A model generated the notes under the pieces. That model saw only the letters and a list, made by a program, of their open reading frames with translations. It was not told the DNA's origin and made no database searches. A stretch of DNA of 64,000 nucleotides from Pseudorhodoferax aquiterrae (GTDB taxonomy: Bacteria > Pseudomonadota > Gammaproteobacteria > Burkholderiales > Burkholderiaceae_C): positions 62,001 through 126,000 of the forward strand of contig NZ_BMYK01000002.1 of the NCBI RefSeq assembly GCF_014652235.1. The letters run 5' to 3'. Below, one piece after another: positions 1-64,000 of this stretch. The translations under genes and the position numbers were made by a program. The stretch's first letter is position 1. Each line of letters opens with the position of its first letter.

Positions 1-76
1 CCAGGCCGATCACGTGCGCGTCTTGTCTCAGGCTCACCCGGCCCGCCGGCAGGGAGTCCGCTGTTGTCGTCGTCAT
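1..76 (-). CDS. MFS transporter, N-terminal fragment (runs off window)
   Basis: Only the first 25 codons are inside the window. The ATG is at 76-74 and the reading frame is open to base 1. The start MTTTTADSLPAGRV followed by SLRQDAHVIGL looks like the cytoplasmic lead-in to the first membrane helix of a major facilitator superfamily transporter, a start I have seen in Burkholderiales MFS proteins. It is transcribed away from the AraC-type regulator at 148, with a 71-bp shared promoter region. That is the usual arrangement for a regulator and the exporter it controls. The family call rests on a very short stretch plus the neighbour. Confidence 0.45.
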   Translation of the reverse strand, partial: MTTTTADSLPAGRVSLRQDAHVIGL

Positions 77-147
77 GGGGCCGGATGCTACGCCTGCAGA
101 AATGCGACGAAAGGACAGAGTTCGTCGAATACCGGACAATCCGCGCC

Positions 148-975
148 ATGGCCCAGCGACATCCCCGCCTGGAACCGGTGGGCGACACCCATCCCTTCAC
201 ACCCGATGCGGCACGCCCGGTCCGCGTGCGCGCGCGCACCATGCCGGCCGACACCCACTTCGAGCCGCACCGCCATCCCTGGGCCCAGCTGGCCTTCTGC
301 GCCACCGGCACGCTGCGCGTGCGCGCGTTGCCCGAAGGCGATGAAAGCGAGCGGCGCGAGGAGCTGACCTACATCGTGCCGCCCTCGCGCGCGGTCTGGA
401 TCGCGCCGGGCCAGCTGCACTGCATCGACGTGCTGGAAGCGGCCGAATTCCGCACGCTGTACCTGCACGCCAGCCTCACACCCGCCGGCTGGAGCGGCAG
501 CCGCATGATCGTGGCCTCGCCGCTGCTGCGCGAATGCGTGCAGGGGCTGGACGCCCAGCCGCTGCGGCCGGCGCGCGAAGCCTTGCTGATGCAGCTCGTG
601 CACGACGAGATCACCCATGCCGACCCGCAGGCCCTGGCCGTGCCCATGCCGCATGCGCAGCTGGGCGACAAGCGCCTGCGCGCGCTGTGCGAGGCCGTGG
701 TGCGGGCGCCCGCCGCGCGCACCACCCTGGCCGCATGGGCGGCCGACGTGGGCGCCAGCGAGCGCACCATCGCGCGGCTGTTCCAGGCCGAGCTGGGCAC
801 GAGCTACCAGCAGTGGCGCCAGCAGGCGGCACTGGCCCACGCGCTGCCGCTGCTGGTCCAGGGCGCCTCGGTCGCCCAGGTGGCAGCCGCCACGGGCTAC
901 GCGAGCGACAGCGCGTTCTCGGCCATGTTCAAGGCCGCCATGGGCCAGCCGCCGAGCAGCTTCCAGGGCCGCTGA
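148..975 (+). CDS. AraC-family transcriptional regulator with N-terminal cupin
   Basis: This 275-residue protein has a cupin-like ligand-binding half (residues about 15-120, with HFEPHRHPWAQL and the PSRAVWIAPGQLH strand) and a C-terminal double helix-turn-helix AraC domain (about 175-272; SERTIARLFQAELG then VAQVAAATGYASDSAFS). The ATG at 148 was chosen because the domain begins soon after it; upstream in-frame TTG (64) and ATG (85) codons would add non-conserved residues. It diverges from a probable MFS transporter gene. In RipA/NimR-type pairs such a regulator controls the adjacent transporter, so that is the likely target here. The ligand is unknown. Confidence 0.85.
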   Translation: MAQRHPRLEPVGDTHPFTPDAARPVRVRARTMPADTHFEPHRHPWAQLAFCATGTLRVRALPEGDESERREELTYIVPPSRAVWIAPGQLHCIDVLEAAEFRTLYLHASLTPAGWSGSRMIVASPLLRECVQGLDAQPLRPAREALLMQLVHDEITHADPQALAVPMPHAQLGDKRLRALCEAVVRAPAARTTLAAWAADVGASERTIARLFQAELGTSYQQWRQQAALAHALPLLVQGASVAQVAAATGYASDSAFSAMFKAAMGQPPSSFQGR

Positions 976-986
976 TGCGCCGATCC

Positions 987-1028
987 ATCGCTTTTCCGAC
1001 TGGAAAACGATGAACTTAAATCGCTTTT
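987..1028. promoter_or_regulatory. Direct repeat ATCGCTTTT, 33 bp apart, upstream of the binding-protein gene
   Basis: ATCGCTTTT occurs at 987-995 and again at 1020-1028, a start-to-start distance of 33 bp, about three helical turns. Between them is a small hairpin, TTTTCC (992-997) with GGAAAA (1002-1007). The segment is locally AT-rich and lies in the 117-bp gap before the gene at 1093. It could be a regulator site or promoter of that gene, or part of a terminator for the gene ending at 975. The repeat is seen; its role is inferred. Confidence 0.3.
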
Positions 1029-1092
1029 GGATCAGCCGGCTTGCTCCCAGAATCGCGGTCGACCTGCCCATCCACCCGACCGAGGCCCCGAC

Positions 1093-1986
1093 ATGAAGCA
1101 CTTTTTCTCCCTGACGATCGCCATGGCGGCCGCCCTGGCCTGCGGCCATGCAGCCGCGCAGTCCGACACGCTGGCCAAGATCAAGTCCAGCGGCGCCATC
1201 ACCATCGGCGCACGCGACAGCCAGATCCCGTTCTCCTACAAGCCCACGGGCAGCGGCGATCCGACCGGCTTCACGAACGACATCTGCCTGAAGATCGTCG
1301 ATGCGGTCAAGGCCCAGCTCGCGTTGCCCAAGCTCGAGGTGCGCTACATGATCCTGACCTCGACCAACCGCATTCCGCTGCTCAACAACGGCTCGGTCGA
1401 CCTGGACTGCGCCACCACCACCAACACCGTGCAGCGTCAGCAGCAGGTGGCCTTCGCGCCCAGCCACTTCGTGACCAGCATCACGGCGGCCGTCAAGAAG
1501 AACTCGGGCATCCACAGCTTCGCCGACCTGAACGGCAAGACCGTCTCCACCGTGGCCGGCAGCACCGGTGTGCAGCTGCTCCGCGCGTACAAGCGCTCGG
1601 GCAACATCGAGGTGCAGGACCTCGCGGCCAAGGACACGGCGGACGGCTTCCTCATGATGGCCTCGGGCCGCACTGCGGCCTACATCCTGGACGACGTGCA
1701 GCTGGCCGGGTTCATCGCCACCGCGCCCAACCCGGAGGAGTTCAAGATCCTCACGCAGGAATCGCTGCGCCAGGAACCCTACGGCATCATGTACCGCAAG
1801 GACGACCCGGCCTTCAAGGCGCTGGTCGACAAGACCGTGACCGAGATCATGACCTCGGGCGCGATCAACGAGATCTACGCCAAGTGGTTCCTGCGGCCGA
1901 TTCCGCCGAGCAACGCCAACCTGAACTTCCCGATGACCGACGCGGTCAAGGAAATCTACAAGAACCCCAACAGCAACGGCGTCTGA
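1093..1986 (+). CDS. Periplasmic amino-acid-binding protein of an ABC importer (glutamate/aspartate type)
   Basis: This 297-residue secreted protein starts with a signal peptide (MKHFFSLTIAMAAALACGHAAAQ, cleavage near residue 23) followed by the type 2 periplasmic binding fold: GAITIGARDSQIPFSY, then VRYMILTSTNRIPLLNNGSVDLDCATTTNT, the ligand-contact segment typical of the GltI family. It should capture an amino acid such as glutamate or aspartate for an ABC importer. No permease or ATPase gene lies beside it, so partners must be encoded elsewhere. Its stop abuts the stop of the convergent LysR gene. The ATG at 1093 was chosen because the signal peptide begins there; the frame is open upstream to 1027. 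Confidence 0.85.
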   Translation: MKHFFSLTIAMAAALACGHAAAQSDTLAKIKSSGAITIGARDSQIPFSYKPTGSGDPTGFTNDICLKIVDAVKAQLALPKLEVRYMILTSTNRIPLLNNGSVDLDCATTTNTVQRQQQVAFAPSHFVTSITAAVKKNSGIHSFADLNGKTVSTVAGSTGVQLLRAYKRSGNIEVQDLAAKDTADGFLMMASGRTAAYILDDVQLAGFIATAPNPEEFKILTQESLRQEPYGIMYRKDDPAFKALVDKTVTEIMTSGAINEIYAKWFLRPIPPSNANLNFPMTDAVKEIYKNPNSNGV

Positions 1987-2886
1987 TCAGTCGCCCTGGA
2001 ACATGCGCGAGAAGTCGCAGCTCTCCTGAGCCAGCATGACGACCGAAGCCAGCAGCGAACTGCGGTGCTCGCCCTTGTACATCGCCACGTAGGGCACGGA
2101 CGGCAGCGCCGGCGTCACGTCCAGCACCGCGAGCAGGCCGCTCTGCACCATGGGCGCGACGGCCTCGCGCGGCAGGTAGCTCACGCCCAGGCCCGAGATC
2201 GTCAGGCCCATCAGCGCCACGAGGTTGTGGACCACGATGGGCCTGGCCGGCTGCACGCCCAGGTTCCTCATCCAGCTGTCGTAGAGCAGGCCCGTGCCCG
2301 AGCGCGACCCCTGCAGCAGCAGTTGGTGCTGGGCCAGTTCGTGCAAACGGATGCGCCGGCCGGCCTCGACCAGGCCGGGCTTGCACATCCAGGCGCTCTC
2401 GACCGTGCCGACCCGCTTGCTCGGGATGCGCGTGTCGGCGAAGGCATCGGGCACGACCACCAGGTCGAGCTCGTCGGCCAGCACCTTCTCGCGCAGGTTC
2501 ACGCTGCTGTCCACGTCGGGCTCCAGCGTGACCCGCGGGTAGTGCACCTGCATCAGTTCGACCCAGCGCGGCAGCCAGGTCATGGCGGTGAGCTCGGTCA
2601 CGCCGATGCGCACGCGGCGCGCGACCACCTCGGCCCGGCCGAACTGCTCGATGGCCGCGTTGCGCTGGTCCAAGAGGCCCTTGGCCAGCAGGAACATCTC
2701 CTCGCCCTTGTCGGTAAGCCGGGCCGAGCGCTGGCTGCGGTCGAACAACGCGGTGTCGAAGGCCTGCTCGAGTTCGTGCACGCGCTTGGACACGGCCGAC
2801 TGCGAGGTGTGCAGCTTCTGCGCCGCCAGCGCGAAGCTGCCGAGCTCGCCGATCCAGTACAGCGCCTCGAGTTGCTTGAAGGTCAT
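1987..2886 (-). CDS. LysR-family transcriptional regulator
   Basis: The N-terminal winged helix-turn-helix (MTFKQLEALYWIGELGSF, then AAQKLHTSQSAVSKRVHELE) is characteristic of LysR regulators. The remaining 230 residues form the effector-binding domain. The protein has 299 residues from the ATG at 2886; another ATG lies one codon upstream. The first helix normally starts within a few residues of the initiator, which supports this start. The gene diverges from the class V aminotransferase gene at 2933 with a 46-bp gap, so that gene is its most likely target. It meets the binding-protein gene tail to tail. The effector is unknown. Confidence 0.85.
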   Translation of the reverse strand: MTFKQLEALYWIGELGSFALAAQKLHTSQSAVSKRVHELEQAFDTALFDRSQRSARLTDKGEEMFLLAKGLLDQRNAAIEQFGRAEVVARRVRIGVTELTAMTWLPRWVELMQVHYPRVTLEPDVDSSVNLREKVLADELDLVVVPDAFADTRIPSKRVGTVESAWMCKPGLVEAGRRIRLHELAQHQLLLQGSRSGTGLLYDSWMRNLGVQPARPIVVHNLVALMGLTISGLGVSYLPREAVAPMVQSGLLAVLDVTPALPSVPYVAMYKGEHRSSLLASVVMLAQESCDFSRMFQGD

Positions 2887-2932
2887 CATGGCCCAGCGCT
2901 CATCCATCACTTTGACTCAACCGATCCTACCC

Positions 2933-4213
2933 ATGACCGCCTCCAAAGGTGAACTGTTTCCCGACGCGCTGCAGGCGCAGATCAAGGCCCGCTTCCTGCA
3001 CGTGGACCACGACATCACGGGCCGCGAGCGGCTGTTCTTCGACAACGCGGGTGGCTCGTTCCGGCTCAAGGCAGCGGTCGAGCAGTTCGCGCGCATCGAC
3101 GCCGTGCCCGACAACCCCGAGCGCATCCACGAAACCGCGGTGTTCCTGCAGCAGGTGCAGGCAAAAGGCACGCAGGATCTGCGCACCGTGCTCAACGCCG
3201 AGGGCGGCAGCGTCTATGCCGCGCTGACGGCTTCGGGCGCCATGTTCGACATGGTGCGCGCCATCGCCGAGAACGTGGCCGGCAGCAACATGGTCACCAC
3301 CGTGCTGGAGCACCCCTCCTCGTTCGACGCCATGCAGCTGTACGCCCAGCGCACCGGCCGCGAACTGCGCGTGGCGCCGTCCAACCCGGTCACGGGCGGC
3401 ATCGACGTGGACGCGATCTGCCGCCTCGTCGACGCCGACACCGCGCTGCTCAGCGTGATCTACGCCTCGAACATCTCGGGCGCCAAGCTGGACATCGCCG
3501 AGATCGTGCGGCGCGCGCGCGCGATCAAACCGGACCTCTACATCGTCGTCGATGCCGTGCAGCACGCGCCGCACGGCCTGATCGATCTGGCGAAGACGCC
3601 GGTGGACGGCATCAACATCGCGCCCTACAAGTTCTTCGGCTGCCGCGGCTCGGGCCTGGCCTGGCTGTCGGACCGCGCCGCCCTGTTGCCGCACCACAAG
3701 CTTGCAGCCAAGAAGCCCGACTTCTGGGACCTGGGGAGCGCCGCGCCCTGGCAATTCGCGGTCATGAGCGAGATCGTCGACTACGTCGCCTGGCTGGGTG
3801 CGCAGTCCGGCGCAGCGGGCGACCGGCGCGCGCTGTTCGTGCGCGGCATCGAGAAGATCGAACTGCACGAGCGCGCGCTGCTGCACCGTCTGCTCGAAGG
3901 CAGTGCGTCTGCGCCGGGCCTGCGCCGCCAGCGCGGCGTGCAGGTGTTCCTGGACCACGAGGACCTGAGCCGGCGCGACCTGATTCTGGCCATCGGCATC
4001 GCCGGCCTGGAGCATGCGCAGGCCGTGCGCGAGTACGAGCAGCGCGGCGTGGTGGTCTACGAGCGCGTGGCCACCAGCCTGTACTCCAAGCGCATGCTGG
4101 AGTCGTTCGGGCTGGCCGGCGCCGTGCGCGTGTCGCCGCTGCACTGCCACGGCACGGCCGACGTGGACCGCTTCCTGCGCACCACGCAGGAGATCGCCGC
4201 GGCCTTCGCCTGA
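2933..4213 (+). CDS. Class V aminotransferase, cysteine desulfurase-like (PLP enzyme)
   Basis: This 426-residue protein has the class V PLP fold. FFDNAGGSF near residue 36 is the substrate-entry motif, D207 in VVDAVQHAPHG holds the pyridinium nitrogen, and K233 in NIAPYKFFG is the expected Schiff-base lysine. H127 is a candidate ring-stacking residue. The family includes cysteine desulfurases, isopenicillin N epimerase-like proteins and several aminotransferases, and the substrate cannot be read from the motifs. The frame is open far upstream, but ATG 2933 is the first start that gives a normal N-terminus. It is divergent from, and probably controlled by, the LysR gene at 1987-2886. It ends one base before the convergent hipA. 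Confidence 0.8.
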   Translation: MTASKGELFPDALQAQIKARFLHVDHDITGRERLFFDNAGGSFRLKAAVEQFARIDAVPDNPERIHETAVFLQQVQAKGTQDLRTVLNAEGGSVYAALTASGAMFDMVRAIAENVAGSNMVTTVLEHPSSFDAMQLYAQRTGRELRVAPSNPVTGGIDVDAICRLVDADTALLSVIYASNISGAKLDIAEIVRRARAIKPDLYIVVDAVQHAPHGLIDLAKTPVDGINIAPYKFFGCRGSGLAWLSDRAALLPHHKLAAKKPDFWDLGSAAPWQFAVMSEIVDYVAWLGAQSGAAGDRRALFVRGIEKIELHERALLHRLLEGSASAPGLRRQRGVQVFLDHEDLSRRDLILAIGIAGLEHAQAVREYEQRGVVVYERVATSLYSKRMLESFGLAGAVRVSPLHCHGTADVDRFLRTTQEIAAAFA

Positions 4214-4214
4214 A

Positions 4215-5516
4215 TCAGGCCGCCAGCGCCACCCCGCCCGCAAGCCGTTCGGCGACGGTGGCGCGCACGGCGGCGGGCGCCTCCTGCAGCAGCGCCGGCC
4301 AGTCGGCCTGGGCCTGGCGCACCAGCTGGCGCGCGATGCGCAGCAGGTTGGGCACGCGCAGCAGGCGGGCGGCCTTGAGCATGGCCTCCAGCTGGTCCCA
4401 GCCGAAGGCGCGCAGGCGCGCGTCGATGGCGCGGTTGACGGCGTAGTCGTTCGGGCCGACCTCGGCGAACAGCGCGCTCACGCAGACCGGGTCGTACAGC
4501 GGCGCCAGCACGGGCTGGTGCGCGTCGGGGTACAGCAGCGCCCAGTTCTTGAGGTGGGCGTCGGTGTTGCCCATCAGGACGAAGGCAACGAAGCGCCCCA
4601 GAAACTCGCGCACGTCGGCCACTGGCCGGGCCGAGTAGCGGTCCAGCACCTGCAGCATGGTGGCGTAGTCGCGCACCATCTCGCGGCCGTACTTGTGCTG
4701 CGGCGGGTACTGCAGGGCCTGGGCGAATTCCTCCATGTGGATGCGCTGCCCTTCGGGCCCGCGGTCGAAGCGCGGCACGGCCAGGATCTGCGCGAAGGGA
4801 ACCTGCTCGGGCAGTTCGGCATCGGTGCGCGAGATCATGCGGGCCTGGGCGCAGGACAGGCCCAGTGCCTCGCACAGCCGGTAGCCCGCCATCTCGTTGG
4901 CCACCAGCTCGGGGTGCCGCGCGGTCGGCAGCTTGAGGATGAAGGCACCGGCCTGGCCATGCCGGCGCACGACGTAGCGCCGGCCATCCTGCACGGCCGA
5001 GAACTTGGTCACCACGCCGGGCAAGGCCGCCGCGTCCTCCACCGGCTCCTCGACGAAGCCGGGCTCCAGCACGTCCAGGCCCAGCGCCGTGTGCCAGTGG
5101 CGCACCACGTCGGGGATGCCCTCGCGCGCGGGCACGGGCTCGACCTCGATCGCGCCCATGAGGTCGTGGCCGGCCGCCGCCAGCAGTTCGAACTCGTCGT
5201 CAGGGCTGCAGCGGCGCTCGCGCGCCAGCCGCTCGCGGTTGTGGCCTTCGGGCAGCAGGTTGGCGAACCAGGGCGGCCAGCGCCCACCCAGCTGCACCAG
5301 GCGCGCATCGTGCGGCGCAGCGAGGATCGCGCGCGTGTCCTCCTCGCGCGCGCCGCGCAGCGCCAGCGACAGCGTCGGGCGCGCCGGGTCGGCGATGTAG
5401 TCGGCATCGAACGAGGCGCGCAGGATGTCGCCGTACTGCGAGAGGTAGCCGATCGCCCTGCGGCTGCGGTCCGGCAGGTGCAGGTGCATGCGCAGGTAGC
5501 GGATCGCGGTGCTCAT
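4215..5516 (-). CDS. hipA: HipA-type serine/threonine kinase toxin
   Basis: This 433-residue protein matches HipA toxins. It has an N-terminal HipA domain (residues 1-120), K195 in FILKLP (ATP-binding lysine), D319 in MGNTDAHLKNW (catalytic aspartate) and D342 in PLYDPV (metal site). The E. coli enzyme phosphorylates glutamyl-tRNA synthetase and induces persistence. S173 in KFSAVQ sits near the expected autophosphorylation loop, but the motif differs from E. coli, so that regulation is unsure. The gene follows the antitoxin gene hipB, separated by a 73-bp GC-rich repeat. ATG 5516 was chosen because the frame upstream enters that repeat. Confidence 0.88.
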   Translation of the reverse strand: MSTAIRYLRMHLHLPDRSRRAIGYLSQYGDILRASFDADYIADPARPTLSLALRGAREEDTRAILAAPHDARLVQLGGRWPPWFANLLPEGHNRERLARERRCSPDDEFELLAAAGHDLMGAIEVEPVPAREGIPDVVRHWHTALGLDVLEPGFVEEPVEDAAALPGVVTKFSAVQDGRRYVVRRHGQAGAFILKLPTARHPELVANEMAGYRLCEALGLSCAQARMISRTDAELPEQVPFAQILAVPRFDRGPEGQRIHMEEFAQALQYPPQHKYGREMVRDYATMLQVLDRYSARPVADVREFLGRFVAFVLMGNTDAHLKNWALLYPDAHQPVLAPLYDPVCVSALFAEVGPNDYAVNRAIDARLRAFGWDQLEAMLKAARLLRVPNLLRIARQLVRQAQADWPALLQEAPAAVRATVAERLAGGVALAA

Positions 5517-5518
5517 GG

Positions 5519-5592
5519 ATGGCCCCTTCGGCCTGCGGCCTGCCCTGCCGGGGAGAAGCGGGCTTGCCTGGGACGGGCCGGCGCTGCGCTCA
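5519..5592. repeat. Dispersed intergenic repeat, copy A (hipB-hipA spacer)
   Basis: This GC-rich block between hipB and hipA resembles the block at 53350-53424. Both contain CCCTTCGGCCTGCGGCCTG, a C-rich/G-rich segment, then GCTTGC(C/T)TGGG, GGCC, CGGCGC and GCGCTCA. The last bases supply the stop codon of the upstream minus-strand gene in both places. Translated forward, both give LRPAACP, then ACLGR and GAAL. It is probably a REP-like extragenic element; no function is shown. Confidence 0.65.
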
Positions 5593-5907
5593 CCCGGGCG
5601 TCCCGTCGTGCTGGCGGCCGATGGCATCGACCACCGAGGGCGGCGCCCCGGCGCCGGCGGGTTGTGCCAGCAGGCGCCCCCCCGCACGCACGAAGGCCTC
5701 CAGCTCCGGCCGCAGCGCGGACGGCACGGCCAGCGCCTCCAGGCCGAGGACCCGCGCCATTTCGAGCAGCGAGGACAGGCGTGGATCGATGTCGCCGCTC
5801 TCGATGCGCTGGACCGTCATGCGCGACAGCCCGGCTGCCTCGGCCAGCGCGGCCTGCGTCATGCCCCGGCGCTTGCGGGCGTCTGCCAACTGGGCAACGA
5901 TGCTCAT
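5590..5907 (-). CDS. hipB: HipB-type antitoxin, XRE-family DNA-binding protein
   Basis: This 105-residue protein has a Cro/C1-type helix-turn-helix at about residues 5-60 (RKRRGMTQAALAEAAGLSRMTVQRIESGDIDP). The tail is proline- and alanine-rich. It lies directly upstream of hipA on the same strand. HipB proteins bind their own promoter and neutralise the kinase. A plausible Shine-Dalgarno (AAGAAAGAG) precedes the ATG at 5907. The upstream region is AT-rich compared with the rest of the window and carries two palindromes, consistent with autoregulation. The stop codon lies inside the dispersed repeat at 5519-5592. Confidence 0.85.
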   Translation of the reverse strand: MSIVAQLADARKRRGMTQAALAEAAGLSRMTVQRIESGDIDPRLSSLLEMARVLGLEALAVPSALRPELEAFVRAGGRLLAQPAGAGAPPSVVDAIGRQHDGTPG

Positions 5908-5915
5908 TGAACTAC

Positions 5916-5995
5916 TCTTTCTTGTCTGAAAGATTATTTATGATAGCTTAACTCCAGGATCGTGCGTCAGGAAATACGCTTTTCTTAAGAAAAGC
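5916..5995 (-). promoter_or_regulatory. AT-rich hip promoter region with two palindromes
   Basis: An inverted repeat TCTTTC-6 nt-GAAAGA lies at 5916-5933, nine bases from the hipB start. A perfect 18-bp palindrome GCTTTTCTTAAGAAAAGC lies at 5978-5995. On the minus strand a TATCAT hexamer between them could be a -10 element. Paired palindromes around a promoter are the expected layout for HipB operators, but the sequences do not match the E. coli operator, so the assignment is inference. The rest of 5996-6129 shows no other signal. Confidence 0.45.
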
Positions 5996-6129
5996 ATATT
6001 CCATGAATCATCTGCAGGCTTCCTAGTGGAAATGAAGGCGTCGCGACACAGCCCTGCCCGCCCTTGTCCTACAGGGTCGCGCGCCCTCGCAAGGTACACC
6101 TGAAGCCTGTCCCTTGTCCCACCACCACC

Positions 6130-7386
6130 ATGAACGCCACGCGCTGGACCAGCGGCAACGAGTTGGAACTCCTGGAGAACGGCGAAGAGTTCTTCCCCCG
6201 CGTGTTCGACGCCATTGCCAACGCCCGCCAGGAAGTGGTGCTGGAAACCTTCATCCTGTTCGAGGACAAGGTCGGGCTGGCCTTGCACGAGGCCCTGCTC
6301 CAGGCCGCACGGCGCGGCGTGCAGATCGACGTGACCATCGACGGCTTCGGTTCGCCCGACCTGTCGGACCGCTTCATCGGCAGCCTGTGCGAGGCTGGCG
6401 TGCGCGTGCACGTGTTCGACCCGGGCCTGCGCATCTGGAAGTGGCGCACCAACATGCTGCGGCGCATGCACCGCAAGATCGTCGTCGTCGATGCCGAGGT
6501 GGCTTTCATCGGCGGCATCAACTACTCGGCCGACCATCTGATGGACTTCGGCCCGCAGGCCAAGCAGGACTACTCGGTGCGCATCCGCGGCCCGCTGGTC
6601 GGCGACATCCACCGCTTCGTGCACGCCATGCTGGCCGAAGGACTGCGCCACCAGCAGGGCGTGCGGCGCTGGTTCCGCCACCGGCCGCTGATGCGCCAAC
6701 GTGCCCGGGCGCTGCCCCCGGCCGGCGACGCCCAGGCCATGCTGGTCACGCGCGACAACACGCGCCACACCAACGACATCGAGCGCTACTACCGGCTCGC
6801 CATCCGCGCCGCGCGCGAGCACGTGACGATCGCCAACGCCTACTTCTTCCCCGGCTACCGCCTGATCCGCGAACTGCGGCGCGCCGCGCAGCGCGGTGTG
6901 CAGGTGCGCCTGATCCTGCAGGGCGAGCCCGACATGCCCATCGTCAAGGTGGCGGCCCGCATGCTCTACCACCACCTCGTGCGCGGTGGCGTGCAGGTGT
7001 ACGAATACTGCGAGCGCCCGCTGCACGGCAAGGTGGCCGTGGTGGACGACCGCTGGGCCACGGTCGGCTCCAGCAATCTCGACCCATTGAGCCTGGCGCT
7101 GAACCTGGAGGCCAACGTGCTGATCCACGACCGTGCGTTCAACCAGACCCTGCGCGCCCGGCTGGACCACCTGGTGGACAACGCCTGCACCCAGATCGAC
7201 CGCGACACCATCGGCGAGCCGAGCGCCTGGCAATTGCTGCGCAGCTACGTGGTGTTCCACGTGCTGCGCCGCTACCCGGGCTGGCTGGGCGGCCTGCCGC
7301 GCCACACCCCCCGGCTCGTGCCCGCGCTGGAAACCGATGGCCTGGTCGAGGCCTGCCCCACGCCAGCGCGCGAGGGCGCGCCATGA
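6130..7386 (+). CDS. clsB: Cardiolipin synthase B, phospholipase D superfamily
   Basis: This 418-residue protein carries two HKD motifs: H114-K116-D121 in MHRKIVVVD and H299-K301-D306 in LHGKVAVVD, each followed by the usual GG(I)N or GSSN. The length and absence of N-terminal membrane helices fit ClsB (YbhO) rather than ClsA. ClsB joins phosphatidylglycerol with another phospholipid to make cardiolipin at the inner membrane. The gene opens an overlapping operon with a YbhN-like membrane protein and otsBA. The E. coli cluster is ybhP-clsB-ybhN, and ybhP is missing here. ATG 6130 was chosen because the protein begins near WTSGNELELLENG, the usual ClsB start. Confidence 0.88.
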   Translation: MNATRWTSGNELELLENGEEFFPRVFDAIANARQEVVLETFILFEDKVGLALHEALLQAARRGVQIDVTIDGFGSPDLSDRFIGSLCEAGVRVHVFDPGLRIWKWRTNMLRRMHRKIVVVDAEVAFIGGINYSADHLMDFGPQAKQDYSVRIRGPLVGDIHRFVHAMLAEGLRHQQGVRRWFRHRPLMRQRARALPPAGDAQAMLVTRDNTRHTNDIERYYRLAIRAAREHVTIANAYFFPGYRLIRELRRAAQRGVQVRLILQGEPDMPIVKVAARMLYHHLVRGGVQVYEYCERPLHGKVAVVDDRWATVGSSNLDPLSLALNLEANVLIHDRAFNQTLRARLDHLVDNACTQIDRDTIGEPSAWQLLRSYVVFHVLRRYPGWLGGLPRHTPRLVPALETDGLVEACPTPAREGAP

Positions 7387-8363
7387 GCGCGGTGGCGGCC
7401 GAGACGGCACCCCGCCGCCCCGCCCTGCGCGCGCGTGCCTGGTGGCCCTGGCTGCGCAAGGCGTTCTGGGCGGCCTTCTTCGCGCTGCTGGCCTACCTGC
7501 TCGTCAACCAGGCCCGCAACATCGCCTGGAACGAGGTGGCGCAGACGCTGCGCGACCTGCCCCTGCCCGTGCTGCTGGCCGCGGGTGGCCTGGCCTGCGC
7601 CAGCCACCTGCTGTACGCCACCTTCGATCTGCTCGGCCGCCGCGCCGTCGGCCACCGGCTGCCGGCGTCCCAGGTCATGCTGGTCACCTTCATCAGCTAC
7701 GCCTTCAACCTCAACATGGGCGCGCTGGTGGGCGGCGTCGCGTCGCGCTACCGGCTGTACGGGCGGCTGGGGCTGGGCGAGATGCAGGTCACGCGCATCA
7801 TGGCCCTCAGCATGGTCACCAACTGGCTGGGCTACCTGCTGCTGGGCGGCCTGGCCTTCGCGCTGTTTCCGCTGCCGCTGCCCAGCGAATGGGACATCAG
7901 CGATGCGGTGCTGCAGATCGCCGGGGCGCTGCTGGCCGCCGTGGCCCTGGGCTACGTGGCGGCCTGCGCTTTGCTGCGCCGGCGCAGGCTCACGCTGCGG
8001 GGCCAGACCTTCGCGCTGCCTTCGGGCCGCACGGCGCTGCTGCAGCTGGCCATGTCCTGCCTGAACTGGTCGCTGATTGCCGGCACCATCTTCGTGCTGC
8101 TGCAGGGCCAGTTGCCCTACGTGACCGTGCTCACCGTGCTGCTGCTGGCCGCCGTGGCCGGCGTGGTGACCCACGTGCCGGCAGGACTGGGCGTGCTCGA
8201 GGCGGTGTTCGTCGCGCTGCTGGGCACGCAGCTCGCGCCGGCCCAGCTGATCGGCACGCTGCTCGCTTACCGCGCGCTGTACTACCTGGCGCCACTGGCA
8301 TTGGCCGTGCTCGCCTTCCTCGTCTTCGAGATCCGCCACAAGGACCGCACCCGCAACGCATGA
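7383..8363 (+). CDS. YbhN-like integral membrane protein (LPG synthase TM family)
   Basis: This 326-residue hydrophobic protein has about eight predicted membrane segments (e.g. residues 28-44, 66-84, 150-170, 185-205, 270-295, 300-320) and belongs to the lysylphosphatidylglycerol synthase transmembrane family (UPF0104/YbhN). Family features visible are ISYAFNLNMGALVGGVASRYRLY and the C-terminal THVPAGLGVLEA stretch. It overlaps clsB by four bases (ATGA), as in E. coli where ybhN neighbours clsB, and overlaps otsB by four bases downstream. A role in phospholipid movement or modification in the inner membrane is likely by association. The catalytic C-terminal domain of MprF is absent. Confidence 0.82.
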   Translation: MSAVAAETAPRRPALRARAWWPWLRKAFWAAFFALLAYLLVNQARNIAWNEVAQTLRDLPLPVLLAAGGLACASHLLYATFDLLGRRAVGHRLPASQVMLVTFISYAFNLNMGALVGGVASRYRLYGRLGLGEMQVTRIMALSMVTNWLGYLLLGGLAFALFPLPLPSEWDISDAVLQIAGALLAAVALGYVAACALLRRRRLTLRGQTFALPSGRTALLQLAMSCLNWSLIAGTIFVLLQGQLPYVTVLTVLLLAAVAGVVTHVPAGLGVLEAVFVALLGTQLAPAQLIGTLLAYRALYYLAPLALAVLAFLVFEIRHKDRTRNA

Positions 8364-9103
8364 CCCAGGCCACCGACTTTTCCTTCGCTCCGCTGCTCGA
8401 CGCCCGATCGTCGGCCTTGTTCCTGGACTTCGACGGCACCCTGGTGGAGCTGGCGCCCGAGCCCGACGCCATCGTGATCCCGCCCGACCTCGTGCCGCTG
8501 CTGGCCGGGCTGCGCGAACGTCTGGGCGGTGCGCTGGCCGTGGTCTCGGGCCGCGCCGTCGGCGCCATCGACACCTTTCTGCACCCGCTGGACCTGCCCG
8601 TGGCCGGCGTGCACGGCAGCGAGCGCCGCGCCGCCGATGGCAACCTGGTGCTGTTGCCCACGCCCTCGCTGGACACCGTGGAGCAGGCCGCCGCCAAGCT
8701 GCTGCACGACCACCCGGCCCTGGCCGTGGAGCCCAAGCGCGGCGCCGTGGCGCTGCACTACCGCCAGGCTCCGCAGCTGCAGGATCTGTGCCGGCGCACC
8801 ATGGAAGCCGCCGTCGCGGCCTCGCCCGGGGTCACGCTGCTGCACGGCAAGATGGTCTTCGAGGCCAAGTCCTCGCTGGCCAACAAGGGCAAGGCGCTCG
8901 GTGCCTTCCTCGAGGAGGCGCCGTTCGCCGGCCGCAAACCCGTGTTCCTGGGCGACGACACCACCGACGAACCCGGTTTCCAGGTCGCGCAGCAGCTGGG
9001 CGGCACCGGCATCAAGGTCGGGCCCGGCGAAACGCTGGCACGGCACCGCATCGCCGGCCCCGCCGCGGTGCGCGCCGGCCTCGCCGCTTGGCTCGCCCTG
9101 TGA
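8360..9103 (+). CDS. otsB: Trehalose-6-phosphate phosphatase
   Basis: This 247-residue HAD-superfamily phosphatase has the nucleophile motif DFDGTLV at residues 23-29 (D23 nucleophile, D25 acid/base), a SGRAVGAID motif, and the metal-binding GDDTTDE near the C-terminus. It removes phosphate from trehalose 6-phosphate in the cytoplasm, the second step of the OtsAB pathway. The start ATG overlaps the stop of the YbhN-like gene (ATGA), showing translational coupling. otsA follows after 44 bp, the same otsB-otsA order as in E. coli. Confidence 0.92.
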   Translation: MTQATDFSFAPLLDARSSALFLDFDGTLVELAPEPDAIVIPPDLVPLLAGLRERLGGALAVVSGRAVGAIDTFLHPLDLPVAGVHGSERRAADGNLVLLPTPSLDTVEQAAAKLLHDHPALAVEPKRGAVALHYRQAPQLQDLCRRTMEAAVAASPGVTLLHGKMVFEAKSSLANKGKALGAFLEEAPFAGRKPVFLGDDTTDEPGFQVAQQLGGTGIKVGPGETLARHRIAGPAAVRAGLAAWLAL

Positions 9104-9130
9104 GATCCGCCCTCCATCCCAACGCCAGCC

Positions 9131-9140
9131 AAGAAAAGGA
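9131..9140 (+). promoter_or_regulatory. Shine-Dalgarno that fixes the GTG start of otsA
   Basis: The purine run AAGAAAAGGA ends seven bases before GTG 9148. No ATG is available in frame between the otsB stop and the conserved RLVCISNRV segment, so this site supports the GTG start. Confidence 0.7.
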
Positions 9141-9147
9141 ACAACGC

Positions 9148-10572
9148 GTGGCCCGTCTCGTGTGTATCTCCAACCGTGTCGCCGACCCCCGCAAGACCGA
9201 GGCCGGCGGTCTCGCCGTGGCCCTGTCCGGCGCACTGCAGGCCAACGGCGGCATGTGGTTCGGCTGGAGCGGCAAGATCCTGCCCGAGGACGGCGCCACG
9301 CCGGCCGATACGCCCGTGCACCAGCAGCAGGCCGGCAACGTCACGCTGGCCACGCTGGACCTGTCGCGGTGGGACCACGACGCCTACTACCTGGGCTACT
9401 CCAACGCCGTGCTGTGGCCCGTCTTCCACTACCGGCTGGACCTGGCGGACTTCGACACCGGCTACATCGATGGCTACCGCCGCGTGAACCAGCTGTTCGC
9501 GGCCAAGCTCATGCCGCTGCTCAAGGAAGACGACATCGTCTGGGTGCACGACTACCACCTGATCCCGCTGGCCAGCGAGCTGCGCGCCCTGGGCTGCCGC
9601 AACAAGATCGGCTTCTTCCTGCACATCCCGCTGCCGCCGGCGCAGATCTTCACGGCCATTCCGGCGCACGACTGGCTGGCCCAGGCCCTGTTCGCCTACG
9701 ACCTGGTGGGGTTCCAGAGCGAGGCCGACCTGGAGCACTTCAACCGCTACGTGGCCACCGAGGCACGTGCCGAAGACCGCGACGGCGACGGCCGCCGTTG
9801 GCGCGCTTTCGGCCGCACGCTGCGCACGGCGGCTTTTCCGATCGGCATCGACGTGGCCGAGTTCGACGCCCTCACGCATGCACACGACGCCACCGAGATG
9901 TACCGCCGCATGCGCGAGGAGTATTCACGCCGCCAGTTGCTGGTCGGCGTGGACCGGCTGGACTACTCCAAGGGCTTGCCGCAGCGCCTGCGTGCCTTTC
10001 GCGAGTTGCTGCGCAGGCACCCGGACAACATCCGCCGCGCCACGCTCATCCAGATCGCCGCGCCCAGCCGCGAAGACGTGGACGCCTACGGCGACATCCT
10101 GCGCGAACTCGAAAGCCTGGCCGGCTCCATGAACGGCGACTTCGGCGAACTCGACTGGATCCCGGTGCGCTACATGCACCGCACCATGGCGCGCAAGCGC
10201 CTGCCCGGCCTGTACCGCGCCGCGCGCGTGGCCCTGGTCACGCCGCTGCGTGACGGCATGAACCTGGTGGCCAAGGAGTTCGTCGCGGCCCAGGACCCCG
10301 AAGACCCGGGCGTGCTGGTGCTGTCGCGCTTCGCCGGCGCGATGGAGCAGATGCGCGAGGGTGCGGTGCTGGTCAATCCCTACGACAGCCAGGCCACGGC
10401 CGACGCCATCCAGTTCGCGCTGCAGCTGCCCTTGGCCGAGCGCCGCCGCCGCCACCAGACCCTGATGGCCACGATCCGCCGCTGCGACGTGCATTGGTGG
10501 TGCCAGGCCTTCCTGGACGAGCTGGCCAGTGCCGACGCAGAGCAGACCGGGCCCGACTGGCTGCGCCTGTAA
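9148..10572 (+). CDS. otsA: Trehalose-6-phosphate synthase
   Basis: This 474-residue GT20 glycosyltransferase has the same length as E. coli OtsA. Visible motifs are [10 protein letters not shown] with GGLAVAL (N-terminal UDP-glucose loop), WVHDYHL (active-site loop), [10 protein letters not shown] (Arg and Lys binding UDP-glucose phosphates) and [14 protein letters not shown] (ribose/diphosphate contacts). It joins UDP-glucose and glucose 6-phosphate to give trehalose 6-phosphate, the substrate of the adjacent OtsB. It is the fourth gene of the clsB operon. Association with cardiolipin synthesis suggests co-expression under osmotic or desiccation stress, which is inference. Confidence 0.95.
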
Positions 10573-10655
10573 GGCGGCCTTTCTCCGCCAAGCTGCGGAC
10601 GGCATGGTGCGGCGCCGCTTGACGCGCGCGCCCAGCCTTCCACAATCGCCGGCCA

Positions 10656-12671
10656 ATGCAAGTCCCGGAATCCGGCTCCGCCCCTCTGGAAGCTGCCCAG
10701 CGGCGGCGCGGACCGGCAACGCTGCTGCGGCGCCGCACCCTGCGCGAATGGGCACTGTGGGTCCTGGTCTGGCTGCTCGTGCTCGCCCTGGCCTGGCATG
10801 CGAGCTGGCGTGCGCGCGAGCGCACCATCGCGCAGGACATGCTGCGCCTGCAGGGCCAGGCGCAGGCGGTCGAGATCCACCTCACGCGCCACCTGATCGC
10901 CATCAGCGCAGCGCTGGGGGGCGCGCGCCAGCTGCTGCCCCAGGAGCCGGCCGCCGTGCCTGCGGTTCCGCCCGCCCTGAAACTGCTGGTGGACGCCATG
11001 CCCGGCGTGCGCGGACTGCAGATCACCGACCGCGACGGCCGCGTGCTGGCCGCCAGCCAACCCGAGCTGACCGACCGGGACGTCAGCACCCGGGCCTACT
11101 TCAAGGCCGTACGCGACGGCGCCGATCCCAACACCTTGTATGTATCGCCTCCGTTTCGCTCCGTGCTGGGCAACTTCACGACCGCCCTGTCGCGCACACT
11201 GCACGATGCGGACGGCCGCTTCGCCGGGGTGATCAGCGCGTCCTTCGACGTGGACTACTTCGAGATCGTGTTGCGCGCCCTGCTCTACGCCGCCGATGCG
11301 CGCGCCACCATCGCGCACGGCGACGGCCCCATCATCGTGAGTTCGCCGCTGGAGGATGCGCAGATCGGCCTGGACCTGAACCAGCCGGACTCGCTGTTCC
11401 GCCTGCACATGCAGAGCGGCCGCATGCACAACCTGCTGCAGGGCCGCATGCTGGACCAGGACGAGCTGCGCATGGTGGCCCTGCGCGCCGTGGAACCGGC
11501 GGCGCTGGTGCTGGACCGCCCGCTCGTGGTGCACATGAGCCGGCGCACCGACGCCGTGCTGGCGCCTTGGCGGGCCGAGCTGCGCACCGAGGCGCTGCTG
11601 CTGGCGCTGACCATGGCCGTCAGCGCGGTCTGGCTGCGCTGGCACCAGGGCCGGCGCCAGCTGCAGGAGCGCACCGAGCGCAACGCCGCCCAGGCCGAAC
11701 GCGAGAGCGCGCGCCGGCTCGAGTTCGGCCTGCGCGGCGCCGACCTGGGCCTGTGGGAATGGAACCTGGCGGAGGACACCATCACCGTCAACGCCCGCGA
11801 GATGGAGATGCTGGGCTACCCGCCCACCGACGAGCCCCTGCGGGCGGAGTTCTGGCGCGGGCTGCTGCATCCGGACGACCAGGCCGAGGCCGCGCAGGCG
11901 ATCGCGGCCCATCTGCGCAACGAGACCCCGAGCTACCGGCTCGAGCACCGCTACCGCCACCGCGACGGCCACTGGGTATGGGTGCTGACCCATGCCATGG
12001 TGATGCAGCGCAACGCCCGCGGCAAGCCACTGCGCGTGGTCGGAACGCACCTGGACATCTCCGAGCGCAAGCGCTCGCAGCTCGAGCTCGAGCGCATGAA
12101 TGCCCAGCTGGCCGCGCTGTCGCTGACCGACGGGCTCACCGGTGTGGCCAACCGCCGCCAGTTCGACCAGACCCTGGCCCTGGAATGGGCGCGCGGCCTG
12201 CGCAACCACCAGCCGCTGGCGCTGCTGATGCTCGATGTGGACCACTTCAAGCGCTACAACGACCATCTGGGCCACCCCGAGGGCGATGCCGCGCTGCGCG
12301 CCGTGGCCCAGGTGCTGTCGGCCTGCCTGCGCACGCCGGTGGAAAAGCTCATGCGCTACGGCGGCGAGGAGTTCGCGGTGCTGCTCATCGACGCCGATGC
12401 GCGGGCCGGCGCCCGTGTGGCGCAGCGCTGCCTGGATGCCATCGCCCAGGCCCGACTGCCGCATCCGGACTCGCCGCTGTCGCCCTGGATCAGCCTGAGC
12501 ATCGGCGTCGCCAGCCTGGTGCCGCAGCCCGGGCATGTGCAGGAGCAGCTCGTGATGGCGGCCGACGCCGCGCTCTACCGCGCCAAGCAGCAGGGCCGCG
12601 CGCGCTACGAGCTGGCCACCGAGGACGACGCGCTCAAGCGCCCGACCGGCATGCAGCCGCTCACGCCGTGA
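10656..12671 (+). CDS. Membrane diguanylate cyclase: CACHE-like sensor, PAS, GGDEF
   Basis: This 671-residue protein has a transmembrane helix at 32-48, a periplasmic CACHE-like sensor at about 55-305 (VRGLQITDRDGRVLAAS, then FAGVISASFDVDYFE), a second helix at 312-328, a PAS domain with PAC motif at 350-475, and a GGDEF domain at 485-650. The active-site signature is GGEEF at 569-573 with LTDGLTGVANRR and DVDHFKRYND before it, so it should make cyclic di-GMP. The product-inhibition site RxxD expected just upstream reads RTPV, so feedback inhibition is probably absent. It follows otsA after 83 bp and its end overlaps the convergent treY by 11 bp. Confidence 0.9.
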   Translation: MQVPESGSAPLEAAQRRRGPATLLRRRTLREWALWVLVWLLVLALAWHASWRARERTIAQDMLRLQGQAQAVEIHLTRHLIAISAALGGARQLLPQEPAAVPAVPPALKLLVDAMPGVRGLQITDRDGRVLAASQPELTDRDVSTRAYFKAVRDGADPNTLYVSPPFRSVLGNFTTALSRTLHDADGRFAGVISASFDVDYFEIVLRALLYAADARATIAHGDGPIIVSSPLEDAQIGLDLNQPDSLFRLHMQSGRMHNLLQGRMLDQDELRMVALRAVEPAALVLDRPLVVHMSRRTDAVLAPWRAELRTEALLLALTMAVSAVWLRWHQGRRQLQERTERNAAQAERESARRLEFGLRGADLGLWEWNLAEDTITVNAREMEMLGYPPTDEPLRAEFWRGLLHPDDQAEAAQAIAAHLRNETPSYRLEHRYRHRDGHWVWVLTHAMVMQRNARGKPLRVVGTHLDISERKRSQLELERMNAQLAALSLTDGLTGVANRRQFDQTLALEWARGLRNHQPLALLMLDVDHFKRYNDHLGHPEGDAALRAVAQVLSACLRTPVEKLMRYGGEEFAVLLIDADARAGARVAQRCLDAIAQARLPHPDSPLSPWISLSIGVASLVPQPGHVQEQLVMAADAALYRAKQQGRARYELATEDDALKRPTGMQPLTP

Positions 12672-15579
12672 CCGCCGGCTGGCGCGCGTCCACCCAGTAG
12701 GCCGCCACGGGCAGCGCCTGCAGCGCATCGGCCAGCCGCAGCGGCCCGCGCGGCAGCCGGCGCTGCACATGGCCCATGAGTTCCAGCGCCGTCACGTCGC
12801 CCGCGCTGCCGCTCCAATCCTTGAAGGCCGGCGTCAGGTCCACGCTCGCATCGCCCCAGCAGGCCTCGCCCACGGGCGCCGCGTCGGCGCTTTTGAGCAA
12901 GCGCGCGAACAGGCGCGCCGCCAGCACCACGAGCAGACCCTGCGGCGTGCGCCGCGCATAGGCCACCACATGCTCGCGCGCGCGGCCGGTGCCGCGCAGC
13001 GGGATGTAGGCCCCGTCGCGCAGCAGGGCCGGATCTTCGCGGCGCAGCGCGAGCAGCCGCCAGGTGGCCCAGAGCTTGAGCCGGCCATCGGCAGGCGTGG
13101 CCGACATGCGTGCCAGCCCGGCCAGGCGGTCGGGCTCGGCGGCCAGCAGCAGCGCCTCGTGCGCGGCCAGCGTGCCCTGTCGCAAGGCATAGTCCACCGG
13201 GCGCCGGTTGTCGGGATCGACCAGGCTCAGGTCCTGCATCTCGTTGCCCTGGTAGATGTCGGGCACGCCGGGCGAGGTGAACTTGAGCACCACCATGGAC
13301 AGGCTGTTGAGCGCGCCGAACCAGGCCAGCTGTTTCGCCAGCGCACGCAGATCGGACAGCGCCGGGTTGGGCGCCAGCCGGCCCAGCAGCCCGTCGATGA
13401 AGGCCTGCAGCGCCTGCTCGTACTCCTCGTCCGGCCGCACCCAGCTCGTGCGCAGCTTGGCCTCGCGCGCGGCCTTGGCCATGTACTGGCCCACGCGCGT
13501 GCGCAGCGTGGCCAGGGCGTCGGCGTCGATCTCCCCGTCCGGCAGCACACCCAGCAGCACCTGGTAGAGCAGCAGCTCGTCGTCGCGCGAGGGCGCCGTG
13601 CCGCCGGGCAGCTCGCGGCGCAGCGAGCGCGTGAGCTGGTGCCAGCGCATGAGGCCCAGGCGCCACAGCGCCGGCCGTTCGGACAGCACGGCGATGCGGT
13701 TGCGCACGTCTTCCGAACGCTTGTTGTCGTGCGTGGAGGTCGCCAGCATGGTGTGCGGCCAGCGCGCCGCGCGGTCGCTGCTGGCGCCGTGGAAGGCGGC
13801 CAGCGTGAGGCCCTGGGCGGTCGGGTCGCCGCCGACCTCGTTGAGCGAGACCAGCTGCAGGTAGCGGTAGAACACGCAGTCCTCCACGCCCTTGGCCGCC
13901 AGCGGCGCGCAGAACTGCTGGAAGCGCCAGGCGAAGCGCCGCACCGGCAGCAGCGCATCGGCGTCGCTGCCGGCCGCAGGTTCGCCCAGCAGGCAGGCAC
14001 GCAGGAAGTCGAACACGCTGGTGTCGGCGATGGCCGTGCGCCGGCGCGCCTGGGCGATGGCCCAGTCGATGAACCGGCGGTCTTCCTCGCCCGCCGCCTC
14101 GACCACGTAGGTGCGGTAGACCGGCATGCCGGCGGCGGTCTCGGCCACTGCCGTGCGCAGCGTGGTGAAGCCGAAGTCGCGCGTGCGCCGGTTGGTGCCG
14201 GCGATGCGCTTGAGCTGCGTGACCAGCAGGTTGAGCTCGGCGCCCAGCGCGCCGTAGGCCACGGCGAGCTTGGCGTCGAACACCATGTCGTCCAGGCCGC
14301 CCTTGGCACCGGTGAAGCCGCGCCAGACGCGCTCCATGCGCGCAGCCTGGCTGCGGTCGCTGAACAGGCTGTTGAGCAATGCGCCGAAGCGGTAGCCCGT
14401 GGTGCCGTGCAGCCGCCAGTCCGCCGGCATGTCGGCATGGGCGGCGGTGATCTTCTCGGCCACGACGTAGAGGGGCAGCCCCTCGGCCGGCGCGGGCTCG
14501 TCGGGCCGCAGCTGGGCGCGCCTGCGCGCATGGCCGTCCTGCAGCCGCGCGAAGTACTGCGCCGGGTCGCGCAGCCCATCCGGGTGGTCGATGCGCAGGC
14601 CGTCGACGATGCCCGCGGCCGTGAGGTCCAGCGCCAGCGCGTGCGTGGCCTCGAACACCTCCTCGGCCTCCACGCGCAGCGCGGCCAGCTCGTTGATGTC
14701 GAAGAAGCGCCGGTAGTTGATCTCGTCGGCCGCGACGCGCCAAAAGCCCAGGCGCCAGGGCTGGGCCTCGAGCAGCGCATGCAGCCCGTCGTGGCCGGGC
14801 TGCTGGTTCAGGCGCTCCAGTGCGGCAACGATGGCCGGGCCGACGGGGCGGCGCTGCGCCAGCAGCTCCTGCAGACCCTGGCGCAGGCGGCCCGCGGCCG
14901 CCGCACGCTCGCGCGCACCGGCGGCGCCGCGGTCCTCGCGCGGCGGCATGGCGTCGGCGCGCTCGGCCAACGCCGTGAGGCCCTCGGCCGTGTCGGCGTC
15001 CTCGGCCTGGTCGGCGGCCAGGCGCAGCACCGCGCCCCAACTGGCCGGGTCGGTCGGAAAGCCGTGCTCGAAGTAGCGCAGCACGAAGCGCCCGCCCTCT
15101 TCCTCCCAAGCCAGCTGCAGCTGGCCCTGGTCCAGCACCTCGCCATAGGGCGCGCCCAGCACGGGCAGCAGCACCTTGCCGGCCATGGCCGCATCCATGG
15201 GACGCCAGTCGATGTCGAAGAAGCCGGCATAGGCCGAGGCCTGGCCGTGCGTGAGCACGTCGGACCACCAGGGGTTGTCGCTGCCGATCACGCCCATGTG
15301 GTTGGGCACGATGTCCAGCAGCAGCTGCAGGCCCAAGGCGCGCGCCGCCAGCGCGAAGCGCTCGAAGCCCTCGCGGCCGCCGAGCTCGGGGTTGATCTCG
15401 CGCGGGTCGGCCACGTCGTAGCCGTGCATGCTGCCCGGCCGCGCGCGCGTGATGGGCGAGCAATAGACATGGCTCACGCCCAGCGCTTGCAGATAGGGCA
15501 GGATGGCCTGGGCGGCGGCGAAGTCGAAGTCCTTGTGCAGTTGCAGGCGGTAGGTGGCGCGGGGAATGGAAGCGGTCAT
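12661..15579 (-). CDS. treY: Maltooligosyl trehalose synthase
   Basis: This 972-residue GH13 enzyme has the TreY N-terminus (PRATYRLQLHKDFDFAAAQ, then YLQALGVSHVYCSPI) and the catalytic strand GLRIDHPDGL. It isomerises the reducing-end linkage of maltodextrins to alpha,alpha-1,1, producing maltooligosyl trehalose that TreZ cleaves. The frame is open upstream to 16404, but the conserved start and a four-base ATGA overlap with treZ place initiation at 15579. It is the last gene of the glgB-glgE-treS cluster and runs 11 bp into the convergent cyclase gene. It is longer than some characterised TreY proteins. Confidence 0.92.
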   Translation of the reverse strand: MTASIPRATYRLQLHKDFDFAAAQAILPYLQALGVSHVYCSPITRARPGSMHGYDVADPREINPELGGREGFERFALAARALGLQLLLDIVPNHMGVIGSDNPWWSDVLTHGQASAYAGFFDIDWRPMDAAMAGKVLLPVLGAPYGEVLDQGQLQLAWEEEGGRFVLRYFEHGFPTDPASWGAVLRLAADQAEDADTAEGLTALAERADAMPPREDRGAAGARERAAAAGRLRQGLQELLAQRRPVGPAIVAALERLNQQPGHDGLHALLEAQPWRLGFWRVAADEINYRRFFDINELAALRVEAEEVFEATHALALDLTAAGIVDGLRIDHPDGLRDPAQYFARLQDGHARRRAQLRPDEPAPAEGLPLYVVAEKITAAHADMPADWRLHGTTGYRFGALLNSLFSDRSQAARMERVWRGFTGAKGGLDDMVFDAKLAVAYGALGAELNLLVTQLKRIAGTNRRTRDFGFTTLRTAVAETAAGMPVYRTYVVEAAGEEDRRFIDWAIAQARRRTAIADTSVFDFLRACLLGEPAAGSDADALLPVRRFAWRFQQFCAPLAAKGVEDCVFYRYLQLVSLNEVGGDPTAQGLTLAAFHGASSDRAARWPHTMLATSTHDNKRSEDVRNRIAVLSERPALWRLGLMRWHQLTRSLRRELPGGTAPSRDDELLLYQVLLGVLPDGEIDADALATLRTRVGQYMAKAAREAKLRTSWVRPDEEYEQALQAFIDGLLGRLAPNPALSDLRALAKQLAWFGALNSLSMVVLKFTSPGVPDIYQGNEMQDLSLVDPDNRRPVDYALRQGTLAAHEALLLAAEPDRLAGLARMSATPADGRLKLWATWRLLALRREDPALLRDGAYIPLRGTGRAREHVVAYARRTPQGLLVVLAARLFARLLKSADAAPVGEACWGDASVDLTPAFKDWSGSAGDVTALELMGHVQRRLPRGPLRLADALQALPVAAYWVDARQPAVTA

Positions 15580-17339
15580 GGAGTGTGCAGGCTCACGCGG
15601 ACGGACCAGGGCGGCAGATCCGCCCCGGCATGGGTGCTGTAGATGCGCTGGCCGGCGCTGGCCGGCGCCGCGAAGGGCTGGTCCTGCAGGTTGGCCTGCA
15701 GCTCCCAGCGGGCGCCGTCGGCCAGCGGCCACACGACGTGCACGAAGCCATCGGCGCCCAGCGAGCGCCCTCCATGCGGCGCGCCGGCCAGCCGCGGCAC
15801 GAGGTGCGCGTGGCGCAGCGCGAGCAGCCGGCCCACGAACGCGAGGCGCTCGCGGTGCGGCGAGGTTTCCCGCTCGGACCAGCGCAGCTTGGAGGCGGCG
15901 AAGGTGGCCTCGGCATTCGGGTCGGGAATGCGCGCGCGCGCGGCCTCGTCGGCGAAGGCCGCGAAGCGCTGGAACTCGGCGCGCCGGCCCTGGCGCACGG
16001 CCTCGGCCAGCTCGCCGCCGAAGTCGCAGAAGAACAGGAAGGGCGTGGACGCCGCGAACTCCTCGCCCATGAACAGCATGGGGATGTGCGGCGCCAGCAG
16101 CACGCAGGCGTAGAGCGCCTCCAGCCTGTGCGCATCGGTGAGCCGGTCCAGGCGCTCGCCCAGCGCGCGGTTGCCGACCTGGTCGTGGTTCTGCAGGAAG
16201 GAGATGAAGGCCGTGGGCGGCAGCTGGCCGCTGGGCTCGCCGCGCGCCACGCCCAGGTGCGGCGACACCTGGCCCTGGTAGATGTAGCCCTCGGCCAGCG
16301 CGCGGCCCAGCAGCTGTGCGGGCGCCTGCGCGTAGTCGGCGTAGTAGCCGTCGGTCTCGCCGGTCAGCAGCACGTGGGCGGCGTTGTGCACGTCGTCGTT
16401 CCACTGCGCCGTGGCCGCGCCTGCCGGCCGCAAGCGCTGGGCCTGGTTGTGCTCGTTCTCCAGCACGAGGTGCACCTGGCGCGCGCGGCCGGGACCCTGC
16501 GCGATGGCCTGGGCGATCTCCTCGACGATGGGCAGGGCCGAGTCGTCGCGGATCTGGTGCACGGCATCCAGCCGCAGGCCGTCGGCGTGGAACTCCTCGA
16601 TCCAGTACAGCGCGTTGGCCACCATGAAACCCCGCACGGCCGCGTTGTGCTCGCCGTCGTAATTGATGGCGGCGCCCCAGGGGGTCTGGTGGGCGGGGTT
16701 GAAGAACTGCGGGCAGTAGCCGTGCAGGTAGTTGCCGTCGGGACCGAAGTGGTTGTAGACCACGTCGACGAGCACCATGAGGCCCAGCCCATGGGCACGG
16801 TCGACCAGCGCGCGCAGGTCGTCGGGCGTGCCGAAGCTGCTCTCGGGCGCGAACAGCAGCACCCCGTCGTAGCCCCAGTTGCGCCCGCCCGGCGTGTCCG
16901 CGAGCGGCATCAGTTCGATGGCCGTGACGCCCAGGGCCGCCAGTTCGGCCAGCCGCTCGGCCGCGGCCGCGAACGTGCCCTCGGGCGTGAAGGCACCCAC
17001 GTGCAGCTCGTAGATCACCGCTTCGTGCCAGGGCCGGCCGCGCCAGGCGGCGTCCTGCCAGACGTAGGCCCTGGGATCGACCACCGCGCTGGCGCCATGC
17101 ACGTCGTCGGGGTTGGACCGCGAGGCCGGGTCCGGCACCGGCATGCCGCCGTCGAAGCGGTAACGGTAGCGCGTGCCGGCGCCGGCCGCGGGAACCACCG
17201 CCTCATGCCAGCCATCGGCCAACGCCTGCATGGCATGGGCGCCGCCGGGCTCCAGCAGCACCTCGGCCTGGCGCGCGCCAGGCGCCCACACACGGAACCG
17301 CACCCCGCCCGCGGCCAGGACCTGCGCACCGAAGTCCAT
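15576..17339 (-). CDS. treZ: Malto-oligosyltrehalose trehalohydrolase
   Basis: This 587-residue GH13 enzyme has an N-terminal carbohydrate-binding (CBM48-like) domain at about residues 1-95 and a catalytic barrel with D258 in DGLRLDAVHQI, E294 in LVLENEHN and SFLQNHDQVGNR. It releases trehalose from maltooligosyl trehalose made by TreY. The start ATG 17339 begins MDFGAQVLAAGGVRFRVWAP, the usual beginning of the domain; the open frame further upstream runs through a non-coding spacer. It overlaps treY by ATGA. A 189-bp spacer with a hairpin separates it from the upstream channel gene. Confidence 0.93.
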   Translation of the reverse strand: MDFGAQVLAAGGVRFRVWAPGARQAEVLLEPGGAHAMQALADGWHEAVVPAAGAGTRYRYRFDGGMPVPDPASRSNPDDVHGASAVVDPRAYVWQDAAWRGRPWHEAVIYELHVGAFTPEGTFAAAAERLAELAALGVTAIELMPLADTPGGRNWGYDGVLLFAPESSFGTPDDLRALVDRAHGLGLMVLVDVVYNHFGPDGNYLHGYCPQFFNPAHQTPWGAAINYDGEHNAAVRGFMVANALYWIEEFHADGLRLDAVHQIRDDSALPIVEEIAQAIAQGPGRARQVHLVLENEHNQAQRLRPAGAATAQWNDDVHNAAHVLLTGETDGYYADYAQAPAQLLGRALAEGYIYQGQVSPHLGVARGEPSGQLPPTAFISFLQNHDQVGNRALGERLDRLTDAHRLEALYACVLLAPHIPMLFMGEEFAASTPFLFFCDFGGELAEAVRQGRRAEFQRFAAFADEAARARIPDPNAEATFAASKLRWSERETSPHRERLAFVGRLLALRHAHLVPRLAGAPHGGRSLGADGFVHVVWPLADGARWELQANLQDQPFAAPASAGQRIYSTHAGADLPPWSVRVSLHTP

Positions 17340-17488
17340 GTCAGTTTCCCATTGCGCAGGCGCGCCACCCGCAGGGCACTGAGCCGGCGCGCAAGCAAAG
17401 GTTCGGAAGGCCGCGGAGCAGGCCATGCCAGCGCAGCCGCGGAACTGGCTCTGCCAGGCCGCCGGGTGCGCCCCCTGGAGGGGGGATG

Positions 17489-17514
17489 GGACTTCCACAC
17501 GAAGTGAGAAGTCC
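17489..17514. repeat. Hairpin in the spacer between the channel gene and treZ
   Basis: The arms GGACTTC (17489-17495) and GAAGTCC (17508-17514) pair perfectly around a 12-nt loop that itself contains CAC/GTG. It is flanked by CCCCCTGGAGGGGGG (17471-17485) on the left and a G-run on the right. No U-tract follows on the minus strand, so it looks more like a REP-type or attenuation hairpin than a Rho-independent terminator. The rest of 17340-17488 holds nothing I can assign. Confidence 0.5.
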
Positions 17515-17528
17515 AAACGGGGGTGGTC

Positions 17529-18209
17529 TCATTTGCGGGGGTCGTCCTTGGACGGCCACCAGCGTTCGAGCTGGGCCGCAGCCCAGTCCTTGCCACCCAG
17601 GCCGAAGGCCAGCGCCAGCGCCAGCACCACGCCGCCCAGGATCAGCAGGAAGGCGTCGCGCACGATGCTGCCGCCCACGCCCATCTGGTCCAGCGCGATC
17701 ATGACCACGAAGGCCAGGATGGCGTAGTAGGCGATGCGGCCCAGGGCCTGGCCGTCGCGCATGCCCACGCCCTTGCAGTAGGTGGCCACCGCATTGGACA
17801 AAAAGCGCGCGAAATAGGCGCCGAAGGCCAGCACCAGCAAGGCCACGATCAGCTGCGGCACGAACAGCATCACGCGGCTCAGCAGCTCGGTCACGTGGGT
17901 GAGACCCAGGCCGTTGAAGGCCACGATCAGCGCGGCCAGGATCACCACCCAGTAGGCCAGCACGCCCAGCACACCGATGGTGTCGATGTGCGTGCCGCCC
18001 TGCTGCAAAAAGCCGTCCAGGCCCGCGCGCTTGGTCACGATGTGGAAGTTGATCGCGCGCAGGCCTTTCTCCACCGCGAAGCGCACGGCCTTGGCCACGA
18101 GGAAACCGGCCACCAGCACGAGCAGCGCGATGGCCAGGCGCGGCAGAAAGGCGCCGGTCTGGATCAGAAACGCCCGCACGGGCTCCAGCATCACATTGAT
18201 TTGTTCCAT
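17529..18209 (-). CDS. Mechanosensitive-channel-related membrane protein (TM-helix repeat family)
   Basis: This 226-residue protein has about five hydrophobic segments (residues 21-45, 75-100, 108-135, 158-180, 187-207) with repeated amphipathic TM-helix units and GGKD near the C-terminus. That is the pattern of the CmpX/conserved TM-helix proteins related to small-conductance mechanosensitive channels. The MscS beta domain that lines the cytoplasmic vestibule is absent, so gating itself is unproven. It sits 15 bp downstream of treS/mak within the trehalose-glucan cluster, with AAAGGAAG as ribosome-binding site. A link between osmolyte metabolism and membrane tension sensing is plausible. Confidence 0.75.
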   Translation of the reverse strand: MEQINVMLEPVRAFLIQTGAFLPRLAIALLVLVAGFLVAKAVRFAVEKGLRAINFHIVTKRAGLDGFLQQGGTHIDTIGVLGVLAYWVVILAALIVAFNGLGLTHVTELLSRVMLFVPQLIVALLVLAFGAYFARFLSNAVATYCKGVGMRDGQALGRIAYYAILAFVVMIALDQMGVGGSIVRDAFLLILGGVVLALALAFGLGGKDWAAAQLERWWPSKDDPRK

Positions 18210-18224
18210 GGGCTTCCTTTCGCG

Positions 18225-21580
<3,356 letters not shown>

Positions 21581-21584
<4 letters not shown>

Positions 21585-23713
21585 GCGTTCCCTCTGACTT
21601 CGATCACATGGGCCGGCATCTGCGACGGGACCAGCATCACGAAGTTGCCGCCGTCCTGCCAGGCGAAGGACTGGTCCGTGAGCAGATCGTGCGCCACGAA
21701 GCTGCCGCCCTGCACGCCTAGCCAGGCCGCGTCCACGTGCACCCAGCCGGTCTGCGTGAAGGTGGCGTCGATGTTCACCACCGTGATCACGGCCTCGCCG
21801 CCCGCCGGGTCGCGCTTGGCATAGGCGATCAGGTAGGGGTTGCTGGTGTCGAAGAAGCGCAGCGTGGCGTTGGAGTGCAGCGCCGCATGCTCCTTGCGGA
21901 TGCGGTTCACGGTGGCGATGAAGCCGGCGATGCTGTCCGGCCGGTCCAGCGTGAGCTCGCCCCAGTGGCGGATCTGGTACTTCTCGGAGTCCATGTACTC
22001 CTCGCTGCCCGGCTTGACCGGCTCGCCCTGCAGCAGCTCGTACGGCGGGCCGTAGATGCCGTAGCTGGCCGACAGCGTGGCCGCCAGCACCAGCCGCGCC
22101 ATGAAGATCGAGCGCGGGCCGTGGTGCAGGTGCTCGTTGAGGATGTCGGGCGTGTTGGGCCAGGCATTGGGGCGGTAGTAGTCCTTGCCCGGCCCGTGGG
22201 CCAGCTCCTCGAAGTACTCCATCAGTTCATGGCGGTTGTTGCGCCAGGTGAAGTAGGTGTAGCTCTGCGAGAAGCCCAGCTTGGCCAGGCGGTGCATGAC
22301 CTTGGGCCGCGTGAAGGCCTCGGCGAGGAAGAGCACGTCCGGGTGCTCGGCCTTCACCGCGCCGATCACCCACTCCCAGAACGCGAAGGCCTTGGTGTGC
22401 GGGTTGTCGACGCGGAAGATGCGCACGCCTTGCGCGATCCAGTGGTCGAACACGCTCTTGAGCTCCAGCCACATGGCCTGCCAGTCCGGCGTCTCGAAGT
22501 CGAAGGGGTAGATGTCCTGGTACTTCTTGGGCGGGTTCTCGGCGTACTGCACGCTGCCGTCGGGCCGCTTGCGGAACCAGTCCGGGTGCGCCTTCACGTA
22601 GGGGTGGTCGGGGGCGCACTGGAACGCGATGTCCAGCGCCAGTTCGATGCCCAGCGCGTTGGCCGCGCGCACGAGTTCGCGGAAGTCGTCCATGGTGCCG
22701 AGCGCGGGCAGCACGTCCTTGTGGCCGCCCTCGTCGGCGCCGATGGCCCAGGGGCTGCCCACGTCGCCTTCCTGCGCGACGAGCGTGTTGTTGCGGCCCT
22801 TGCGGCGCGCGCGGCCGATCGGATGGATGGGCGGCAGGTACAGCACGTCGAAACCCATGGCGGCCACGTAGGGCAGGCGCGCCTGCACGTCCTTGAAGGT
22901 GCCGTGGCGGCCCTCCTCCAGCGCGGCCGAACGCGGGAACATCTCGTACCAGGTGCTGAAGGCGGCGCGCTCGCGGTCGACTACGAGGGGCAGGCCCTCC
23001 TCGCTCCACCAGACGGCGTGGCGGCGGTCGGGCCAGCGGTCGGCCAAGGCGGCCAGGTCCTCGCTGAGCGCGGCGGCCTTGATGGACGCCACCTCCTGCG
23101 AGACCGAATCCATTTCGGCAATGGTGGCGCGGCCGGCCTGCTCGGCCCGGCTGCGCAGGTTCTCGGCCAGGCCGGCCAGCCGGCTGCGGTCCTCGCCCTC
23201 GGCACGCTCGGCGGCCTGGCGCACGAGCTCGGCGCCGACGCGCGCAGCGATCAGGATGTCGGCCAGGTCCACGCGCCGCACCAGCTCAGCGCGCCAGGAC
23301 TGGAAGTGGTCGACCCAGGCGCAGACCGTGTAGCGCCAGCGGCCCTGTGCATCCGGCGTGCAGCGGGCCGACCAGACATCGTTGCCCTCGGCCTGCATCT
23401 CGGCCTCCTGCCAGGCGCCGCTGCCCTCCTTGCGCCAGCACAGGCGGGCGCGCACCTTGTCGTGGCCATCGGTGAAGACGTGGGCCGTGACGTCCAGCGC
23501 CTCGCCGACCACGCGCTTGACCGCGAACCGGCCCGCATCGACCTGGGGCAACACCGCATCGATGACGGCGCGGGCCTGGCCCTGCTGCGGCAGGTCCGGC
23601 AGCGGCACGGCCGGTGCGGGCGGCACCACGGCGGGATCGGCGCCTGGCGCCGCGGGTTTGGCGCGTGCGCGCCGGGGCTTCTTGTCGGCTTGGGATTCAG
23701 TCGGCATGGGCAT
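21581..23713 (-). CDS. glgE: Alpha-1,4-glucan:maltose-1-phosphate maltosyltransferase
   Basis: This 710-residue GH13_3 enzyme has a lysine/proline-rich tail (1-45), an N-terminal beta-sandwich (about 50-150), a helical segment with coiled-coil character (about 150-225), and the barrel with PPIHPIGR, nucleophile D436 in [12 protein letters not shown] and acid/base E465 in FLAEAFTRP. It adds maltosyl units from maltose 1-phosphate to a growing alpha-1,4-glucan. A second ATG two codons downstream (23707) is possible; neither start has a clear Shine-Dalgarno because both lie inside the end of glgB. Overlap with treS at the 3' end indicates coupling. Confidence 0.95.
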
Positions 23714-25619
23714 CGGGTTCCAGGCGGAACATCAGGGTGGACAGCGGCGGCAGGGTCAGCACCAGCGAATGGGCCTGGCCGTGCGCGCCATGGGGTTCGG
23801 TCTGCACGCCTCCTTGGTTGCCCAGACCGGAGCCGCCGTAGTCGCGCGCATCGGTGTTGACCAGTTCGCGCCACAGGCCCGGCTGCGGCACGCCGAGCCG
23901 GTAACCCTGGCGCGGCACGGGCGTGAGGTTGGCCACGACGAGCACAGGAGGGTCGCCATCCAGGCCCTTGCGCAGAAACGCGAACACGCTGGCCTGGCTG
24001 TCGTCGTTCGCGACCCAGGCGAAGCCTTCGGCGGCGAAGTCCTGCCGGTGCAGCGCGGGCTCGCCGCGGTAGACCCGGTTCAGGTCGCCGACCAGGCGCG
24101 CCACGCCTTCGTGCAGGGGTTCGCGCGACTGCGCCCAGTCCAGCTCGCCCTCGTGCGCCCACTCGCGGCCCTGGCCAAACTCGCCGCCCATGAACAGCAG
24201 CTTCTTGCCCGGATGCCCCCACATGAAGCCGAACAGCGCGCGCAGGTTGGCGAACTTCTGCCAGGCGTCGCCCGGCATCCGGCCCAGCAGCGAGCCCTTG
24301 CCGTAGACCACCTCGTCGTGCGAGAGCGGAAGCACGAAGCGCTCGTGGAAGGCGTAGACCAGCGAGAAACTCAGCTGGCCCTGGTGGTGACGGCGGTAGA
24401 CCGGGTCCAGGCCGAAGTACTTCAGCGTGTCGTGCATCCAGCCCATGTTCCACTTCATCGAGAAGCCCAGGCCGCCCTCCTCCGCCGGGTGCGAGACGCC
24501 GGGCCAGGCCGTGGACTCCTCGGCGATGACGAGCGCGCCGGGCTGCTCGCGCGCCACGGCCGCGTTGAGCATGCGCAGGAAGTGCACGGCCTCCAGGTTC
24601 TCGCGGCCACCGAACTGGTTGGGGATCCACTCACCGTGCTTGCGCGCGTAGTCCAGGTACAGCATGGAGGCCACGGCGTCCACGCGCAGCGCATCGAAGT
24701 GGTACTCGCGCAGCCAGAACAGCGCCGAGGACAAGAGGAAGCTGCGCACCTCGTTGCGGCCGTAGTTGAAGATGCTGGAATTCCACTCGGGGTGGAAGCC
24801 CTGGCGCGGGTCGGCATGCTCGTACAGGTGCGTGCCGTCGAAGGCCTGCAGCCCGTGCGCGTCGGTCGGAAAGTGCGAGGGCACCCAGTCCAGGATCACG
24901 CCGATGCCCAGGCCGTGCAGGTGGTCGATGAAGTACTTCAGGTCCTGCGGCGTGCCGTAGCGTGCGGTGGGCGCGAAGTAGCCCGTGGTCTGGTAGCCCC
25001 AGGAGCCGTAGAACGGGTGCTCGGTCACGGGCATGAGCTCCACGTGGGTGAAGCCCATGGCCTGCACGTGCTCGCCCAGCGCATGGGCCAGCGCGCGCCA
25101 GCCCAGGAATTGGCCGTTGTCGCGGCGCCAGGAGCCGGGATGCACCTCGTAGATCGACAGCGGCGCGCCAGCGGCCTGGCGTTCGGCGCGGGCCGCCAGC
25201 CACTGCGCGTCGCTCCATTCGAAGTCCAGCGACCACAGGCGCGAGGCCGTGGCCGGTGGCAGCTCGGCCAGCATCGCATAGGGATCGGCCTTGTCCAGCG
25301 CCTGGCCTGCGGCCGTCACGATGCGGTACTTGTAGCTCTGACCATGCCGCGCGGCGGGGGCGTCGCCCTCCCAGATGCCGCTGCCGTCTGCGCGTGGCAC
25401 CAGCGGTTCGGCGTCGGCTTGCCAGGCGTTCCACTCTCCGATCACGCTGACGGCACGGGCGTTGGGCGCCCACACCGCGAAGTGCGCGCCCTCGCCGCCC
25501 GGGCGCAGCGCGGCGCCGAGACGGCCGGCCAGGGCCGTGTGCGTGCCCTCGCGGAAGTAGTGCAGATCCTGGTCCGCCAGCGCGGCGGCGTTCGAAGGCG
25601 TGGCTGCGGTGTGCTGCAT
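23697..25619 (-). CDS. glgB: 1,4-alpha-glucan branching enzyme
   Basis: This 640-residue enzyme has a CBM48 domain (about 25-115), the barrel motif [17 protein letters not shown], the nucleophile D314 in [14 protein letters not shown], an acid glutamate near 367 in LVIAEEST, and [14 protein letters not shown]. It makes alpha-1,6 branches in the glucan extended by GlgE. At 640 residues it lacks the longer N1 extension of E. coli GlgB. ATG 25619 is preferred over an in-frame GTG two codons upstream. It is the first gene of the cluster; the 134-bp region to the divergent small gene at 25754 should hold its promoter. No glgC, glgA or glgX gene is present here. Confidence 0.94.
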
Positions 25620-25753
25620 CGACACGACTGTGCCGGATGCACCCTGTGGCCACGAGCGGACAGCTGCCGCAGCGCGTGTAGGCCGAGGCCCCGCACGGAC
25701 GCACGGCGGTGGTACAACCGGGGTTCCGCTGCCCTCTTCCCTCCGCCGCCACC

Positions 25754-25981
25754 ATGAACGAAGAAATCGGCCAGGTATTCGTCGTCGACTGGTCCTTTCT
25801 GCTGATCCTGGCGGGCCTCGCGGCCATCACGGTGGCGCTGTTCGTCCGCCGCGCCCGCATGAAGCGGCGCGCCCGCCACGACGAGCGACGCAAGCGCCGG
25901 CGCGAGTACCGGGCCTGGCTGCGCAACAGCGGCGTGCAGCCACTGGGCAACGACGAGGACAATGACCCCGCGGGACGCTGA
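25754..25981 (+). CDS. Small single-pass membrane protein of unknown function
   Basis: This 75-residue protein has one hydrophobic helix (residues 12-31, [19 protein letters not shown]) followed by a strongly basic stretch ([20 protein letters not shown]) and an acidic end (NDEDNDPAG). The positive-inside rule predicts the tail in the cytoplasm. ATG 25754 is preceded by a pyrimidine/GCC-rich sequence without a clear Shine-Dalgarno. The gene is divergent from glgB and followed by a strong terminator-like hairpin. I recognise no family. Confidence 0.55.
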
Positions 25982-26035
25982 ACCGCCCGGGTTGCCACCG
26001 ATGTCACGCCGCTGACACATTGCTAGGCTCTGCCC

Positions 26036-26063
26036 CGGCCCTCGGACCCGCATCCGAGGGCCG
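26036..26063 (+). terminator. Strong stem-loop downstream of the small membrane protein gene
   Basis: An 11-bp perfect stem, CGGCCCTCGGA with TCCGAGGGCCG, encloses the loop CCCGCA and is followed by GTCTTCCTTGTT, a weak U-rich tail. It lies between the stop at 25981 and the start at 26094, so it may end the first transcript or act in the leader of the ABC operon. Confidence 0.55.
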
Positions 26064-26093
26064 TCTTCCTTGTTCCGCACCAGGCGCAGCGCC

Positions 26094-27113
26094 ATGAAAA
26101 CCATCCACAACATCCTCGTCGCCGGCGCCCTGCTGGCGGCTTCCGCGGGCGCTTCGGCCCAACAGGTCAACGTCATCTGCTCGGTGCAGGCCGACTGGTG
26201 CAACATGATCGCCACGGTCTATGCCAAGACCACGGGCGTGAAGATCAACCTGGCGTTGAAGGGCTCGGGCGAGGCCCTGGCCCAGCTGATCGCCGAGAAG
26301 GACAACCCCAAGACCGACGTCTGGTTCGGCGGCACGGGCGACCCGCACCTGCAGGCCGCCGAGCAAGGCCTCACGCTGGAATACAAGTCGCCTTCCCTGC
26401 CGCAACTCTACCCCTGGGCGCAGCAGCAGGCCCAGCAATCCGGCTTCAAGACCGTGGGCATCTACTCCGGGCCGCTGGGCTTCGGCTACAACACCGAGCT
26501 GCTGGCCAAGAAGAAGCTGGCCGCCCCCAAGGCCTGGGCCGACCTGCTCAAGCCCGAGTACAAGGGCGACATCCAGGTTGCCAACCCGGCCTCCAGCGGC
26601 ACGGCCTACACCATGATCGCCACGCTGGTGCAGCTCATGGGCGAGGACAAGGCCTTCGACTACCTCAAGGGCCTGCACAGGAACGTGGGCCAGTACACGC
26701 GCTCGGGCACCGGCCCGATCAAGGCCGTGGCGCGCGGCGAGACCGCCGTGTCCATCAGCTTCGTGCACGACGCGCCGCAGGAGCGCATGCAGGGCTTCCC
26801 GGTCGAGACTTCCACGCCCAGCGAGGGCACGGGCGCGGAGATCGGCTCCATGAGCATCATCAAGGGCGCGCGCAACCTCGAGCAGGCCAAGAAGTTCTAC
26901 GAGTGGGCGCTGACGCCCGGCGCCCAGGCCTTCGGCGCGGCCGCCAAGCAGTACCAGTTGCCCTCCAACAAGGCCACGGTGGTCGATCCCAACGTGCCGG
27001 ACTTCAAGAAGATCAAGATGATCGACTACGACTACAAGAAGTACGGCGCGAGCGCGGAGCGGCGCCGTCTGATCGCGCGCTGGGAGAAGGAAGTCAACGC
27101 ACTGCCGCGGTAA
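26094..27113 (+). CDS. Periplasmic binding protein, iron(III)/2-aminoethylphosphonate-type ABC importer
   Basis: This 339-residue protein has a signal peptide (MKTIHNILVAGALLAASAGASAQ) and then VNVICSVQADWCNMIATVYAKTTGVKINL, the start of FbpA/AfuA-type binding proteins. VWFGGTGDPHLQAAEQGL and YSGPLGFGYNTELL are also typical of this subfamily. Ligands in the family include ferric iron, thiamine, spermidine and phosphonates, and the exact ligand is not determined here. The gene is the first of a three-gene importer operon, four bases before the permease gene. ATG 26094 is chosen because the signal peptide begins there. Confidence 0.88.
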   Translation: MKTIHNILVAGALLAASAGASAQQVNVICSVQADWCNMIATVYAKTTGVKINLALKGSGEALAQLIAEKDNPKTDVWFGGTGDPHLQAAEQGLTLEYKSPSLPQLYPWAQQQAQQSGFKTVGIYSGPLGFGYNTELLAKKKLAAPKAWADLLKPEYKGDIQVANPASSGTAYTMIATLVQLMGEDKAFDYLKGLHRNVGQYTRSGTGPIKAVARGETAVSISFVHDAPQERMQGFPVETSTPSEGTGAEIGSMSIIKGARNLEQAKKFYEWALTPGAQAFGAAAKQYQLPSNKATVVDPNVPDFKKIKMIDYDYKKYGASAERRRLIARWEKEVNALPR

Positions 27114-27117
27114 GCAC

Positions 27118-29331
27118 GTGACGAGGCGACCGAACGGCGCGGTGTGGTGGTGCACCGCGGCCGGCCTGCTGGCGTATGTGCTGCTGCCCTGGTACGCGAT
27201 CCAGGACACCAGCTGGTACCAGGCCCTGCCGGGCATCTTCTCCGAAGGCGATGCAGCCAACGGCCTGCTGCAGGCCCTGGCGCAGAACCGACCCTGGCTG
27301 CTGGTCGGCCTGGCCGGCCTCGTGCTCTGCGCCATCGGTGCGCTCAAGGCGCCTGGCCGCGGCCAGGGGCGTTGGCTGCTGGCAGGCGGCCTGCTCGGCG
27401 CCCTGGGCCTGGCGCTCACGGGCTTCACGATCGGCGCGCGCGGCTGGAGCGTCGCGGCACTGAACACCCTCTTCGGCGAACTCGCGGCCAACCAGTTCGG
27501 CATCGGCGCGGGTGGCTTCGTCGCGCTGACCGCGCTGGTCCTGCTGGCCGCCTTCGGCCTGGCCCGGATGGGCTTGTTCCGCGGCGACCTGTTCGTCTCC
27601 GGCGCAGTCATCGGCTGCGGCGTGCTGCTGGCCTTGTTCATCGCCTACCCGGTCGGCAAGGCGCTGGCCGGCGCCTTCGTGCTGGAGGACGGCGGCTGGT
27701 CGGTGCTCGCATTCTTCCAGCGGGTGTTCACCGAGCGCATCTGGGGCCTGGGTTGCCTGGCTGGCGGCACGGCCTGCGGCGTGGCGTGGAACACGCTGCT
27801 GCTCGCGCTGCTGACGGCCACCGGCACCACCGTCCTCGGCACCATGATGGCGCTGATGGCCGAGCGCGGCAGCAGCCGCCTTCAGGGGCCGTTGCGCGTG
27901 ATCGCGCTGCTGCCCATCATCACGCCGCCGTTCGTCGTGGGCCTGGGCCTGATCCTGCTGTTCGGCCGCGCCGGTGTGGTCAATCAGGTGCTGGAGAGCT
28001 GGTTCGGCATCGCGCCCACGCGCTGGTTCTACGGCCTGCCCGGCATCCTGACGGCACAGCTGTTCGCGTTCACGCCCATCGCCTTCATGATCATGCGTGG
28101 CGTGGTGCAGGGCATCGCGCCCAGCCTGGAGGAAGCTGCCCAGATGCTGCGTGCCGACCGGCGCCGCGCGTTCTTCACGGTCACGCTGCCGCTGCTCAAG
28201 CCCGGGCTGGCCAACGCCTTCCTGGTCGGCTTCATCGAGAGCATCGCCGACTTCGGCAACCCGGTGGTGGTGGGCGGGCAGTACAGCGTGCTGTCCACCG
28301 ACATCTTCTTCGCCATCGTCGGCGCGCAGTACGACGCCGGCCGCGCGGCCTCGCTGGCCTGGGTGCTGACGGTCTTCGCGCTGGCGGTGTTCGCGCTGCA
28401 GCGCGGCGTGCTGGGCAAGCAGAACTACACCACCGTGAGCGGCAAGGGCGATGCCGGCATCGCCATGCCCTTGCCCGACAGCGTGCGCCGCGCCTGCCAC
28501 AGCGTGGCCCTGCCCTGGATCGCCTTCACCGTGGTGGTCTACCTGTTCGCGTTCGCGGGCGGCTTCGTGCAGACCTGGGGCCGCGACTACACGCCCACGC
28601 TCAAGCACTTCCACACCGCCTTCGCGCTGGAATGGGGGCAATTCGGCCTGGTCTGGGCCGGCACGGCCTGGAACTCGCTGATCACCACCGTAAAGCTGGC
28701 GGGCATCTCGGCGCCGATCACGGCGGCGCTGGGCCTGCTCATCGCCTGGCTGCTCGCGCGCAACGAGTTCAAGGGCCAGGGCGCCTTCGAGTTCGCCGCA
28801 CTGCTGGCCTTCGCGATCCCGGGCACGGTGCTGGGCGTGAGCTACATCCTGGCGTTCAACGTGCCGCCGCTGGAACTCACGGGCACCGGCCTCGTGATCG
28901 TGCTGTGCTTCATGTTCCGCAACCTGCCGGTGGGCGTGCGGGCCGGCACGGCGGCCTTCAAGCAATTGGACCGCTCGCTCGACGAGGCCTCGCTGATGCT
29001 GCGCGCCTCCACCACGCAGACGCTGTTCCGCGTGGTGCTGCCGCTGCTCAAGCCGGCGCTGGTGGCGGCCCTGGTCTACAGCTTCGTGCGGGCCATGACC
29101 ACCGTGAGCGCCGTGATCTTCCTGGTCACGGCCGAGAACGAGCTGGCCACCACCTACATCATCGGCCGCGTGGGCAACGGCGACTACGGCGTGGCGCTGG
29201 CGTACTGCACGGTGCTGATCGTGCTGATGTCGCTGGCCATCGCGCTGATCCAGTTCCTGGTCGGCGAACGCAAGCTGGGCCGGCGCAAAGTGCCGGTGCA
29301 CCAGGGGCACCACAAGATGGAGTCCGTATGA
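27118..29331 (+). CDS. Double-domain ABC permease, FbpB-like
   Basis: This 737-residue inner-membrane protein contains two permease modules in one chain, the FbpB/AfuB arrangement. Each has an ATPase-docking EAA loop: EEAAQMLRADRRRAF (about residue 340) and DEASLMLRASTTQTLF (about residue 625). An N-terminal extension of about 200 residues carries extra hydrophobic helices. The start is GTG 27118, four bases after the binding-protein stop. The end overlaps the ATPase start by ATGA, so all three subunits should be made together. Confidence 0.9.
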   Translation: MTRRPNGAVWWCTAAGLLAYVLLPWYAIQDTSWYQALPGIFSEGDAANGLLQALAQNRPWLLVGLAGLVLCAIGALKAPGRGQGRWLLAGGLLGALGLALTGFTIGARGWSVAALNTLFGELAANQFGIGAGGFVALTALVLLAAFGLARMGLFRGDLFVSGAVIGCGVLLALFIAYPVGKALAGAFVLEDGGWSVLAFFQRVFTERIWGLGCLAGGTACGVAWNTLLLALLTATGTTVLGTMMALMAERGSSRLQGPLRVIALLPIITPPFVVGLGLILLFGRAGVVNQVLESWFGIAPTRWFYGLPGILTAQLFAFTPIAFMIMRGVVQGIAPSLEEAAQMLRADRRRAFFTVTLPLLKPGLANAFLVGFIESIADFGNPVVVGGQYSVLSTDIFFAIVGAQYDAGRAASLAWVLTVFALAVFALQRGVLGKQNYTTVSGKGDAGIAMPLPDSVRRACHSVALPWIAFTVVVYLFAFAGGFVQTWGRDYTPTLKHFHTAFALEWGQFGLVWAGTAWNSLITTVKLAGISAPITAALGLLIAWLLARNEFKGQGAFEFAALLAFAIPGTVLGVSYILAFNVPPLELTGTGLVIVLCFMFRNLPVGVRAGTAAFKQLDRSLDEASLMLRASTTQTLFRVVLPLLKPALVAALVYSFVRAMTTVSAVIFLVTAENELATTYIIGRVGNGDYGVALAYCTVLIVLMSLAIALIQFLVGERKLGRRKVPVHQGHHKMESV

Positions 29332-30371
29332 ACGGCATCGAATTTCGCAACGTCACCAAGCGCTACGGCACGGACGCCAGCGCGCCGCTGGCCGTCAAGG
29401 GCATCAGCTTCGAGGTGCCGCAGGGCACGCTGACCACCATCCTGGGCCCTTCGGGCTGCGGCAAGACCACCACGCTGCGCATGATCGCGGGGCTGGAGTC
29501 GCCGACCGGCGGCCAGATCTTCATGGGCGGGCGCGACGTGACCACGCTGGGCCCGGGCGAGCGCAACGTCTCGATGATGTTCCAGAGCTATGCGCTGTTC
29601 CCGCACATGAACGTGGTGGAGAACGTGGCCTACGGCCTGCGCATGGGCGGCATGGCCAAGCCCGAGGCGGCGGCACGCGCGAGCGATGCGCTCAAGGGCG
29701 TGGGTCTGGTCGGCTTCGACACACGGCTGCCCAGCGAGCTCTCGGGTGGCCAGCAGCAGCGCGTGGCACTGGCCCGCGCGCTGGTGCTGGAGCCCGCCGT
29801 GCTGCTGTTCGACGAGCCGCTCTCCAACCTCGACGCGCGGCTGCGCCGCGAGATGCGCGAGGAGATCCGCGCGATCCAGCAGCGCCTGCAGCTCACGGTG
29901 GCCTATGTCACGCACGACCAGAGCGAGGCGCTGGCAGTCTCGGACCAGATCATCGTGATGGACCACGGCGTGATCGCCCAGCGCGGCACGCCCGAGGAGC
30001 TGTACAGCCGGCCGCAGAGCGAGTTCGTGGCCGGCTTCATGGGCGAGGCCATGGTGTTCCCGGCCGAGGCCCGGGCCGATGGCCAGGTCGCGCTGGGGCC
30101 GCTGCGGCTCACGCCCAGGCACCCGGTGACAGCCGGCCCGGTCAAGGTGGCCGTGCGGCCCGAAGCCTGGCAGATCGGTGCGCCGGGCGGCCTGCCCGCT
30201 ACGCTGCGCAAGGCGGCCTACCTGGGCGGCTTCTACGAGTACGGCTTCGAGACGCCGCTGGGCCCGGTGTTCGTGGTGTCGTCCGACCTGGAGCGCGTGC
30301 TCGCGCCGGGCGCGGAGACCGCGCTGGGCCTGGGCCGGCACGGCGTGTCGGTGGTGCGACAGCCGGGCTGA
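29328..30371 (+). CDS. ABC transporter ATP-binding protein, FbpC-like
   Basis: This 347-residue ATPase shows Walker A (GPSGCGKTTT, about residue 39), Q-loop (FQSYALFPH), signature LSGGQQQRVALARAL, Walker B LLFDEPLSNLD and the H-loop histidine in VTHDQ. Residues about 240-347 form a C-terminal TOBE-like regulatory domain. It energises the permease at 27118-29331. The C-terminal domain and the double permease place it in the iron/putrescine/phosphonate importer group. Confidence 0.92.
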   Translation: MNGIEFRNVTKRYGTDASAPLAVKGISFEVPQGTLTTILGPSGCGKTTTLRMIAGLESPTGGQIFMGGRDVTTLGPGERNVSMMFQSYALFPHMNVVENVAYGLRMGGMAKPEAAARASDALKGVGLVGFDTRLPSELSGGQQQRVALARALVLEPAVLLFDEPLSNLDARLRREMREEIRAIQQRLQLTVAYVTHDQSEALAVSDQIIVMDHGVIAQRGTPEELYSRPQSEFVAGFMGEAMVFPAEARADGQVALGPLRLTPRHPVTAGPVKVAVRPEAWQIGAPGGLPATLRKAAYLGGFYEYGFETPLGPVFVVSSDLERVLAPGAETALGLGRHGVSVVRQPG

Positions 30372-30406
30372 AGCGCGCGGCCACGGCCCCTTTCGAGAAC
30401 ACCGCC

Positions 30407-31036
30407 ATGCAGGACTACTACGCCGCCCGCGCACGGGAATACGACCGCATCTATGCCAAGCCGGAGCGCCAGGACAACCTGCGCCGCATGGAGTCCTGGC
30501 TGCCCGGCGTGCTGGCCGGGCGCCGCGTGCTGGAGCTGGCATGCGGCACGGGGTACTGGACGCGGTTCTATGCCGCCGCCGCGCAGAGCGTGCTGGGCAT
30601 CGACAGCGCGCAGCAGACCCTGGACATCGCCCGTGCGCGCCTGCCGTCCAGCGTCCAGCTGCTGCAGGGCGATGCCTACCGCCTGCCCCAGTTCGATGCG
30701 CCCTTCGACGCGGCCTTCGCCGGCTTCTGGTGGTCGCACATCCCGCAGCGGCGCATCGCGGGGTTCCTGCACGGTCTGCATGCCGCGCTGCAACCGGGCG
30801 CCAGGGTCGTGTTCATGGACAACCGCTTCGTGCCGGGCAGCAGCACCCCGGTGGCCGAGCGCGATGCCGATGGCGACAGCTTCCAGCTGCGCACGCTGGA
30901 CGATGGCTCGGTGCACCGCGTGCTCAAGAACTTCCCGTCCGCCGAGGCCTTGCTGGCCGCCGTCGAACCCTTTGCGGCCCAGGCCAGCTACCACCAGTGG
31001 CGCTTCTTCTGGGCGCTGGAGTACACGCTGCGCTAG
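30407..31036 (+). CDS. SAM-dependent class I methyltransferase
   Basis: This 209-residue protein has the SAM-binding motif VLELACGTGYWTRFYA (residues about 45-60), an acidic residue ending strand two (VLGIDSAQ) and motif FAGFWWSHIP near strand four. It is a small type-11/25 methyltransferase with no extra domain. The substrate is not evident. It follows the ABC ATPase after 35 bp and could be read through from that operon, or be independent. It ends 12 bp from the convergent outer-membrane protein gene. Confidence 0.8.
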   Translation: MQDYYAARAREYDRIYAKPERQDNLRRMESWLPGVLAGRRVLELACGTGYWTRFYAAAAQSVLGIDSAQQTLDIARARLPSSVQLLQGDAYRLPQFDAPFDAAFAGFWWSHIPQRRIAGFLHGLHAALQPGARVVFMDNRFVPGSSTPVAERDADGDSFQLRTLDDGSVHRVLKNFPSAEALLAAVEPFAAQASYHQWRFFWALEYTLR

Positions 31037-31048
31037 CAGCGCGCCCGT

Positions 31049-32140
31049 TCAGAAACTCTTGCTGACCCGCAGCTGCGAGTAGGTGCCGTTTTTGGCGTTG
31101 CGCGACTGCACGGTGGCCATGTGCTGCAGCGTGAGCACCACGTCCAGCACCGGGACGCGCGTGGTCCAGAACAGGCCGGCATTGGTGGACCGGTAGCGGC
31201 TCGGGCCCCAGCGGTTGTTGCGGTCGTCCTGGAACTGCTGGACATGGACCACGTGCACGCCGATCGGTCCCAGGCGCGTCATGGTCCCGGCCGCGCCCTC
31301 CAGGCTGGCCCAGTTGCCGCTGCGCAGGTCGTTGTCGCGGTTGCGCGTGTTCAGGCCCACGGTGACGCGGCCCGCCAGCGCGATGTCGGGCCGCGGCAGA
31401 TAGACCAGCTGGGCCGCGGGCCGCAGCGTGTAGAAGTTGCCGAAGCCGACGTCGGGGCCCGAGGCCTCGCTGTAGCGGCCCGTCGGCAGCACCAGCGAGG
31501 CCCCGGCCAGCACGCGCAGCTGGTCCGTGGCATGGCGCCAGCCCGCGTGCAGTTCCATGTCGCCGATGCCGGACACGCGGCCGCCCTCGGCCGCCGCCAT
31601 GGAGGCCACGGTGTTCTGGAACTGCGTGTCGAAGCCGGCCTGCACGGCCGCCTGCGTCGCCGCAGGCACGGCCGGGTTCCAGTTCAGCGTCGGCGCGGTG
31701 GCCTGTGCGCCGAAGCCCTGCTTCTTGATGCCGTACGGCAGGTTCATGGCCAGCGCCAGCCGGCCGCCGCCATAGCGTGCCGCGCTGAGCCAGGCCAGGC
31801 CCAGGTTCCACTGCACGAGCGAGCCGCGCGCTTCGATGACGCCGGTGGCCGGGCCATACGTCGGGTACAGCGCCGCCGGTGCGGGTGCCGGCAACGGCAG
31901 CGTGCCGCCTGGCAGGGTCTGCGTGAGCCGCTCGCCGTCGTTGCCCGTGATCTTGTGGATGTCCACGCGCGTGAGCGCGATGCCGCCCGTCAGGCCCTGC
32001 AGGTCGGGCGGCGCGAAGATCTCGCCCCCCAGGCTGCCGGCCAGGTTGTAGCGCACCTGGAAATCCTCGCCGGCCTGGGCCGCGGGGAGCGCGGCGATGG
32101 TGCAGGCGAAGGACAGCGTGAGCCGGGCGATGGCGTTCAT
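31049..32140 (-). CDS. Outer-membrane beta-barrel protein, MetA-pathway phenol degradation family
   Basis: This 363-residue protein has a signal peptide (MNAIARLTLSFACTIAALPAAQA) and a chain of alternating beta-strands ending in SQLRVSKSF. The terminal phenylalanine is the hallmark recognised by the BAM machinery. The repeated strand pattern (SLVQWNLGLAW, LRVLAGASLVLPTGRYS) matches the SphA/phenol-MetA-degradation barrel family, implicated in passage of small hydrophobic compounds. It is the last minus-strand gene after the hut block but is separated from the preceding gene by 135 bp that show no clear signal. Its cargo is unknown. Confidence 0.75.
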   Translation of the reverse strand: MNAIARLTLSFACTIAALPAAQAGEDFQVRYNLAGSLGGEIFAPPDLQGLTGGIALTRVDIHKITGNDGERLTQTLPGGTLPLPAPAPAALYPTYGPATGVIEARGSLVQWNLGLAWLSAARYGGGRLALAMNLPYGIKKQGFGAQATAPTLNWNPAVPAATQAAVQAGFDTQFQNTVASMAAAEGGRVSGIGDMELHAGWRHATDQLRVLAGASLVLPTGRYSEASGPDVGFGNFYTLRPAAQLVYLPRPDIALAGRVTVGLNTRNRDNDLRSGNWASLEGAAGTMTRLGPIGVHVVHVQQFQDDRNNRWGPSRYRSTNAGLFWTTRVPVLDVVLTLQHMATVQSRNAKNGTYSQLRVSKSF

Positions 32141-32275
32141 GGTGGTGGGCGTGGGTGCGGACGAAGAAGGCGCGGCACCTTAGCACCGGGTTGCAATTTG
32201 TCACATCGTCTGTCGCCGGCGAACGACAACCCCGATCAACAACCAGGCGCGGGTGTGTGCGACACCCCTGCGGAA

Positions 32276-32827
32276 TCAGGCCTGCGGGCTGCTGCGCCGC
32301 TGCAACATGTACAGGGCCGGACCATCGGGCGTGGCGACCACGCCGATGCGCTGGAAACCCGCTTTCTCGTAGCAGCGGATTGCGCGGGCGTTGTCCGGTG
32401 CAGGATCGGTCTGCACGGCGCTGACCAGCGGATCGCCGAACAGTTGCGCCACGAGCGTGCGCACCAGCCGCGTGCCCAGGCCCTGGCCCAGCAACGCGGC
32501 ATCGGCGATGGACTGGTCGATGCCGCGCACGCCGGGGTCGGTCTCGTCCTCCCACCAGCCGCCGCCCGCGCCCATCGCCACGTAGCTCTGCGCATAGGCA
32601 AAGGGCACGTCGTCCAGCAGGCCGATCCAGGGCGTGACGCGCTCGGCGGCCAGGGCCTGCAGGTCGTACTGCTCCCGCACCTCGGCCCAGGACGGCCGTG
32701 CACCGCCCCACCAGCGCACGATGTGCGGCCGGTTGAGCCAGTCGTGCAGCAGCGGCAAGTCCTGCGCAGTCATGGGACGCAGGCACACGCTCGGGGGTGG
32801 CAGGGAGCACATGGTCTGCGAGGGCAT
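32276..32827 (-). CDS. GNAT acetyltransferase closely resembling aminoglycoside 6'-N-acetyltransferase AAC(6')-Ib
   Basis: This 183-residue protein has the GNAT acetyl-CoA loop QGLGTRLVR (115-123). From memory of AAC(6')-Ib it matches through the aminoglycoside pocket: LNRPHIVRWWGG, EQY, YAQSYVAMG, GGWWE, ETDPGVRGIDQ, IRCYEKAGF and TPDGPALYM. The tryptophan pair at 91-92 and D168 correspond to the positions changed in the quinolone-active cr variant; both are in the unmodified form here. It has no integron or attC context, follows hisC-like after 42 bp and matches the region in composition, so it looks chromosomal. Its native substrate may not be an aminoglycoside. Confidence 0.8.
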   Translation of the reverse strand: MPSQTMCSLPPPSVCLRPMTAQDLPLLHDWLNRPHIVRWWGGARPSWAEVREQYDLQALAAERVTPWIGLLDDVPFAYAQSYVAMGAGGGWWEDETDPGVRGIDQSIADAALLGQGLGTRLVRTLVAQLFGDPLVSAVQTDPAPDNARAIRCYEKAGFQRIGVVATPDGPALYMLQRRSSPQA

Positions 32828-32869
32828 TGCGGCATCATGCCGCAGACGCCATGCGGCCAGGGCCGCAGG

Positions 32870-33985
32870 CTACGCCGCCAGCGCCGCGCGCAGCGCCTGC
32901 AGGCACCGCGCGTTGTCCTCGTCGGTGCCGACCGTGATGCGCAGGAACTGCGTGAAGCCGGGCTCCTTCCAGGGCTTGACGATCACACCGGCCGCCAGCA
33001 ACGCCTCGTTCACGGGGCCGTTGGGCCGCCCCAGGTCCACGAACAGGAAGTTCGTGGCCGAAGGCGCCACGCGCAGGCCCAGGGCCTCGATCGCCTGCAG
33101 CATGCCATCGCGCTGCACCACGGTGCGCGCCACGGACTGGCGCATGTGGGCTTCGTCTTCGAGCGCGGCGCGCGCGGCCAGCTGGGCGGCGATGTTCACG
33201 CCGAAGGGCGTGCGCACGCGGTCCAGCAGTTGCACGAGTGCGGCATCGCAGGCGATGCCGTAGCCCACGCGCAGCCCGGCCAGGCCCCAGGCCTTGGAGA
33301 AGGTGCGCAGAACGATCCAGGCGCCGCCCCAGTCGCGCAGCATGGGCAGCGCATCGGGAAAGCCCGGCGTGAGGCGCGCGTACTCCACATAGGCCTCGTC
33401 GACGACCAGCAGCGTGCCGGCCGGCGTGGCATCGAGCAGCCGCGCGAAGGCGGCGGTGTCGAACAGGCAGCCGACCGGGTTGGAGGGATTGGCCAGCATC
33501 GCGATCTTGGGGCCGCGCGCGAGCGCGGCGCACCAGGCGTCCACGTCGAAGCCAAGCGCGGGCGTGAGGTCCAGCAGCTCGACTTCGGCGCCCATCATGC
33601 GCGGGTAGATCTCGTGCAGGCCGAAGGCCGGGCGCTGCGTCAGCACGCGCTCGCCGGGCGAGAGCAGCGCCAGGCAGAGCATGTGCAGGATGGACTCGGA
33701 GCCGTTGCCCACGACGATCTGGGCGGGCGTGGCGCCGCTGCGGCGTGCCAGCGCCTCGCGCAGGGCCTGGCTGTCCGCGTCCGAGTACCAGTGCACCTGC
33801 TGTGCCAGGCCGGCCAGCGCCTCGGCCACGCGCGGGCTGGGGCCGTAGGGGTTCTCGTTGCTGCCCAGCCGCGCGATGCGGTCCACGCCATAGCGCGCGC
33901 GCACGGCTGCGGACGAGAGGCCGGCGTTGTAGACCGGCAGCGGCGGCACCTCGGGGCGGGCCAGTGCGAGGATCTCGGATGCCAT
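32870..33985 (-). CDS. hisC: Histidinol-phosphate aminotransferase-like class II aminotransferase
   Basis: This 371-residue fold-type I PLP enzyme has LGSNENPYGPSP near the N-terminus (typical of HisC), D196 in VVDEAYVEY, and the Schiff-base lysine K231 in RTFSKAWGLAGLRVGYG. HisC normally moves the amino group between histidinol phosphate and glutamate in histidine biosynthesis, and many homologues act on aromatic amino acids or histidine. Here it ends a histidine-degradation operon, one base after the FAD dehydrogenase stop, with no other his gene present. A role in converting imidazolyl-pyruvate to histidine is therefore more likely than biosynthesis, but this is inference. Confidence 0.85.
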   Translation of the reverse strand: MASEILALARPEVPPLPVYNAGLSSAAVRARYGVDRIARLGSNENPYGPSPRVAEALAGLAQQVHWYSDADSQALREALARRSGATPAQIVVGNGSESILHMLCLALLSPGERVLTQRPAFGLHEIYPRMMGAEVELLDLTPALGFDVDAWCAALARGPKIAMLANPSNPVGCLFDTAAFARLLDATPAGTLLVVDEAYVEYARLTPGFPDALPMLRDWGGAWIVLRTFSKAWGLAGLRVGYGIACDAALVQLLDRVRTPFGVNIAAQLAARAALEDEAHMRQSVARTVVQRDGMLQAIEALGLRVAPSATNFLFVDLGRPNGPVNEALLAAGVIVKPWKEPGFTQFLRITVGTDEDNARCLQALRAALAA

Positions 33986-33986
33986 G

Positions 33987-35366
33987 TCAGTCGAAGATCT
34001 TTCCGGGGTTCATGAGGTTCAGAGGGTCGAGCGCCGCTTTCACGGCGCGCATGGCCGCCAGTTCGGCCGCTGTGCGGCTGCGCTCCAGATAGGGCTTCTT
34101 GTGCAGGCCGATGCCGTGCTCGGCCGAGACGCTGCCCGCGAAGTCGCCGACCAGTCCGTAGACCAGCTGTTCCAAGGCCTCCACCTCGCCGCCGATGGTC
34201 GACGCATCGGTGGAGACATGCAGATTGCTGTCGCCGATGTGGCCGAAGAACACGCTGGCATGGCCGGGCCAGCGCGCGTCGAGCGCGGCGCGGCAGGCGA
34301 TCGCGAAGCGGCCGATCTCGGCCATGGGCAGGCTCACGTCGAAGTTGACGGGCGGGTGCATGTTCGTGGGCAGCTCGGCCGTGGCCTCGCGGATCTTCCA
34401 GAACGCACGTGCCTGGGCTTCGGACTGGGCGATCGCGGCGTCCAGCACCAGGCGCTCCTGCAAGGCGGGGGCCAGCACGTCCTCGAGCGCGGTCTGCAGT
34501 TGGGCCGCATCGGGGCCGTCGAGGTCGACCAGGGCCAGCAGCGGGTGCGGCGCATCGAAGGGCTCGCGCAGCTGTTGCCAGGCGAGCGAGGCCTGCACGA
34601 AGTCGCGCCACATGAGTTCGAAGGCCGCCAGGCCCGCGCCGGCACGCCGCTGCAGGCGCGCCAGCAGCGCGAGCGCGGCCTCGTAGTCGGCCACGGCGGC
34701 CAGCATGGTCGTGCGGGCGCTGGGTGCCGGATGCAGGCGCAGCAGCGCGCGCGTGACCACGCCCAGCGTGCCCTCGGCGCCGATGAAGAACTGCTTGAGG
34801 TCGTAGCCCGTGTTGTTCTTCTGCATGGGGCGCAGCATGGGCAGCACGGACCCGTCGGCCAGCACCACCTCCAGGCCCAGCGTCTGCTCGCGCATCATGC
34901 CGAAGCGCAGCACACCGTTGCCGCCTGCGTTGGTGGCCAGCGCGCCGCCGACCTGGGCCGAGCCACGCGCGCCGAAGTCCACGCCGAACAGCAGGCCCTG
35001 GGCGGCCGCGGCTTCCTGGATGGACTGGACGGTGGCGCCGGCCTGCACCGTCAGCGTGCGCGTGGCGGCGTCCACCTGTTCGATGGCCTGCATGCGGTCC
35101 AGCGACAGGGCCACACCGTGCGCCAGCGGTTGGGCCGCGCCAGCCAGCCCGGTCATGCCGCCCTGCGGCACGACGGGCACGCGGTGCTGCATGCACAGCT
35201 GCAGTGCGGCGCTGACCTGCTCCGTGCTGCGCGGGCGCAGCAGCGCGAGCGGGCGCACGGGCGGCACGCCGCTCCAGTCCGTCAGCCGGTGCGCGGGGAT
35301 GGCCTCGCCGGTCGCAACGGCGTCGTCGCCCAGCGCCGCGCGCAAGGCGGAGAGCAGCGCGCTCAC
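33987..35366 (-). CDS. FAD-linked D-2-hydroxyacid dehydrogenase (GlcD/D-2-hydroxyglutarate dehydrogenase family)
   Basis: This 459-residue protein has the PCMH FAD-binding fold (VPQGGMTGLAGAA, then ARGSAQVGGALATNAGGNGVLRFG) and the C-terminal metal/substrate domain with FFGHIGDSNLH and SAEHGIGLHKK. The family oxidises D-lactate, glycolate, D-2-hydroxyglutarate and similar acids. The start is GTG 35366, fixed by a four-base GTGA overlap with hutG. It lies between hutG and the hisC-like gene in the hut operon, pointing to a hydroxy acid linked to histidine such as imidazolyl-lactate. A paralogue is encoded at 56271-57695. Confidence 0.85.
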   Translation of the reverse strand: MSALLSALRAALGDDAVATGEAIPAHRLTDWSGVPPVRPLALLRPRSTEQVSAALQLCMQHRVPVVPQGGMTGLAGAAQPLAHGVALSLDRMQAIEQVDAATRTLTVQAGATVQSIQEAAAAQGLLFGVDFGARGSAQVGGALATNAGGNGVLRFGMMREQTLGLEVVLADGSVLPMLRPMQKNNTGYDLKQFFIGAEGTLGVVTRALLRLHPAPSARTTMLAAVADYEAALALLARLQRRAGAGLAAFELMWRDFVQASLAWQQLREPFDAPHPLLALVDLDGPDAAQLQTALEDVLAPALQERLVLDAAIAQSEAQARAFWKIREATAELPTNMHPPVNFDVSLPMAEIGRFAIACRAALDARWPGHASVFFGHIGDSNLHVSTDASTIGGEVEALEQLVYGLVGDFAGSVSAEHGIGLHKKPYLERSRTAAELAAMRAVKAALDPLNLMNPGKIFD

Positions 35367-36181
35367 CGTGGCGCTTCGGCGAAGTCGAGCACGGCCTGCA
35401 GCATGCGTTGCAGGTGCGGCTGCACGCCGGCCGCCACGGCCGGCAGGTAGTCGAAGGGCAAGGCCTCCTGCATGTAGCTGCTCTGCGTCATCTCCAGCTG
35501 CACGGCGTGCTGGCCGTCCTGCGGCCGGCCGTGGTGGCGCGTGATGTAGCCGCCCGTGAAGCGGCCGTTCAGCACGCTGGTGTAGCCAGCAGCGTCCTTG
35601 GCAATGGCCAGCAACCGCTCCGCCAGAACCGGGTCGCAGCTGGCGCCCTGGGCGGTGCCCAGGTTGAGGTCGGGCAGCTTGCCCTCGAAGAAGCGCGGCA
35701 GCACGGAGCGGATCGAATGCGCGTCCCACAGCATGGCGATGCCGTGCTCCGTCTTGATGCGCGCGAGCTCCTCGGCCAGCTTGGCGTGGTAGGGGTGCCA
35801 GATGGCGTCGCGGCGCGCGGCGATCTCGGCCGCGCCGGGCTGGTCGGCCACATCCCCGTAGACGGGCGTGTCGTCGAAGGTGTCGACCGGGCACAGGCCC
35901 GTCACGCTCTGGCCCGGGTACAGGCTCGCGCCGTCCGGCGGGCGGTTCAGGTCGATCACGTAGCGCGAGTGCGTGGCCACGAGCACCGAGGCGCCCAGCG
36001 CATCGGCGAAGTCGTACAGCCGCTCCAGGTGCCAGTCGGTGTCGGGCACATGGCGCGCCTCGGCCGTGAAGCGCGCGGCCAATGCGGGCGGCACGTGGGT
36101 GCCGACATGGGGCATGGAGATGAGCAGCGGGCGGCTGCCCTGGCGGAAGCGGAACGGCGGTTCGGTGGTGGAAAAGCTCAT
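35363..36181 (-). CDS. hutG: N-formylglutamate deformylase
   Basis: This 272-residue amidohydrolase has LLISMPHVGTHVPP at residues 19-32 and WDAHSIRSVLPRFFEGKLPD, both typical of HutG. It splits N-formylglutamate into formate and glutamate, the last step of the pathway that runs through HutF. The start ATG 36181 overlaps the hutF stop (ATGA), and the end overlaps the FAD dehydrogenase start. This version of HutG acts on formylglutamate, in contrast to the unrelated formiminoglutamase given the same letter in some species. Confidence 0.93.
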   Translation of the reverse strand: MSFSTTEPPFRFRQGSRPLLISMPHVGTHVPPALAARFTAEARHVPDTDWHLERLYDFADALGASVLVATHSRYVIDLNRPPDGASLYPGQSVTGLCPVDTFDDTPVYGDVADQPGAAEIAARRDAIWHPYHAKLAEELARIKTEHGIAMLWDAHSIRSVLPRFFEGKLPDLNLGTAQGASCDPVLAERLLAIAKDAAGYTSVLNGRFTGGYITRHHGRPQDGQHAVQLEMTQSSYMQEALPFDYLPAVAAGVQPHLQRMLQAVLDFAEAPR

Positions 36182-37563
36182 GGGCTGTCCTTGAGAAGTT
36201 GGGTGCGGGCTGCGACCAGGCCGCGCCTGGCGTTCAGGTGCGCAGCATGGCGGCCGGCGCGCACGCGCGCCTGGCCGGCCACGTGGACGCTGCCGACCGC
36301 GCTCGTGCGGTGGCTCGCGAACACATGGGCCGACAGCATGTCGGCAGCCTGCAGGCCGGCCAGTGCCGGATGCTCTGCGCCCAGCGTCACGAAATCGGCC
36401 TGCTGGCCTGCGGCCAGCCCGGCCACCGGGCGGGCAGACGCCTGCGCGCCGCCGGCCACCGCGGCCAGGGTCATGGCGGTGGCGACCTGCGGCTGCGCGG
36501 GCGTCGCCATCACGTTGCGACGGCGCGTGGCCAGGCGCTGGCCGTATTCGAGCAGCATGAGTTCCTCGGCCGCGTTGACGCAGGCGTGGCTGTCCGAGCC
36601 CACGCCCCAGGCGCCGCCCGCGGCCTGCCAGGCCGGCCCGTCGAACAGGCCGTCGCCCAGGTTGGCCTCGGTGCTGGGGCACAGGCCGGCGACGGCACCG
36701 CTGGCGGCGGCGCGGCGGTATTCGTCGGCATCCATGTGCGTGGCGTGCACCAGGCACCAGCGCGCGTCCACGGGCGCATGGTCCAGCAGCCAGGCCACGG
36801 GGCGCTGGCCGCTCCAGGCGATGCAGTCATCCACCTCCTGGGTCTGCTCGGCGATGTGGATGTGCACGGGGGCCGTGGCGTCCTGCGCGTGCAGGCCGGC
36901 CACGGCCGCGCGCAGCGCATCGGGCGGCACGGCGCGCAGCGAGTGCGGCGCCAGGCCCAGGCGGGCACCCTGGGCGGCGCAGAGCGGGCGCAAGCGCTCC
37001 AGCAGGCGCAGCATGTTGTCGGTGGCGCGGATGAAGCGGCGCTGGCCCTCCCCCGGTGGCTTGCCGCCGAAGCCGCTGGTCTGGTAGAGCACGGGCAAGA
37101 GCGTGAGGCCGATGCCGGCCTGCTTTGCGGCGCGCAGCAGGGCCAGTGCGAGTTCGGCATCGTCGGCATAGGCCGCGCCGCCGCGGTCATGGTGCACGTA
37201 GTGGAACTCGCAGACGCTGGTGTAGCCGGCCTCCAGCATCTCCACGTACAGGCCAAAGGCGATGGCCTCGAGCAGGGCCGGGTCGAGCTTGTTCGCGAAG
37301 CGGTACATCAGCGTGCGCCAGCTCCAGAAACTGTCCTCGGCCGCGCCGCGGTACTCGGTCAGGCCGGCCATGCCGCGCTGGAAGGCGTGCGAGTGCAGGT
37401 TGGGCAGGCCGGGCAGCACGGGACCTTCGGCCTGCGCGACGCCTTCGGGGCGTGCGGCATCGGGCTGCACGTGCACGAGCGTGCCGGCCGCATCCCAGCG
37501 CAGCAGCACGTTGCGCGCCCAGCCTGCGGGCAGCAGTGCGTCGGCTGCGAACAGCGCGCTCAT
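36178..37563 (-). CDS. hutF: Formimidoylglutamate deiminase
   Basis: This 461-residue amidohydrolase has metal ligands H57 and H59 in [15 protein letters not shown], further histidines in VHIHIAEQ and a C-terminal GVGSDSH aspartate. It hydrolyses N-formimino-L-glutamate to N-formyl-L-glutamate and ammonia. Its presence with HutG shows that the five-enzyme hut route is used. It overlaps hutI upstream and hutG downstream by four bases each. Confidence 0.94.
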
Positions 37564-38777
37564 ACAGCGCCCTCTGCGATACGGCCTTGGCGCACGACCG
37601 CGCGCACCGGGCGCTGGCCGAACCAGTAGGCCAACTCGGCCGCGTCCTGCAGATCCCACAGCACGAAGTTCGCCGGGCGGCCGGCCGCGATGGCACCGTG
37701 AGAATCCTGCAGGCCCAGCGCGTGCGCCGCGTGCACGGTGATGCCGGCGATCGCCTCGGGCACCGTGAGCCGGAACAGCGTGCAGGCCATGTTGGCCATC
37801 AGCAGCAGGGACAGCGCCGGCGAGGTGCCGGGGTTGTGGTCGGTGGAGACGGCCATGGGCACGCCGGCGGCGCGCAGCGCCGCGATGGGCGGCAGCTGCG
37901 TGTCGCGCAGCGTGTAGTAGGCGCCCGGCAGCAGCACGGCCACCGTGCCGGCCGCCGCCATCGCGGCGACGCCCTCTGGCGACAGGTGCTCGATGTGGTC
38001 GCAGGACAGCGCGCCGTAGCGCGCGGCGAGCGCCGCGCCGCCCATGTCCGACAGCTGCTCGGCATGCAGCTTGACCGGGATGGAGAGGGCCTGCGCGGCC
38101 TGGAACACCTGCTCGGTCTCGGCCAGCGAGAACGCGATGCGCTCGCAGAACACGTCGACCGCATCGACCAGGCCTTCGGCATGCAGGGCCGGCAGCATCT
38201 CGCGGCAGACCAGGTCGGTGTAGTCCTGGCTGCGTCCTTCAAACTCCGGCGGCAGCGCGTGCGCGCCCAGGAAGGTGGTGCGCACGGTCACGCCGTGGGC
38301 AGCCGCCAGGCGCCGCGCCACGCGCAGCTGCTTGCGCTCGTGCGCGAGCGCAAGACCGTAGCCCGACTTGATCTCGATCGCGCAGACGCCTTCGGCCAGC
38401 AGGCTGCGCAGCCGCGCCGAGGCGCTCGCGAAGAGTTCGTCCTCGCTGGCCGCGCGCGTGGCGCGCACGCTGGAGACGATGCCACCGCCGGCTTTGGCCA
38501 CCTCCTCGTAGCTCGCGCCGGCCAGGCGCATCGCGAACTCGTTCGCGCGCTGGCCGCCATAGACCAGGTGGGTGTGGCAGTCCACGAGGCCGGGCGTGAC
38601 GAGCGCGCCCTGCCCTGCGTGGCCCGGCAGATCGGCACATTCGGTGGGCACGGCATCGGGTGCGCCGGTCCAGGCGATCCGGCCGTCCTGCACGGCGATG
38701 GCGCAAGGCTGGCCGTCCAGGCGCGTGAGGCCGGTCCACAGGCCGTCGGCCGAAGGCAGGGTGTCGAAAGAAGGCAT
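37560..38777 (-). CDS. hutI: Imidazolonepropionase
   Basis: This 405-residue amidohydrolase has H68 and H70 in [35 protein letters not shown] and [10 protein letters not shown] (metal aspartate). It opens the imidazolone ring of 4-imidazolone-5-propanoate to give formiminoglutamate. The start ATG 38777 lies eight bases after the hutD stop and begins the conserved chain; the frame upstream continues through hutD in another reading. The gene overlaps hutF by ATGA. Confidence 0.95.
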
Positions 38778-38785
38778 GGGGTTTC

Positions 38786-39358
38786 CTATCGGGCTGGATG
38801 CCATTGCACGGCCAGCAGGGCGGCGTCGGCGTCCGCGGTGTCGAGCGGCCAGCCCGTGGCGGCATCGCTCCACCACAGGCCCTGTCCGGGCGCGAGCGCT
38901 TCGCTGCCCGCGCGCCAACGGCCGCGCCAGGCCAGCAACAGGCCGTGCGCTGCGGCGGGCAGTTCCGCGCCACGGTGCAGCACATGGAGCGCGGCGCGCA
39001 GCCGGCCGCGCCGCGTCATCACGTTGAAGTCGCTGGAGGGGCCGCCCAGCAGCGTGCAATCGACGCGCGCGTCGCCGCTGAACGCGAAGGGTGCCAGCGG
39101 CGTGGCGAGGCGGTGCTCCAGGTCCTCTCCGTGCAGGCGCACGCCATCGCCCTCGAGCAGCGTGATGATGCGGTCCACGCCCGCAAAGGTCGAGAACGGG
39201 CCGCTGGCCGCGATGCTGGCGACCGAGACGCGCCAGTCGAAGCCCTCGAAGCCCGCACCGGGCGGCCAGCTCGCGATCTCGCGCGTGCTGCCGCCGCCGT
39301 TCTTCCAGGGCGTGGCAGGCAGGTCCGCCACGTCGAAACGCTGCACTGTGGAGCTCAT
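38786..39358 (-). CDS. hutD: HutD cupin family protein
   Basis: This 190-residue protein begins [30 protein letters not shown], the strongly conserved start of HutD (Ves family cupins). HutD is not an enzyme of the pathway; in Pseudomonas it has been proposed to limit over-activity of the hut operon. The double cupin fold spans the entire chain. The start ATG 39358 overlaps the stop of the amino-acid permease gene (ATGA), tying the transporter to the hut genes. Confidence 0.92.
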
Positions 39359-40023
39359 CGCACCAGCCCTCCCTGGCTCAAGCGCCGTTCGAAATGCCGC
39401 AGCACCAGCATCACGGTGCCGGTCAGCGCGAAGTACACGGCGGCGATCGCGAGGTAGACCTCCAGCGAGCGGTAGGACACGCTGATGATCTTCTGCCCCT
39501 CGTGCATCACGTCGTGGATGGTCAAGAGCGAGACCAGGGCCGAGTTCTTGATCAGCGCGATGAACTCGTTGCCCAGCGGCGGGATCATGCGCACCACGGC
39601 CTGCGGCAGGATGATGTGGCGCATGGCCGTGGGTGCCGTCATGCCCAGCGATTGTGCGGCCAGGGTCTGGCCCGGGGCTATGGACTGGATGGCGCCGCGC
39701 ACGATCTCCGACACATAGGCACCCGAATAGACGCCCAGGCCCAGCACGCCGCACAGGAAGGCCGGCAGCAGCAGGCCGAAGTGCGGCAGGCCGAAGAACA
39801 GGATGAACAGCTGCACCAAGAGCGGCGTGCCGCGCACCACCGTCACGTAGGCCGTGCATGCGGCGTAGAGCCAGCGGCGCTGCGGGTTCAGGCGGCCGAT
39901 GCCGACCACAAGGCCCAACGCGCAGCCCAGCAGCAGCGCGCAGACCGTGATCTCGATGGTGACCAGCGTGCCGCGCGCGAGCGCGTCCCAGCCGCCCCAG
40001 ACGGGGGAGAAGTCGAGGTCCAT
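39355..40023 (-). CDS. Amino-acid ABC transporter permease (His/Glu/Gln type)
   Basis: This 222-residue permease has about five membrane helices and the HisMQ-type signature. [19 protein letters not shown] lies near residue 62, and the ATPase-docking segment is [35 protein letters not shown]. It is coupled by overlap to hutD, so histidine or a related compound is the likely cargo. Its binding protein is probably the product of 40735-41469, which lies across a 711-bp gap filled by the inverted repeat. No ATPase gene of this class is present in the window. Confidence 0.9.
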
Positions 40024-40298
40024 GTCAGTGGTTCATGGAAAGAAGCGACGAGGGCCGAGCGAAGCGATGGCCCGGATGTGACCCCGCTCCCGGGACCCCT
40101 GTGCCCACGCCGAGGAGCGCAGTGGACTGGGCGGCGCGGGGAACCTCGCGCTTTGTGAACTGACTCATTGCACTTGTTCGAGCCGAGTGAACGCAGTGAA
40201 CGGTGCGAGTTGTGCAATGCGCCCAGGCCGCGAGCACCGCAGGTTGCCCGGAGCGCCAGCGGAGGGTCGGGGGCACCGGGGTCGCCCTTTCTTTGGTT

Positions 40299-40326
40299 AC
40301 TTTCTTTCGGCGAAACGAAAGAAAGT
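40299..40326. repeat. Hairpin in the left copy of the large inverted repeat
   Basis: ACTTTCTTTCG at 40299-40309 pairs perfectly with CGAAAGAAAGT at 40316-40326 around the loop GCGAAA. It is the AT-richest part of the unit. Confidence 0.8.
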
Positions 40327-40423
40327 GACTGCACTGCCGGGGGCATATCCCGGCCTCTGGTGCTTGTGCGATCACTACGTCTGATCGGAGTGAGGAGGTG
40401 GGGGCTTCACCCCCACACCCCGA

Positions 40424-40457
40424 CTTACTTTCTCTTGCTTCGCCAAGAGAAAGTAAG
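40424..40457. repeat. Hairpin in the right copy of the large inverted repeat
   Basis: CTTACTTTCTCTTG at 40424-40437 pairs perfectly over 14 bp with CAAGAGAAAGTAAG at 40444-40457 around the loop CTTCGC. It occupies the position equivalent to the left hairpin, but the stem sequence differs at several paired positions. Compensatory change of that kind suggests the structure is kept. Confidence 0.8.
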
Positions 40458-40734
40458 CAAAGAGAAGGCGACCCCGGTGCCCCTGTCCCTCCGCTAACGC
40501 TCCGGGCAACCTGCGGTGCTCGCGCCATGGGCTGCATTGCGCAACTCGCACCGTTCGCTTCGCTCACTACGCTCGAACAAGCGCAATGAGTCAGATGTTG
40601 AAGCGCGAGGTTCCCCGCGCAGCCCATGGCGCTGCGCTCCTCGGCAGAGGCACAGGGGAAACAGCCATTCGGGCCATCGCTGCGCTCGGCCTGGGACTCG
40701 GGCCTTCGCTGCGCTCGGCCTGCGCGCGCGCGCA

Positions 40735-41469
40735 TCATGGCGTGACCGGGAACCACTTCTTCACGATGGCCGCATAGCTGCCATCGGCCTTGAGCTTGGC
40801 GATCGCCTCGTTCACCGCCTTGGTCAGTTCGGGCGTGTCCTTGCGGATCGCCATGCCGTACTCCTCGGTCGTGAGCTGCTCGGGCAGCACCTTGAGGCCC
40901 GGGCGCGTGCGCACGTACTGGTAGGCGGCCGGCTTGCCCGTGACGGCGGCATCGCTGCGGCCCACGTCCACGAGGTTGAACATCTCCTGGTTCTTCTCGA
41001 CCTCGACGAGCTGCACCTTGGGATGGGCTTCCTTGAGGTAGCTCACCGACTTGGTGCCGACCTGCACGCTGACCTTCTTGCCGGCCAGGTCGGCCGGCGA
41101 CTTGATCGTCGCGTTGTCGGCCTTGACCATGGCGACCAGGCCGCCCGCGTAATAAGGATCGGTGAAGTCCACCACCTTCTTGCGTTCGTCGGTGATGTAG
41201 ATGGCCGACACGGCCATGTCCACGCGCTTGGAGACCAGGGCCGGGATCAGGCCCTTGAAGTCGATGTCCACCCACTCGACCTTGCGGCCCATCTGCTTGC
41301 CGATGGCCTCTACGAGCTCGGTGTCGAAGCCCGTGCGCTGGCCGTTCTCGAAGAACTCCATGGGCGGGAAGGTGGCGTCGGTGGCGACCTTGAGCACGGC
41401 CTGGGCGTGGGCGCCGAAGACGGCGGACGACAGCAGGGCCAGGGCGAGCAGATGGCGGCGAAGAGTCAT
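40735..41469 (-). CDS. Amino-acid-binding periplasmic protein (HisJ/GlnH family)
   Basis: This 244-residue protein has a signal peptide (MTLRRHLLALALLSSAVFGAHAQ) and a type 2 binding fold with LKVATDATFPPMEFFENG, then DIDFKGLIPALVSKRVDMAVSAIYITDERKKVVDFTDPYY, the canonical family signature. It should deliver a polar amino acid to the permease at 39355-40023. It follows the PhyH gene after 59 bp in the hut unit. Histidine is the favoured ligand by context. Confidence 0.88.
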   Translation of the reverse strand: MTLRRHLLALALLSSAVFGAHAQAVLKVATDATFPPMEFFENGQRTGFDTELVEAIGKQMGRKVEWVDIDFKGLIPALVSKRVDMAVSAIYITDERKKVVDFTDPYYAGGLVAMVKADNATIKSPADLAGKKVSVQVGTKSVSYLKEAHPKVQLVEVEKNQEMFNLVDVGRSDAAVTGKPAAYQYVRTRPGLKVLPEQLTTEEYGMAIRKDTPELTKAVNEAIAKLKADGSYAAIVKKWFPVTP

Positions 41470-41528
41470 GGGGTTTTCCGTGGGAAAGGTGAAGGAGCGA
41501 AACAGCTAGCAGGATCGGGGCCGGGTGT

Positions 41529-42374
41529 TCAGCCCACCAGGCGCGGGAACAGCGCATGGTCCATGGGTGCGCCGGCCGGCAGTTCGTCGGCCAGCCCTGG
41601 GAAGTCGGGTGAGGTGGTCCAGCGCCGCGGCGCATGGCGGATGTCGTCGCCCAGGAAGCGGACCGAGAACACGCGGCGGCGCTGCGTGCCATCCACGCCG
41701 GCGGCCGCGTGCAGGGTCAGCATGTGGAAGCAGACGAAGTCGCCCGGTGCGATGTCCCAGCCCAGGATGGGGAAGCGCTCGCGCGCTGCCTCGATGTCGG
41801 GCAGGTCCGCCAGGCTGCCTTCGGGGAACCACCTGGCCTGGTGGTCCATGAAGGTGCGCGGCATGAGCCAGGGGCCGCGGTGCGAGCCGGCCACGAACTC
41901 CAGCGTGGACGCGCGCGGCACCGGATCGACGGGGATCCACATGCTCACGTTCTGCATGCCGTCGATGTTGTAGTAGGGCTGGTCCTGGTGCCAGGGCGTC
42001 TTCTGCCGCGTGCCGGGCTCCTTGACCAGCAGGTGGTCGTGGTAGAGCCGCACTTCGCGCGATCCCATCAGGCGCTGGGCCAGCAGGGCCAGCGGCGTCT
42101 CGTGGATGAAGCGGCGGTAGGCGGCGATCTCCTGCCAGTTGCAGAAATCCTCGAAGAAGCGACCCGGGTCGTCGGGGCGGCTTGCCACCTTGCCGCGCGG
42201 GCTGGGCGCGGCAAGGTTCTGGGCTATGCCTTGCGCCAGCAGCGCCAGCTCATCGGCCGTCAGCAGCTGGCGGACGACGCAGGCGCCGTCGCGCTGGAAC
42301 TGCTCCACCGTCGCGTCGTCCACGCGCTCGGCGACGCGCCGGCGCAGCGTTTCGGTGTCGGGCAGGCCGGCCAT
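41529..42374 (-). CDS. Phytanoyl-CoA dioxygenase (PhyH) family protein
   Basis: This 281-residue protein belongs to the Fe(II)/2-oxoglutarate oxygenase family PhyH. The metal ligands are H129 and D131 in TPWHQDQPYYN and probably H222 in FHMLTLHAAAG, with arginines at 232-234 as candidates for 2-oxoglutarate binding. Such enzymes hydroxylate or demethylate small molecules. It lies three bases after hutU and before the amino-acid-binding protein gene, so it is part of the hut transcription unit. The standard pathway has no oxygenase. A methylated or otherwise modified histidine or imidazole is a plausible substrate, by context only. Confidence 0.85.
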   Translation of the reverse strand: MAGLPDTETLRRRVAERVDDATVEQFQRDGACVVRQLLTADELALLAQGIAQNLAAPSPRGKVASRPDDPGRFFEDFCNWQEIAAYRRFIHETPLALLAQRLMGSREVRLYHDHLLVKEPGTRQKTPWHQDQPYYNIDGMQNVSMWIPVDPVPRASTLEFVAGSHRGPWLMPRTFMDHQARWFPEGSLADLPDIEAARERFPILGWDIAPGDFVCFHMLTLHAAAGVDGTQRRRVFSVRFLGDDIRHAPRRWTTSPDFPGLADELPAGAPMDHALFPRLVG

Positions 42375-42377
42375 GGC

Positions 42378-44093
<1,716 letters not shown>

Positions 44094-44112
44094 GGCGGTC
44101 TCCTCGGGGTGT

Positions 44113-45666
44113 TCAGGCGTGGCTGGGCAGGATGGCGGTGACGGCGGTAGGCCAGGGGCGGCCCTGGGCACCCAGGGCCCATTGCCGCATGGATTGCACG
44201 TCGGGCGCAAGGTAGCGGTCCTGTTCGATGAAGCCCACGTGGGCGCGGATCGCGTCGAACTCGGCCTCCATGAGCGGGCTGGACTTCAGCTCGTGTTTCA
44301 GCTCGATGCCCTGGCAGGCGGCCATGGCCTCGATGCCCACGACCACGGCCGTGTTGTCCACCATGTCGGCCAGGCGGCGCGCGGCGAAGGTGGCCATGGA
44401 CACATGGTCTTCCTGGTTGGCCGAGGTCGGCAAACTGTCCACGCTGGCCGGGTGCGCGAGCGACTTGTTCTCCGACGCGAGCGCCGCGGCCGTGACCTGG
44501 GCGATCATGAAGCCGGAGTTGACGCCGCCGTCGCGCACGAGGAAGGGGGGCAGGTTTGATAAGCCCGAATCCAGCAGCAGCGCCATGCGGCGCTCGGAGA
44601 TCGCGCCGACCTCCGCCACCGCGAGCGCGATGATGTCGGCCGCGAAGGCCACGGGCTCGGCGTGGAAGTTGCCGCCCGAGATGACCTCACCCGTGTCGGT
44701 GAAGACCAGCGGGTTGTCCGATGCGGCATTGGCCTCGATCACGAGCACGCGCGCGGCATGGGCCAGGTTGTCCAGGCAGGCGCCCATGACCTGCGGAATG
44801 CAGCGGATCGAGTACGGGTCCTGCACGCGGCCGCAGTTGGCATGGCCCGGGATGATCTCGCTGCCTTCGAGCAAGGTGCGCACGGCGCCCGCCACCGCGA
44901 TCTGGCCGCTCTGGCCGCGCGCGGCATGGATGCGCGCATCGAAGGGCTTGATCGAGCCCTGGATGGCTTCGAGCGACAGCGCGCCGGCCATGAGGCCCGC
45001 GGCGAACACGTTCTCGGCGCCGAACAGGCCGGACAGCGCGAGCGCGGTCGAGACCTGGGTGCCGTTCAGGAGCGCCAGGCCCTCCTTGGGGCCCAGCACG
45101 AAGGGCTCCAGGCCGATGGCGCGCATGGCCTCACGGCCGGACACCACGCGGCCGTCCGCCAACTCCGCCTCGCCCTCCCCGATCAGCACGCAGGCCAGGT
45201 GGGCTAGCGGCGCGAGGTCGCCCGAAGCGCCGACCGAGCCCTTGGCCGGGATGCGCGGGACCACGCCCGCGTTGAACAGGGCCAGCAGCGCATCGACGAT
45301 CTCGGGTCGGACGCCCGAGTGCCCGCGCGCCAGGCTCACGGCCTTGGTGGCCAGCACCAGCCGCACGACGCTGGCCGCGAGCGGCACGCCCGTGCCGACC
45401 GCGTGCGAGAGCACCAGATTGCGCTGCAACTCGGCCAGGCGCCCGGGAGGGATCACCGTCTGCGCGAGCTTGCCGAAGCCGGTGTTGATGCCGTAGACCA
45501 CGGCACCGGCATCGAGGATGGACTGGACGGTGGCTTGCGCGGCCATCAGGCCGGCACGCGCGCCCGCGTCCAGCGCCAGCCGCACGCCGCCGGCGTGGAT
45601 GCGCCGCAACGGGGCCAGGCCCACATCGCCGGGCGAAAGCGTCAAGGTGTCGGTTTCAGTGCTCAT
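44113..45666 (-). CDS. hutH: Histidine ammonia-lyase
   Basis: This 517-residue lyase has the MIO-forming triad A147-S148-G149 in [16 protein letters not shown] and the conserved tyrosine in [13 protein letters not shown] (Y58). It converts histidine to urocanate and ammonia. It is the first gene of the hut unit. The Shine-Dalgarno AGGAAA lies just before ATG 45666, and a HutC-type palindrome (45675-45687) overlaps the region immediately upstream, so HutC binding would block transcription or early initiation. Confidence 0.96.
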
Positions 45667-45674
45667 CGCATTTC

Positions 45675-45687
45675 CTGTCTATACAAG
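45675..45687 (-). promoter_or_regulatory. Probable HutC operator upstream of hutH
   Basis: CTGTCTATACAAG matches CTGTATATACAG at 49311-49322 in ten of twelve positions (TGTcTATACA core). It lies nine bases from the hutH start codon. HutC repressors of the GntR/HutC family bind TGTATATACA-like palindromes. Confidence 0.6.
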
Positions 45688-45695
45688 TACGGGCG

Positions 45696-45743
45696 AAAAA
45701 AACTCAGGCCAGGCACCTCCGTTGCGTTCTGCGAATGCAACGG
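45696..45743 (-). terminator. Possible terminator of the ABC-hutC transcript
   Basis: On the minus strand, a stem CCGTTGC (45743-45737) with GCAACGG (45725-45719), extended inside by TTC/GAA, is followed 16 bases later by seven consecutive T (45702-45696). The distance is longer than in a standard Rho-independent terminator, so the call is tentative. The remaining spacer up to hutC (45744-45818) also has CCCCGC/GCGGGG at 45787-45801. Confidence 0.35.
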
Positions 45744-45818
45744 TCGCGCTGGTCGGTGCCCCAGCGGCATTCGCGCTGGCGTCGATCCCCGCTGCGCGGG
45801 GCCCCTCGCCGCGTGCGC

Positions 45819-46595
45819 TCATGCAAGCCCCTGGTTCCCATCGTTGCGCAGCCGGCTGCCCAGCCGGTAGCGCGAGGCCGGGTGCAGGCAGCGCACCAGC
45901 GTTATGGTCTGGCCGCGCGCCCAGGTGCGGCGCGTCAGCAGCAGGCAGGGTTCGGCCTGGTCCATGGCCAGGCGCTCGGCCTGCTCGGGCGTGGGCAGCA
46001 CCGCGTCCACGAGGTGCTCGATCTGGTCGAACGGCACGTTGCGCACCAGGTACTCGCTGGGCGGCATGGCCGAGAAGTCCTGCTCGAGGAAGGCCGGCAC
46101 GAGGCGCGGGTTCACGTAGCGGTCTTCCAGCTGCACGGGCACGCCGTCCTCCAGGTGCAGGCAGACGCAGTGCACCAGGGATTCGCCCATGCGCACGTCC
46201 ATCCAGACCGCGACATCGGGCGAGGCCGCCACGCGCTCGGCGGCGAGCAGCTGGAAGCCGTAGTCGTGGCCGCGGCCGCGGATCTCGCTGGCGATGTTGG
46301 CGATCTGCAGCAGCGTGGACTGCGGCTTGGCCTCGGCCACGAAGCTGCCCACGCCGGCCACGCGCACGACGCGGCCCTGGTCCATGAGCTCGCGCAGCGC
46401 GCGGTTGGCCGTCATGCGCGAGATGCCGAACTGCGCCACGAGTTCGTGCTCGGACGGCAGCCGGTGCCCGGCCGGCCACTCACCGCTCTGGATGCGGCGC
46501 GTGATGTGCTCCTTGACCTGCTCGTACAACGCCAGCGCGGGCGCCGCATCGGAGTGCGCGGGCGTGCGGCGGGTGGTCGCGGAGGCGGGCTTCAT
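45819..46595 (-). CDS. hutC: Histidine utilization repressor, GntR/HutC family
   Basis: This 258-residue protein has a winged helix-turn-helix at about residues 20-90 (LYEQVKEHITRRIQSGEWPAGHRLPSEHELVAQFGISRMTANRALREL) and a UTRA ligand domain at about 100-245. HutC senses urocanate and releases the hut promoters. The gene is the last of the ABC importer operon (1 bp after the ATPase stop) and lies directly upstream of hutH on the same strand. Two matching palindromes, at 45675 and 49311, would let it control both the enzymes and the importer plus itself. ATG 46595 gives the usual N-terminal length. Confidence 0.93.
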   Translation of the reverse strand: MKPASATTRRTPAHSDAAPALALYEQVKEHITRRIQSGEWPAGHRLPSEHELVAQFGISRMTANRALRELMDQGRVVRVAGVGSFVAEAKPQSTLLQIANIASEIRGRGHDYGFQLLAAERVAASPDVAVWMDVRMGESLVHCVCLHLEDGVPVQLEDRYVNPRLVPAFLEQDFSAMPPSEYLVRNVPFDQIEHLVDAVLPTPEQAERLAMDQAEPCLLLTRRTWARGQTITLVRCLHPASRYRLGSRLRNDGNQGLA

Positions 46596-46596
46596 C

Positions 46597-47379
46597 TCAA
46601 TGTTCCGCAGCGGCCATGGACTCGGCGCGGATCTCTTCCGTGAGCCGGGCCTTGAGTTCCATGAATTCCGGCGTGGTCTTGACCGTGTAGTGGCGCGGGT
46701 GCGGCAGGTCCACGGCGATCTCTGTCTTGATGCGGCCCGGCCGCGCGCTGAACACGGCCACACGGCTGGCCATGAAGATGGCCTCGTCGATGTCGTGGGT
46801 CACGAACAGCACGGTCTTCTGCTCGGCCTCCCAGATGCCCAGCAGCAGCTCCTGCATGAGCACGCGGGTCTGGTTGTCCAGCGCGCCGAAGGGCTCGTCC
46901 ATGAGCAGGATCTTGGGGTCGTTGGCCAGCGCGCGTGCGATCGCCGTGCGCTGCTGCATGCCGCCCGAGAGCTGCTTGGGAAAGTGCTGCTCGAAGCCGC
47001 GCAGGCCGACCTTGGCGATGAAGTAGGCCGCCCGCTCCTTCTGCTGCGCCTCGGGCAGGCCGCGCTCGCGCAGGCCGAAGCGGATGTTCTGCTCGATGTT
47101 GAGCCAGGGGAACAGCGTGTAGCTCTGGAACACCATGCCGCGGTCGGCGCCGGGGCCTGCGATGGTCTGGCCGTCCAGCAGCACCTGGCCGCTGGTCGGA
47201 TAGTCCAGACCCGCGACGATGCGCAGCAGCGTGGACTTGCCGCAGCCCGAAGGGCCCAGGATGGTCACGAAGTCGTTTTTGCGGACCTCGAAGTCCACCG
47301 GCTGCAAGGCCTGGGTGGATTGGCCGCCCGGGCTGGTGAAGGTGCGCGAGACGCCGCGGATGGAAAGTTGATTGCTCAT
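46597..47379 (-). CDS. ABC transporter ATP-binding protein (nitrate/taurine type)
   Basis: This 260-residue ATPase has Walker A GPSGCGKSTLL, Q-loop FQSYTLFPW, signature LSGGMQQRTAIARAL, Walker B ILLMDEPFGALD and H-loop VTHDIDEA. The MQQR signature and VFSARPGRI segment are typical of SsuB/TauB/NrtD proteins. Its start ATG shares one base with the permease stop (TGATG). It powers the importer at 47379-49209. It belongs to a different class from the amino-acid permease at 39355 and is unlikely to serve that permease. Confidence 0.92.
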   Translation of the reverse strand: MSNQLSIRGVSRTFTSPGGQSTQALQPVDFEVRKNDFVTILGPSGCGKSTLLRIVAGLDYPTSGQVLLDGQTIAGPGADRGMVFQSYTLFPWLNIEQNIRFGLRERGLPEAQQKERAAYFIAKVGLRGFEQHFPKQLSGGMQQRTAIARALANDPKILLMDEPFGALDNQTRVLMQELLLGIWEAEQKTVLFVTHDIDEAIFMASRVAVFSARPGRIKTEIAVDLPHPRHYTVKTTPEFMELKARLTEEIRAESMAAAEH

Positions 47380-48242
47380 CACAGGCTCGCCCAGGCGAAC
47401 AGCTTCCTGTTGACCGCCTTGAAGATGAAGTCGGAGACCAGCCCGATCAGGCCGATCACGATGATGCCGAAGATGATCTGGCCGGTGTTCAGCAGCGCCT
47501 GGCTGTCGGTGATCATGTGGCCGATGCCCGAGGACGAGCCGATCAGCTCGGCCACGATCACGTAGGTCCAGGCCCAGCCCAGCACCAGGCGCAGTGTCTC
47601 GGCGATGCCGGGCGCGGCGCCCGGGATCAGCACGCGGCGCACGATGCCGGCGCTGTCGGCGCCCAGCGTGTAGGCGGCCTCCACGAGGTCCTTGCGCGCG
47701 CCGCCCACCGTCACGGCCACCATCAGGATGATCTGGAACACCGAACCGATGAAGATCACGAGCAGTTTCTGCGTCTCGCCGATGCCGGCCCACAGGATCA
47801 GCAGCGGGATGAAGGCCGAGGCCGGCAGGTAGCGGCAGAACGAGACGAAGGGCTCGAGGAAGGCTTCCACCGGCTTGTAGGCGCCCATCGCGATGCCCAG
47901 CGGCACGGCGATCACGGCGGCCAGGATGAAGCCGCCCAGCACGCGCCAGACCGTCATGCCGATGTCGTGGAGGAAGCCGTACTCGGTGAACAGCAGCCAG
48001 GCCTCCTGCACCATGGTGATGGGGCTGGCCAGGAAGGTCGGCGAGACGTAGCCGCCCAGCGTGAAGAACGCCCAGACGGCCACGAACAGCACGAAGAAGG
48101 CCAGGCCCAGCAGCCAGCGGGCCGTGGGGCTGACGGGCTCCAACGGCACCATGCCGCGGCGCCGGCGCGCCGGGGCTGCCGGCATGGCCGCGGGTGCGGC
48201 GGTCGCGGCCGGAGAGAGAACGCGGGTGGTGTCGCTGGCCAT
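47379..48242 (-). CDS. ABC transporter permease (nitrate/taurine/NMT1 type)
   Basis: This 287-residue permease has an alanine/proline-rich cytoplasmic tail (1-40), then about six helices. The ATPase contact loop is KDLVEAAYTLGADSAGIVRRVLIPGAAPGIAETLR near residue 190. FILAAVIAVPLGIAMG and YLPASAFIPLLILWAGIGE are characteristic of SsuC/TauC. It lies four bases after the binding-protein gene and overlaps the ATPase gene by one base. Confidence 0.9.
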   Translation of the reverse strand: MASDTTRVLSPAATAAPAAMPAAPARRRRGMVPLEPVSPTARWLLGLAFFVLFVAVWAFFTLGGYVSPTFLASPITMVQEAWLLFTEYGFLHDIGMTVWRVLGGFILAAVIAVPLGIAMGAYKPVEAFLEPFVSFCRYLPASAFIPLLILWAGIGETQKLLVIFIGSVFQIILMVAVTVGGARKDLVEAAYTLGADSAGIVRRVLIPGAAPGIAETLRLVLGWAWTYVIVAELIGSSSGIGHMITDSQALLNTGQIIFGIIVIGLIGLVSDFIFKAVNRKLFAWASL

Positions 48243-48246
48243 CGCT

Positions 48247-49209
48247 TTACTTGATGTAGCTGGCGTCGTACATGGCGGCCCAGTTGTCGGGCTGCTTGCG
48301 GATCACGCCGGCCTCCTGCAGGATGACCGCGGCCTCCTTCATGAAGGTCTCCAGCTCACCGGCGAAGAACTTCTGGTTGGCCGCCTTGTCCTGCCAGCGC
48401 AGGAAGCTCGCGGACTTGGCGAAGGCTTCGCCGCTCTGCTTGACGGCACCGCCCATGATCTCGTTGGCCTTGGCCGTGTCGCCCTTGATCATGTCCAGGG
48501 CCTGGAAGTACGAATCGGCCAGGGCCTTGGCGGCCGTGCCGTTGGCCTTGAGCCAGTCGGGCGCGCAGCCCAGCGTGTCCTGGATGTGCGGCAAGTCCAG
48601 CGTGGTCGCGAGGATCTTGCCGGCGGCGGCGTTGTCGCGCACGGTCGAGAGATAGGGCTCGTAGGTCACGGCGGCGTCGTTCTGGCCGGTCACGAAGGAC
48701 TGGGCGGCGGCCTGCGGCGCCAGCGTGACGGTCTTGACGTCCTTCACGCTCATGCCGTTCTTGCTGAGCATCCAGGCCAGCGTGAAGTACGGGGCCGTGC
48801 CGGGTGCGTCCACGGCCACGGTCTTGCCCTTGAGGTCGGCGAAGCTCTTGATGTCGTTGCGCACGGCGATGCCGTCGGCGCCGTAGGACTTGTCGAGCTG
48901 GAAGATCTGCACGATGGGCACGCCGTTGGTGTTCCAGGCCACGTGGGTTTCCACGGTGGTGGCGGCGCACTGGATGGACTTGGAGGCCAGGGCCAGGTGG
49001 CGGTCCTTCTGCGGAATCATCTTGATCTCCACGTCCAGCCCGTTCTTCTTGAAGATGCCGGCCTTGTCGGCCAGCGTGAGCGGCGCGAAGCCGGTCCAGC
49101 CGGACATGCCGATCACGACCTTGGTCTGGGCCGCGGCGCCCTGGGCCAACGTGGCCAGCACGCCGGCAGCCAGCACGGTGGCGATCTTGGTGAAAACTGT
49201 CTTGGCCAT
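48247..49209 (-). CDS. NMT1/nitrate-taurine-type periplasmic binding protein
   Basis: This 320-residue protein has a signal peptide (MAKTVFTKIATVLAAGVLATLAQGAAAQ) followed by VVIGMSGWTGFAPLTLADKAGIFKKNGLDVEI, the start of NMT1/SsuA-type binding proteins. Family members bind nitrate, sulfonates, pyrimidines or aromatic acids. The operon ends in hutC and starts at a HutC-type palindrome, so urocanate, histidine or another imidazole is the likely ligand. There is no visible thiamine (TPP) riboswitch, which argues against a pyrimidine-precursor role. AGGAGG stands eight bases before ATG 49209. Confidence 0.88.
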   Translation of the reverse strand: MAKTVFTKIATVLAAGVLATLAQGAAAQTKVVIGMSGWTGFAPLTLADKAGIFKKNGLDVEIKMIPQKDRHLALASKSIQCAATTVETHVAWNTNGVPIVQIFQLDKSYGADGIAVRNDIKSFADLKGKTVAVDAPGTAPYFTLAWMLSKNGMSVKDVKTVTLAPQAAAQSFVTGQNDAAVTYEPYLSTVRDNAAAGKILATTLDLPHIQDTLGCAPDWLKANGTAAKALADSYFQALDMIKGDTAKANEIMGGAVKQSGEAFAKSASFLRWQDKAANQKFFAGELETFMKEAAVILQEAGVIRKQPDNWAAMYDASYIK

Positions 49210-49310
49210 GCGGCCCTCCTGGTTGGGGTTGAACGCTTCGGAACGCGGGCAGCGCCGGTACACCCCGGGGCAAGGGCACGCGCCGCGCAGTCTCATTCGC
49301 CTGAGCAGAC

Positions 49311-49322
49311 CTGTATATACAG
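49311..49322 (-). promoter_or_regulatory. Perfect HutC-type palindrome upstream of the ABC importer-hutC operon
   Basis: CTGTATATACAG is a perfect 12-bp palindrome about 100 bp upstream of the binding-protein start. A second palindrome, CCCCAATTTGGGG, lies upstream at 49339-49351. On the minus strand TTGGGG could serve as -35 with TATATA inside the operator as -10 (about 19-bp spacing), which would explain repression. The promoter boxes are tentative; the palindrome is plain. Confidence 0.7.
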
Positions 49323-49462
49323 ACTAACCCGCAAGTATCCCCAATTTGGGGCGCACTTCGGGCCGGGCTGGTGCGCGGTCACCGGGACGGTGCCTGCGCG
49401 GGCAGGGTGCCGGCGAATGAGAGCGTCTATGCAGGGAGCGTGCCAGTCTTGAAACACATCGA

Positions 49463-49487
49463 ACTTGCGCACATAACATGTGCAAGT
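49463..49487. promoter_or_regulatory. Inverted repeat before the RHH antitoxin gene
   Basis: ACTTGC-GC-ACAT is mirrored by ATGT-GCAAGT around the bases AAC. It lies 11 bp upstream of ATG 49499 and overlaps the start of the Shine-Dalgarno TTGGAGG, as expected for an autoregulated antitoxin operator. Confidence 0.5.
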
Positions 49488-49498
49488 TGGAGGTTTCC

Positions 49499-49723
49499 AT
49501 GAACATCACGCTTTCCGTTGATGAGCAGGTCGCGCAACGCGCGCGCGCGGCTGCGCAGAAGATGGGCAAGAGCCTGAACCAGGCCGTGCGCGACTACCTC
49601 GAGCAGTTGGCGGGCAGCGCCCAGCGTGAACAGCAATGGGCCCAGTTCGAGCAGAGTTGCCTGGAGGCCTCCACCCGGTTGGACGGCTGGCGCTTCGACC
49701 GTGACGAAGTCAACGCGCGCTGA
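49499..49723 (+). CDS. Ribbon-helix-helix antitoxin (VapB-like), orphan
   Basis: This 74-residue protein begins MNITLSVDEQVAQRARAAAQKMGKSLNQAVRDYLEQL, a ribbon-helix-helix DNA-binding fold, and ends with WRFDRDEVNAR, the toxin-wrapping tail type seen in VapB antitoxins that pair with PIN toxins. A good Shine-Dalgarno (TTGGAGG, 49487-49493) supports ATG 49499. No intact PIN toxin follows; only the last codons of one remain (49720-49785). It may still repress its own promoter or neutralise a related toxin elsewhere. Confidence 0.75.
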   Translation: MNITLSVDEQVAQRARAAAQKMGKSLNQAVRDYLEQLAGSAQREQQWAQFEQSCLEASTRLDGWRFDRDEVNAR

Positions 49724-49785
49724 GCCATGGCCGAGCGCGGGGCCGGGTGCGCATCGTCAATCCGTTCGCAGGCGCTCCAGCCTGA
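49720..49785 (+). pseudogene. Relic of a VapC (PIN-domain) toxin C-terminus
   Basis: Directly after the antitoxin stop, the frame beginning at 49720 reads SHGRARGRVRIVNPFAGAPA and then TGA. HGR-4 residues-VRIVNPF is the usual end of VapC proteins. All upstream toxin sequence, including the four catalytic acidic residues, is missing, so an internal deletion seems to have joined the antitoxin end to the last 21 codons of the toxin. Confidence 0.55.
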
Positions 49786-49853
49786 GTCAGCCCTGCCGGG
49801 CCAGCAACGCGCCCCCCCTGCTCCACGTGCGTGGTGGCGATGCCTTCGCGCGC

Positions 49854-49952
49854 TCAGAGATCCAGGCCCATGCGGCCGAAGTCGTCGCGGCCGATGCGCG
49901 CGGTCACCGCCAGGTCGGCGTTCCAGCTGGCGATGCAGACGACTTCGCCCAT
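49854..49952 (-). pseudogene. Relic of a PfkB/ribokinase-family sugar kinase
   Basis: A 32-codon frame starts seven bases after the DapA-like stop. Its first part, EVVCIASWNADLAV, resembles the opening strand of ribokinase-type kinases. Its second part, ARIGRDDFGRMGLDL, resembles the strand about 50 residues later. The substrate-binding GGKGAN segment between them is missing and the rest of the kinase is absent. I read it as an internally deleted, truncated gene. It could also be a tiny translated ORF. Confidence 0.45.
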
Positions 49953-49958
49953 CTGGCT

Positions 49959-50876
49959 TCAGTCCTTGCTACGGTCCAGCGCGAACGCGGCCATCTGCGC
50001 CTCGATGCGCGCCAGCTCGGCCTCGTCCAGCGCCACCAGCGGCGGACGCACACGCCGCCAGCCGGCATCCTGCTCGAGGATGGCCATGATGGCCTTGAAG
50101 GCGGCCGTCATGCCGTAGCCGCCCAGGATGTCCAGGAAGGCACGCACGCGTTGCAGATCGCGTTGCGCCGCCTCGTCGCCGCGGGCCACGGCCAGGCGGC
50201 CGACCAGGTGCGGCATCACGTTGGCGATGCCGCTCACGGCGCCCAGGCTGCCGCGGGCGCCCATGGTGGGCAGGTCGGGCTCGTTGCCCACCCAGACCTG
50301 CATGCCGGGCATGAAGGCCTCGGCATAGGCCACGGAGTCGGCGCGCGTGCAGCCGCTGTCCTTCAGGCCGACGATGGTCTCGGGATACAGCAGGCGCAGC
50401 GTGGAGATGACCTGGTGCGACAGGGGTACGCCAGAGACCTGGGGAATGTGGTACAGCACCGCGCGCAGGCGGGCGTCGGCCACGCCGTCGATCACGTAGC
50501 GGTAGGCGTCGATGATGCCCTGGTCGGGTACGCCCTTGAGGAAGAACGGCGGCAGGATCAGGCAGCGCGTGGCGCCGACCGACAGCGCATGGCGCGTGAG
50601 GGCCAAAGTGTCCGGGAGTGCGGCGCAGCTGGTCGAGACCAGGATGCGCTCGGCGGGCACGCCGCCGGCGATCAGGCCTTCCAGCGCGGCCTTGCGTTCG
50701 GCCACCGTGAACGAGGGACCCTCGCCCGTGGTGCCGAAGGGCGTGACGCCGGCGCAGCCGCCGTCGATCAAGGTCCTGGCATGCCGCGCGAACTTGGGGG
50801 TGTCGATGCCGAGGTCGGCGTTCAGGGGCGTCAGCAGTGCGGGCCAGATGCCGGCATGGGGTACGGGGGTGCTCAT
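49959..50876 (-). CDS. Dihydrodipicolinate synthase/N-acetylneuraminate lyase family aldolase
   Basis: This 305-residue TIM-barrel enzyme has GTTGEG at 48-53, Y142 in VLYHIPQVSG and the Schiff-base lysine K172 in IVGLKDSG. The family forms an imine with pyruvate or a 2-keto acid and makes or breaks a C-C bond or dehydrates sugar acids. True DapA usually has a different tail, and the operon is catabolic, so lysine biosynthesis is unlikely. It is the last gene of the unit that begins at 57695. Confidence 0.85.
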   Translation of the reverse strand: MSTPVPHAGIWPALLTPLNADLGIDTPKFARHARTLIDGGCAGVTPFGTTGEGPSFTVAERKAALEGLIAGGVPAERILVSTSCAALPDTLALTRHALSVGATRCLILPPFFLKGVPDQGIIDAYRYVIDGVADARLRAVLYHIPQVSGVPLSHQVISTLRLLYPETIVGLKDSGCTRADSVAYAEAFMPGMQVWVGNEPDLPTMGARGSLGAVSGIANVMPHLVGRLAVARGDEAAQRDLQRVRAFLDILGGYGMTAAFKAIMAILEQDAGWRRVRPPLVALDEAELARIEAQMAAFALDRSKD

Positions 50877-50900
50877 GGGATGACTTTCGGGTCGGTGGAA

Positions 50901-51773
50901 TCAGGTGGAGCTGCCGAACTGCGCGTCCAGCTGCTGGTGGTGCGCGAGGCCCACGGTGTCGGCGAAGGCGGCATAGGACAGGCCGGGCTGCGCCAGCGCG
51001 CCGGGCGTACCGCCGGCCTGCAACGCGGCCAGCGATTCCTGCACCGCGCGGGCGGCACTGAACAGGGCCGTGACGGCGTAGAAGACCATGGCAAAGCCCA
51101 TGGCCTGCAGCGCGGGCGCCGTCAAGGCAACGGCCGGCGTGCCGTCGACGATGGACACGACCTTGGGCCCGGTCACACGGCGCGCGACGGCCTCGACCTC
51201 GGCCACGGTCTTGATGCCGTCCACGAAGACGAGGTCCACGCCCGCGTCCTGGTAGCGCTGGGCACGCGACACCGCCGCGTCGATGCCGGCCGCCGGCAGC
51301 GCGTCGGTGCGGCCGATGATGAGCAGGCCGTCGCCTGCGCGCGCCTGCACGGCGCAGCGCAGGCGGCGAGCGTTCTCTGCCGCATCGATCAGGCGGATGC
51401 CGGCCATCTGGCCGCAGCGCTTGGGCGCGACCTGGTCCTCCAGGTGGATGGCCGCGACACCGGCCTGCACGTACTCGTGCACCGTGCGTTCGATGTTGGA
51501 CGGGCCGCCGTAGCCCGTGTCGGCATCGGCGACCACGGGGATGCCGACCGCGCGCACCATGTCGCGCGCGTGCGTGGTCATCTCGGTCTGCGTGAGCAGG
51601 CCGATGTCGGGCTGGCCCAGCCGCGTGGCCGTGGCGCCGAAGCCCGTCATGTAGATCGCCGGGAAGCCCGCGCGTTCGACCAGGCGGGCGCTGAGGCTGT
51701 CGTAGGCGCCGGGCGCCTGGACGATGGTGCCGCTGGCGAGTAGGTTTTGGAGTGTGGCTGCGGGGTGGGGCAT
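50901..51773 (-). CDS. Isocitrate lyase/PEP mutase family protein
   Basis: This 290-residue TIM-barrel enzyme has VADADTGYGG (D83, D85 metal site), HLEDQ (E112) and the loop APKRCGQM with C120. That loop is close to KKCGH of methylisocitrate lyase, so a lyase activity on a 2,3-substituted succinate or oxaloacetate-type substrate is likely rather than phosphonate chemistry. It sits between the aldolase-like gene (24 bp) and an SDR gene (4 bp). Confidence 0.85.
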   Translation of the reverse strand: MPHPAATLQNLLASGTIVQAPGAYDSLSARLVERAGFPAIYMTGFGATATRLGQPDIGLLTQTEMTTHARDMVRAVGIPVVADADTGYGGPSNIERTVHEYVQAGVAAIHLEDQVAPKRCGQMAGIRLIDAAENARRLRCAVQARAGDGLLIIGRTDALPAAGIDAAVSRAQRYQDAGVDLVFVDGIKTVAEVEAVARRVTGPKVVSIVDGTPAVALTAPALQAMGFAMVFYAVTALFSAARAVQESLAALQAGGTPGALAQPGLSYAAFADTVGLAHHQQLDAQFGSST

Positions 51774-51777
51774 GGGT

Positions 51778-52566
51778 TCAACTCATCATGAGCCCGCCAT
51801 CGACGTTGATGGCCTGGCCTGTCATGTAGTCCGATTCCGGCGCGGCCAGGAAACCCGCGACGTCGGCCACGTCCTCGGGCCGCTGCGGCCGCCCCAGCGG
51901 GATGCCGGCAATGCGCTGCTGCCAGATCTGGCCTTCGCCCAAGCCTTGCAGTGCGCCCCAGTCGCGGTCCATGCCGCGCCACATCTCGCTCTCCACCAGG
52001 CCCGGGCAGATCGCGTTGACCGTGAGGTGCGGCGCGCACGCGATGGCGGCCGACTGCGTAAGGCTCAGCACGGCGGCCTTGCTGGCACGGTAGTGCGGGA
52101 TCACGGCCGCGATCGGGCCGGCGCCCGGTCGGCCGGCGATCGAGGCCATGGTGATGATCTTGCCGCGCGGCCGCCCTTGCGCCAGTGGCACCTGCTGCAG
52201 CATCTGGCGCGCGGCGGCCTGCAGGCTCAGGAAGCAGCCCTTGACGTTGACGCCCAGCATCCGGTCCCAGTCAGCGCCTTCGAGTTCGAGCAGCGGCTTC
52301 AACTGCATGATGCCGGCGTTGCAGACCATCACGTCCAGCCGGCCGTGTTCGGCCACGGTGCGCTCCACGAGCTGGCGGCACTGCGCGGCGTCGGTCACGT
52401 CGGCCTGAACGCCCAGCGCCCCGATCTCGTCGGCCGCGTGCTGGCAGCGTGCGGCGTCGATGTCGGACACCACGACGCGCGCGCCTTGCGCGGCGAACTT
52501 GCGCGCCACGGCCAGGCCGATGCCCTGGCCCGAACCGGTGACGGCGACGACCAGTCCTGGCGTCAT
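51778..52566 (-). CDS. Short-chain dehydrogenase/reductase, probably NAD-dependent
   Basis: This 262-residue classical SDR has TGSGQGIG at 10-17, S142-Y159-K163 as catalytic triad (YRASK) and a CNAG motif at 82-85. An aspartate at the end of strand two (VVVSDID, D35) favours NAD(H). It ends VDGGLMMS, a usual SDR terminus. ATG 52566 overlaps the stop of the neighbouring SDR gene (ATGA), so the two dehydrogenases are co-translated. Confidence 0.9.
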   Translation of the reverse strand: MTPGLVVAVTGSGQGIGLAVARKFAAQGARVVVSDIDAARCQHAADEIGALGVQADVTDAAQCRQLVERTVAEHGRLDVMVCNAGIMQLKPLLELEGADWDRMLGVNVKGCFLSLQAAARQMLQQVPLAQGRPRGKIITMASIAGRPGAGPIAAVIPHYRASKAAVLSLTQSAAIACAPHLTVNAICPGLVESEMWRGMDRDWGALQGLGEGQIWQQRIAGIPLGRPQRPEDVADVAGFLAAPESDYMTGQAINVDGGLMMS

Positions 52567-53354
52567 ACGGGCTTCTTGCGAACCAAGGGCTGGTCCTGCA
52601 CATAGGTGCGGTTCCAGACCGGCGAGATCACGAGTTCGTTCACGCAAACATGCGCGGGCGCCTCCGCGATGAAACGGATCGTGCGGCCCAGGTCGGCCTC
52701 CTGCAGCATGCGGGCCTTGTCGGCCTCGGTCGGCTGCACCGGCCGCTTCTTGAGGATGGGCGTGGCCACTTCGCCCGGGCACAGCGCCGTGGCGCGCAGG
52801 CCGTTCACGCACTCCTCGATGTTGAAGGAATGCGTGAGCGCCATCATCGCGGCCTTGCTCGACGTGTAGGCCGGGCCTGTCATGTATTCGTAGTGGAAGC
52901 CCGCGAACGAGGCCACGTTGATGACCGTGCCCTGCCCGCGCGCGCGCATGCCCTGGACGACGGCCAGCGTGCAGTAGGTCGCGCCATTCAGGTTGATCCC
53001 CACCACGTCGGCGAAGGTCTCGGCATCGGTGTCGCACCAGTAGCGCTTGGGGTAGTTGAGCCCCGCGCTGTTGACCAGGATGTCGACCCGGCCGAACGCG
53101 GCCTGGATCGCATCCGCCACGGCGTTCACGTCCTTGGCGTCGGCCACGTTCAGCGGCCTGGCCGTGATGCTGCCGGCCGGCGCGCCGCGCGCTTGCGCCT
53201 CCACGATGGCCGCGTCCAGCTTGGCCGCATCGCGGCCCGAAATGACGACACGCGCACCGGCCTTGGCCAGGTCCACCGCACCGGCCAGGCCGATGCCGCT
53301 GCCGCCGCCCGTGACCCAGGCGACCTGTCCTTCCAACAGTCCGCTCACTTGCAC
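52563..53354 (-). CDS. Short-chain dehydrogenase/reductase, probably NADP-dependent
   Basis: This 263-residue classical SDR has TGGGSGIG at 15-22, S149-Y163-K167 (YTSSK) and NSAG at 95-98. Arginine after strand two (ISGRD, R41) favours NADP(H), unlike its partner. The start is GTG 53354 or a second GTG two codons later (53348); neither has an ATG alternative, and the first lies inside the dispersed repeat at 53350-53424. It is not closely similar to the adjacent SDR, so this is not a recent tandem duplication. Confidence 0.87.
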   Translation of the reverse strand: MQVSGLLEGQVAWVTGGGSGIGLAGAVDLAKAGARVVISGRDAAKLDAAIVEAQARGAPAGSITARPLNVADAKDVNAVADAIQAAFGRVDILVNSAGLNYPKRYWCDTDAETFADVVGINLNGATYCTLAVVQGMRARGQGTVINVASFAGFHYEYMTGPAYTSSKAAMMALTHSFNIEECVNGLRATALCPGEVATPILKKRPVQPTEADKARMLQEADLGRTIRFIAEAPAHVCVNELVISPVWNRTYVQDQPLVRKKPV

Positions 53355-53424
53355 CCCCTTCGGCCTGCGGCCTGTCCCCCCGAGGGGGAGCGAGCTTGCT
53401 TGGGGCGGCCCGGCGCGGCGCTCA
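53350..53424. repeat. Dispersed intergenic repeat, copy B (dctP-SDR spacer)
   Basis: This is the second copy of the block at 5519-5592, with CCCTTCGGCCTGCGGCCTG, then CCCCCCGAGGGGG, GAGCTTGCTTGGGGCGGCC and CGGCGCGGCGCTCA. The palindromic CCCCC/GGGGG core is better preserved here. It fills the 67-bp gap between two same-strand genes and provides the stop codon of the TRAP binding-protein gene. Confidence 0.65.
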
Positions 53425-54438
53425 TTGGCCGCGGATCCGCTTGAGTTCCTCGGTCACCAGCGCGATCGGCTCGTCGCCGATGGCCTTGGCATGGCGCTCG
53501 TAGATGACCTTGGTCTTCTCGCGGATGCGCGCGGTCTCGGCGGGGCTGATCTCGTTCACGGCCATGCCCTTGCCGCGCAGGTTGTCCACGCTCTTGGCCT
53601 CCATGGCGCGGTTGGCGCGGCGCTGTTCCGCGCGGCCGACCACGGCGCATTCCTTGAGCACGGCGTGCTCCTGCTCCGACAGGCCGTCCCAGACCTTCTT
53701 GGAGAACAGCACCAGCGTGGGGCTGTAGGCGTGCTTGGACAGCGTGAGGTACTTCTGCACCTCGTAGAACTTCATGTTCTCGATGTTGGTGAACGGGTTC
53801 TCCTGGCCGTCGACGGTCCTGGTTTCCAGCGCCGAATAGACCTCGGTGAAGGCCATGGGCACGGCATTGCTGCCCAGAGTCTTGAAGGTGTCCAGGTAGA
53901 CGTTGTTCTGCATCACGCGCATCTTCACGCCCTCGAAGTCCTCGACCTTGGTGATCGGTCGCTTGGAGTTCGTCGTGTGGCGAAAGCCGTTCTCCCACCA
54001 AGCCAGGTTGACGAGGCCCACGGCCGGCATCTTGGCCGAGAACCAGTCGCCGACCTTGCCGTCCAGCAGCTGGTCGGCCTCGGCCGCGGTGTTGAACAGG
54101 AACGGCAGGTCGAACACGCCCAGCGCCGGCACGATGGACACCACGGGCGCCGTGGAGGTCAGCACCATGTCGATGGAGCCCGTGCGCACGCTCTGCGTGC
54201 TGGTCAGGTCGCTGCCCAGCGCGCCGTCCCAGAAGGGCTGGATCTTCATCTTGCCGCCGGACTTCTCCAGCGTGCAGGCGCCCATGGCGGCCAGGCCGTT
54301 GCCCATGGGATGCTCCTTGCTCACGCCGTTGGAGACGCGGAAGTTGCGGTTCTGGAACTGGGCGCTGGCAGTACCTGCGGCCAGGGCCAGGGTGGCGGCG
54401 GCCACGGCGGTCAGGGCAACGCGGGAAATGTTCTTCAT
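53422..54438 (-). CDS. dctP: TRAP transporter solute-binding protein, DctP family
   Basis: This 338-residue secreted protein has a signal peptide (MKNISRVALTAVAAATLALAAGTASAQ) and DctP motifs: VSKEHPMGNGLAAM, FEGVKMRVMQNNVYLDTFKTLGSNAVPMAFTEVYSALETRTVDGQENP. The arginine in KMRVMQ normally binds the carboxylate of the ligand, so an organic acid is expected. GGAG lies eight bases before ATG 54438, which favours it over the ATG at 54444. The dctM gene is 31 bp upstream. The stop lies inside the dispersed repeat. Confidence 0.9.
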   Translation of the reverse strand: MKNISRVALTAVAAATLALAAGTASAQFQNRNFRVSNGVSKEHPMGNGLAAMGACTLEKSGGKMKIQPFWDGALGSDLTSTQSVRTGSIDMVLTSTAPVVSIVPALGVFDLPFLFNTAAEADQLLDGKVGDWFSAKMPAVGLVNLAWWENGFRHTTNSKRPITKVEDFEGVKMRVMQNNVYLDTFKTLGSNAVPMAFTEVYSALETRTVDGQENPFTNIENMKFYEVQKYLTLSKHAYSPTLVLFSKKVWDGLSEQEHAVLKECAVVGRAEQRRANRAMEAKSVDNLRGKGMAVNEISPAETARIREKTKVIYERHAKAIGDEPIALVTEELKRIRGQ

Positions 54439-54469
54439 GTTCATGTCTCCGGGAGTGAAAAGAAGGAAA

Positions 54470-55747
54470 TCAGCTCAGCCAGCGCAAGGGCACGAGCACG
54501 AGGTCGGGGAACAGCACGAGCAGGAAGAGCACGATGAGTTCGGCCCACAGGAAGGGCCACAGCCCTTTCATGAGCTCGCCCATCGAGATCTTGGCCACCC
54601 CGCACATCACGTTGAGCACGATGCCCACGGGCGGCGTGATCAGGCCGATCGCGTTGTTCATGATGAACAGCACGCCGAAGTACACGGGGTCGATGCCGGC
54701 CTCCTTGATCACGGGCATCAACACCGGCGTGAGGATCATCAGCGTGGGCGCGAAGTCCAGTGCCGTGCCGACGATGACCACGATCACCATGATCACGAAC
54801 ATCAGCACGATCTTGTTGAACATGAAGGGCTGCAGCATGGCCGAGACCTGTTGCGGCACTTCGGACGTGGTGATGAGCCAGGCCGACACCAGGGCCGCGG
54901 CGATCAGGAACACCACCACGGCCGTGCTCTTGGCGGCCGACACCAGCAGCGGGTAGAGCTGGCGCAGCGGCAGTTCGCGGTAGACGAAGGCCCCGAGGAT
55001 GAAGGCGTAGACGCAGGCGACCACGCCGGCCTCGGTCGGCGTGAAGATGCCGAACTTGAGGCCACCGATGATGCCCAGCGGCATCAGCAGCGCCCAGATG
55101 CCGTCGACCGCGGCGCGGCCGCGCTGGGCCATGCTTTGGCGCGGCAGCACGGCCACCTTGTCGCGCCGAGCCACCCACTGCCAGGCCACCAGCAACGACA
55201 GGCCCATCAGGATGCCCGGGAAGATGCCCGCGAGGAACAGCTTGCCGATGGACACGTTGGCGATCACGCCGAACACGATCAGGCCGATGGACGGCGGAAT
55301 CACGGGCGCGATCACGCCGCCAGCGGCGATCAGGCCGGCCGAACGCGGCACGTCGTAGCCGGCGCGGCGCATCATGGGGATCAGCAGCGCGCCGATCGCG
55401 GCTGCGTCGGCCGCGGCGCTGCCCGAGATCGCGGCCATCATGACCGAGGCGAAGATGGCGACGAAGCCCAGGCCGCCGCGCAGATGGCCGACCCAGGCCA
55501 GCGCGACGTTCACGATGCGCTTGGAGATGCCGCCCGCATTCATGAGCTCGCCGGCCAGCATGAAGAACGGGATCGCCAGCAGCGGGAAACTGTCCGCCCC
55601 CTCGATGAGCTTTTGCGACAGGATGGTGGTGTCGATCTGGCCCTGGGCGACCATCAGCGCGGCGCCGCAGACCAGCAGCGCGAACGCGATCGGCAGGCCC
55701 AGCAGCATGGCGCCGAGCAGCGAGAAGGTGAAGACGGCGATCGTCAT
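54470..55747 (-). CDS. dctM: TRAP transporter large permease, DctM
   Basis: This 425-residue integral membrane protein has about twelve helices and the DctM signatures LLAIPFFMLAGELMNAGGIS, SGSAAADAAAIGALLIPMM and PPSIGLIVFGVIANVSIGKLF. It forms the sodium-driven transport channel with DctQ. ATG 55747 overlaps the dctQ stop (ATGA). Confidence 0.94.
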   Translation of the reverse strand: MTIAVFTFSLLGAMLLGLPIAFALLVCGAALMVAQGQIDTTILSQKLIEGADSFPLLAIPFFMLAGELMNAGGISKRIVNVALAWVGHLRGGLGFVAIFASVMMAAISGSAAADAAAIGALLIPMMRRAGYDVPRSAGLIAAGGVIAPVIPPSIGLIVFGVIANVSIGKLFLAGIFPGILMGLSLLVAWQWVARRDKVAVLPRQSMAQRGRAAVDGIWALLMPLGIIGGLKFGIFTPTEAGVVACVYAFILGAFVYRELPLRQLYPLLVSAAKSTAVVVFLIAAALVSAWLITTSEVPQQVSAMLQPFMFNKIVLMFVIMVIVVIVGTALDFAPTLMILTPVLMPVIKEAGIDPVYFGVLFIMNNAIGLITPPVGIVLNVMCGVAKISMGELMKGLWPFLWAELIVLFLLVLFPDLVLVPLRWLS

Positions 55748-56271
55748 GCTTTGGCCTCCACGGGCGTGCCGTGCGGCGCTTCCTCGCTCTCGCTGACGGC
55801 GACCAGTTCGTCGTCGCGGATGCGCCCTGTGGCGATGCGCCACAGCGTGCGCAGCGCCATCAGGCCGATGGCGCCGGCCGTGAGGTAGGACACGCCGAAC
55901 ACCCAGATCATGGGCAGGCCCGTGACGGGCGCAGCCGTGGTGGCGTTGATCTCGTGCTGCACCCAGGTGCCGCGGAACATCATGAAGCAGCACAGCAGCG
56001 TGAGCCCCTGGCACAGTGCCAGGCAGACCAGCTTGCCGCGGCGGCCGAGCTTGCTGACAAGGGCGTCCATGCCCAGGTGCGCTCCCTCGCGCATCGCGAC
56101 GATGGCGCCGATGAAGGTCAGCCAGATGAAGAAGAAGCGCGACAGCTCCTCCGACACCTGGATGCCCGAGTTGAAGGCATAGCGCAGCAGCACGTTGCCG
56201 AACACCATGAGCACCATGCCCAGCAGCAGCGCTGCGAGCACGGCCTCGATGGCCTTGAACACGCGGTCCAT
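55744..56271 (-). CDS. dctQ: TRAP transporter small permease, DctQ
   Basis: This 175-residue protein has four hydrophobic segments (about residues 8-30, 45-65, 82-102, 120-142) and the DctQ motif SEELSRFFFIWLTFIGAIVAMREGAHLGMD. It partners DctM. The first codon shares a base with the stop of the upstream FAD dehydrogenase gene (TGATG). The C-terminus is acidic and cytoplasmic. Confidence 0.92.
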   Translation of the reverse strand: MDRVFKAIEAVLAALLLGMVLMVFGNVLLRYAFNSGIQVSEELSRFFFIWLTFIGAIVAMREGAHLGMDALVSKLGRRGKLVCLALCQGLTLLCCFMMFRGTWVQHEINATTAAPVTGLPMIWVFGVSYLTAGAIGLMALRTLWRIATGRIRDDELVAVSESEEAPHGTPVEAKA

Positions 56272-57695
56272 CAGATCACCTTGCCTGGGTTCAGCAGGTT
56301 CTGGGGATCGAGTGCGGCCTTCAGCGTGCGCATGAGCGCGATCTCCTCGGGGCTGCGCGCGTACGACAGGTAGGGCTTCTTCGCCGTGCCAATGCCGTGC
56401 TCGGCCGAGATGCTGCCCTGGAAGTCGCGCACGGTGCTGTAGATCACCTCGTCCATGCGCTTCTTGGGTTGCTCCTCGATCGACAGGCCCTCCACCCAGG
56501 CCACGAGGTGCACGTTGCCATCGCCGATGTGGCCGTAGTAGACGCTCTGGCAGCCCGGAATCTGGGCCAGCAGCGCGGCCTTGCACTGCGCAGCGAAGGC
56601 GTCCATGTCGCGCACGGCGAGCGCCACGTCGTAGGAGACGTGGGGGCCGAGTGCCTGGAAGAATTCGGAGCAGGCATCGCGCAGCGCCCAGAACGACTGC
56701 GTGTCGGCGACGGACTGGGCCAGCGCGGCGTCGGCCAGGCCACCGTCGCCGGCGAACTGCTCCAGCCAGGCGGCGAAGCGTGGGCCGTCCACGGCCTCGT
56801 CCGTGCCCTGGGCCTCCACGAGCACGTAGAAGCCATGGTCGCCGGCCACGGGCGGGCGCACGCCCACGCGCTGGGTGACGACTTCCCAGTAGTCGGGCCA
56901 CATGACCTCGAAGGCCGAGAGCAGCGGCCCCAGACCGCGGCGCGCGGCGCCCAGCAGGCGCACGACGGACGCGTAGTCCGGCAGCGCGCACAGCGCCGAC
57001 ATCGTGCAGCCCGGCTGCGGATGCAGCTTGAGCACGATGCGCGTGATGATGCCCAGCGTGCCTTCGCTGCCGATGAACAACTGCTTCAGGTCGTAGCCCG
57101 CGTTGTTCTTCATCATCTTGTTCAGACTGGTCACGACGGTGCCGTCGGGCAGCACCCATTCCAGACCCAGCACCAGTTCGCGCGCCATGCCGTAGCGGAT
57201 CACGCGGTTGCCGCCAGCATTGGTCGACAGGTTGCCGCCGATCGCGCAGGAGCCGCGCGAACCCAGGTCCAGCGCGAAGTACAGGCCGGCGTCGCTTGCT
57301 GCGCGCTGCACCGCCTCCAGCGGCGTGCCGGCGCGTACGGTCATGGTGGCGCTGTCGGGGTCGATCTCCTCCACGCCCACCAGCCGCTCCAGCGACAGCG
57401 CGACCCAGCCGTCTTCCGGCCGGGCACCGCCACACAGGCCGGTCAGCCCGCCCTGGGGCACGACGGGCAGGCCAGCCTCACGGCAGGCGCGCAGCGCGGC
57501 CGAGACGCCGGCCGCGTCCACCGGGCGGACCACGGCGAGCGGGTTCGTCGGCGACTGCGTGCTCCAGTCGTTGCGGTTGCGCTCGGGCACGTCGGCGCCA
57601 ATCAGCACCGTGGCGGCGCCCAACTGGTCACGCAGCCGGGTCAGCACTTCGATGGCGCGGGCCGCGTCTGCGCCCGCCAGGATGGTCGTGTTCAT
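56271..57695 (-). CDS. FAD-linked 2-hydroxyacid dehydrogenase (GlcD/D-lactate dehydrogenase family)
   Basis: This 474-residue protein has the PCMH FAD-binding domain (VVPQGGLTGLCGGA, then GSRGSCAIGGNLSTNAGGNRVIRYG) and the C-terminal metal-binding domain with YYGHIGDGNVHLVAW and SAEHGIGTAKKPYL. It should oxidise a D-2-hydroxy acid, passing electrons to the membrane. It is the first gene of the TRAP-SDR-lyase operon and is divergent from the GntR regulator. It is a paralogue of the enzyme in the hut operon (33987-35366), which suggests the same chemistry on a different acid. Confidence 0.87.
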   Translation of the reverse strand: MNTTILAGADAARAIEVLTRLRDQLGAATVLIGADVPERNRNDWSTQSPTNPLAVVRPVDAAGVSAALRACREAGLPVVPQGGLTGLCGGARPEDGWVALSLERLVGVEEIDPDSATMTVRAGTPLEAVQRAASDAGLYFALDLGSRGSCAIGGNLSTNAGGNRVIRYGMARELVLGLEWVLPDGTVVTSLNKMMKNNAGYDLKQLFIGSEGTLGIITRIVLKLHPQPGCTMSALCALPDYASVVRLLGAARRGLGPLLSAFEVMWPDYWEVVTQRVGVRPPVAGDHGFYVLVEAQGTDEAVDGPRFAAWLEQFAGDGGLADAALAQSVADTQSFWALRDACSEFFQALGPHVSYDVALAVRDMDAFAAQCKAALLAQIPGCQSVYYGHIGDGNVHLVAWVEGLSIEEQPKKRMDEVIYSTVRDFQGSISAEHGIGTAKKPYLSYARSPEEIALMRTLKAALDPQNLLNPGKVI

Positions 57696-57721
57696 GGCGG
57701 GCAAGTATCCTTGTATGTAAG

Positions 57722-57739
57722 GTACTAAAGCACTAGTAC
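57722..57739. promoter_or_regulatory. Inverted repeat, candidate GntR operator
   Basis: GTACTAAAGCACTAGTAC has perfect 6-bp arms (GTACTA/TAGTAC) around AAGCAC. It is flanked by TTGTATGTAA on one side and TACAAAT on the other, making an AT-rich island in the 148-bp region between the divergent dehydrogenase and gntR genes. FCD-type GntR regulators commonly bind such short palindromes. Confidence 0.5.
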
Positions 57740-57830
57740 AAATACCGATGGCAGAATGCACGGGCCCCGCGCGGGGAATCGGTTTGTTCTGCGAGACTCG
57801 GACGCCCTTGCTCCCGACGGGCGCAGCCAC

Positions 57831-57836
57831 AGGAGA
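57831..57836 (+). promoter_or_regulatory. Shine-Dalgarno that fixes the GTG start of the GntR regulator
   Basis: AGGAGA stands seven bases before GTG 57844. The frame is open to an ATG at 57748, but that would add a 32-residue non-conserved leader without a ribosome-binding site. Confidence 0.65.
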
Positions 57837-57843
57837 CCGCGCC

Positions 57844-58530
57844 GTGAGCGCACCCAGTTTCAAGATCGAAGCACCCCGCTCGCTGGCGACCCAGGTCGCC
57901 CAGCGGCTGCGCGAAGCCATCGTCGACGGCCAGTTCGCGCTGGGCGAGATGATTCCGGAGGAGCAACTCGCCAGCTCGTTCGGCGTGAGCCGCACGCCCG
58001 TGCGCGAGGCGTTGAACCAGTTGCAGCTGCTAGGCCTGGTGGCCGTCAAGCCGCAGCGCGGCAGCTATGTGTTCGAGGCGACCGAAGCCGATGTGGAGGC
58101 GCTCTGCGAGTTCCGCATGCTGATCGAGCCGCGCGCCGCCGAGCTGGCCTTTCGGCATGCGCGCACAGAGACCATCGCCGAGGTCCAGGCCGCCATCGCC
58201 GAGATGACGGCCGCGCGCAAGAGCAAGGACGGTGTGCGCTACAGCCGCGCCGACACGCGGCTGCACGAGGCCTTCGTCCTGCACTGCGGCAACAGCTACC
58301 TGCAGGCCGCCTACGCCACGGCCGGCGCCAAGATCGCCGCATTGCGCACGCACCTGTCGGCTCCGGCCGATGTGCTGCGCCCGGCCGGCTACGAGCAGCA
58401 CCAGCAGTTGCTAGCCCACTTCAGCGCCGGCGACTTCGCGGCCTTCGACGCGCTCATGCGCGTGCACGTGGCCGGCACGCGCGAGAACTACGTGGCCAGC
58501 CTGAAGGCGCGGCGCGCGGCCGCAGCCTGA
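57844..58530 (+). CDS. GntR-family transcriptional regulator, FadR/FCD subfamily
   Basis: This 228-residue protein has a winged helix-turn-helix at about residues 10-75 (ATQVAQRLREAIVDGQFALGEMIPEEQLASSFGVSRTPVREALNQL) and an all-helical FCD effector domain from about 85 to 220 with FRMLIEPRAAELA and the metal-type DTRLHEAFVLHCGN. FCD regulators usually respond to organic acids. It diverges from the FAD dehydrogenase-TRAP operon and is its probable repressor. Confidence 0.9.
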   Translation: MSAPSFKIEAPRSLATQVAQRLREAIVDGQFALGEMIPEEQLASSFGVSRTPVREALNQLQLLGLVAVKPQRGSYVFEATEADVEALCEFRMLIEPRAAELAFRHARTETIAEVQAAIAEMTAARKSKDGVRYSRADTRLHEAFVLHCGNSYLQAAYATAGAKIAALRTHLSAPADVLRPAGYEQHQQLLAHFSAGDFAAFDALMRVHVAGTRENYVASLKARRAAAA

Positions 58531-58537
58531 AACACGC

Positions 58538-58906
58538 TCAGAGGCGCTGCAGTTGGCCGAGCGCCTCGAGCAGCCGGTCCAGCTCGGTGGACTTGTCGTA
58601 GATGCCGTCGATGCGCAGGGCCGCGCAGCGCTCGCGGATGCTGGGCGTGGCGTAGTTGCTCAGCACGTAGACGCGCTGGCCGGCACCGCGCTGCTCGAAG
58701 GCCCGGGCCACGCCCAGGCCGGAACCCTGCACGAGGAACAGGTCGACCAGGGCCACGTCCCAGGCCGCGCGGCGCATGGCGCCGATGGCCGCGGCCTCGC
58801 CATCGGCCCAGTCCACGACCTGCGCGCCCAGCACCTCTTCCAGCATCTCCTGCATGCTCTGGCGGATGAGGGGGTTGTCTTCCACGAGGAAGATGCGCAG
58901 CGGCAT
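58538..58906 (-). CDS. Single-domain response regulator (receiver only)
   Basis: This 122-residue CheY-like protein has E9-D10 (VEDN), phospho-acceptor D55 in VALVDLFL, S83 in VLSNY and K105 in GIYDKST. There is no output domain. It converges with the GntR gene (7-bp gap) and is divergent from the acyltransferase at 59038. No histidine kinase is nearby, so the partner is unknown. Such proteins act as phosphate sinks or bind a target protein directly. ATG 58906 begins the receiver fold at once. Confidence 0.88.
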   Translation of the reverse strand: MPLRIFLVEDNPLIRQSMQEMLEEVLGAQVVDWADGEAAAIGAMRRAAWDVALVDLFLVQGSGLGVARAFEQRGAGQRVYVLSNYATPSIRERCAALRIDGIYDKSTELDRLLEALGQLQRL

Positions 58907-59037
58907 GGAGCGATGGCCTGTGGTTGGACTGCATGCTAGCGCCGCGCGGCCCCGCTTGATGTAGGTCAAGCGCGCTTCGTCCCCTCCGCACGCCTGCCGC
59001 AGGCGCCGCTCGGTCACAATGCCGGCCGCTGGCGCCA

Positions 59038-60159
59038 ATGCGCGAACGGGGACAACAGGGTGTGAGCCGCGGTCTGTCGGTCTATCTGGATCTGCTGCGT
59101 TTTCTCGCGGCGCTCGCGGTGTTCGTGCTGCACGCGAGCTTCGAACGCTTCTCGGGCGGGCTGCCCTTCCTGTGGCGCTTCGCCATCTTCGGCCACGACG
59201 CGGTGATGCTGTTCTTCGTGCTGTCCGGTTTCGTGATCGCCCATGTGGCCACGCGCGAAGCCGCCACCCCGGGCGGCTACGCGGCCGCGCGGCTGGCGCG
59301 GCTGTGGTCGGTCTGCGTGCCGGCCCTGCTGCTGACCCTGGTGGTCGACGGGATCGGCCTTCGCCTGGCGCCTCACCTGTACGACTTCTCGTGGTACGGA
59401 CACGACCACCCGGCCGCACGCACCGTCGCCAGCCTGCTGTTCGCCAACGAGCTCTGGTTCTGGTCCCTGCAACCGTTCTCCAACACGCCGTACTGGTCGG
59501 TCGGCTACGAGTTCTGGTACTACGTGCTGTTCGGCACCTGGCTGTTCACGCGCGGGCACGCTCGCTGGCTGGCCTGCGGGCTCGTCGCGCTCGTGATGGG
59601 CCCCAAGATCGCACTGCTGCTGCCGGTGTGGCTGGCCGGCGTCTGGGCCTACCGCACGCCGCTCGCGCAGCGCCTGTCGCCGCTCGCGGCCGGCCTGCTG
59701 TGCGCGGCCACGCTGGCGGGCTACCTGGCCTACCGCGACTCGGCCCTGCCCCAGGACCTGGCCCGGTTCACGGCGCAATGGCTGGGCAGTAACGCCGCCA
59801 AGCCACTGGGCTGGTCGGCGAACTTCCTGGCGGACTACCTGGTGGGGGCGCTGGTCGCGCTGCATTTCGTGGGCGCGCGGCGCCTGCTGCAGGACGACGC
59901 GGCCGTGCCACCGGGCCTGGAACGTGCCATCCGCACGCTGGCCGGCCACACCTTCGCGCTGTACCTGTTCCACAACCCGCTGCTGCAGTTCTTCGGCGCA
60001 CTGGCGCACTGGCTCGGCTGGTGGGAACAGCGCGCGCTGCCCGTCGTGCTGGGGCCGCTGATCGTGGTGTGGCTGCTCGGCGCGCGGACCGAGCGCCTGA
60101 AGGGCCCGCTCAAGGCCGCGCTGCTGCGGGCCTTCGCGCGCCGGGCGCGGGCGGGCTGA
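59038..60159 (+). CDS. Acyltransferase 3 family membrane protein
   Basis: This 373-residue protein has about ten membrane helices and the acyltransferase-3 start LSVYLDLLRFLAALAVFVLHASF, with H32 as the conserved histidine, and FFVLSGFVIAH in the second helix. WSVGYEFWYYVLFG is the later signature. The family transfers acyl groups to exopolysaccharide, O-antigen or peptidoglycan sugars. A GTG at 59062 is an alternative start. No polysaccharide genes lie nearby, so the acceptor is unknown. Confidence 0.88.
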   Translation: MRERGQQGVSRGLSVYLDLLRFLAALAVFVLHASFERFSGGLPFLWRFAIFGHDAVMLFFVLSGFVIAHVATREAATPGGYAAARLARLWSVCVPALLLTLVVDGIGLRLAPHLYDFSWYGHDHPAARTVASLLFANELWFWSLQPFSNTPYWSVGYEFWYYVLFGTWLFTRGHARWLACGLVALVMGPKIALLLPVWLAGVWAYRTPLAQRLSPLAAGLLCAATLAGYLAYRDSALPQDLARFTAQWLGSNAAKPLGWSANFLADYLVGALVALHFVGARRLLQDDAAVPPGLERAIRTLAGHTFALYLFHNPLLQFFGALAHWLGWWEQRALPVVLGPLIVVWLLGARTERLKGPLKAALLRAFARRARAG

Positions 60160-60170
60160 GGTCCTGTCCT

Positions 60171-61877
60171 TCAGTGCGCTGCGCTCTCCGCCTCCTGCAG
60201 CAGCCGCCACATCACCTTGCCGCTGCCGCTCTTGGGCAGGGCATCGGCGAACTGCACCTGGCGCGGCACCTTGTAGGCCGCCATGTTGTCGCGGCACCAG
60301 GCGATGATGTCCTCGGCCGTGGTGTCCCTGTGCGTGGCACGCAGCACCACCACGGCCTTGACCGATTCACCGCGGTAGGCGTCCTGCGTGGCGATGATGC
60401 AGGCCTCCTGCACGGCGGGGTGGCGGTACATCAGCAGCTCCACTTCGGCGGGCCAGACCTTAAAGCCGCTCGCATTGATCATGCGCTTCAGGCGGTCGGT
60501 CAGGAAGAAGTAGCCGTCCTCGTCCATGCGGCCCATGTCGCCGGTGCGGAAGAAACGCTTGCCCTCGAATTCGATGAAGGCGGCCGCGGTGGCCTCCGGC
60601 TGCTTCCAGTAGCCATGGAAGACCTGCGGGCCGTGCACGATGATCTCGCCGGACTCGCCGGCCGGCAGCTCCTGCAGGCTGTCGGGGTCGACCACGCGCG
60701 CATCGGTCGAGGGGATCGGAATGCCCAGGCACTGCTGCTTGGGCCGTTCGAAGGGGTTGGTGTGGGTGGGCGCGGCCGTCTCGGTCAGGCCGTAGCCTTC
60801 CTGGTAGCGCAGGCCGTACTGTTCCTCCAGGCGCTGGGCGATGGCCTGCGGCATCGCGGCGCCGCCGCCGCCGATCTGCTGCAGGCTCGTGAGGTCGTAC
60901 TGCGGCAGGTTCGGGCTGGCGAGCAGGTCCACCACCATGGTGGGGATGTTGGTCCAGCTCGTGACCTTCCAGCGCGAGATCAGGTGGCCGGCCACGTCGC
61001 GGTCCCAGCGCGGCATCAGCACCAGCGTGGCACCGACGCTGATGGCCGTGTGCATCATGCTCACGATGCCGGTGATGTGGAACATGGGCACCACGGCCAG
61101 CACCACCGATTCCGAATTCGCGCAGGACCACAGCGTGCTGGACACCACGTTGTGCATGAGGTTGCTGTGGTGGTGGATGCAGCCCTTGGGCAGGCCTGTC
61201 GTGCCGCTGGTGTAGGGCAACAGCGCCATGTCGTTGGCCCCCACCGTGTGCGCGGGCGCGGGCAGGCCCTGCGCCAGCAGCGCGTCCCAGGCGTGCACGG
61301 CGCCGCCGGCCAGGGCCGGCAGCGCATGCCGCGTCAGCAGCCAGTCGCGCCAGGCCGGCGCCATGGCCGGGCCGTCGGCCGCCGCGGCGTCGAAGGCGTC
61401 GGTGAACTGCGAGACGATGAGGTGCGCCAGGCGCTGCGGCGGCGGCAGTTCGTCGCTGGCCCGGGCCAGCGCGCCAGCCAGGTCGCCGGTGGTGATGGCC
61501 ACCTTGGCATCGGCATCGACGAGGTAGTGCTTGAGCTCCTCGGCCTTGTTCATGGGGTTGATCGGCACCACCACGGCGTTGGCGCGCAGGATCGCGAAAT
61601 GCGCCACCACGAGCTGCGGGCAGTTCTGCATGAACAGCGCCACGCGGTCGCCGCGCTGCACACCTTGCGCGGCCAGCGCGCCGGCCAGGACCTCGACCTG
61701 CGCGACAAGTGCGGCATAGGTCGTCACGCGGTCGAAGAACACCAGGGCCGGCTTGTCCGGGTAGCGCGCCGCACTGGTCGCCAGGTTGTGCCACAGCGAG
61801 GTCGCCGGCACGGTCAGTGCACGCGGCACGCGCGAGGGCCAGAACTTGTGGTGGGGGCGGTCGGCAGTCAGGGACAT
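60171..61877 (-). CDS. AMP-dependent acyl-CoA synthetase/ligase
   Basis: This 568-residue ANL-superfamily enzyme has the P-loop LLPYTSGTTGLPKGC, EGYGLTETAAPTH, RTGDMGRMDEDGYFFLTDR and the C-terminal catalytic lysine in PKSGSGKVMWR. It activates a carboxylic acid, probably a long- or medium-chain fatty acid, with ATP and CoA. ATG 61877 is preferred to a TTG two codons upstream. It converges with the acyltransferase gene (11-bp gap) and diverges from the patatin gene at 62001, 123 bp away. Co-occurrence with a lipid hydrolase fits fatty-acid recycling. Confidence 0.9.
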   Translation of the reverse strand: MSLTADRPHHKFWPSRVPRALTVPATSLWHNLATSAARYPDKPALVFFDRVTTYAALVAQVEVLAGALAAQGVQRGDRVALFMQNCPQLVVAHFAILRANAVVVPINPMNKAEELKHYLVDADAKVAITTGDLAGALARASDELPPPQRLAHLIVSQFTDAFDAAAADGPAMAPAWRDWLLTRHALPALAGGAVHAWDALLAQGLPAPAHTVGANDMALLPYTSGTTGLPKGCIHHHSNLMHNVVSSTLWSCANSESVVLAVVPMFHITGIVSMMHTAISVGATLVLMPRWDRDVAGHLISRWKVTSWTNIPTMVVDLLASPNLPQYDLTSLQQIGGGGAAMPQAIAQRLEEQYGLRYQEGYGLTETAAPTHTNPFERPKQQCLGIPIPSTDARVVDPDSLQELPAGESGEIIVHGPQVFHGYWKQPEATAAAFIEFEGKRFFRTGDMGRMDEDGYFFLTDRLKRMINASGFKVWPAEVELLMYRHPAVQEACIIATQDAYRGESVKAVVVLRATHRDTTAEDIIAWCRDNMAAYKVPRQVQFADALPKSGSGKVMWRLLQEAESAAH

Positions 61878-62000
61878 GGGCAAGAGCCAGCAGTGGTCGA
61901 AACCGGCGAGCGTAGGCCAGAAAACCGAGGGCGCGCTCCGGGATGCCCCTTAGGGCCTGTCGGGCCCGGGACAGCGCACCCCCTCCTACACTGCGGGCCC

Positions 62001-63185
62001 ATGGCTCCACCCTCACCCACCGCGCTGGTGCTTACCGGTGGCGGCGCCCGGGCCGCCTACCAGGTCGGCGTGCTGCAGGCCCTGGCGCAGCTGCGGCAGG
62101 GCAGCGCACAGGCCGCCGCGGGCAATCCCTTCCCCATCATCGTCGGCACCTCGGCCGGCGCCATCAACGCCGCGGCGCTGGCCTGCGGCACCGACGACTT
62201 CGACGCGGCCGTGGCCGCCATCGCCGAGGTCTGGGCGCATTTCAGGACTGAACAGGTCTACCGCGCCGATGCGCTGGATCTGCTGGACACGCCGGGCCGC
62301 GCGCGCATGCTCTGGGGCGTGGCCCGGCTGCTGGCGCGCTGGCGCCAGGCCCAACCGCACAGCCTGCTCGACAACCGGCCGCTGGCCGAACTGCTGCAGC
62401 GCCTGGTGCCGCTGGACCGGCTGCCCGCGCTGCTGCAGGCCGGCCATCTGCAGGCGCTGGCCGTCACCGCGTCGAGCTACAGCGCCGGCGACCATTGCAC
62501 CTTCTACCAATCGGCGGTGCCCATGGAGCCCTGGATGCGCTCGCAGCGCCGCGCCGTGCCCGGGCCGATCGCGCACGCCCACCTGCTGGCCTCCTCGGCC
62601 ATCCCCTTCGTGTTCCCGGCGACCGCGATCGGCACCGAAGAGGCGGCGGAGTACTTCGGCGACGGCTCGATGCGCCAGGCCGCGCCGCTTTCGCCCGCGA
62701 TCCACCTGGGCGCCGCGCGCATCCTGGCCGTCGGCGCGGGCCGGCTGCAGGAACCGCGCGGCAGCAGCCCCACGCTGCACACCGGCCGGCCCACGGCGGC
62801 GCAGATCGCCGGCCACGCGCTGTCGAGCATCTTCCTGGACGCGCTGGGCGTGGACGTGGAACGGCTGCAGCGCATCAACCAGACGCTGGCCCTGGTGCCG
62901 CCCGACGCGCGCGAGCGCACGGCGCTGCGGCCCGTGGAACTGCTCTTGATCGCGCCCTCGCAGCGGCTGGACGCCATCGCCGCGCGCCATGCGCAGGCGC
63001 TGCCGGGCGTGGTGCGCCGGCTGTTCGCGGCCGGCGGCCCGCCTGTGCGCGCGGCCACGCAGTCTGCGGCGTTTGCGAGCTACCTGCTGTTCGACGCCGG
63101 CTTCACGGGCGAGCTCATGGCGCTGGGCCGCGCCGACACGCTGGCGCAAGCCGCGCAGGTGCGCGCATTCCTGGGCTGGGACTGA
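62001..63185 (+). CDS. Patatin-like phospholipase
   Basis: This 394-residue protein has the oxyanion motif TGGGARAAYQVGVL at 12-25, nucleophile S51 in VGTSAGAIN and catalytic D221 in YFGDGSM, giving the Ser-Asp dyad of patatins. It should hydrolyse phospholipid or other acyl esters in the cytoplasm. No signal peptide or beta-barrel domain is present, so it is not a type V secreted patatin. The frame is open far upstream of ATG 62001, but conserved sequence starts there. It ends two bases before the convergent ggt stop. Confidence 0.9.
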   Translation: MAPPSPTALVLTGGGARAAYQVGVLQALAQLRQGSAQAAAGNPFPIIVGTSAGAINAAALACGTDDFDAAVAAIAEVWAHFRTEQVYRADALDLLDTPGRARMLWGVARLLARWRQAQPHSLLDNRPLAELLQRLVPLDRLPALLQAGHLQALAVTASSYSAGDHCTFYQSAVPMEPWMRSQRRAVPGPIAHAHLLASSAIPFVFPATAIGTEEAAEYFGDGSMRQAAPLSPAIHLGAARILAVGAGRLQEPRGSSPTLHTGRPTAAQIAGHALSSIFLDALGVDVERLQRINQTLALVPPDARERTALRPVELLLIAPSQRLDAIAARHAQALPGVVRRLFAAGGPPVRAATQSAAFASYLLFDAGFTGELMALGRADTLAQAAQVRAFLGWD

Positions 63186-63186
63186 C

Positions 63187-64000
63187 TCAGTAGCCCGCCG
63201 CCAGGCCGGTGTTGCGGCGCGGATCGTTGGCGCCGAAGTAGCGCTTGCCGGGCACGGGCTTGGCGTCCAGCGCGGGCGCGCCGACCAGGATCACGGCCAG
63301 GTGGTTGGCCGGCTGGGGCCCTGCGAACTGGTGGCCCCAGCCTTCCAGGATACGGCGCGTGTCGGGCGAGAGCATGCGCGCTTCCACGTTGGTGGGCGCG
63401 GGCAGCCACTGCTGGTGGAAGCGCGGCGCGTCCACCGCCTCCTGCACCGTCATGCCGTAGTCCAGCACGTTGAGGATGGTGTGCAGCACGGCCGTGATGA
63501 TGCGGCTGCCGCCCGGCGTGCCGACCACCATGAGCGGCTGGCCGTCCTTGCCCGTCACGATGGTCGGGCTCATCGACGACAGCGGCCGCTTGCCGGGCGC
63601 GATCGCATTGGCCTCGCCCTGCACCAGGCCGTACAGGTTGGGCACGCCGACCTTGACCGTGAAGTCGTCCATCTCGTTGTTGAGCAACACGCCGGTGCCG
63701 GCGGCCGTGACCTTGGCGCCGAACCAGTCGTTCAGCGTGTAGGTGACCGAGACCGCGTTGCCCCACTTGTCGGTGATCGAGTAGTGCGTGGTGTTGCTGC
63801 CCTCGTGCGGCGCCACGCCGGGCTTGAGCGCACGGCTGTCGGCCGCCTTGTCGGGCGCGATGCTGGCGCGGATGCGCGCCGCATAGTCCTTGGACAGCAG
63901 CCGCTCGAGCGGGTTCTTGACGAAGTCCGGATCGCCCAGGTAGCTGTTGCGGTCCACGTAGGCATGGCGCATGGCCTCGATCTGGTAGTGCACGCCCTGG
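63187..64000 (-). CDS. ggt: Gamma-glutamyltransferase, C-terminal part (runs off window)
   Basis: About 270 C-terminal residues are inside the window. The frame stays open at base 64000, where it reads QGVHYQIEAMRHAYVDRNSYLGDPDFV. The autocleavage site and nucleophilic threonine lie in EGSNTTHYSITDKWGNAVS, followed by LNDWFGAK, LNNEMDDF and PLSSMSPTIV, all typical of the small subunit. The enzyme transfers or hydrolyses gamma-glutamyl groups, mainly of glutathione, in the periplasm. The large subunit and signal peptide lie beyond the window. Confidence 0.92.
   Translation of the reverse strand, partial: QGVHYQIEAMRHAYVDRNSYLGDPDFVKNPLERLLSKDYAARIRASIAPDKAADSRALKPGVAPHEGSNTTHYSITDKWGNAVSVTYTLNDWFGAKVTAAGTGVLLNNEMDDFTVKVGVPNLYGLVQGEANAIAPGKRPLSSMSPTIVTGKDGQPLMVVGTPGGSRIITAVLHTILNVLDYGMTVQEAVDAPRFHQQWLPAPTNVEARMLSPDTRRILEGWGHQFAGPQPANHLAVILVGAPALDAKPVPGKRYFGANDPRRNTGLAAGY

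What the first reader, a model, noticed from the sequence alone, without database searches (positions are those of the whole stretch)
32870..35366. Possible imidazolyl-lactate/imidazolyl-pyruvate entry route attached to the hut operon
The last two genes of the hut unit are an FAD-linked 2-hydroxyacid dehydrogenase and a HisC-like aminotransferase, joined to hutG by a 4-bp overlap and to each other by a 1-bp gap. Neither is part of the classical pathway. Together they would oxidise imidazolyl-lactate to imidazolyl-pyruvate and transaminate it to histidine, which HutH then degrades. I recall that growth on imidazolyl-lactate has been described for a relative formerly called Pseudomonas testosteroni, but the genes behind it are, to my knowledge, not established.
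Basis: inference. Interest (0 to 1): 0.72.

Follow-up and report, generated by a model that had tools for sequence, protein, structure and literature searches.

The report
Imidazolyl-lactate entry genes in hut operon
Two genes at the end of a bacterial histidine-degradation operon probably turn the histidine-like hydroxy acid imidazolyl-lactate back into histidine so that it can be eaten, which would give genes to a pathway described in 1969.

Summary
In detail: hutG, an FAD-linked 2-hydroxyacid dehydrogenase and a HisC-like aminotransferase overlap or abut as stated. It belongs to a 56-row clade (support 100/100) apart from the 51 other HisC-like rows compared; 39 of 56 have a hut gene within about 10 kb and 30 of 56 an FAD 2-hydroxyacid dehydrogenase within 300 bp. 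In distant bacteria other oxidase types accompany the aminotransferase. The dehydrogenase keeps the head-binding and catalytic residues of human D-2-HGDH but none of its four C5-carboxylate residues. Correction: the pathway was reported in Pseudomonas (now Delftia) acidovorans in 1969 with an NADP oxidoreductase (title). Two genomes with a 97-98% match to porin Omp32, which I recall as a Delftia protein, hold the pair inside hut. This FAD family should prefer the D-isomer. Against: the dehydrogenase persists beside hutG or hutF-hutG in three genomes without a hutH hit, and 17 of 56 clade members show no hut gene. No activity was tested.

The parts
32870..33985 (-). HisC-like class I/II aminotransferase; proposed imidazolyl-pyruvate:glutamate (histidine) aminotransferase
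   Evidence: NF003496 545.7 bits, cut-off 540; clade-wide H124, K337, W339; clade support 100/100; a hut gene within about 10 kb in 39 of 56
33987..35366 (-). FAD-linked 2-hydroxyacid dehydrogenase (FAD_binding_4 + FAD-oxidase_C); proposed imidazolyl-lactate (probably D-) dehydrogenase
   Evidence: (catalytic residues kept, C5-carboxylate residues of D-2-HGDH replaced)
35363..36181 (-). hutG, N-formylglutamate deformylase
   Evidence: TIGR02017 357.8 bits, cut-off 278.75
36178..37563 (-). hutF, formimidoylglutamate deiminase (start codon inferred)
   Evidence: TIGR02022 584 bits, cut-off 413.05 (given 36178-37569)
37560..38777 (-). hutI, imidazolonepropionase (start codon inferred)
   Evidence: TIGR01224 468.5 bits, cut-off 298.15 (given 37560-38813)
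38786..39355 (-). hutD (start inferred)
   Evidence: PF05962 179.2 bits (given 38786-39394)
39355..40023 (-). amino-acid-type ABC permease
   Evidence: PF00528
40735..41469 (-). amino-acid-type solute-binding protein
   Evidence: PF00497
41529..42374 (-). PhyH-family oxygenase, role unknown; homologues recur near this aminotransferase
   Evidence: PF05721 91.9 bits
42378..44093 (-). hutU, urocanate hydratase
   Evidence: TIGR01228 937.2 bits
44113..45666 (-). hutH, histidine ammonia-lyase
   Evidence: TIGR01225 667 bits
45676..45685 (.). candidate HutC operator, one mismatch to TGTATATACA, just upstream of hutH (that consensus is recalled)
45819..46595 (-). hutC-like repressor gene (read by eye, not family-scanned; start inferred)
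   Evidence: recurs at the head of hut clusters

Best explanation
The two genes form a feeder into histidine degradation. The flavoprotein oxidises imidazolyl-lactate, most likely the D-isomer, to imidazolyl-pyruvate, passing electrons from FAD to an acceptor that is not known. The aminotransferase then moves the amino group of glutamate (the end product of hut) onto imidazolyl-pyruvate to give L-histidine, which HutH, HutU, HutI, HutF and HutG break down. Shown here: gene identity, order, recurrence with hut, a separate clade for the aminotransferase, residue changes in both proteins, a separate hisC in the genome. Inferred: the substrates, the D-stereochemistry, the direction of flow and regulation by HutC.
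For: (a) 39 of 56 clade members have a hut gene within about 10 kb (37 hutH, U or I) and 30 of 56 have an FAD 2-hydroxyacid dehydrogenase within 300 bp on the same strand. (b) In 399 family genomes the aminotransferase (24) co-occurs with hutH in 23 and with the dehydrogenase in 18, all 18 adjacent (Fisher p 6e-6 and 3e-18, not corrected for relatedness). (c) Three clusters pair them with hutC, hutH and a transporter and show no hutU, I, F or G in the stretch read, though hutH is near the end of each stretch (L048, L087, L092). (d) Other oxidases beside or near the same aminotransferase: an FAD enzyme with a GlcD/D-lactate-dehydrogenase-like pocket plus an FMN_dh in the Komagataeibacter and Gluconobacter hut clusters (L081, L084), FMN_dh without FAD enzyme in L104 and L109, a D-amino-acid-dehydrogenase-like protein plus a RidA-family protein in Pseudomonas L088. 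(e) Dehydrogenase keeps R326/H376/H383/E416/H417 but has A330, N341, F374, S385 where human D-2-HGDH has T390, K401, Y432, N443; in the close group read, N341, F374 and S/T385 hold throughout and A330 in all but one (T, L159). (f) Aminotransferase: H124, K337 and W339 in 56 of 56 clade rows; the 51 others have Y (48) or F (3), R (50) or K (1), and no W. (g) Another intact hisC beside hisD. (h) Two genomes with a 97-98% match to porin Omp32 (recalled as Delftia) carry the pair inside hut; Delftia acidovorans is where the 1969 title places the pathway.
Against: No activity data. The 1969 title names an NADP oxidoreductase, not a flavoprotein. 6 of 24 family genomes have the aminotransferase without a dehydrogenase hit; 13 of 31 have a dehydrogenase hit without the aminotransferase: three of these are of another type, ten have the pocket signature (L159 with T for A330), six beside hut genes and four not. 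Genomes G093, G323 and G546 have no hutH hit at E 1e-100 yet keep the dehydrogenase beside hutG or hutF-hutG. 17 of 56 clade members show no hut gene in the stretch read (some stretches are short); 11 of 56 show neither a hut gene nor an FAD dehydrogenase. Relatives at 54% identity sit on enterobacterial plasmids (context not read). The aminotransferase passes NCBIfam's histidinol-phosphate transaminase models TIGR01141 and NF003496. K337 is not diagnostic: this genome's own hisC beside hisD also has K there. The two own hisC genes sit on long branches of the tree, so their place is unsure. The 0.7-kb repeat may separate the transcripts.
Confidence: 0.55

Rival explanations
1. The aminotransferase is the imidazolyl-pyruvate/histidine aminotransferase, but the feeders and the natural substrate differ: modified imidazole acids (for example N-methylated or otherwise substituted imidazolyl-lactates or pyruvates) are trimmed by the oxygenases that recur nearby and then oxidised and aminated.
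For: A PhyH oxygenase sits in the window operon and homologues recur near the aminotransferase (L052, L055, L058, L060, L081, L091, L111); 2OG-FeII oxygenases near the dehydrogenase in L048 and L081 (Pfam) and, by eye, L087, L090, L111; a VanA-type Rieske oxygenase beside the aminotransferase in L091 and L096 and, by eye, L070, L094, L097, L100.
Against: The oxygenases are of different families, and no PhyH hit is seen in several loci that keep the core pair (for example L054, L056, L057).
Confidence: 0.17
2. The aminotransferase runs as a histidine:2-oxoglutarate aminotransferase that drains histidine to imidazolyl-pyruvate, and the dehydrogenase only recovers the imidazolyl-lactate formed as overflow.
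For: Aminotransferases are reversible; the activity named in the 1969 title is histidine-2-oxoglutarate aminotransferase.
Against: HutH in the same cluster already removes histidine; a flavin dehydrogenase of this family normally oxidises the hydroxyacid (PMC7801405 passages, for D-2-HGDH).
Confidence: 0.1
3. The dehydrogenase is not coupled to the aminotransferase; it acts on a metabolite of the hutF/hutG end of the pathway or on an unrelated 2-hydroxyacid.
For: It stays beside hutF-hutG in G323 and G546, which have no aminotransferase hit and no hutH hit; four signature-type copies lie outside hut.
Against: When both are present in the family sample they are adjacent in 18 of 18; the pair moves together within hut (between hutI and hutF in L043, L057, L060, L066, L067, L069, L078; after hutG in L051-L056).
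Confidence: 0.1
4. A redundant histidinol-phosphate aminotransferase and a general D-2-hydroxyacid dehydrogenase that happen to lie in hut.
For: Passes TIGR01141 (286.2, cut-off 276.55) and NF003496 (545.7, cut-off 540); the own hisC beside hisD shares K at position 337.
Against: Another hisC beside hisD; separate clade; changed residues at 124 and 339; recurrence with hut; two paralogues with the T/K/N pocket pattern of D-2-HGDH elsewhere in the genome (L011, L012).
Confidence: 0.08

Closest known systems
Imidazolyl-lactate degradation in Pseudomonas (Delftia) acidovorans and P. (Comamonas) testosteroni (Coote and Hassall 1969, 1973; titles only seen)
   Same: Same proposed conversions: imidazolyl-lactate to imidazolyl-pyruvate to histidine, then hut; two genomes identified by porin Omp32 (recalled as Delftia) carry the gene pair in hut
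   Different: The 1969 dehydrogenase is NADP-linked and the 1973 title names the L-isomer; here a flavoprotein of a family known for D-2-hydroxyacids. No genes were attached to those activities in anything I could read
Histidine transaminase (EC 2.6.1.38), discussed as an orphan activity in PMC4084501 (passages) and given for Delftia acidovorans in PMC6567437 (passages)
   Same: Proposed activity of the aminotransferase
   Different: The earlier sequence candidate (TTE2137) lies in a his biosynthesis operon and was disputed there; this one lies in hut
Histidinol-phosphate aminotransferase HisC (TIGR01141)
   Same: Same Pfam family and above the curated cut-off
   Different: Separate clade, hut context, H at 124 and W at 339 where the 51 comparison rows have Y/F and no W
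Human D-2-hydroxyglutarate dehydrogenase (PDB 6lpn) and its GlcD/LDHD paralogues
   Same: Sequence similarity over residues 17-457; head-binding, metal and catalytic residues conserved
   Different: All four residues that bind the C5 carboxylate of D-2-HG are replaced; far below the GlcD curated cut-off (257.6 against 567.9)

Membership tests
Histidinol-phosphate aminotransferase (HisC) | Curated profile TIGR01141 score above cut-off | tested here: met
   286.2 against 276.55
Histidinol-phosphate aminotransferase (HisC) | Gene in or needed for histidine biosynthesis | tested here: not met
   Context only: it lies in hut; another intact hisC lies beside hisD at G000:C3 and a further HisC-like gene at C5. 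Need for growth not testable here
Histidinol-phosphate aminotransferase (HisC) | Residues conserved in the other HisC-like rows (Tyr at 124, Arg at 337) | tested here: inconclusive
   H124 and K337 here; 48 of 51 and 50 of 51 other rows keep Y and R, but the one with K is this genome's own hisC beside hisD. That these residues bind histidinol phosphate is recalled
NCBIfam NF003496 (PRK05166) | Curated score above cut-off | tested here: met
   545.7 against 540. Of 7 clade members scanned it is the best model for all 7 and passed by 3 (window, L043, L057). The family's printed name rests on annotation
Histidine transaminase EC 2.6.1.38 | Catalyses histidine + 2-oxoglutarate = imidazolyl-pyruvate + glutamate | not testable with these tools
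   No assay possible
NADP-linked imidazolyl-lactate oxidoreductase (Coote and Hassall) | Uses NADP | tested here: not met
   By family assignment only: Pfam finds FAD_binding_4 and FAD-oxidase_C and no NAD(P)-binding domain
D-2-hydroxyacid dehydrogenases of the GlcD/LDHD/D-2-HGDH group | Two Pfam domains and Arg/His/His/Glu/His active site | tested here: met
D-2-hydroxyglutarate dehydrogenase | C5-carboxylate residues Thr390, Lys401, Tyr432, Asn443 | tested here: not met
   A330, N341, F374, S385
Glycolate oxidase GlcD | TIGR00387 cut-off | tested here: not met
   257.6 against 567.9

The most novel reading that the evidence does not exclude
This aminotransferase clade is a general imidazolyl-pyruvate hub: bacteria attach whichever oxidase suits them (D-2-hydroxyacid, L-2-hydroxyacid or D-amino-acid dehydrogenase, perhaps diol or alcohol dehydrogenases and oxygenases) to one dedicated aminotransferase and so feed many histidine analogues, of either hand, into hut. 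Proteins now named histidinol-phosphate transaminase by NF003496 would be the missing histidine transaminase.
Probability: 0.4. Interest if true: 0.72.

Novelty: new variant of a known kind. Interest (0 to 1): 0.6.

Why it matters
Imidazolyl-lactate use through histidine was described in 1969 and 1973 (titles), and in 2014 the sequence candidate for histidine transaminase was still disputed (PMC4084501, passages). This locus names two concrete genes, with the pair also present in genomes that look like Delftia, and predicts which isomer the flavoprotein uses. It also suggests that proteins matching NF003496 carry the name of the wrong pathway. D- and L-imidazole lactate are treated as microbial-derived metabolites that inhibit urease, the D-form with antimicrobial activity too (PMC12583827, passages), so a route for consuming the D-form has some wider use.

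Tried and rejected
Delftia as the source of the window: tested with the Omp32 porin; best match 44% in the own genome, so rejected; genomes G133 and G484 matched at 98% and 97%. That Omp32 of PDB 1e54 comes from Delftia (Comamonas) acidovorans is recalled. Porin L174 gave no solved-structure match at E 1e-40.

Biosynthetic HisC: rejected because another intact hisC lies beside hisD and because of the tree. D-2-hydroxyglutarate as the dehydrogenase substrate: rejected on pocket residues and because paralogues L011 and L012 carry the T/K/N pattern. An RNA element or tRNA: none in the window at the thresholds used. Sigma-70-like promoters: none found by a weak scan of 32700-46800, which says little for this GC content. 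Phage records: one 92-base match only for window 30000-50000.

I used no structure-prediction job. Papers: Coote and Hassall 1973 and 1969 and Yamada 2012 are not held; I saw only titles in reference lists and a discussion of Yamada in PMC4084501. I saw no paper naming these two genes as a hut feeder in the listings (searches showed 40 of 121 and 15 of 36 papers); section 12 of PMC5343134 on the HutC regulon, read whole, does not mention them (its figure was not seen). This is not proof that it is unpublished.

Rows dropped: searches left out matches shorter than 250 and 230 residues. One search split rows at 42% identity; its 57 high rows include three repeats of a locus (L009, L079, L080) and its 55 low rows include two members of the clade (L095, L110). 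The repeats, L074 and the second L062 gene were dropped before the tree (107 rows), and recounts on the tree's 56 and 51 rows. The 56 include close relatives of the window (5 of its genus) and near-copies such as L088/L089. One search labelled 40 rows as hut-linked, one (L111) on a weak HutD match only; the stricter count is 39. I did not check the gene context of most of the 51 comparison rows. My note lists L103 among the Rieske clusters; I did not read its genes, so it is left out here.
Full report
Observation. The FAD dehydrogenase runs 33987-35366 on the minus strand and starts with GTG inside the end of hutG (4-base overlap); the HisC-like aminotransferase runs 32870-33985 after a one-base gap. 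Family scans give FAD_binding_4 + FAD-oxidase_C and Aminotran_1_2. The aminotransferase passes TIGR01141 and NF003496; the dehydrogenase passes no curated NCBIfam cut-off, its best score being GlcD at 257.6 against 567.9. The rest of hut lies upstream on the same strand: hutF, hutI, hutD, a permease, a solute-binding protein, a PhyH oxygenase, hutU and hutH, then a hutC-like gene read by eye. A perfect TGTATATACA lies at 49312 and a one-mismatch copy at 45676, just upstream of hutH; two further copies with two mismatches lie elsewhere, and shuffles average 0.97 matches. That this is the HutC consensus is recalled. A 0.7-kb palindromic interspersed repeat lies between the solute-binding-protein and permease genes; it gives 51 match rows in this genome, counted on both strands because it matches its own complement.

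A separate hisC exists. The next-closest HisC-like genes of the genome are 35% identical. The one at G000:C3 is an intact frame that passes TIGR01141 (287.3) and lies next to a hisD (518.2 against 243.8); a hisE-like frame, read by eye, lies 4-5 kb further on. The genome is not Delftia by the Omp32 marker (best 44%); its genus is unnamed here, with GC near 70%.

Recurrence. The aminotransferase was found in 7 of 200 genomes of the order, 24 of 399 of the family and 6 of 6 of the genus, the window's own genome included each time (E up to 1e-80). A maximum-likelihood tree puts 56 of them in one clade (support 100/100, branch 0.91) apart from 51 other HisC-like rows; two of the others are this genome's own hisC genes, whose long branches make their place unsure. 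Of the 56, 39 have at least one of hutH, U, I, F, G, D within 10.5 kb (37 have hutH, U or I), 32 have an FAD dehydrogenase there and 30 have one within 300 bp on the same strand; 11 have neither. Several stretches are cut by contig ends. Gene order varies: the pair follows hutG (window genus, L056), lies between hutI and hutF (L043, L057, L060, L066, L067, L069, L078), or sits with hutC, hutH and a transporter only, in the stretch read (L048, L087, L092).

Co-occurrence. In the same 399 family genomes hutH occurs in 214 (E up to 1e-100), the aminotransferase in 24 and the dehydrogenase at E up to 1e-126 in 31. The aminotransferase is with hutH in 23 of 24 and with the dehydrogenase in 18 of 24, adjacent in all 18. 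Fisher tests give 6e-6 and 3e-18, without correction for relatedness. The 13 genomes with a dehydrogenase hit but no aminotransferase were read over 15-20 kb: three are of another type; ten carry the pocket signature (nine exactly, L159 with T for A330), six of these beside hut genes and four not. In G323 and G546 (no hutH hit) the dehydrogenase stays beside hutF-hutG, and in G093 (no hutH hit) the pair stays beside hutG. These three cases are the main evidence against a strict link to histidine degradation; in G093 the pair could still supply histidine itself.

Different feeders, one aminotransferase. In Komagataeibacter (L081) and Gluconobacter (L084) the neighbouring FAD enzyme has the pocket pattern that PMC7801405 describes for GlcD and D-lactate dehydrogenases (F, then S or T, V, V), and an FMN-dependent dehydrogenase, best scored by L-lactate dehydrogenase models in L081 but below their cut-offs, lies next to hutH. 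In L104 and L109 an FMN_dh is present about 5 kb from the aminotransferase and no FAD dehydrogenase hit; a histidinol-dehydrogenase-family protein, a short-chain dehydrogenase and a zinc alcohol dehydrogenase lie near as well (Pfam in L104; in L109 by eye). In Pseudomonas brassicacearum (L088) a D-amino-acid-dehydrogenase-like protein (183 bits, cut-off 383) and a RidA-family protein are divergent from the aminotransferase, which is followed by hutC, a transporter, hutU and hutH. The common product of these unrelated oxidases, given the hut setting, would be imidazolyl-pyruvate. This is inference, but it is the argument that best ties the aminotransferase to that substrate.

Active sites. PMC7801405 (passages) gives the human D-2-HGDH residues: R386, H434, H441, E475, H476 hold the 2-hydroxyacid head and the metal; T390, K401, Y432, N443 hold the C5 carboxylate, and mutation of K401 abolished activity. 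By alignment the window enzyme has R326, H376, H383, E416, H417 and A330, N341, F374, S385. In the 23 close rows (51-93% identity; L067 and L079 are one locus) the second set is A, N, F and S or T. Two paralogues in the same genome carry T, K and N at those places (L011, L012). So 2-hydroxyglutarate is unlikely; an aromatic side chain is possible but not shown. For the aminotransferase, H124, K337 and W339 are invariant in the 56 clade rows; the 51 others have Y or F, R (50) or K (1), and never W. The single K is this genome's own hisC beside hisD, so K337 alone proves nothing. That the Arg and Tyr contact histidinol phosphate in E. coli HisC is recalled, not taken from a call.

Link to old biochemistry. 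[quoted passage not shown] testosteroni title likewise; neither paper is held. Pseudomonas acidovorans is now Delftia acidovorans and P. testosteroni is Comamonas testosteroni. Genomes G133 and G484 carry an Omp32 at 98% and 97% identity (the species of the marker is recalled) and hold hutI, the dehydrogenase, the aminotransferase, hutF and hutG in a row (L043, L057). So the lineage with the described pathway very likely has the pair inside hut. The named oxidoreductase was NADP-linked, so either another gene does that step on the L-isomer, or the flavoprotein serves the D-isomer; both can be true. PMC4084501 (passages) shows that an earlier gene candidate for histidine transaminase was disputed because it lies in a his operon.

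Verdict. The pathway is old; the genes, the flavoprotein variant and the wider set of feeders look new as far as the searches named here can tell.

Noticed in passing
window 40030-40730: About 0.7-kb interspersed repeat matching its own reverse complement at about 77%, 51 match rows (both strands counted; 40 of 128 candidates scored) in the own genome, several at contig starts; it lies between two hut transporter genes.
   Followed up: partly
window 41529-42374: PhyH-family oxygenase inside the hut operon, with homologues near the same aminotransferase in distant lineages (L081, L091, L111); possible extra feeder step.
   Followed up: partly
L091 8901-9971, L096 5526-6668, L070, L094, L097, L100: VanA-type Rieske oxygenase (Pfam-checked in L091 and L096, the rest by eye), often with a reductase, beside the aminotransferase, with or without hut genes.
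   Followed up: partly
L093 3443-4777, L102 3508-4833, L104 5638-7032, also L095, L105, L109: Histidinol-dehydrogenase-family protein (Pfam-checked in L093, L102, L104, the rest by eye), often with a short-chain and a zinc alcohol dehydrogenase, near the aminotransferase; three of the six loci also hold hut genes.
   Followed up: partly
L048 11622-12593, L081 13099-14055, L087, L090, L111: A second type of oxygenase (DIOX_N + 2OG-FeII_Oxy; Pfam-checked in L048 and L081, the rest by eye) recurs near the dehydrogenase.
   Followed up: partly
L085, L086, L098; plasmid records: Clade members (49-51% identity) in Streptomyces and a Pseudomonas without hut genes nearby, and 54%-identical relatives on enterobacterial plasmids (not fetched). 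Neighbours in L086 and L098 look like a MATE-type transporter and, in L098, a cysteine-synthase-like gene, by eye only.
   Followed up: no
L062 2399-3562: A second, distant class I/II aminotransferase (28% identity) lies between hutH and hutU; it falls below the TIGR01141 cut-off (246.8 against 276.55).
   Followed up: no
window 56274-57647: Paralogue of the FAD dehydrogenase (45% identity) with a different pocket pattern (S, S, Y at positions 330, 341, 374), about 10 kb beyond hutC.
   Followed up: partly
L060 7839-9181: The dehydrogenase matches in two pieces in different frames in this genome; read only as pieces.
   Followed up: no
NCBIfam NF003496: The equivalog named histidinol-phosphate transaminase is the best model for all 7 clade members scanned (passed by 3) and scores the own hisC genes far lower (154.6 and 203.5); its name is probably wrong for these.
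   Followed up: partly
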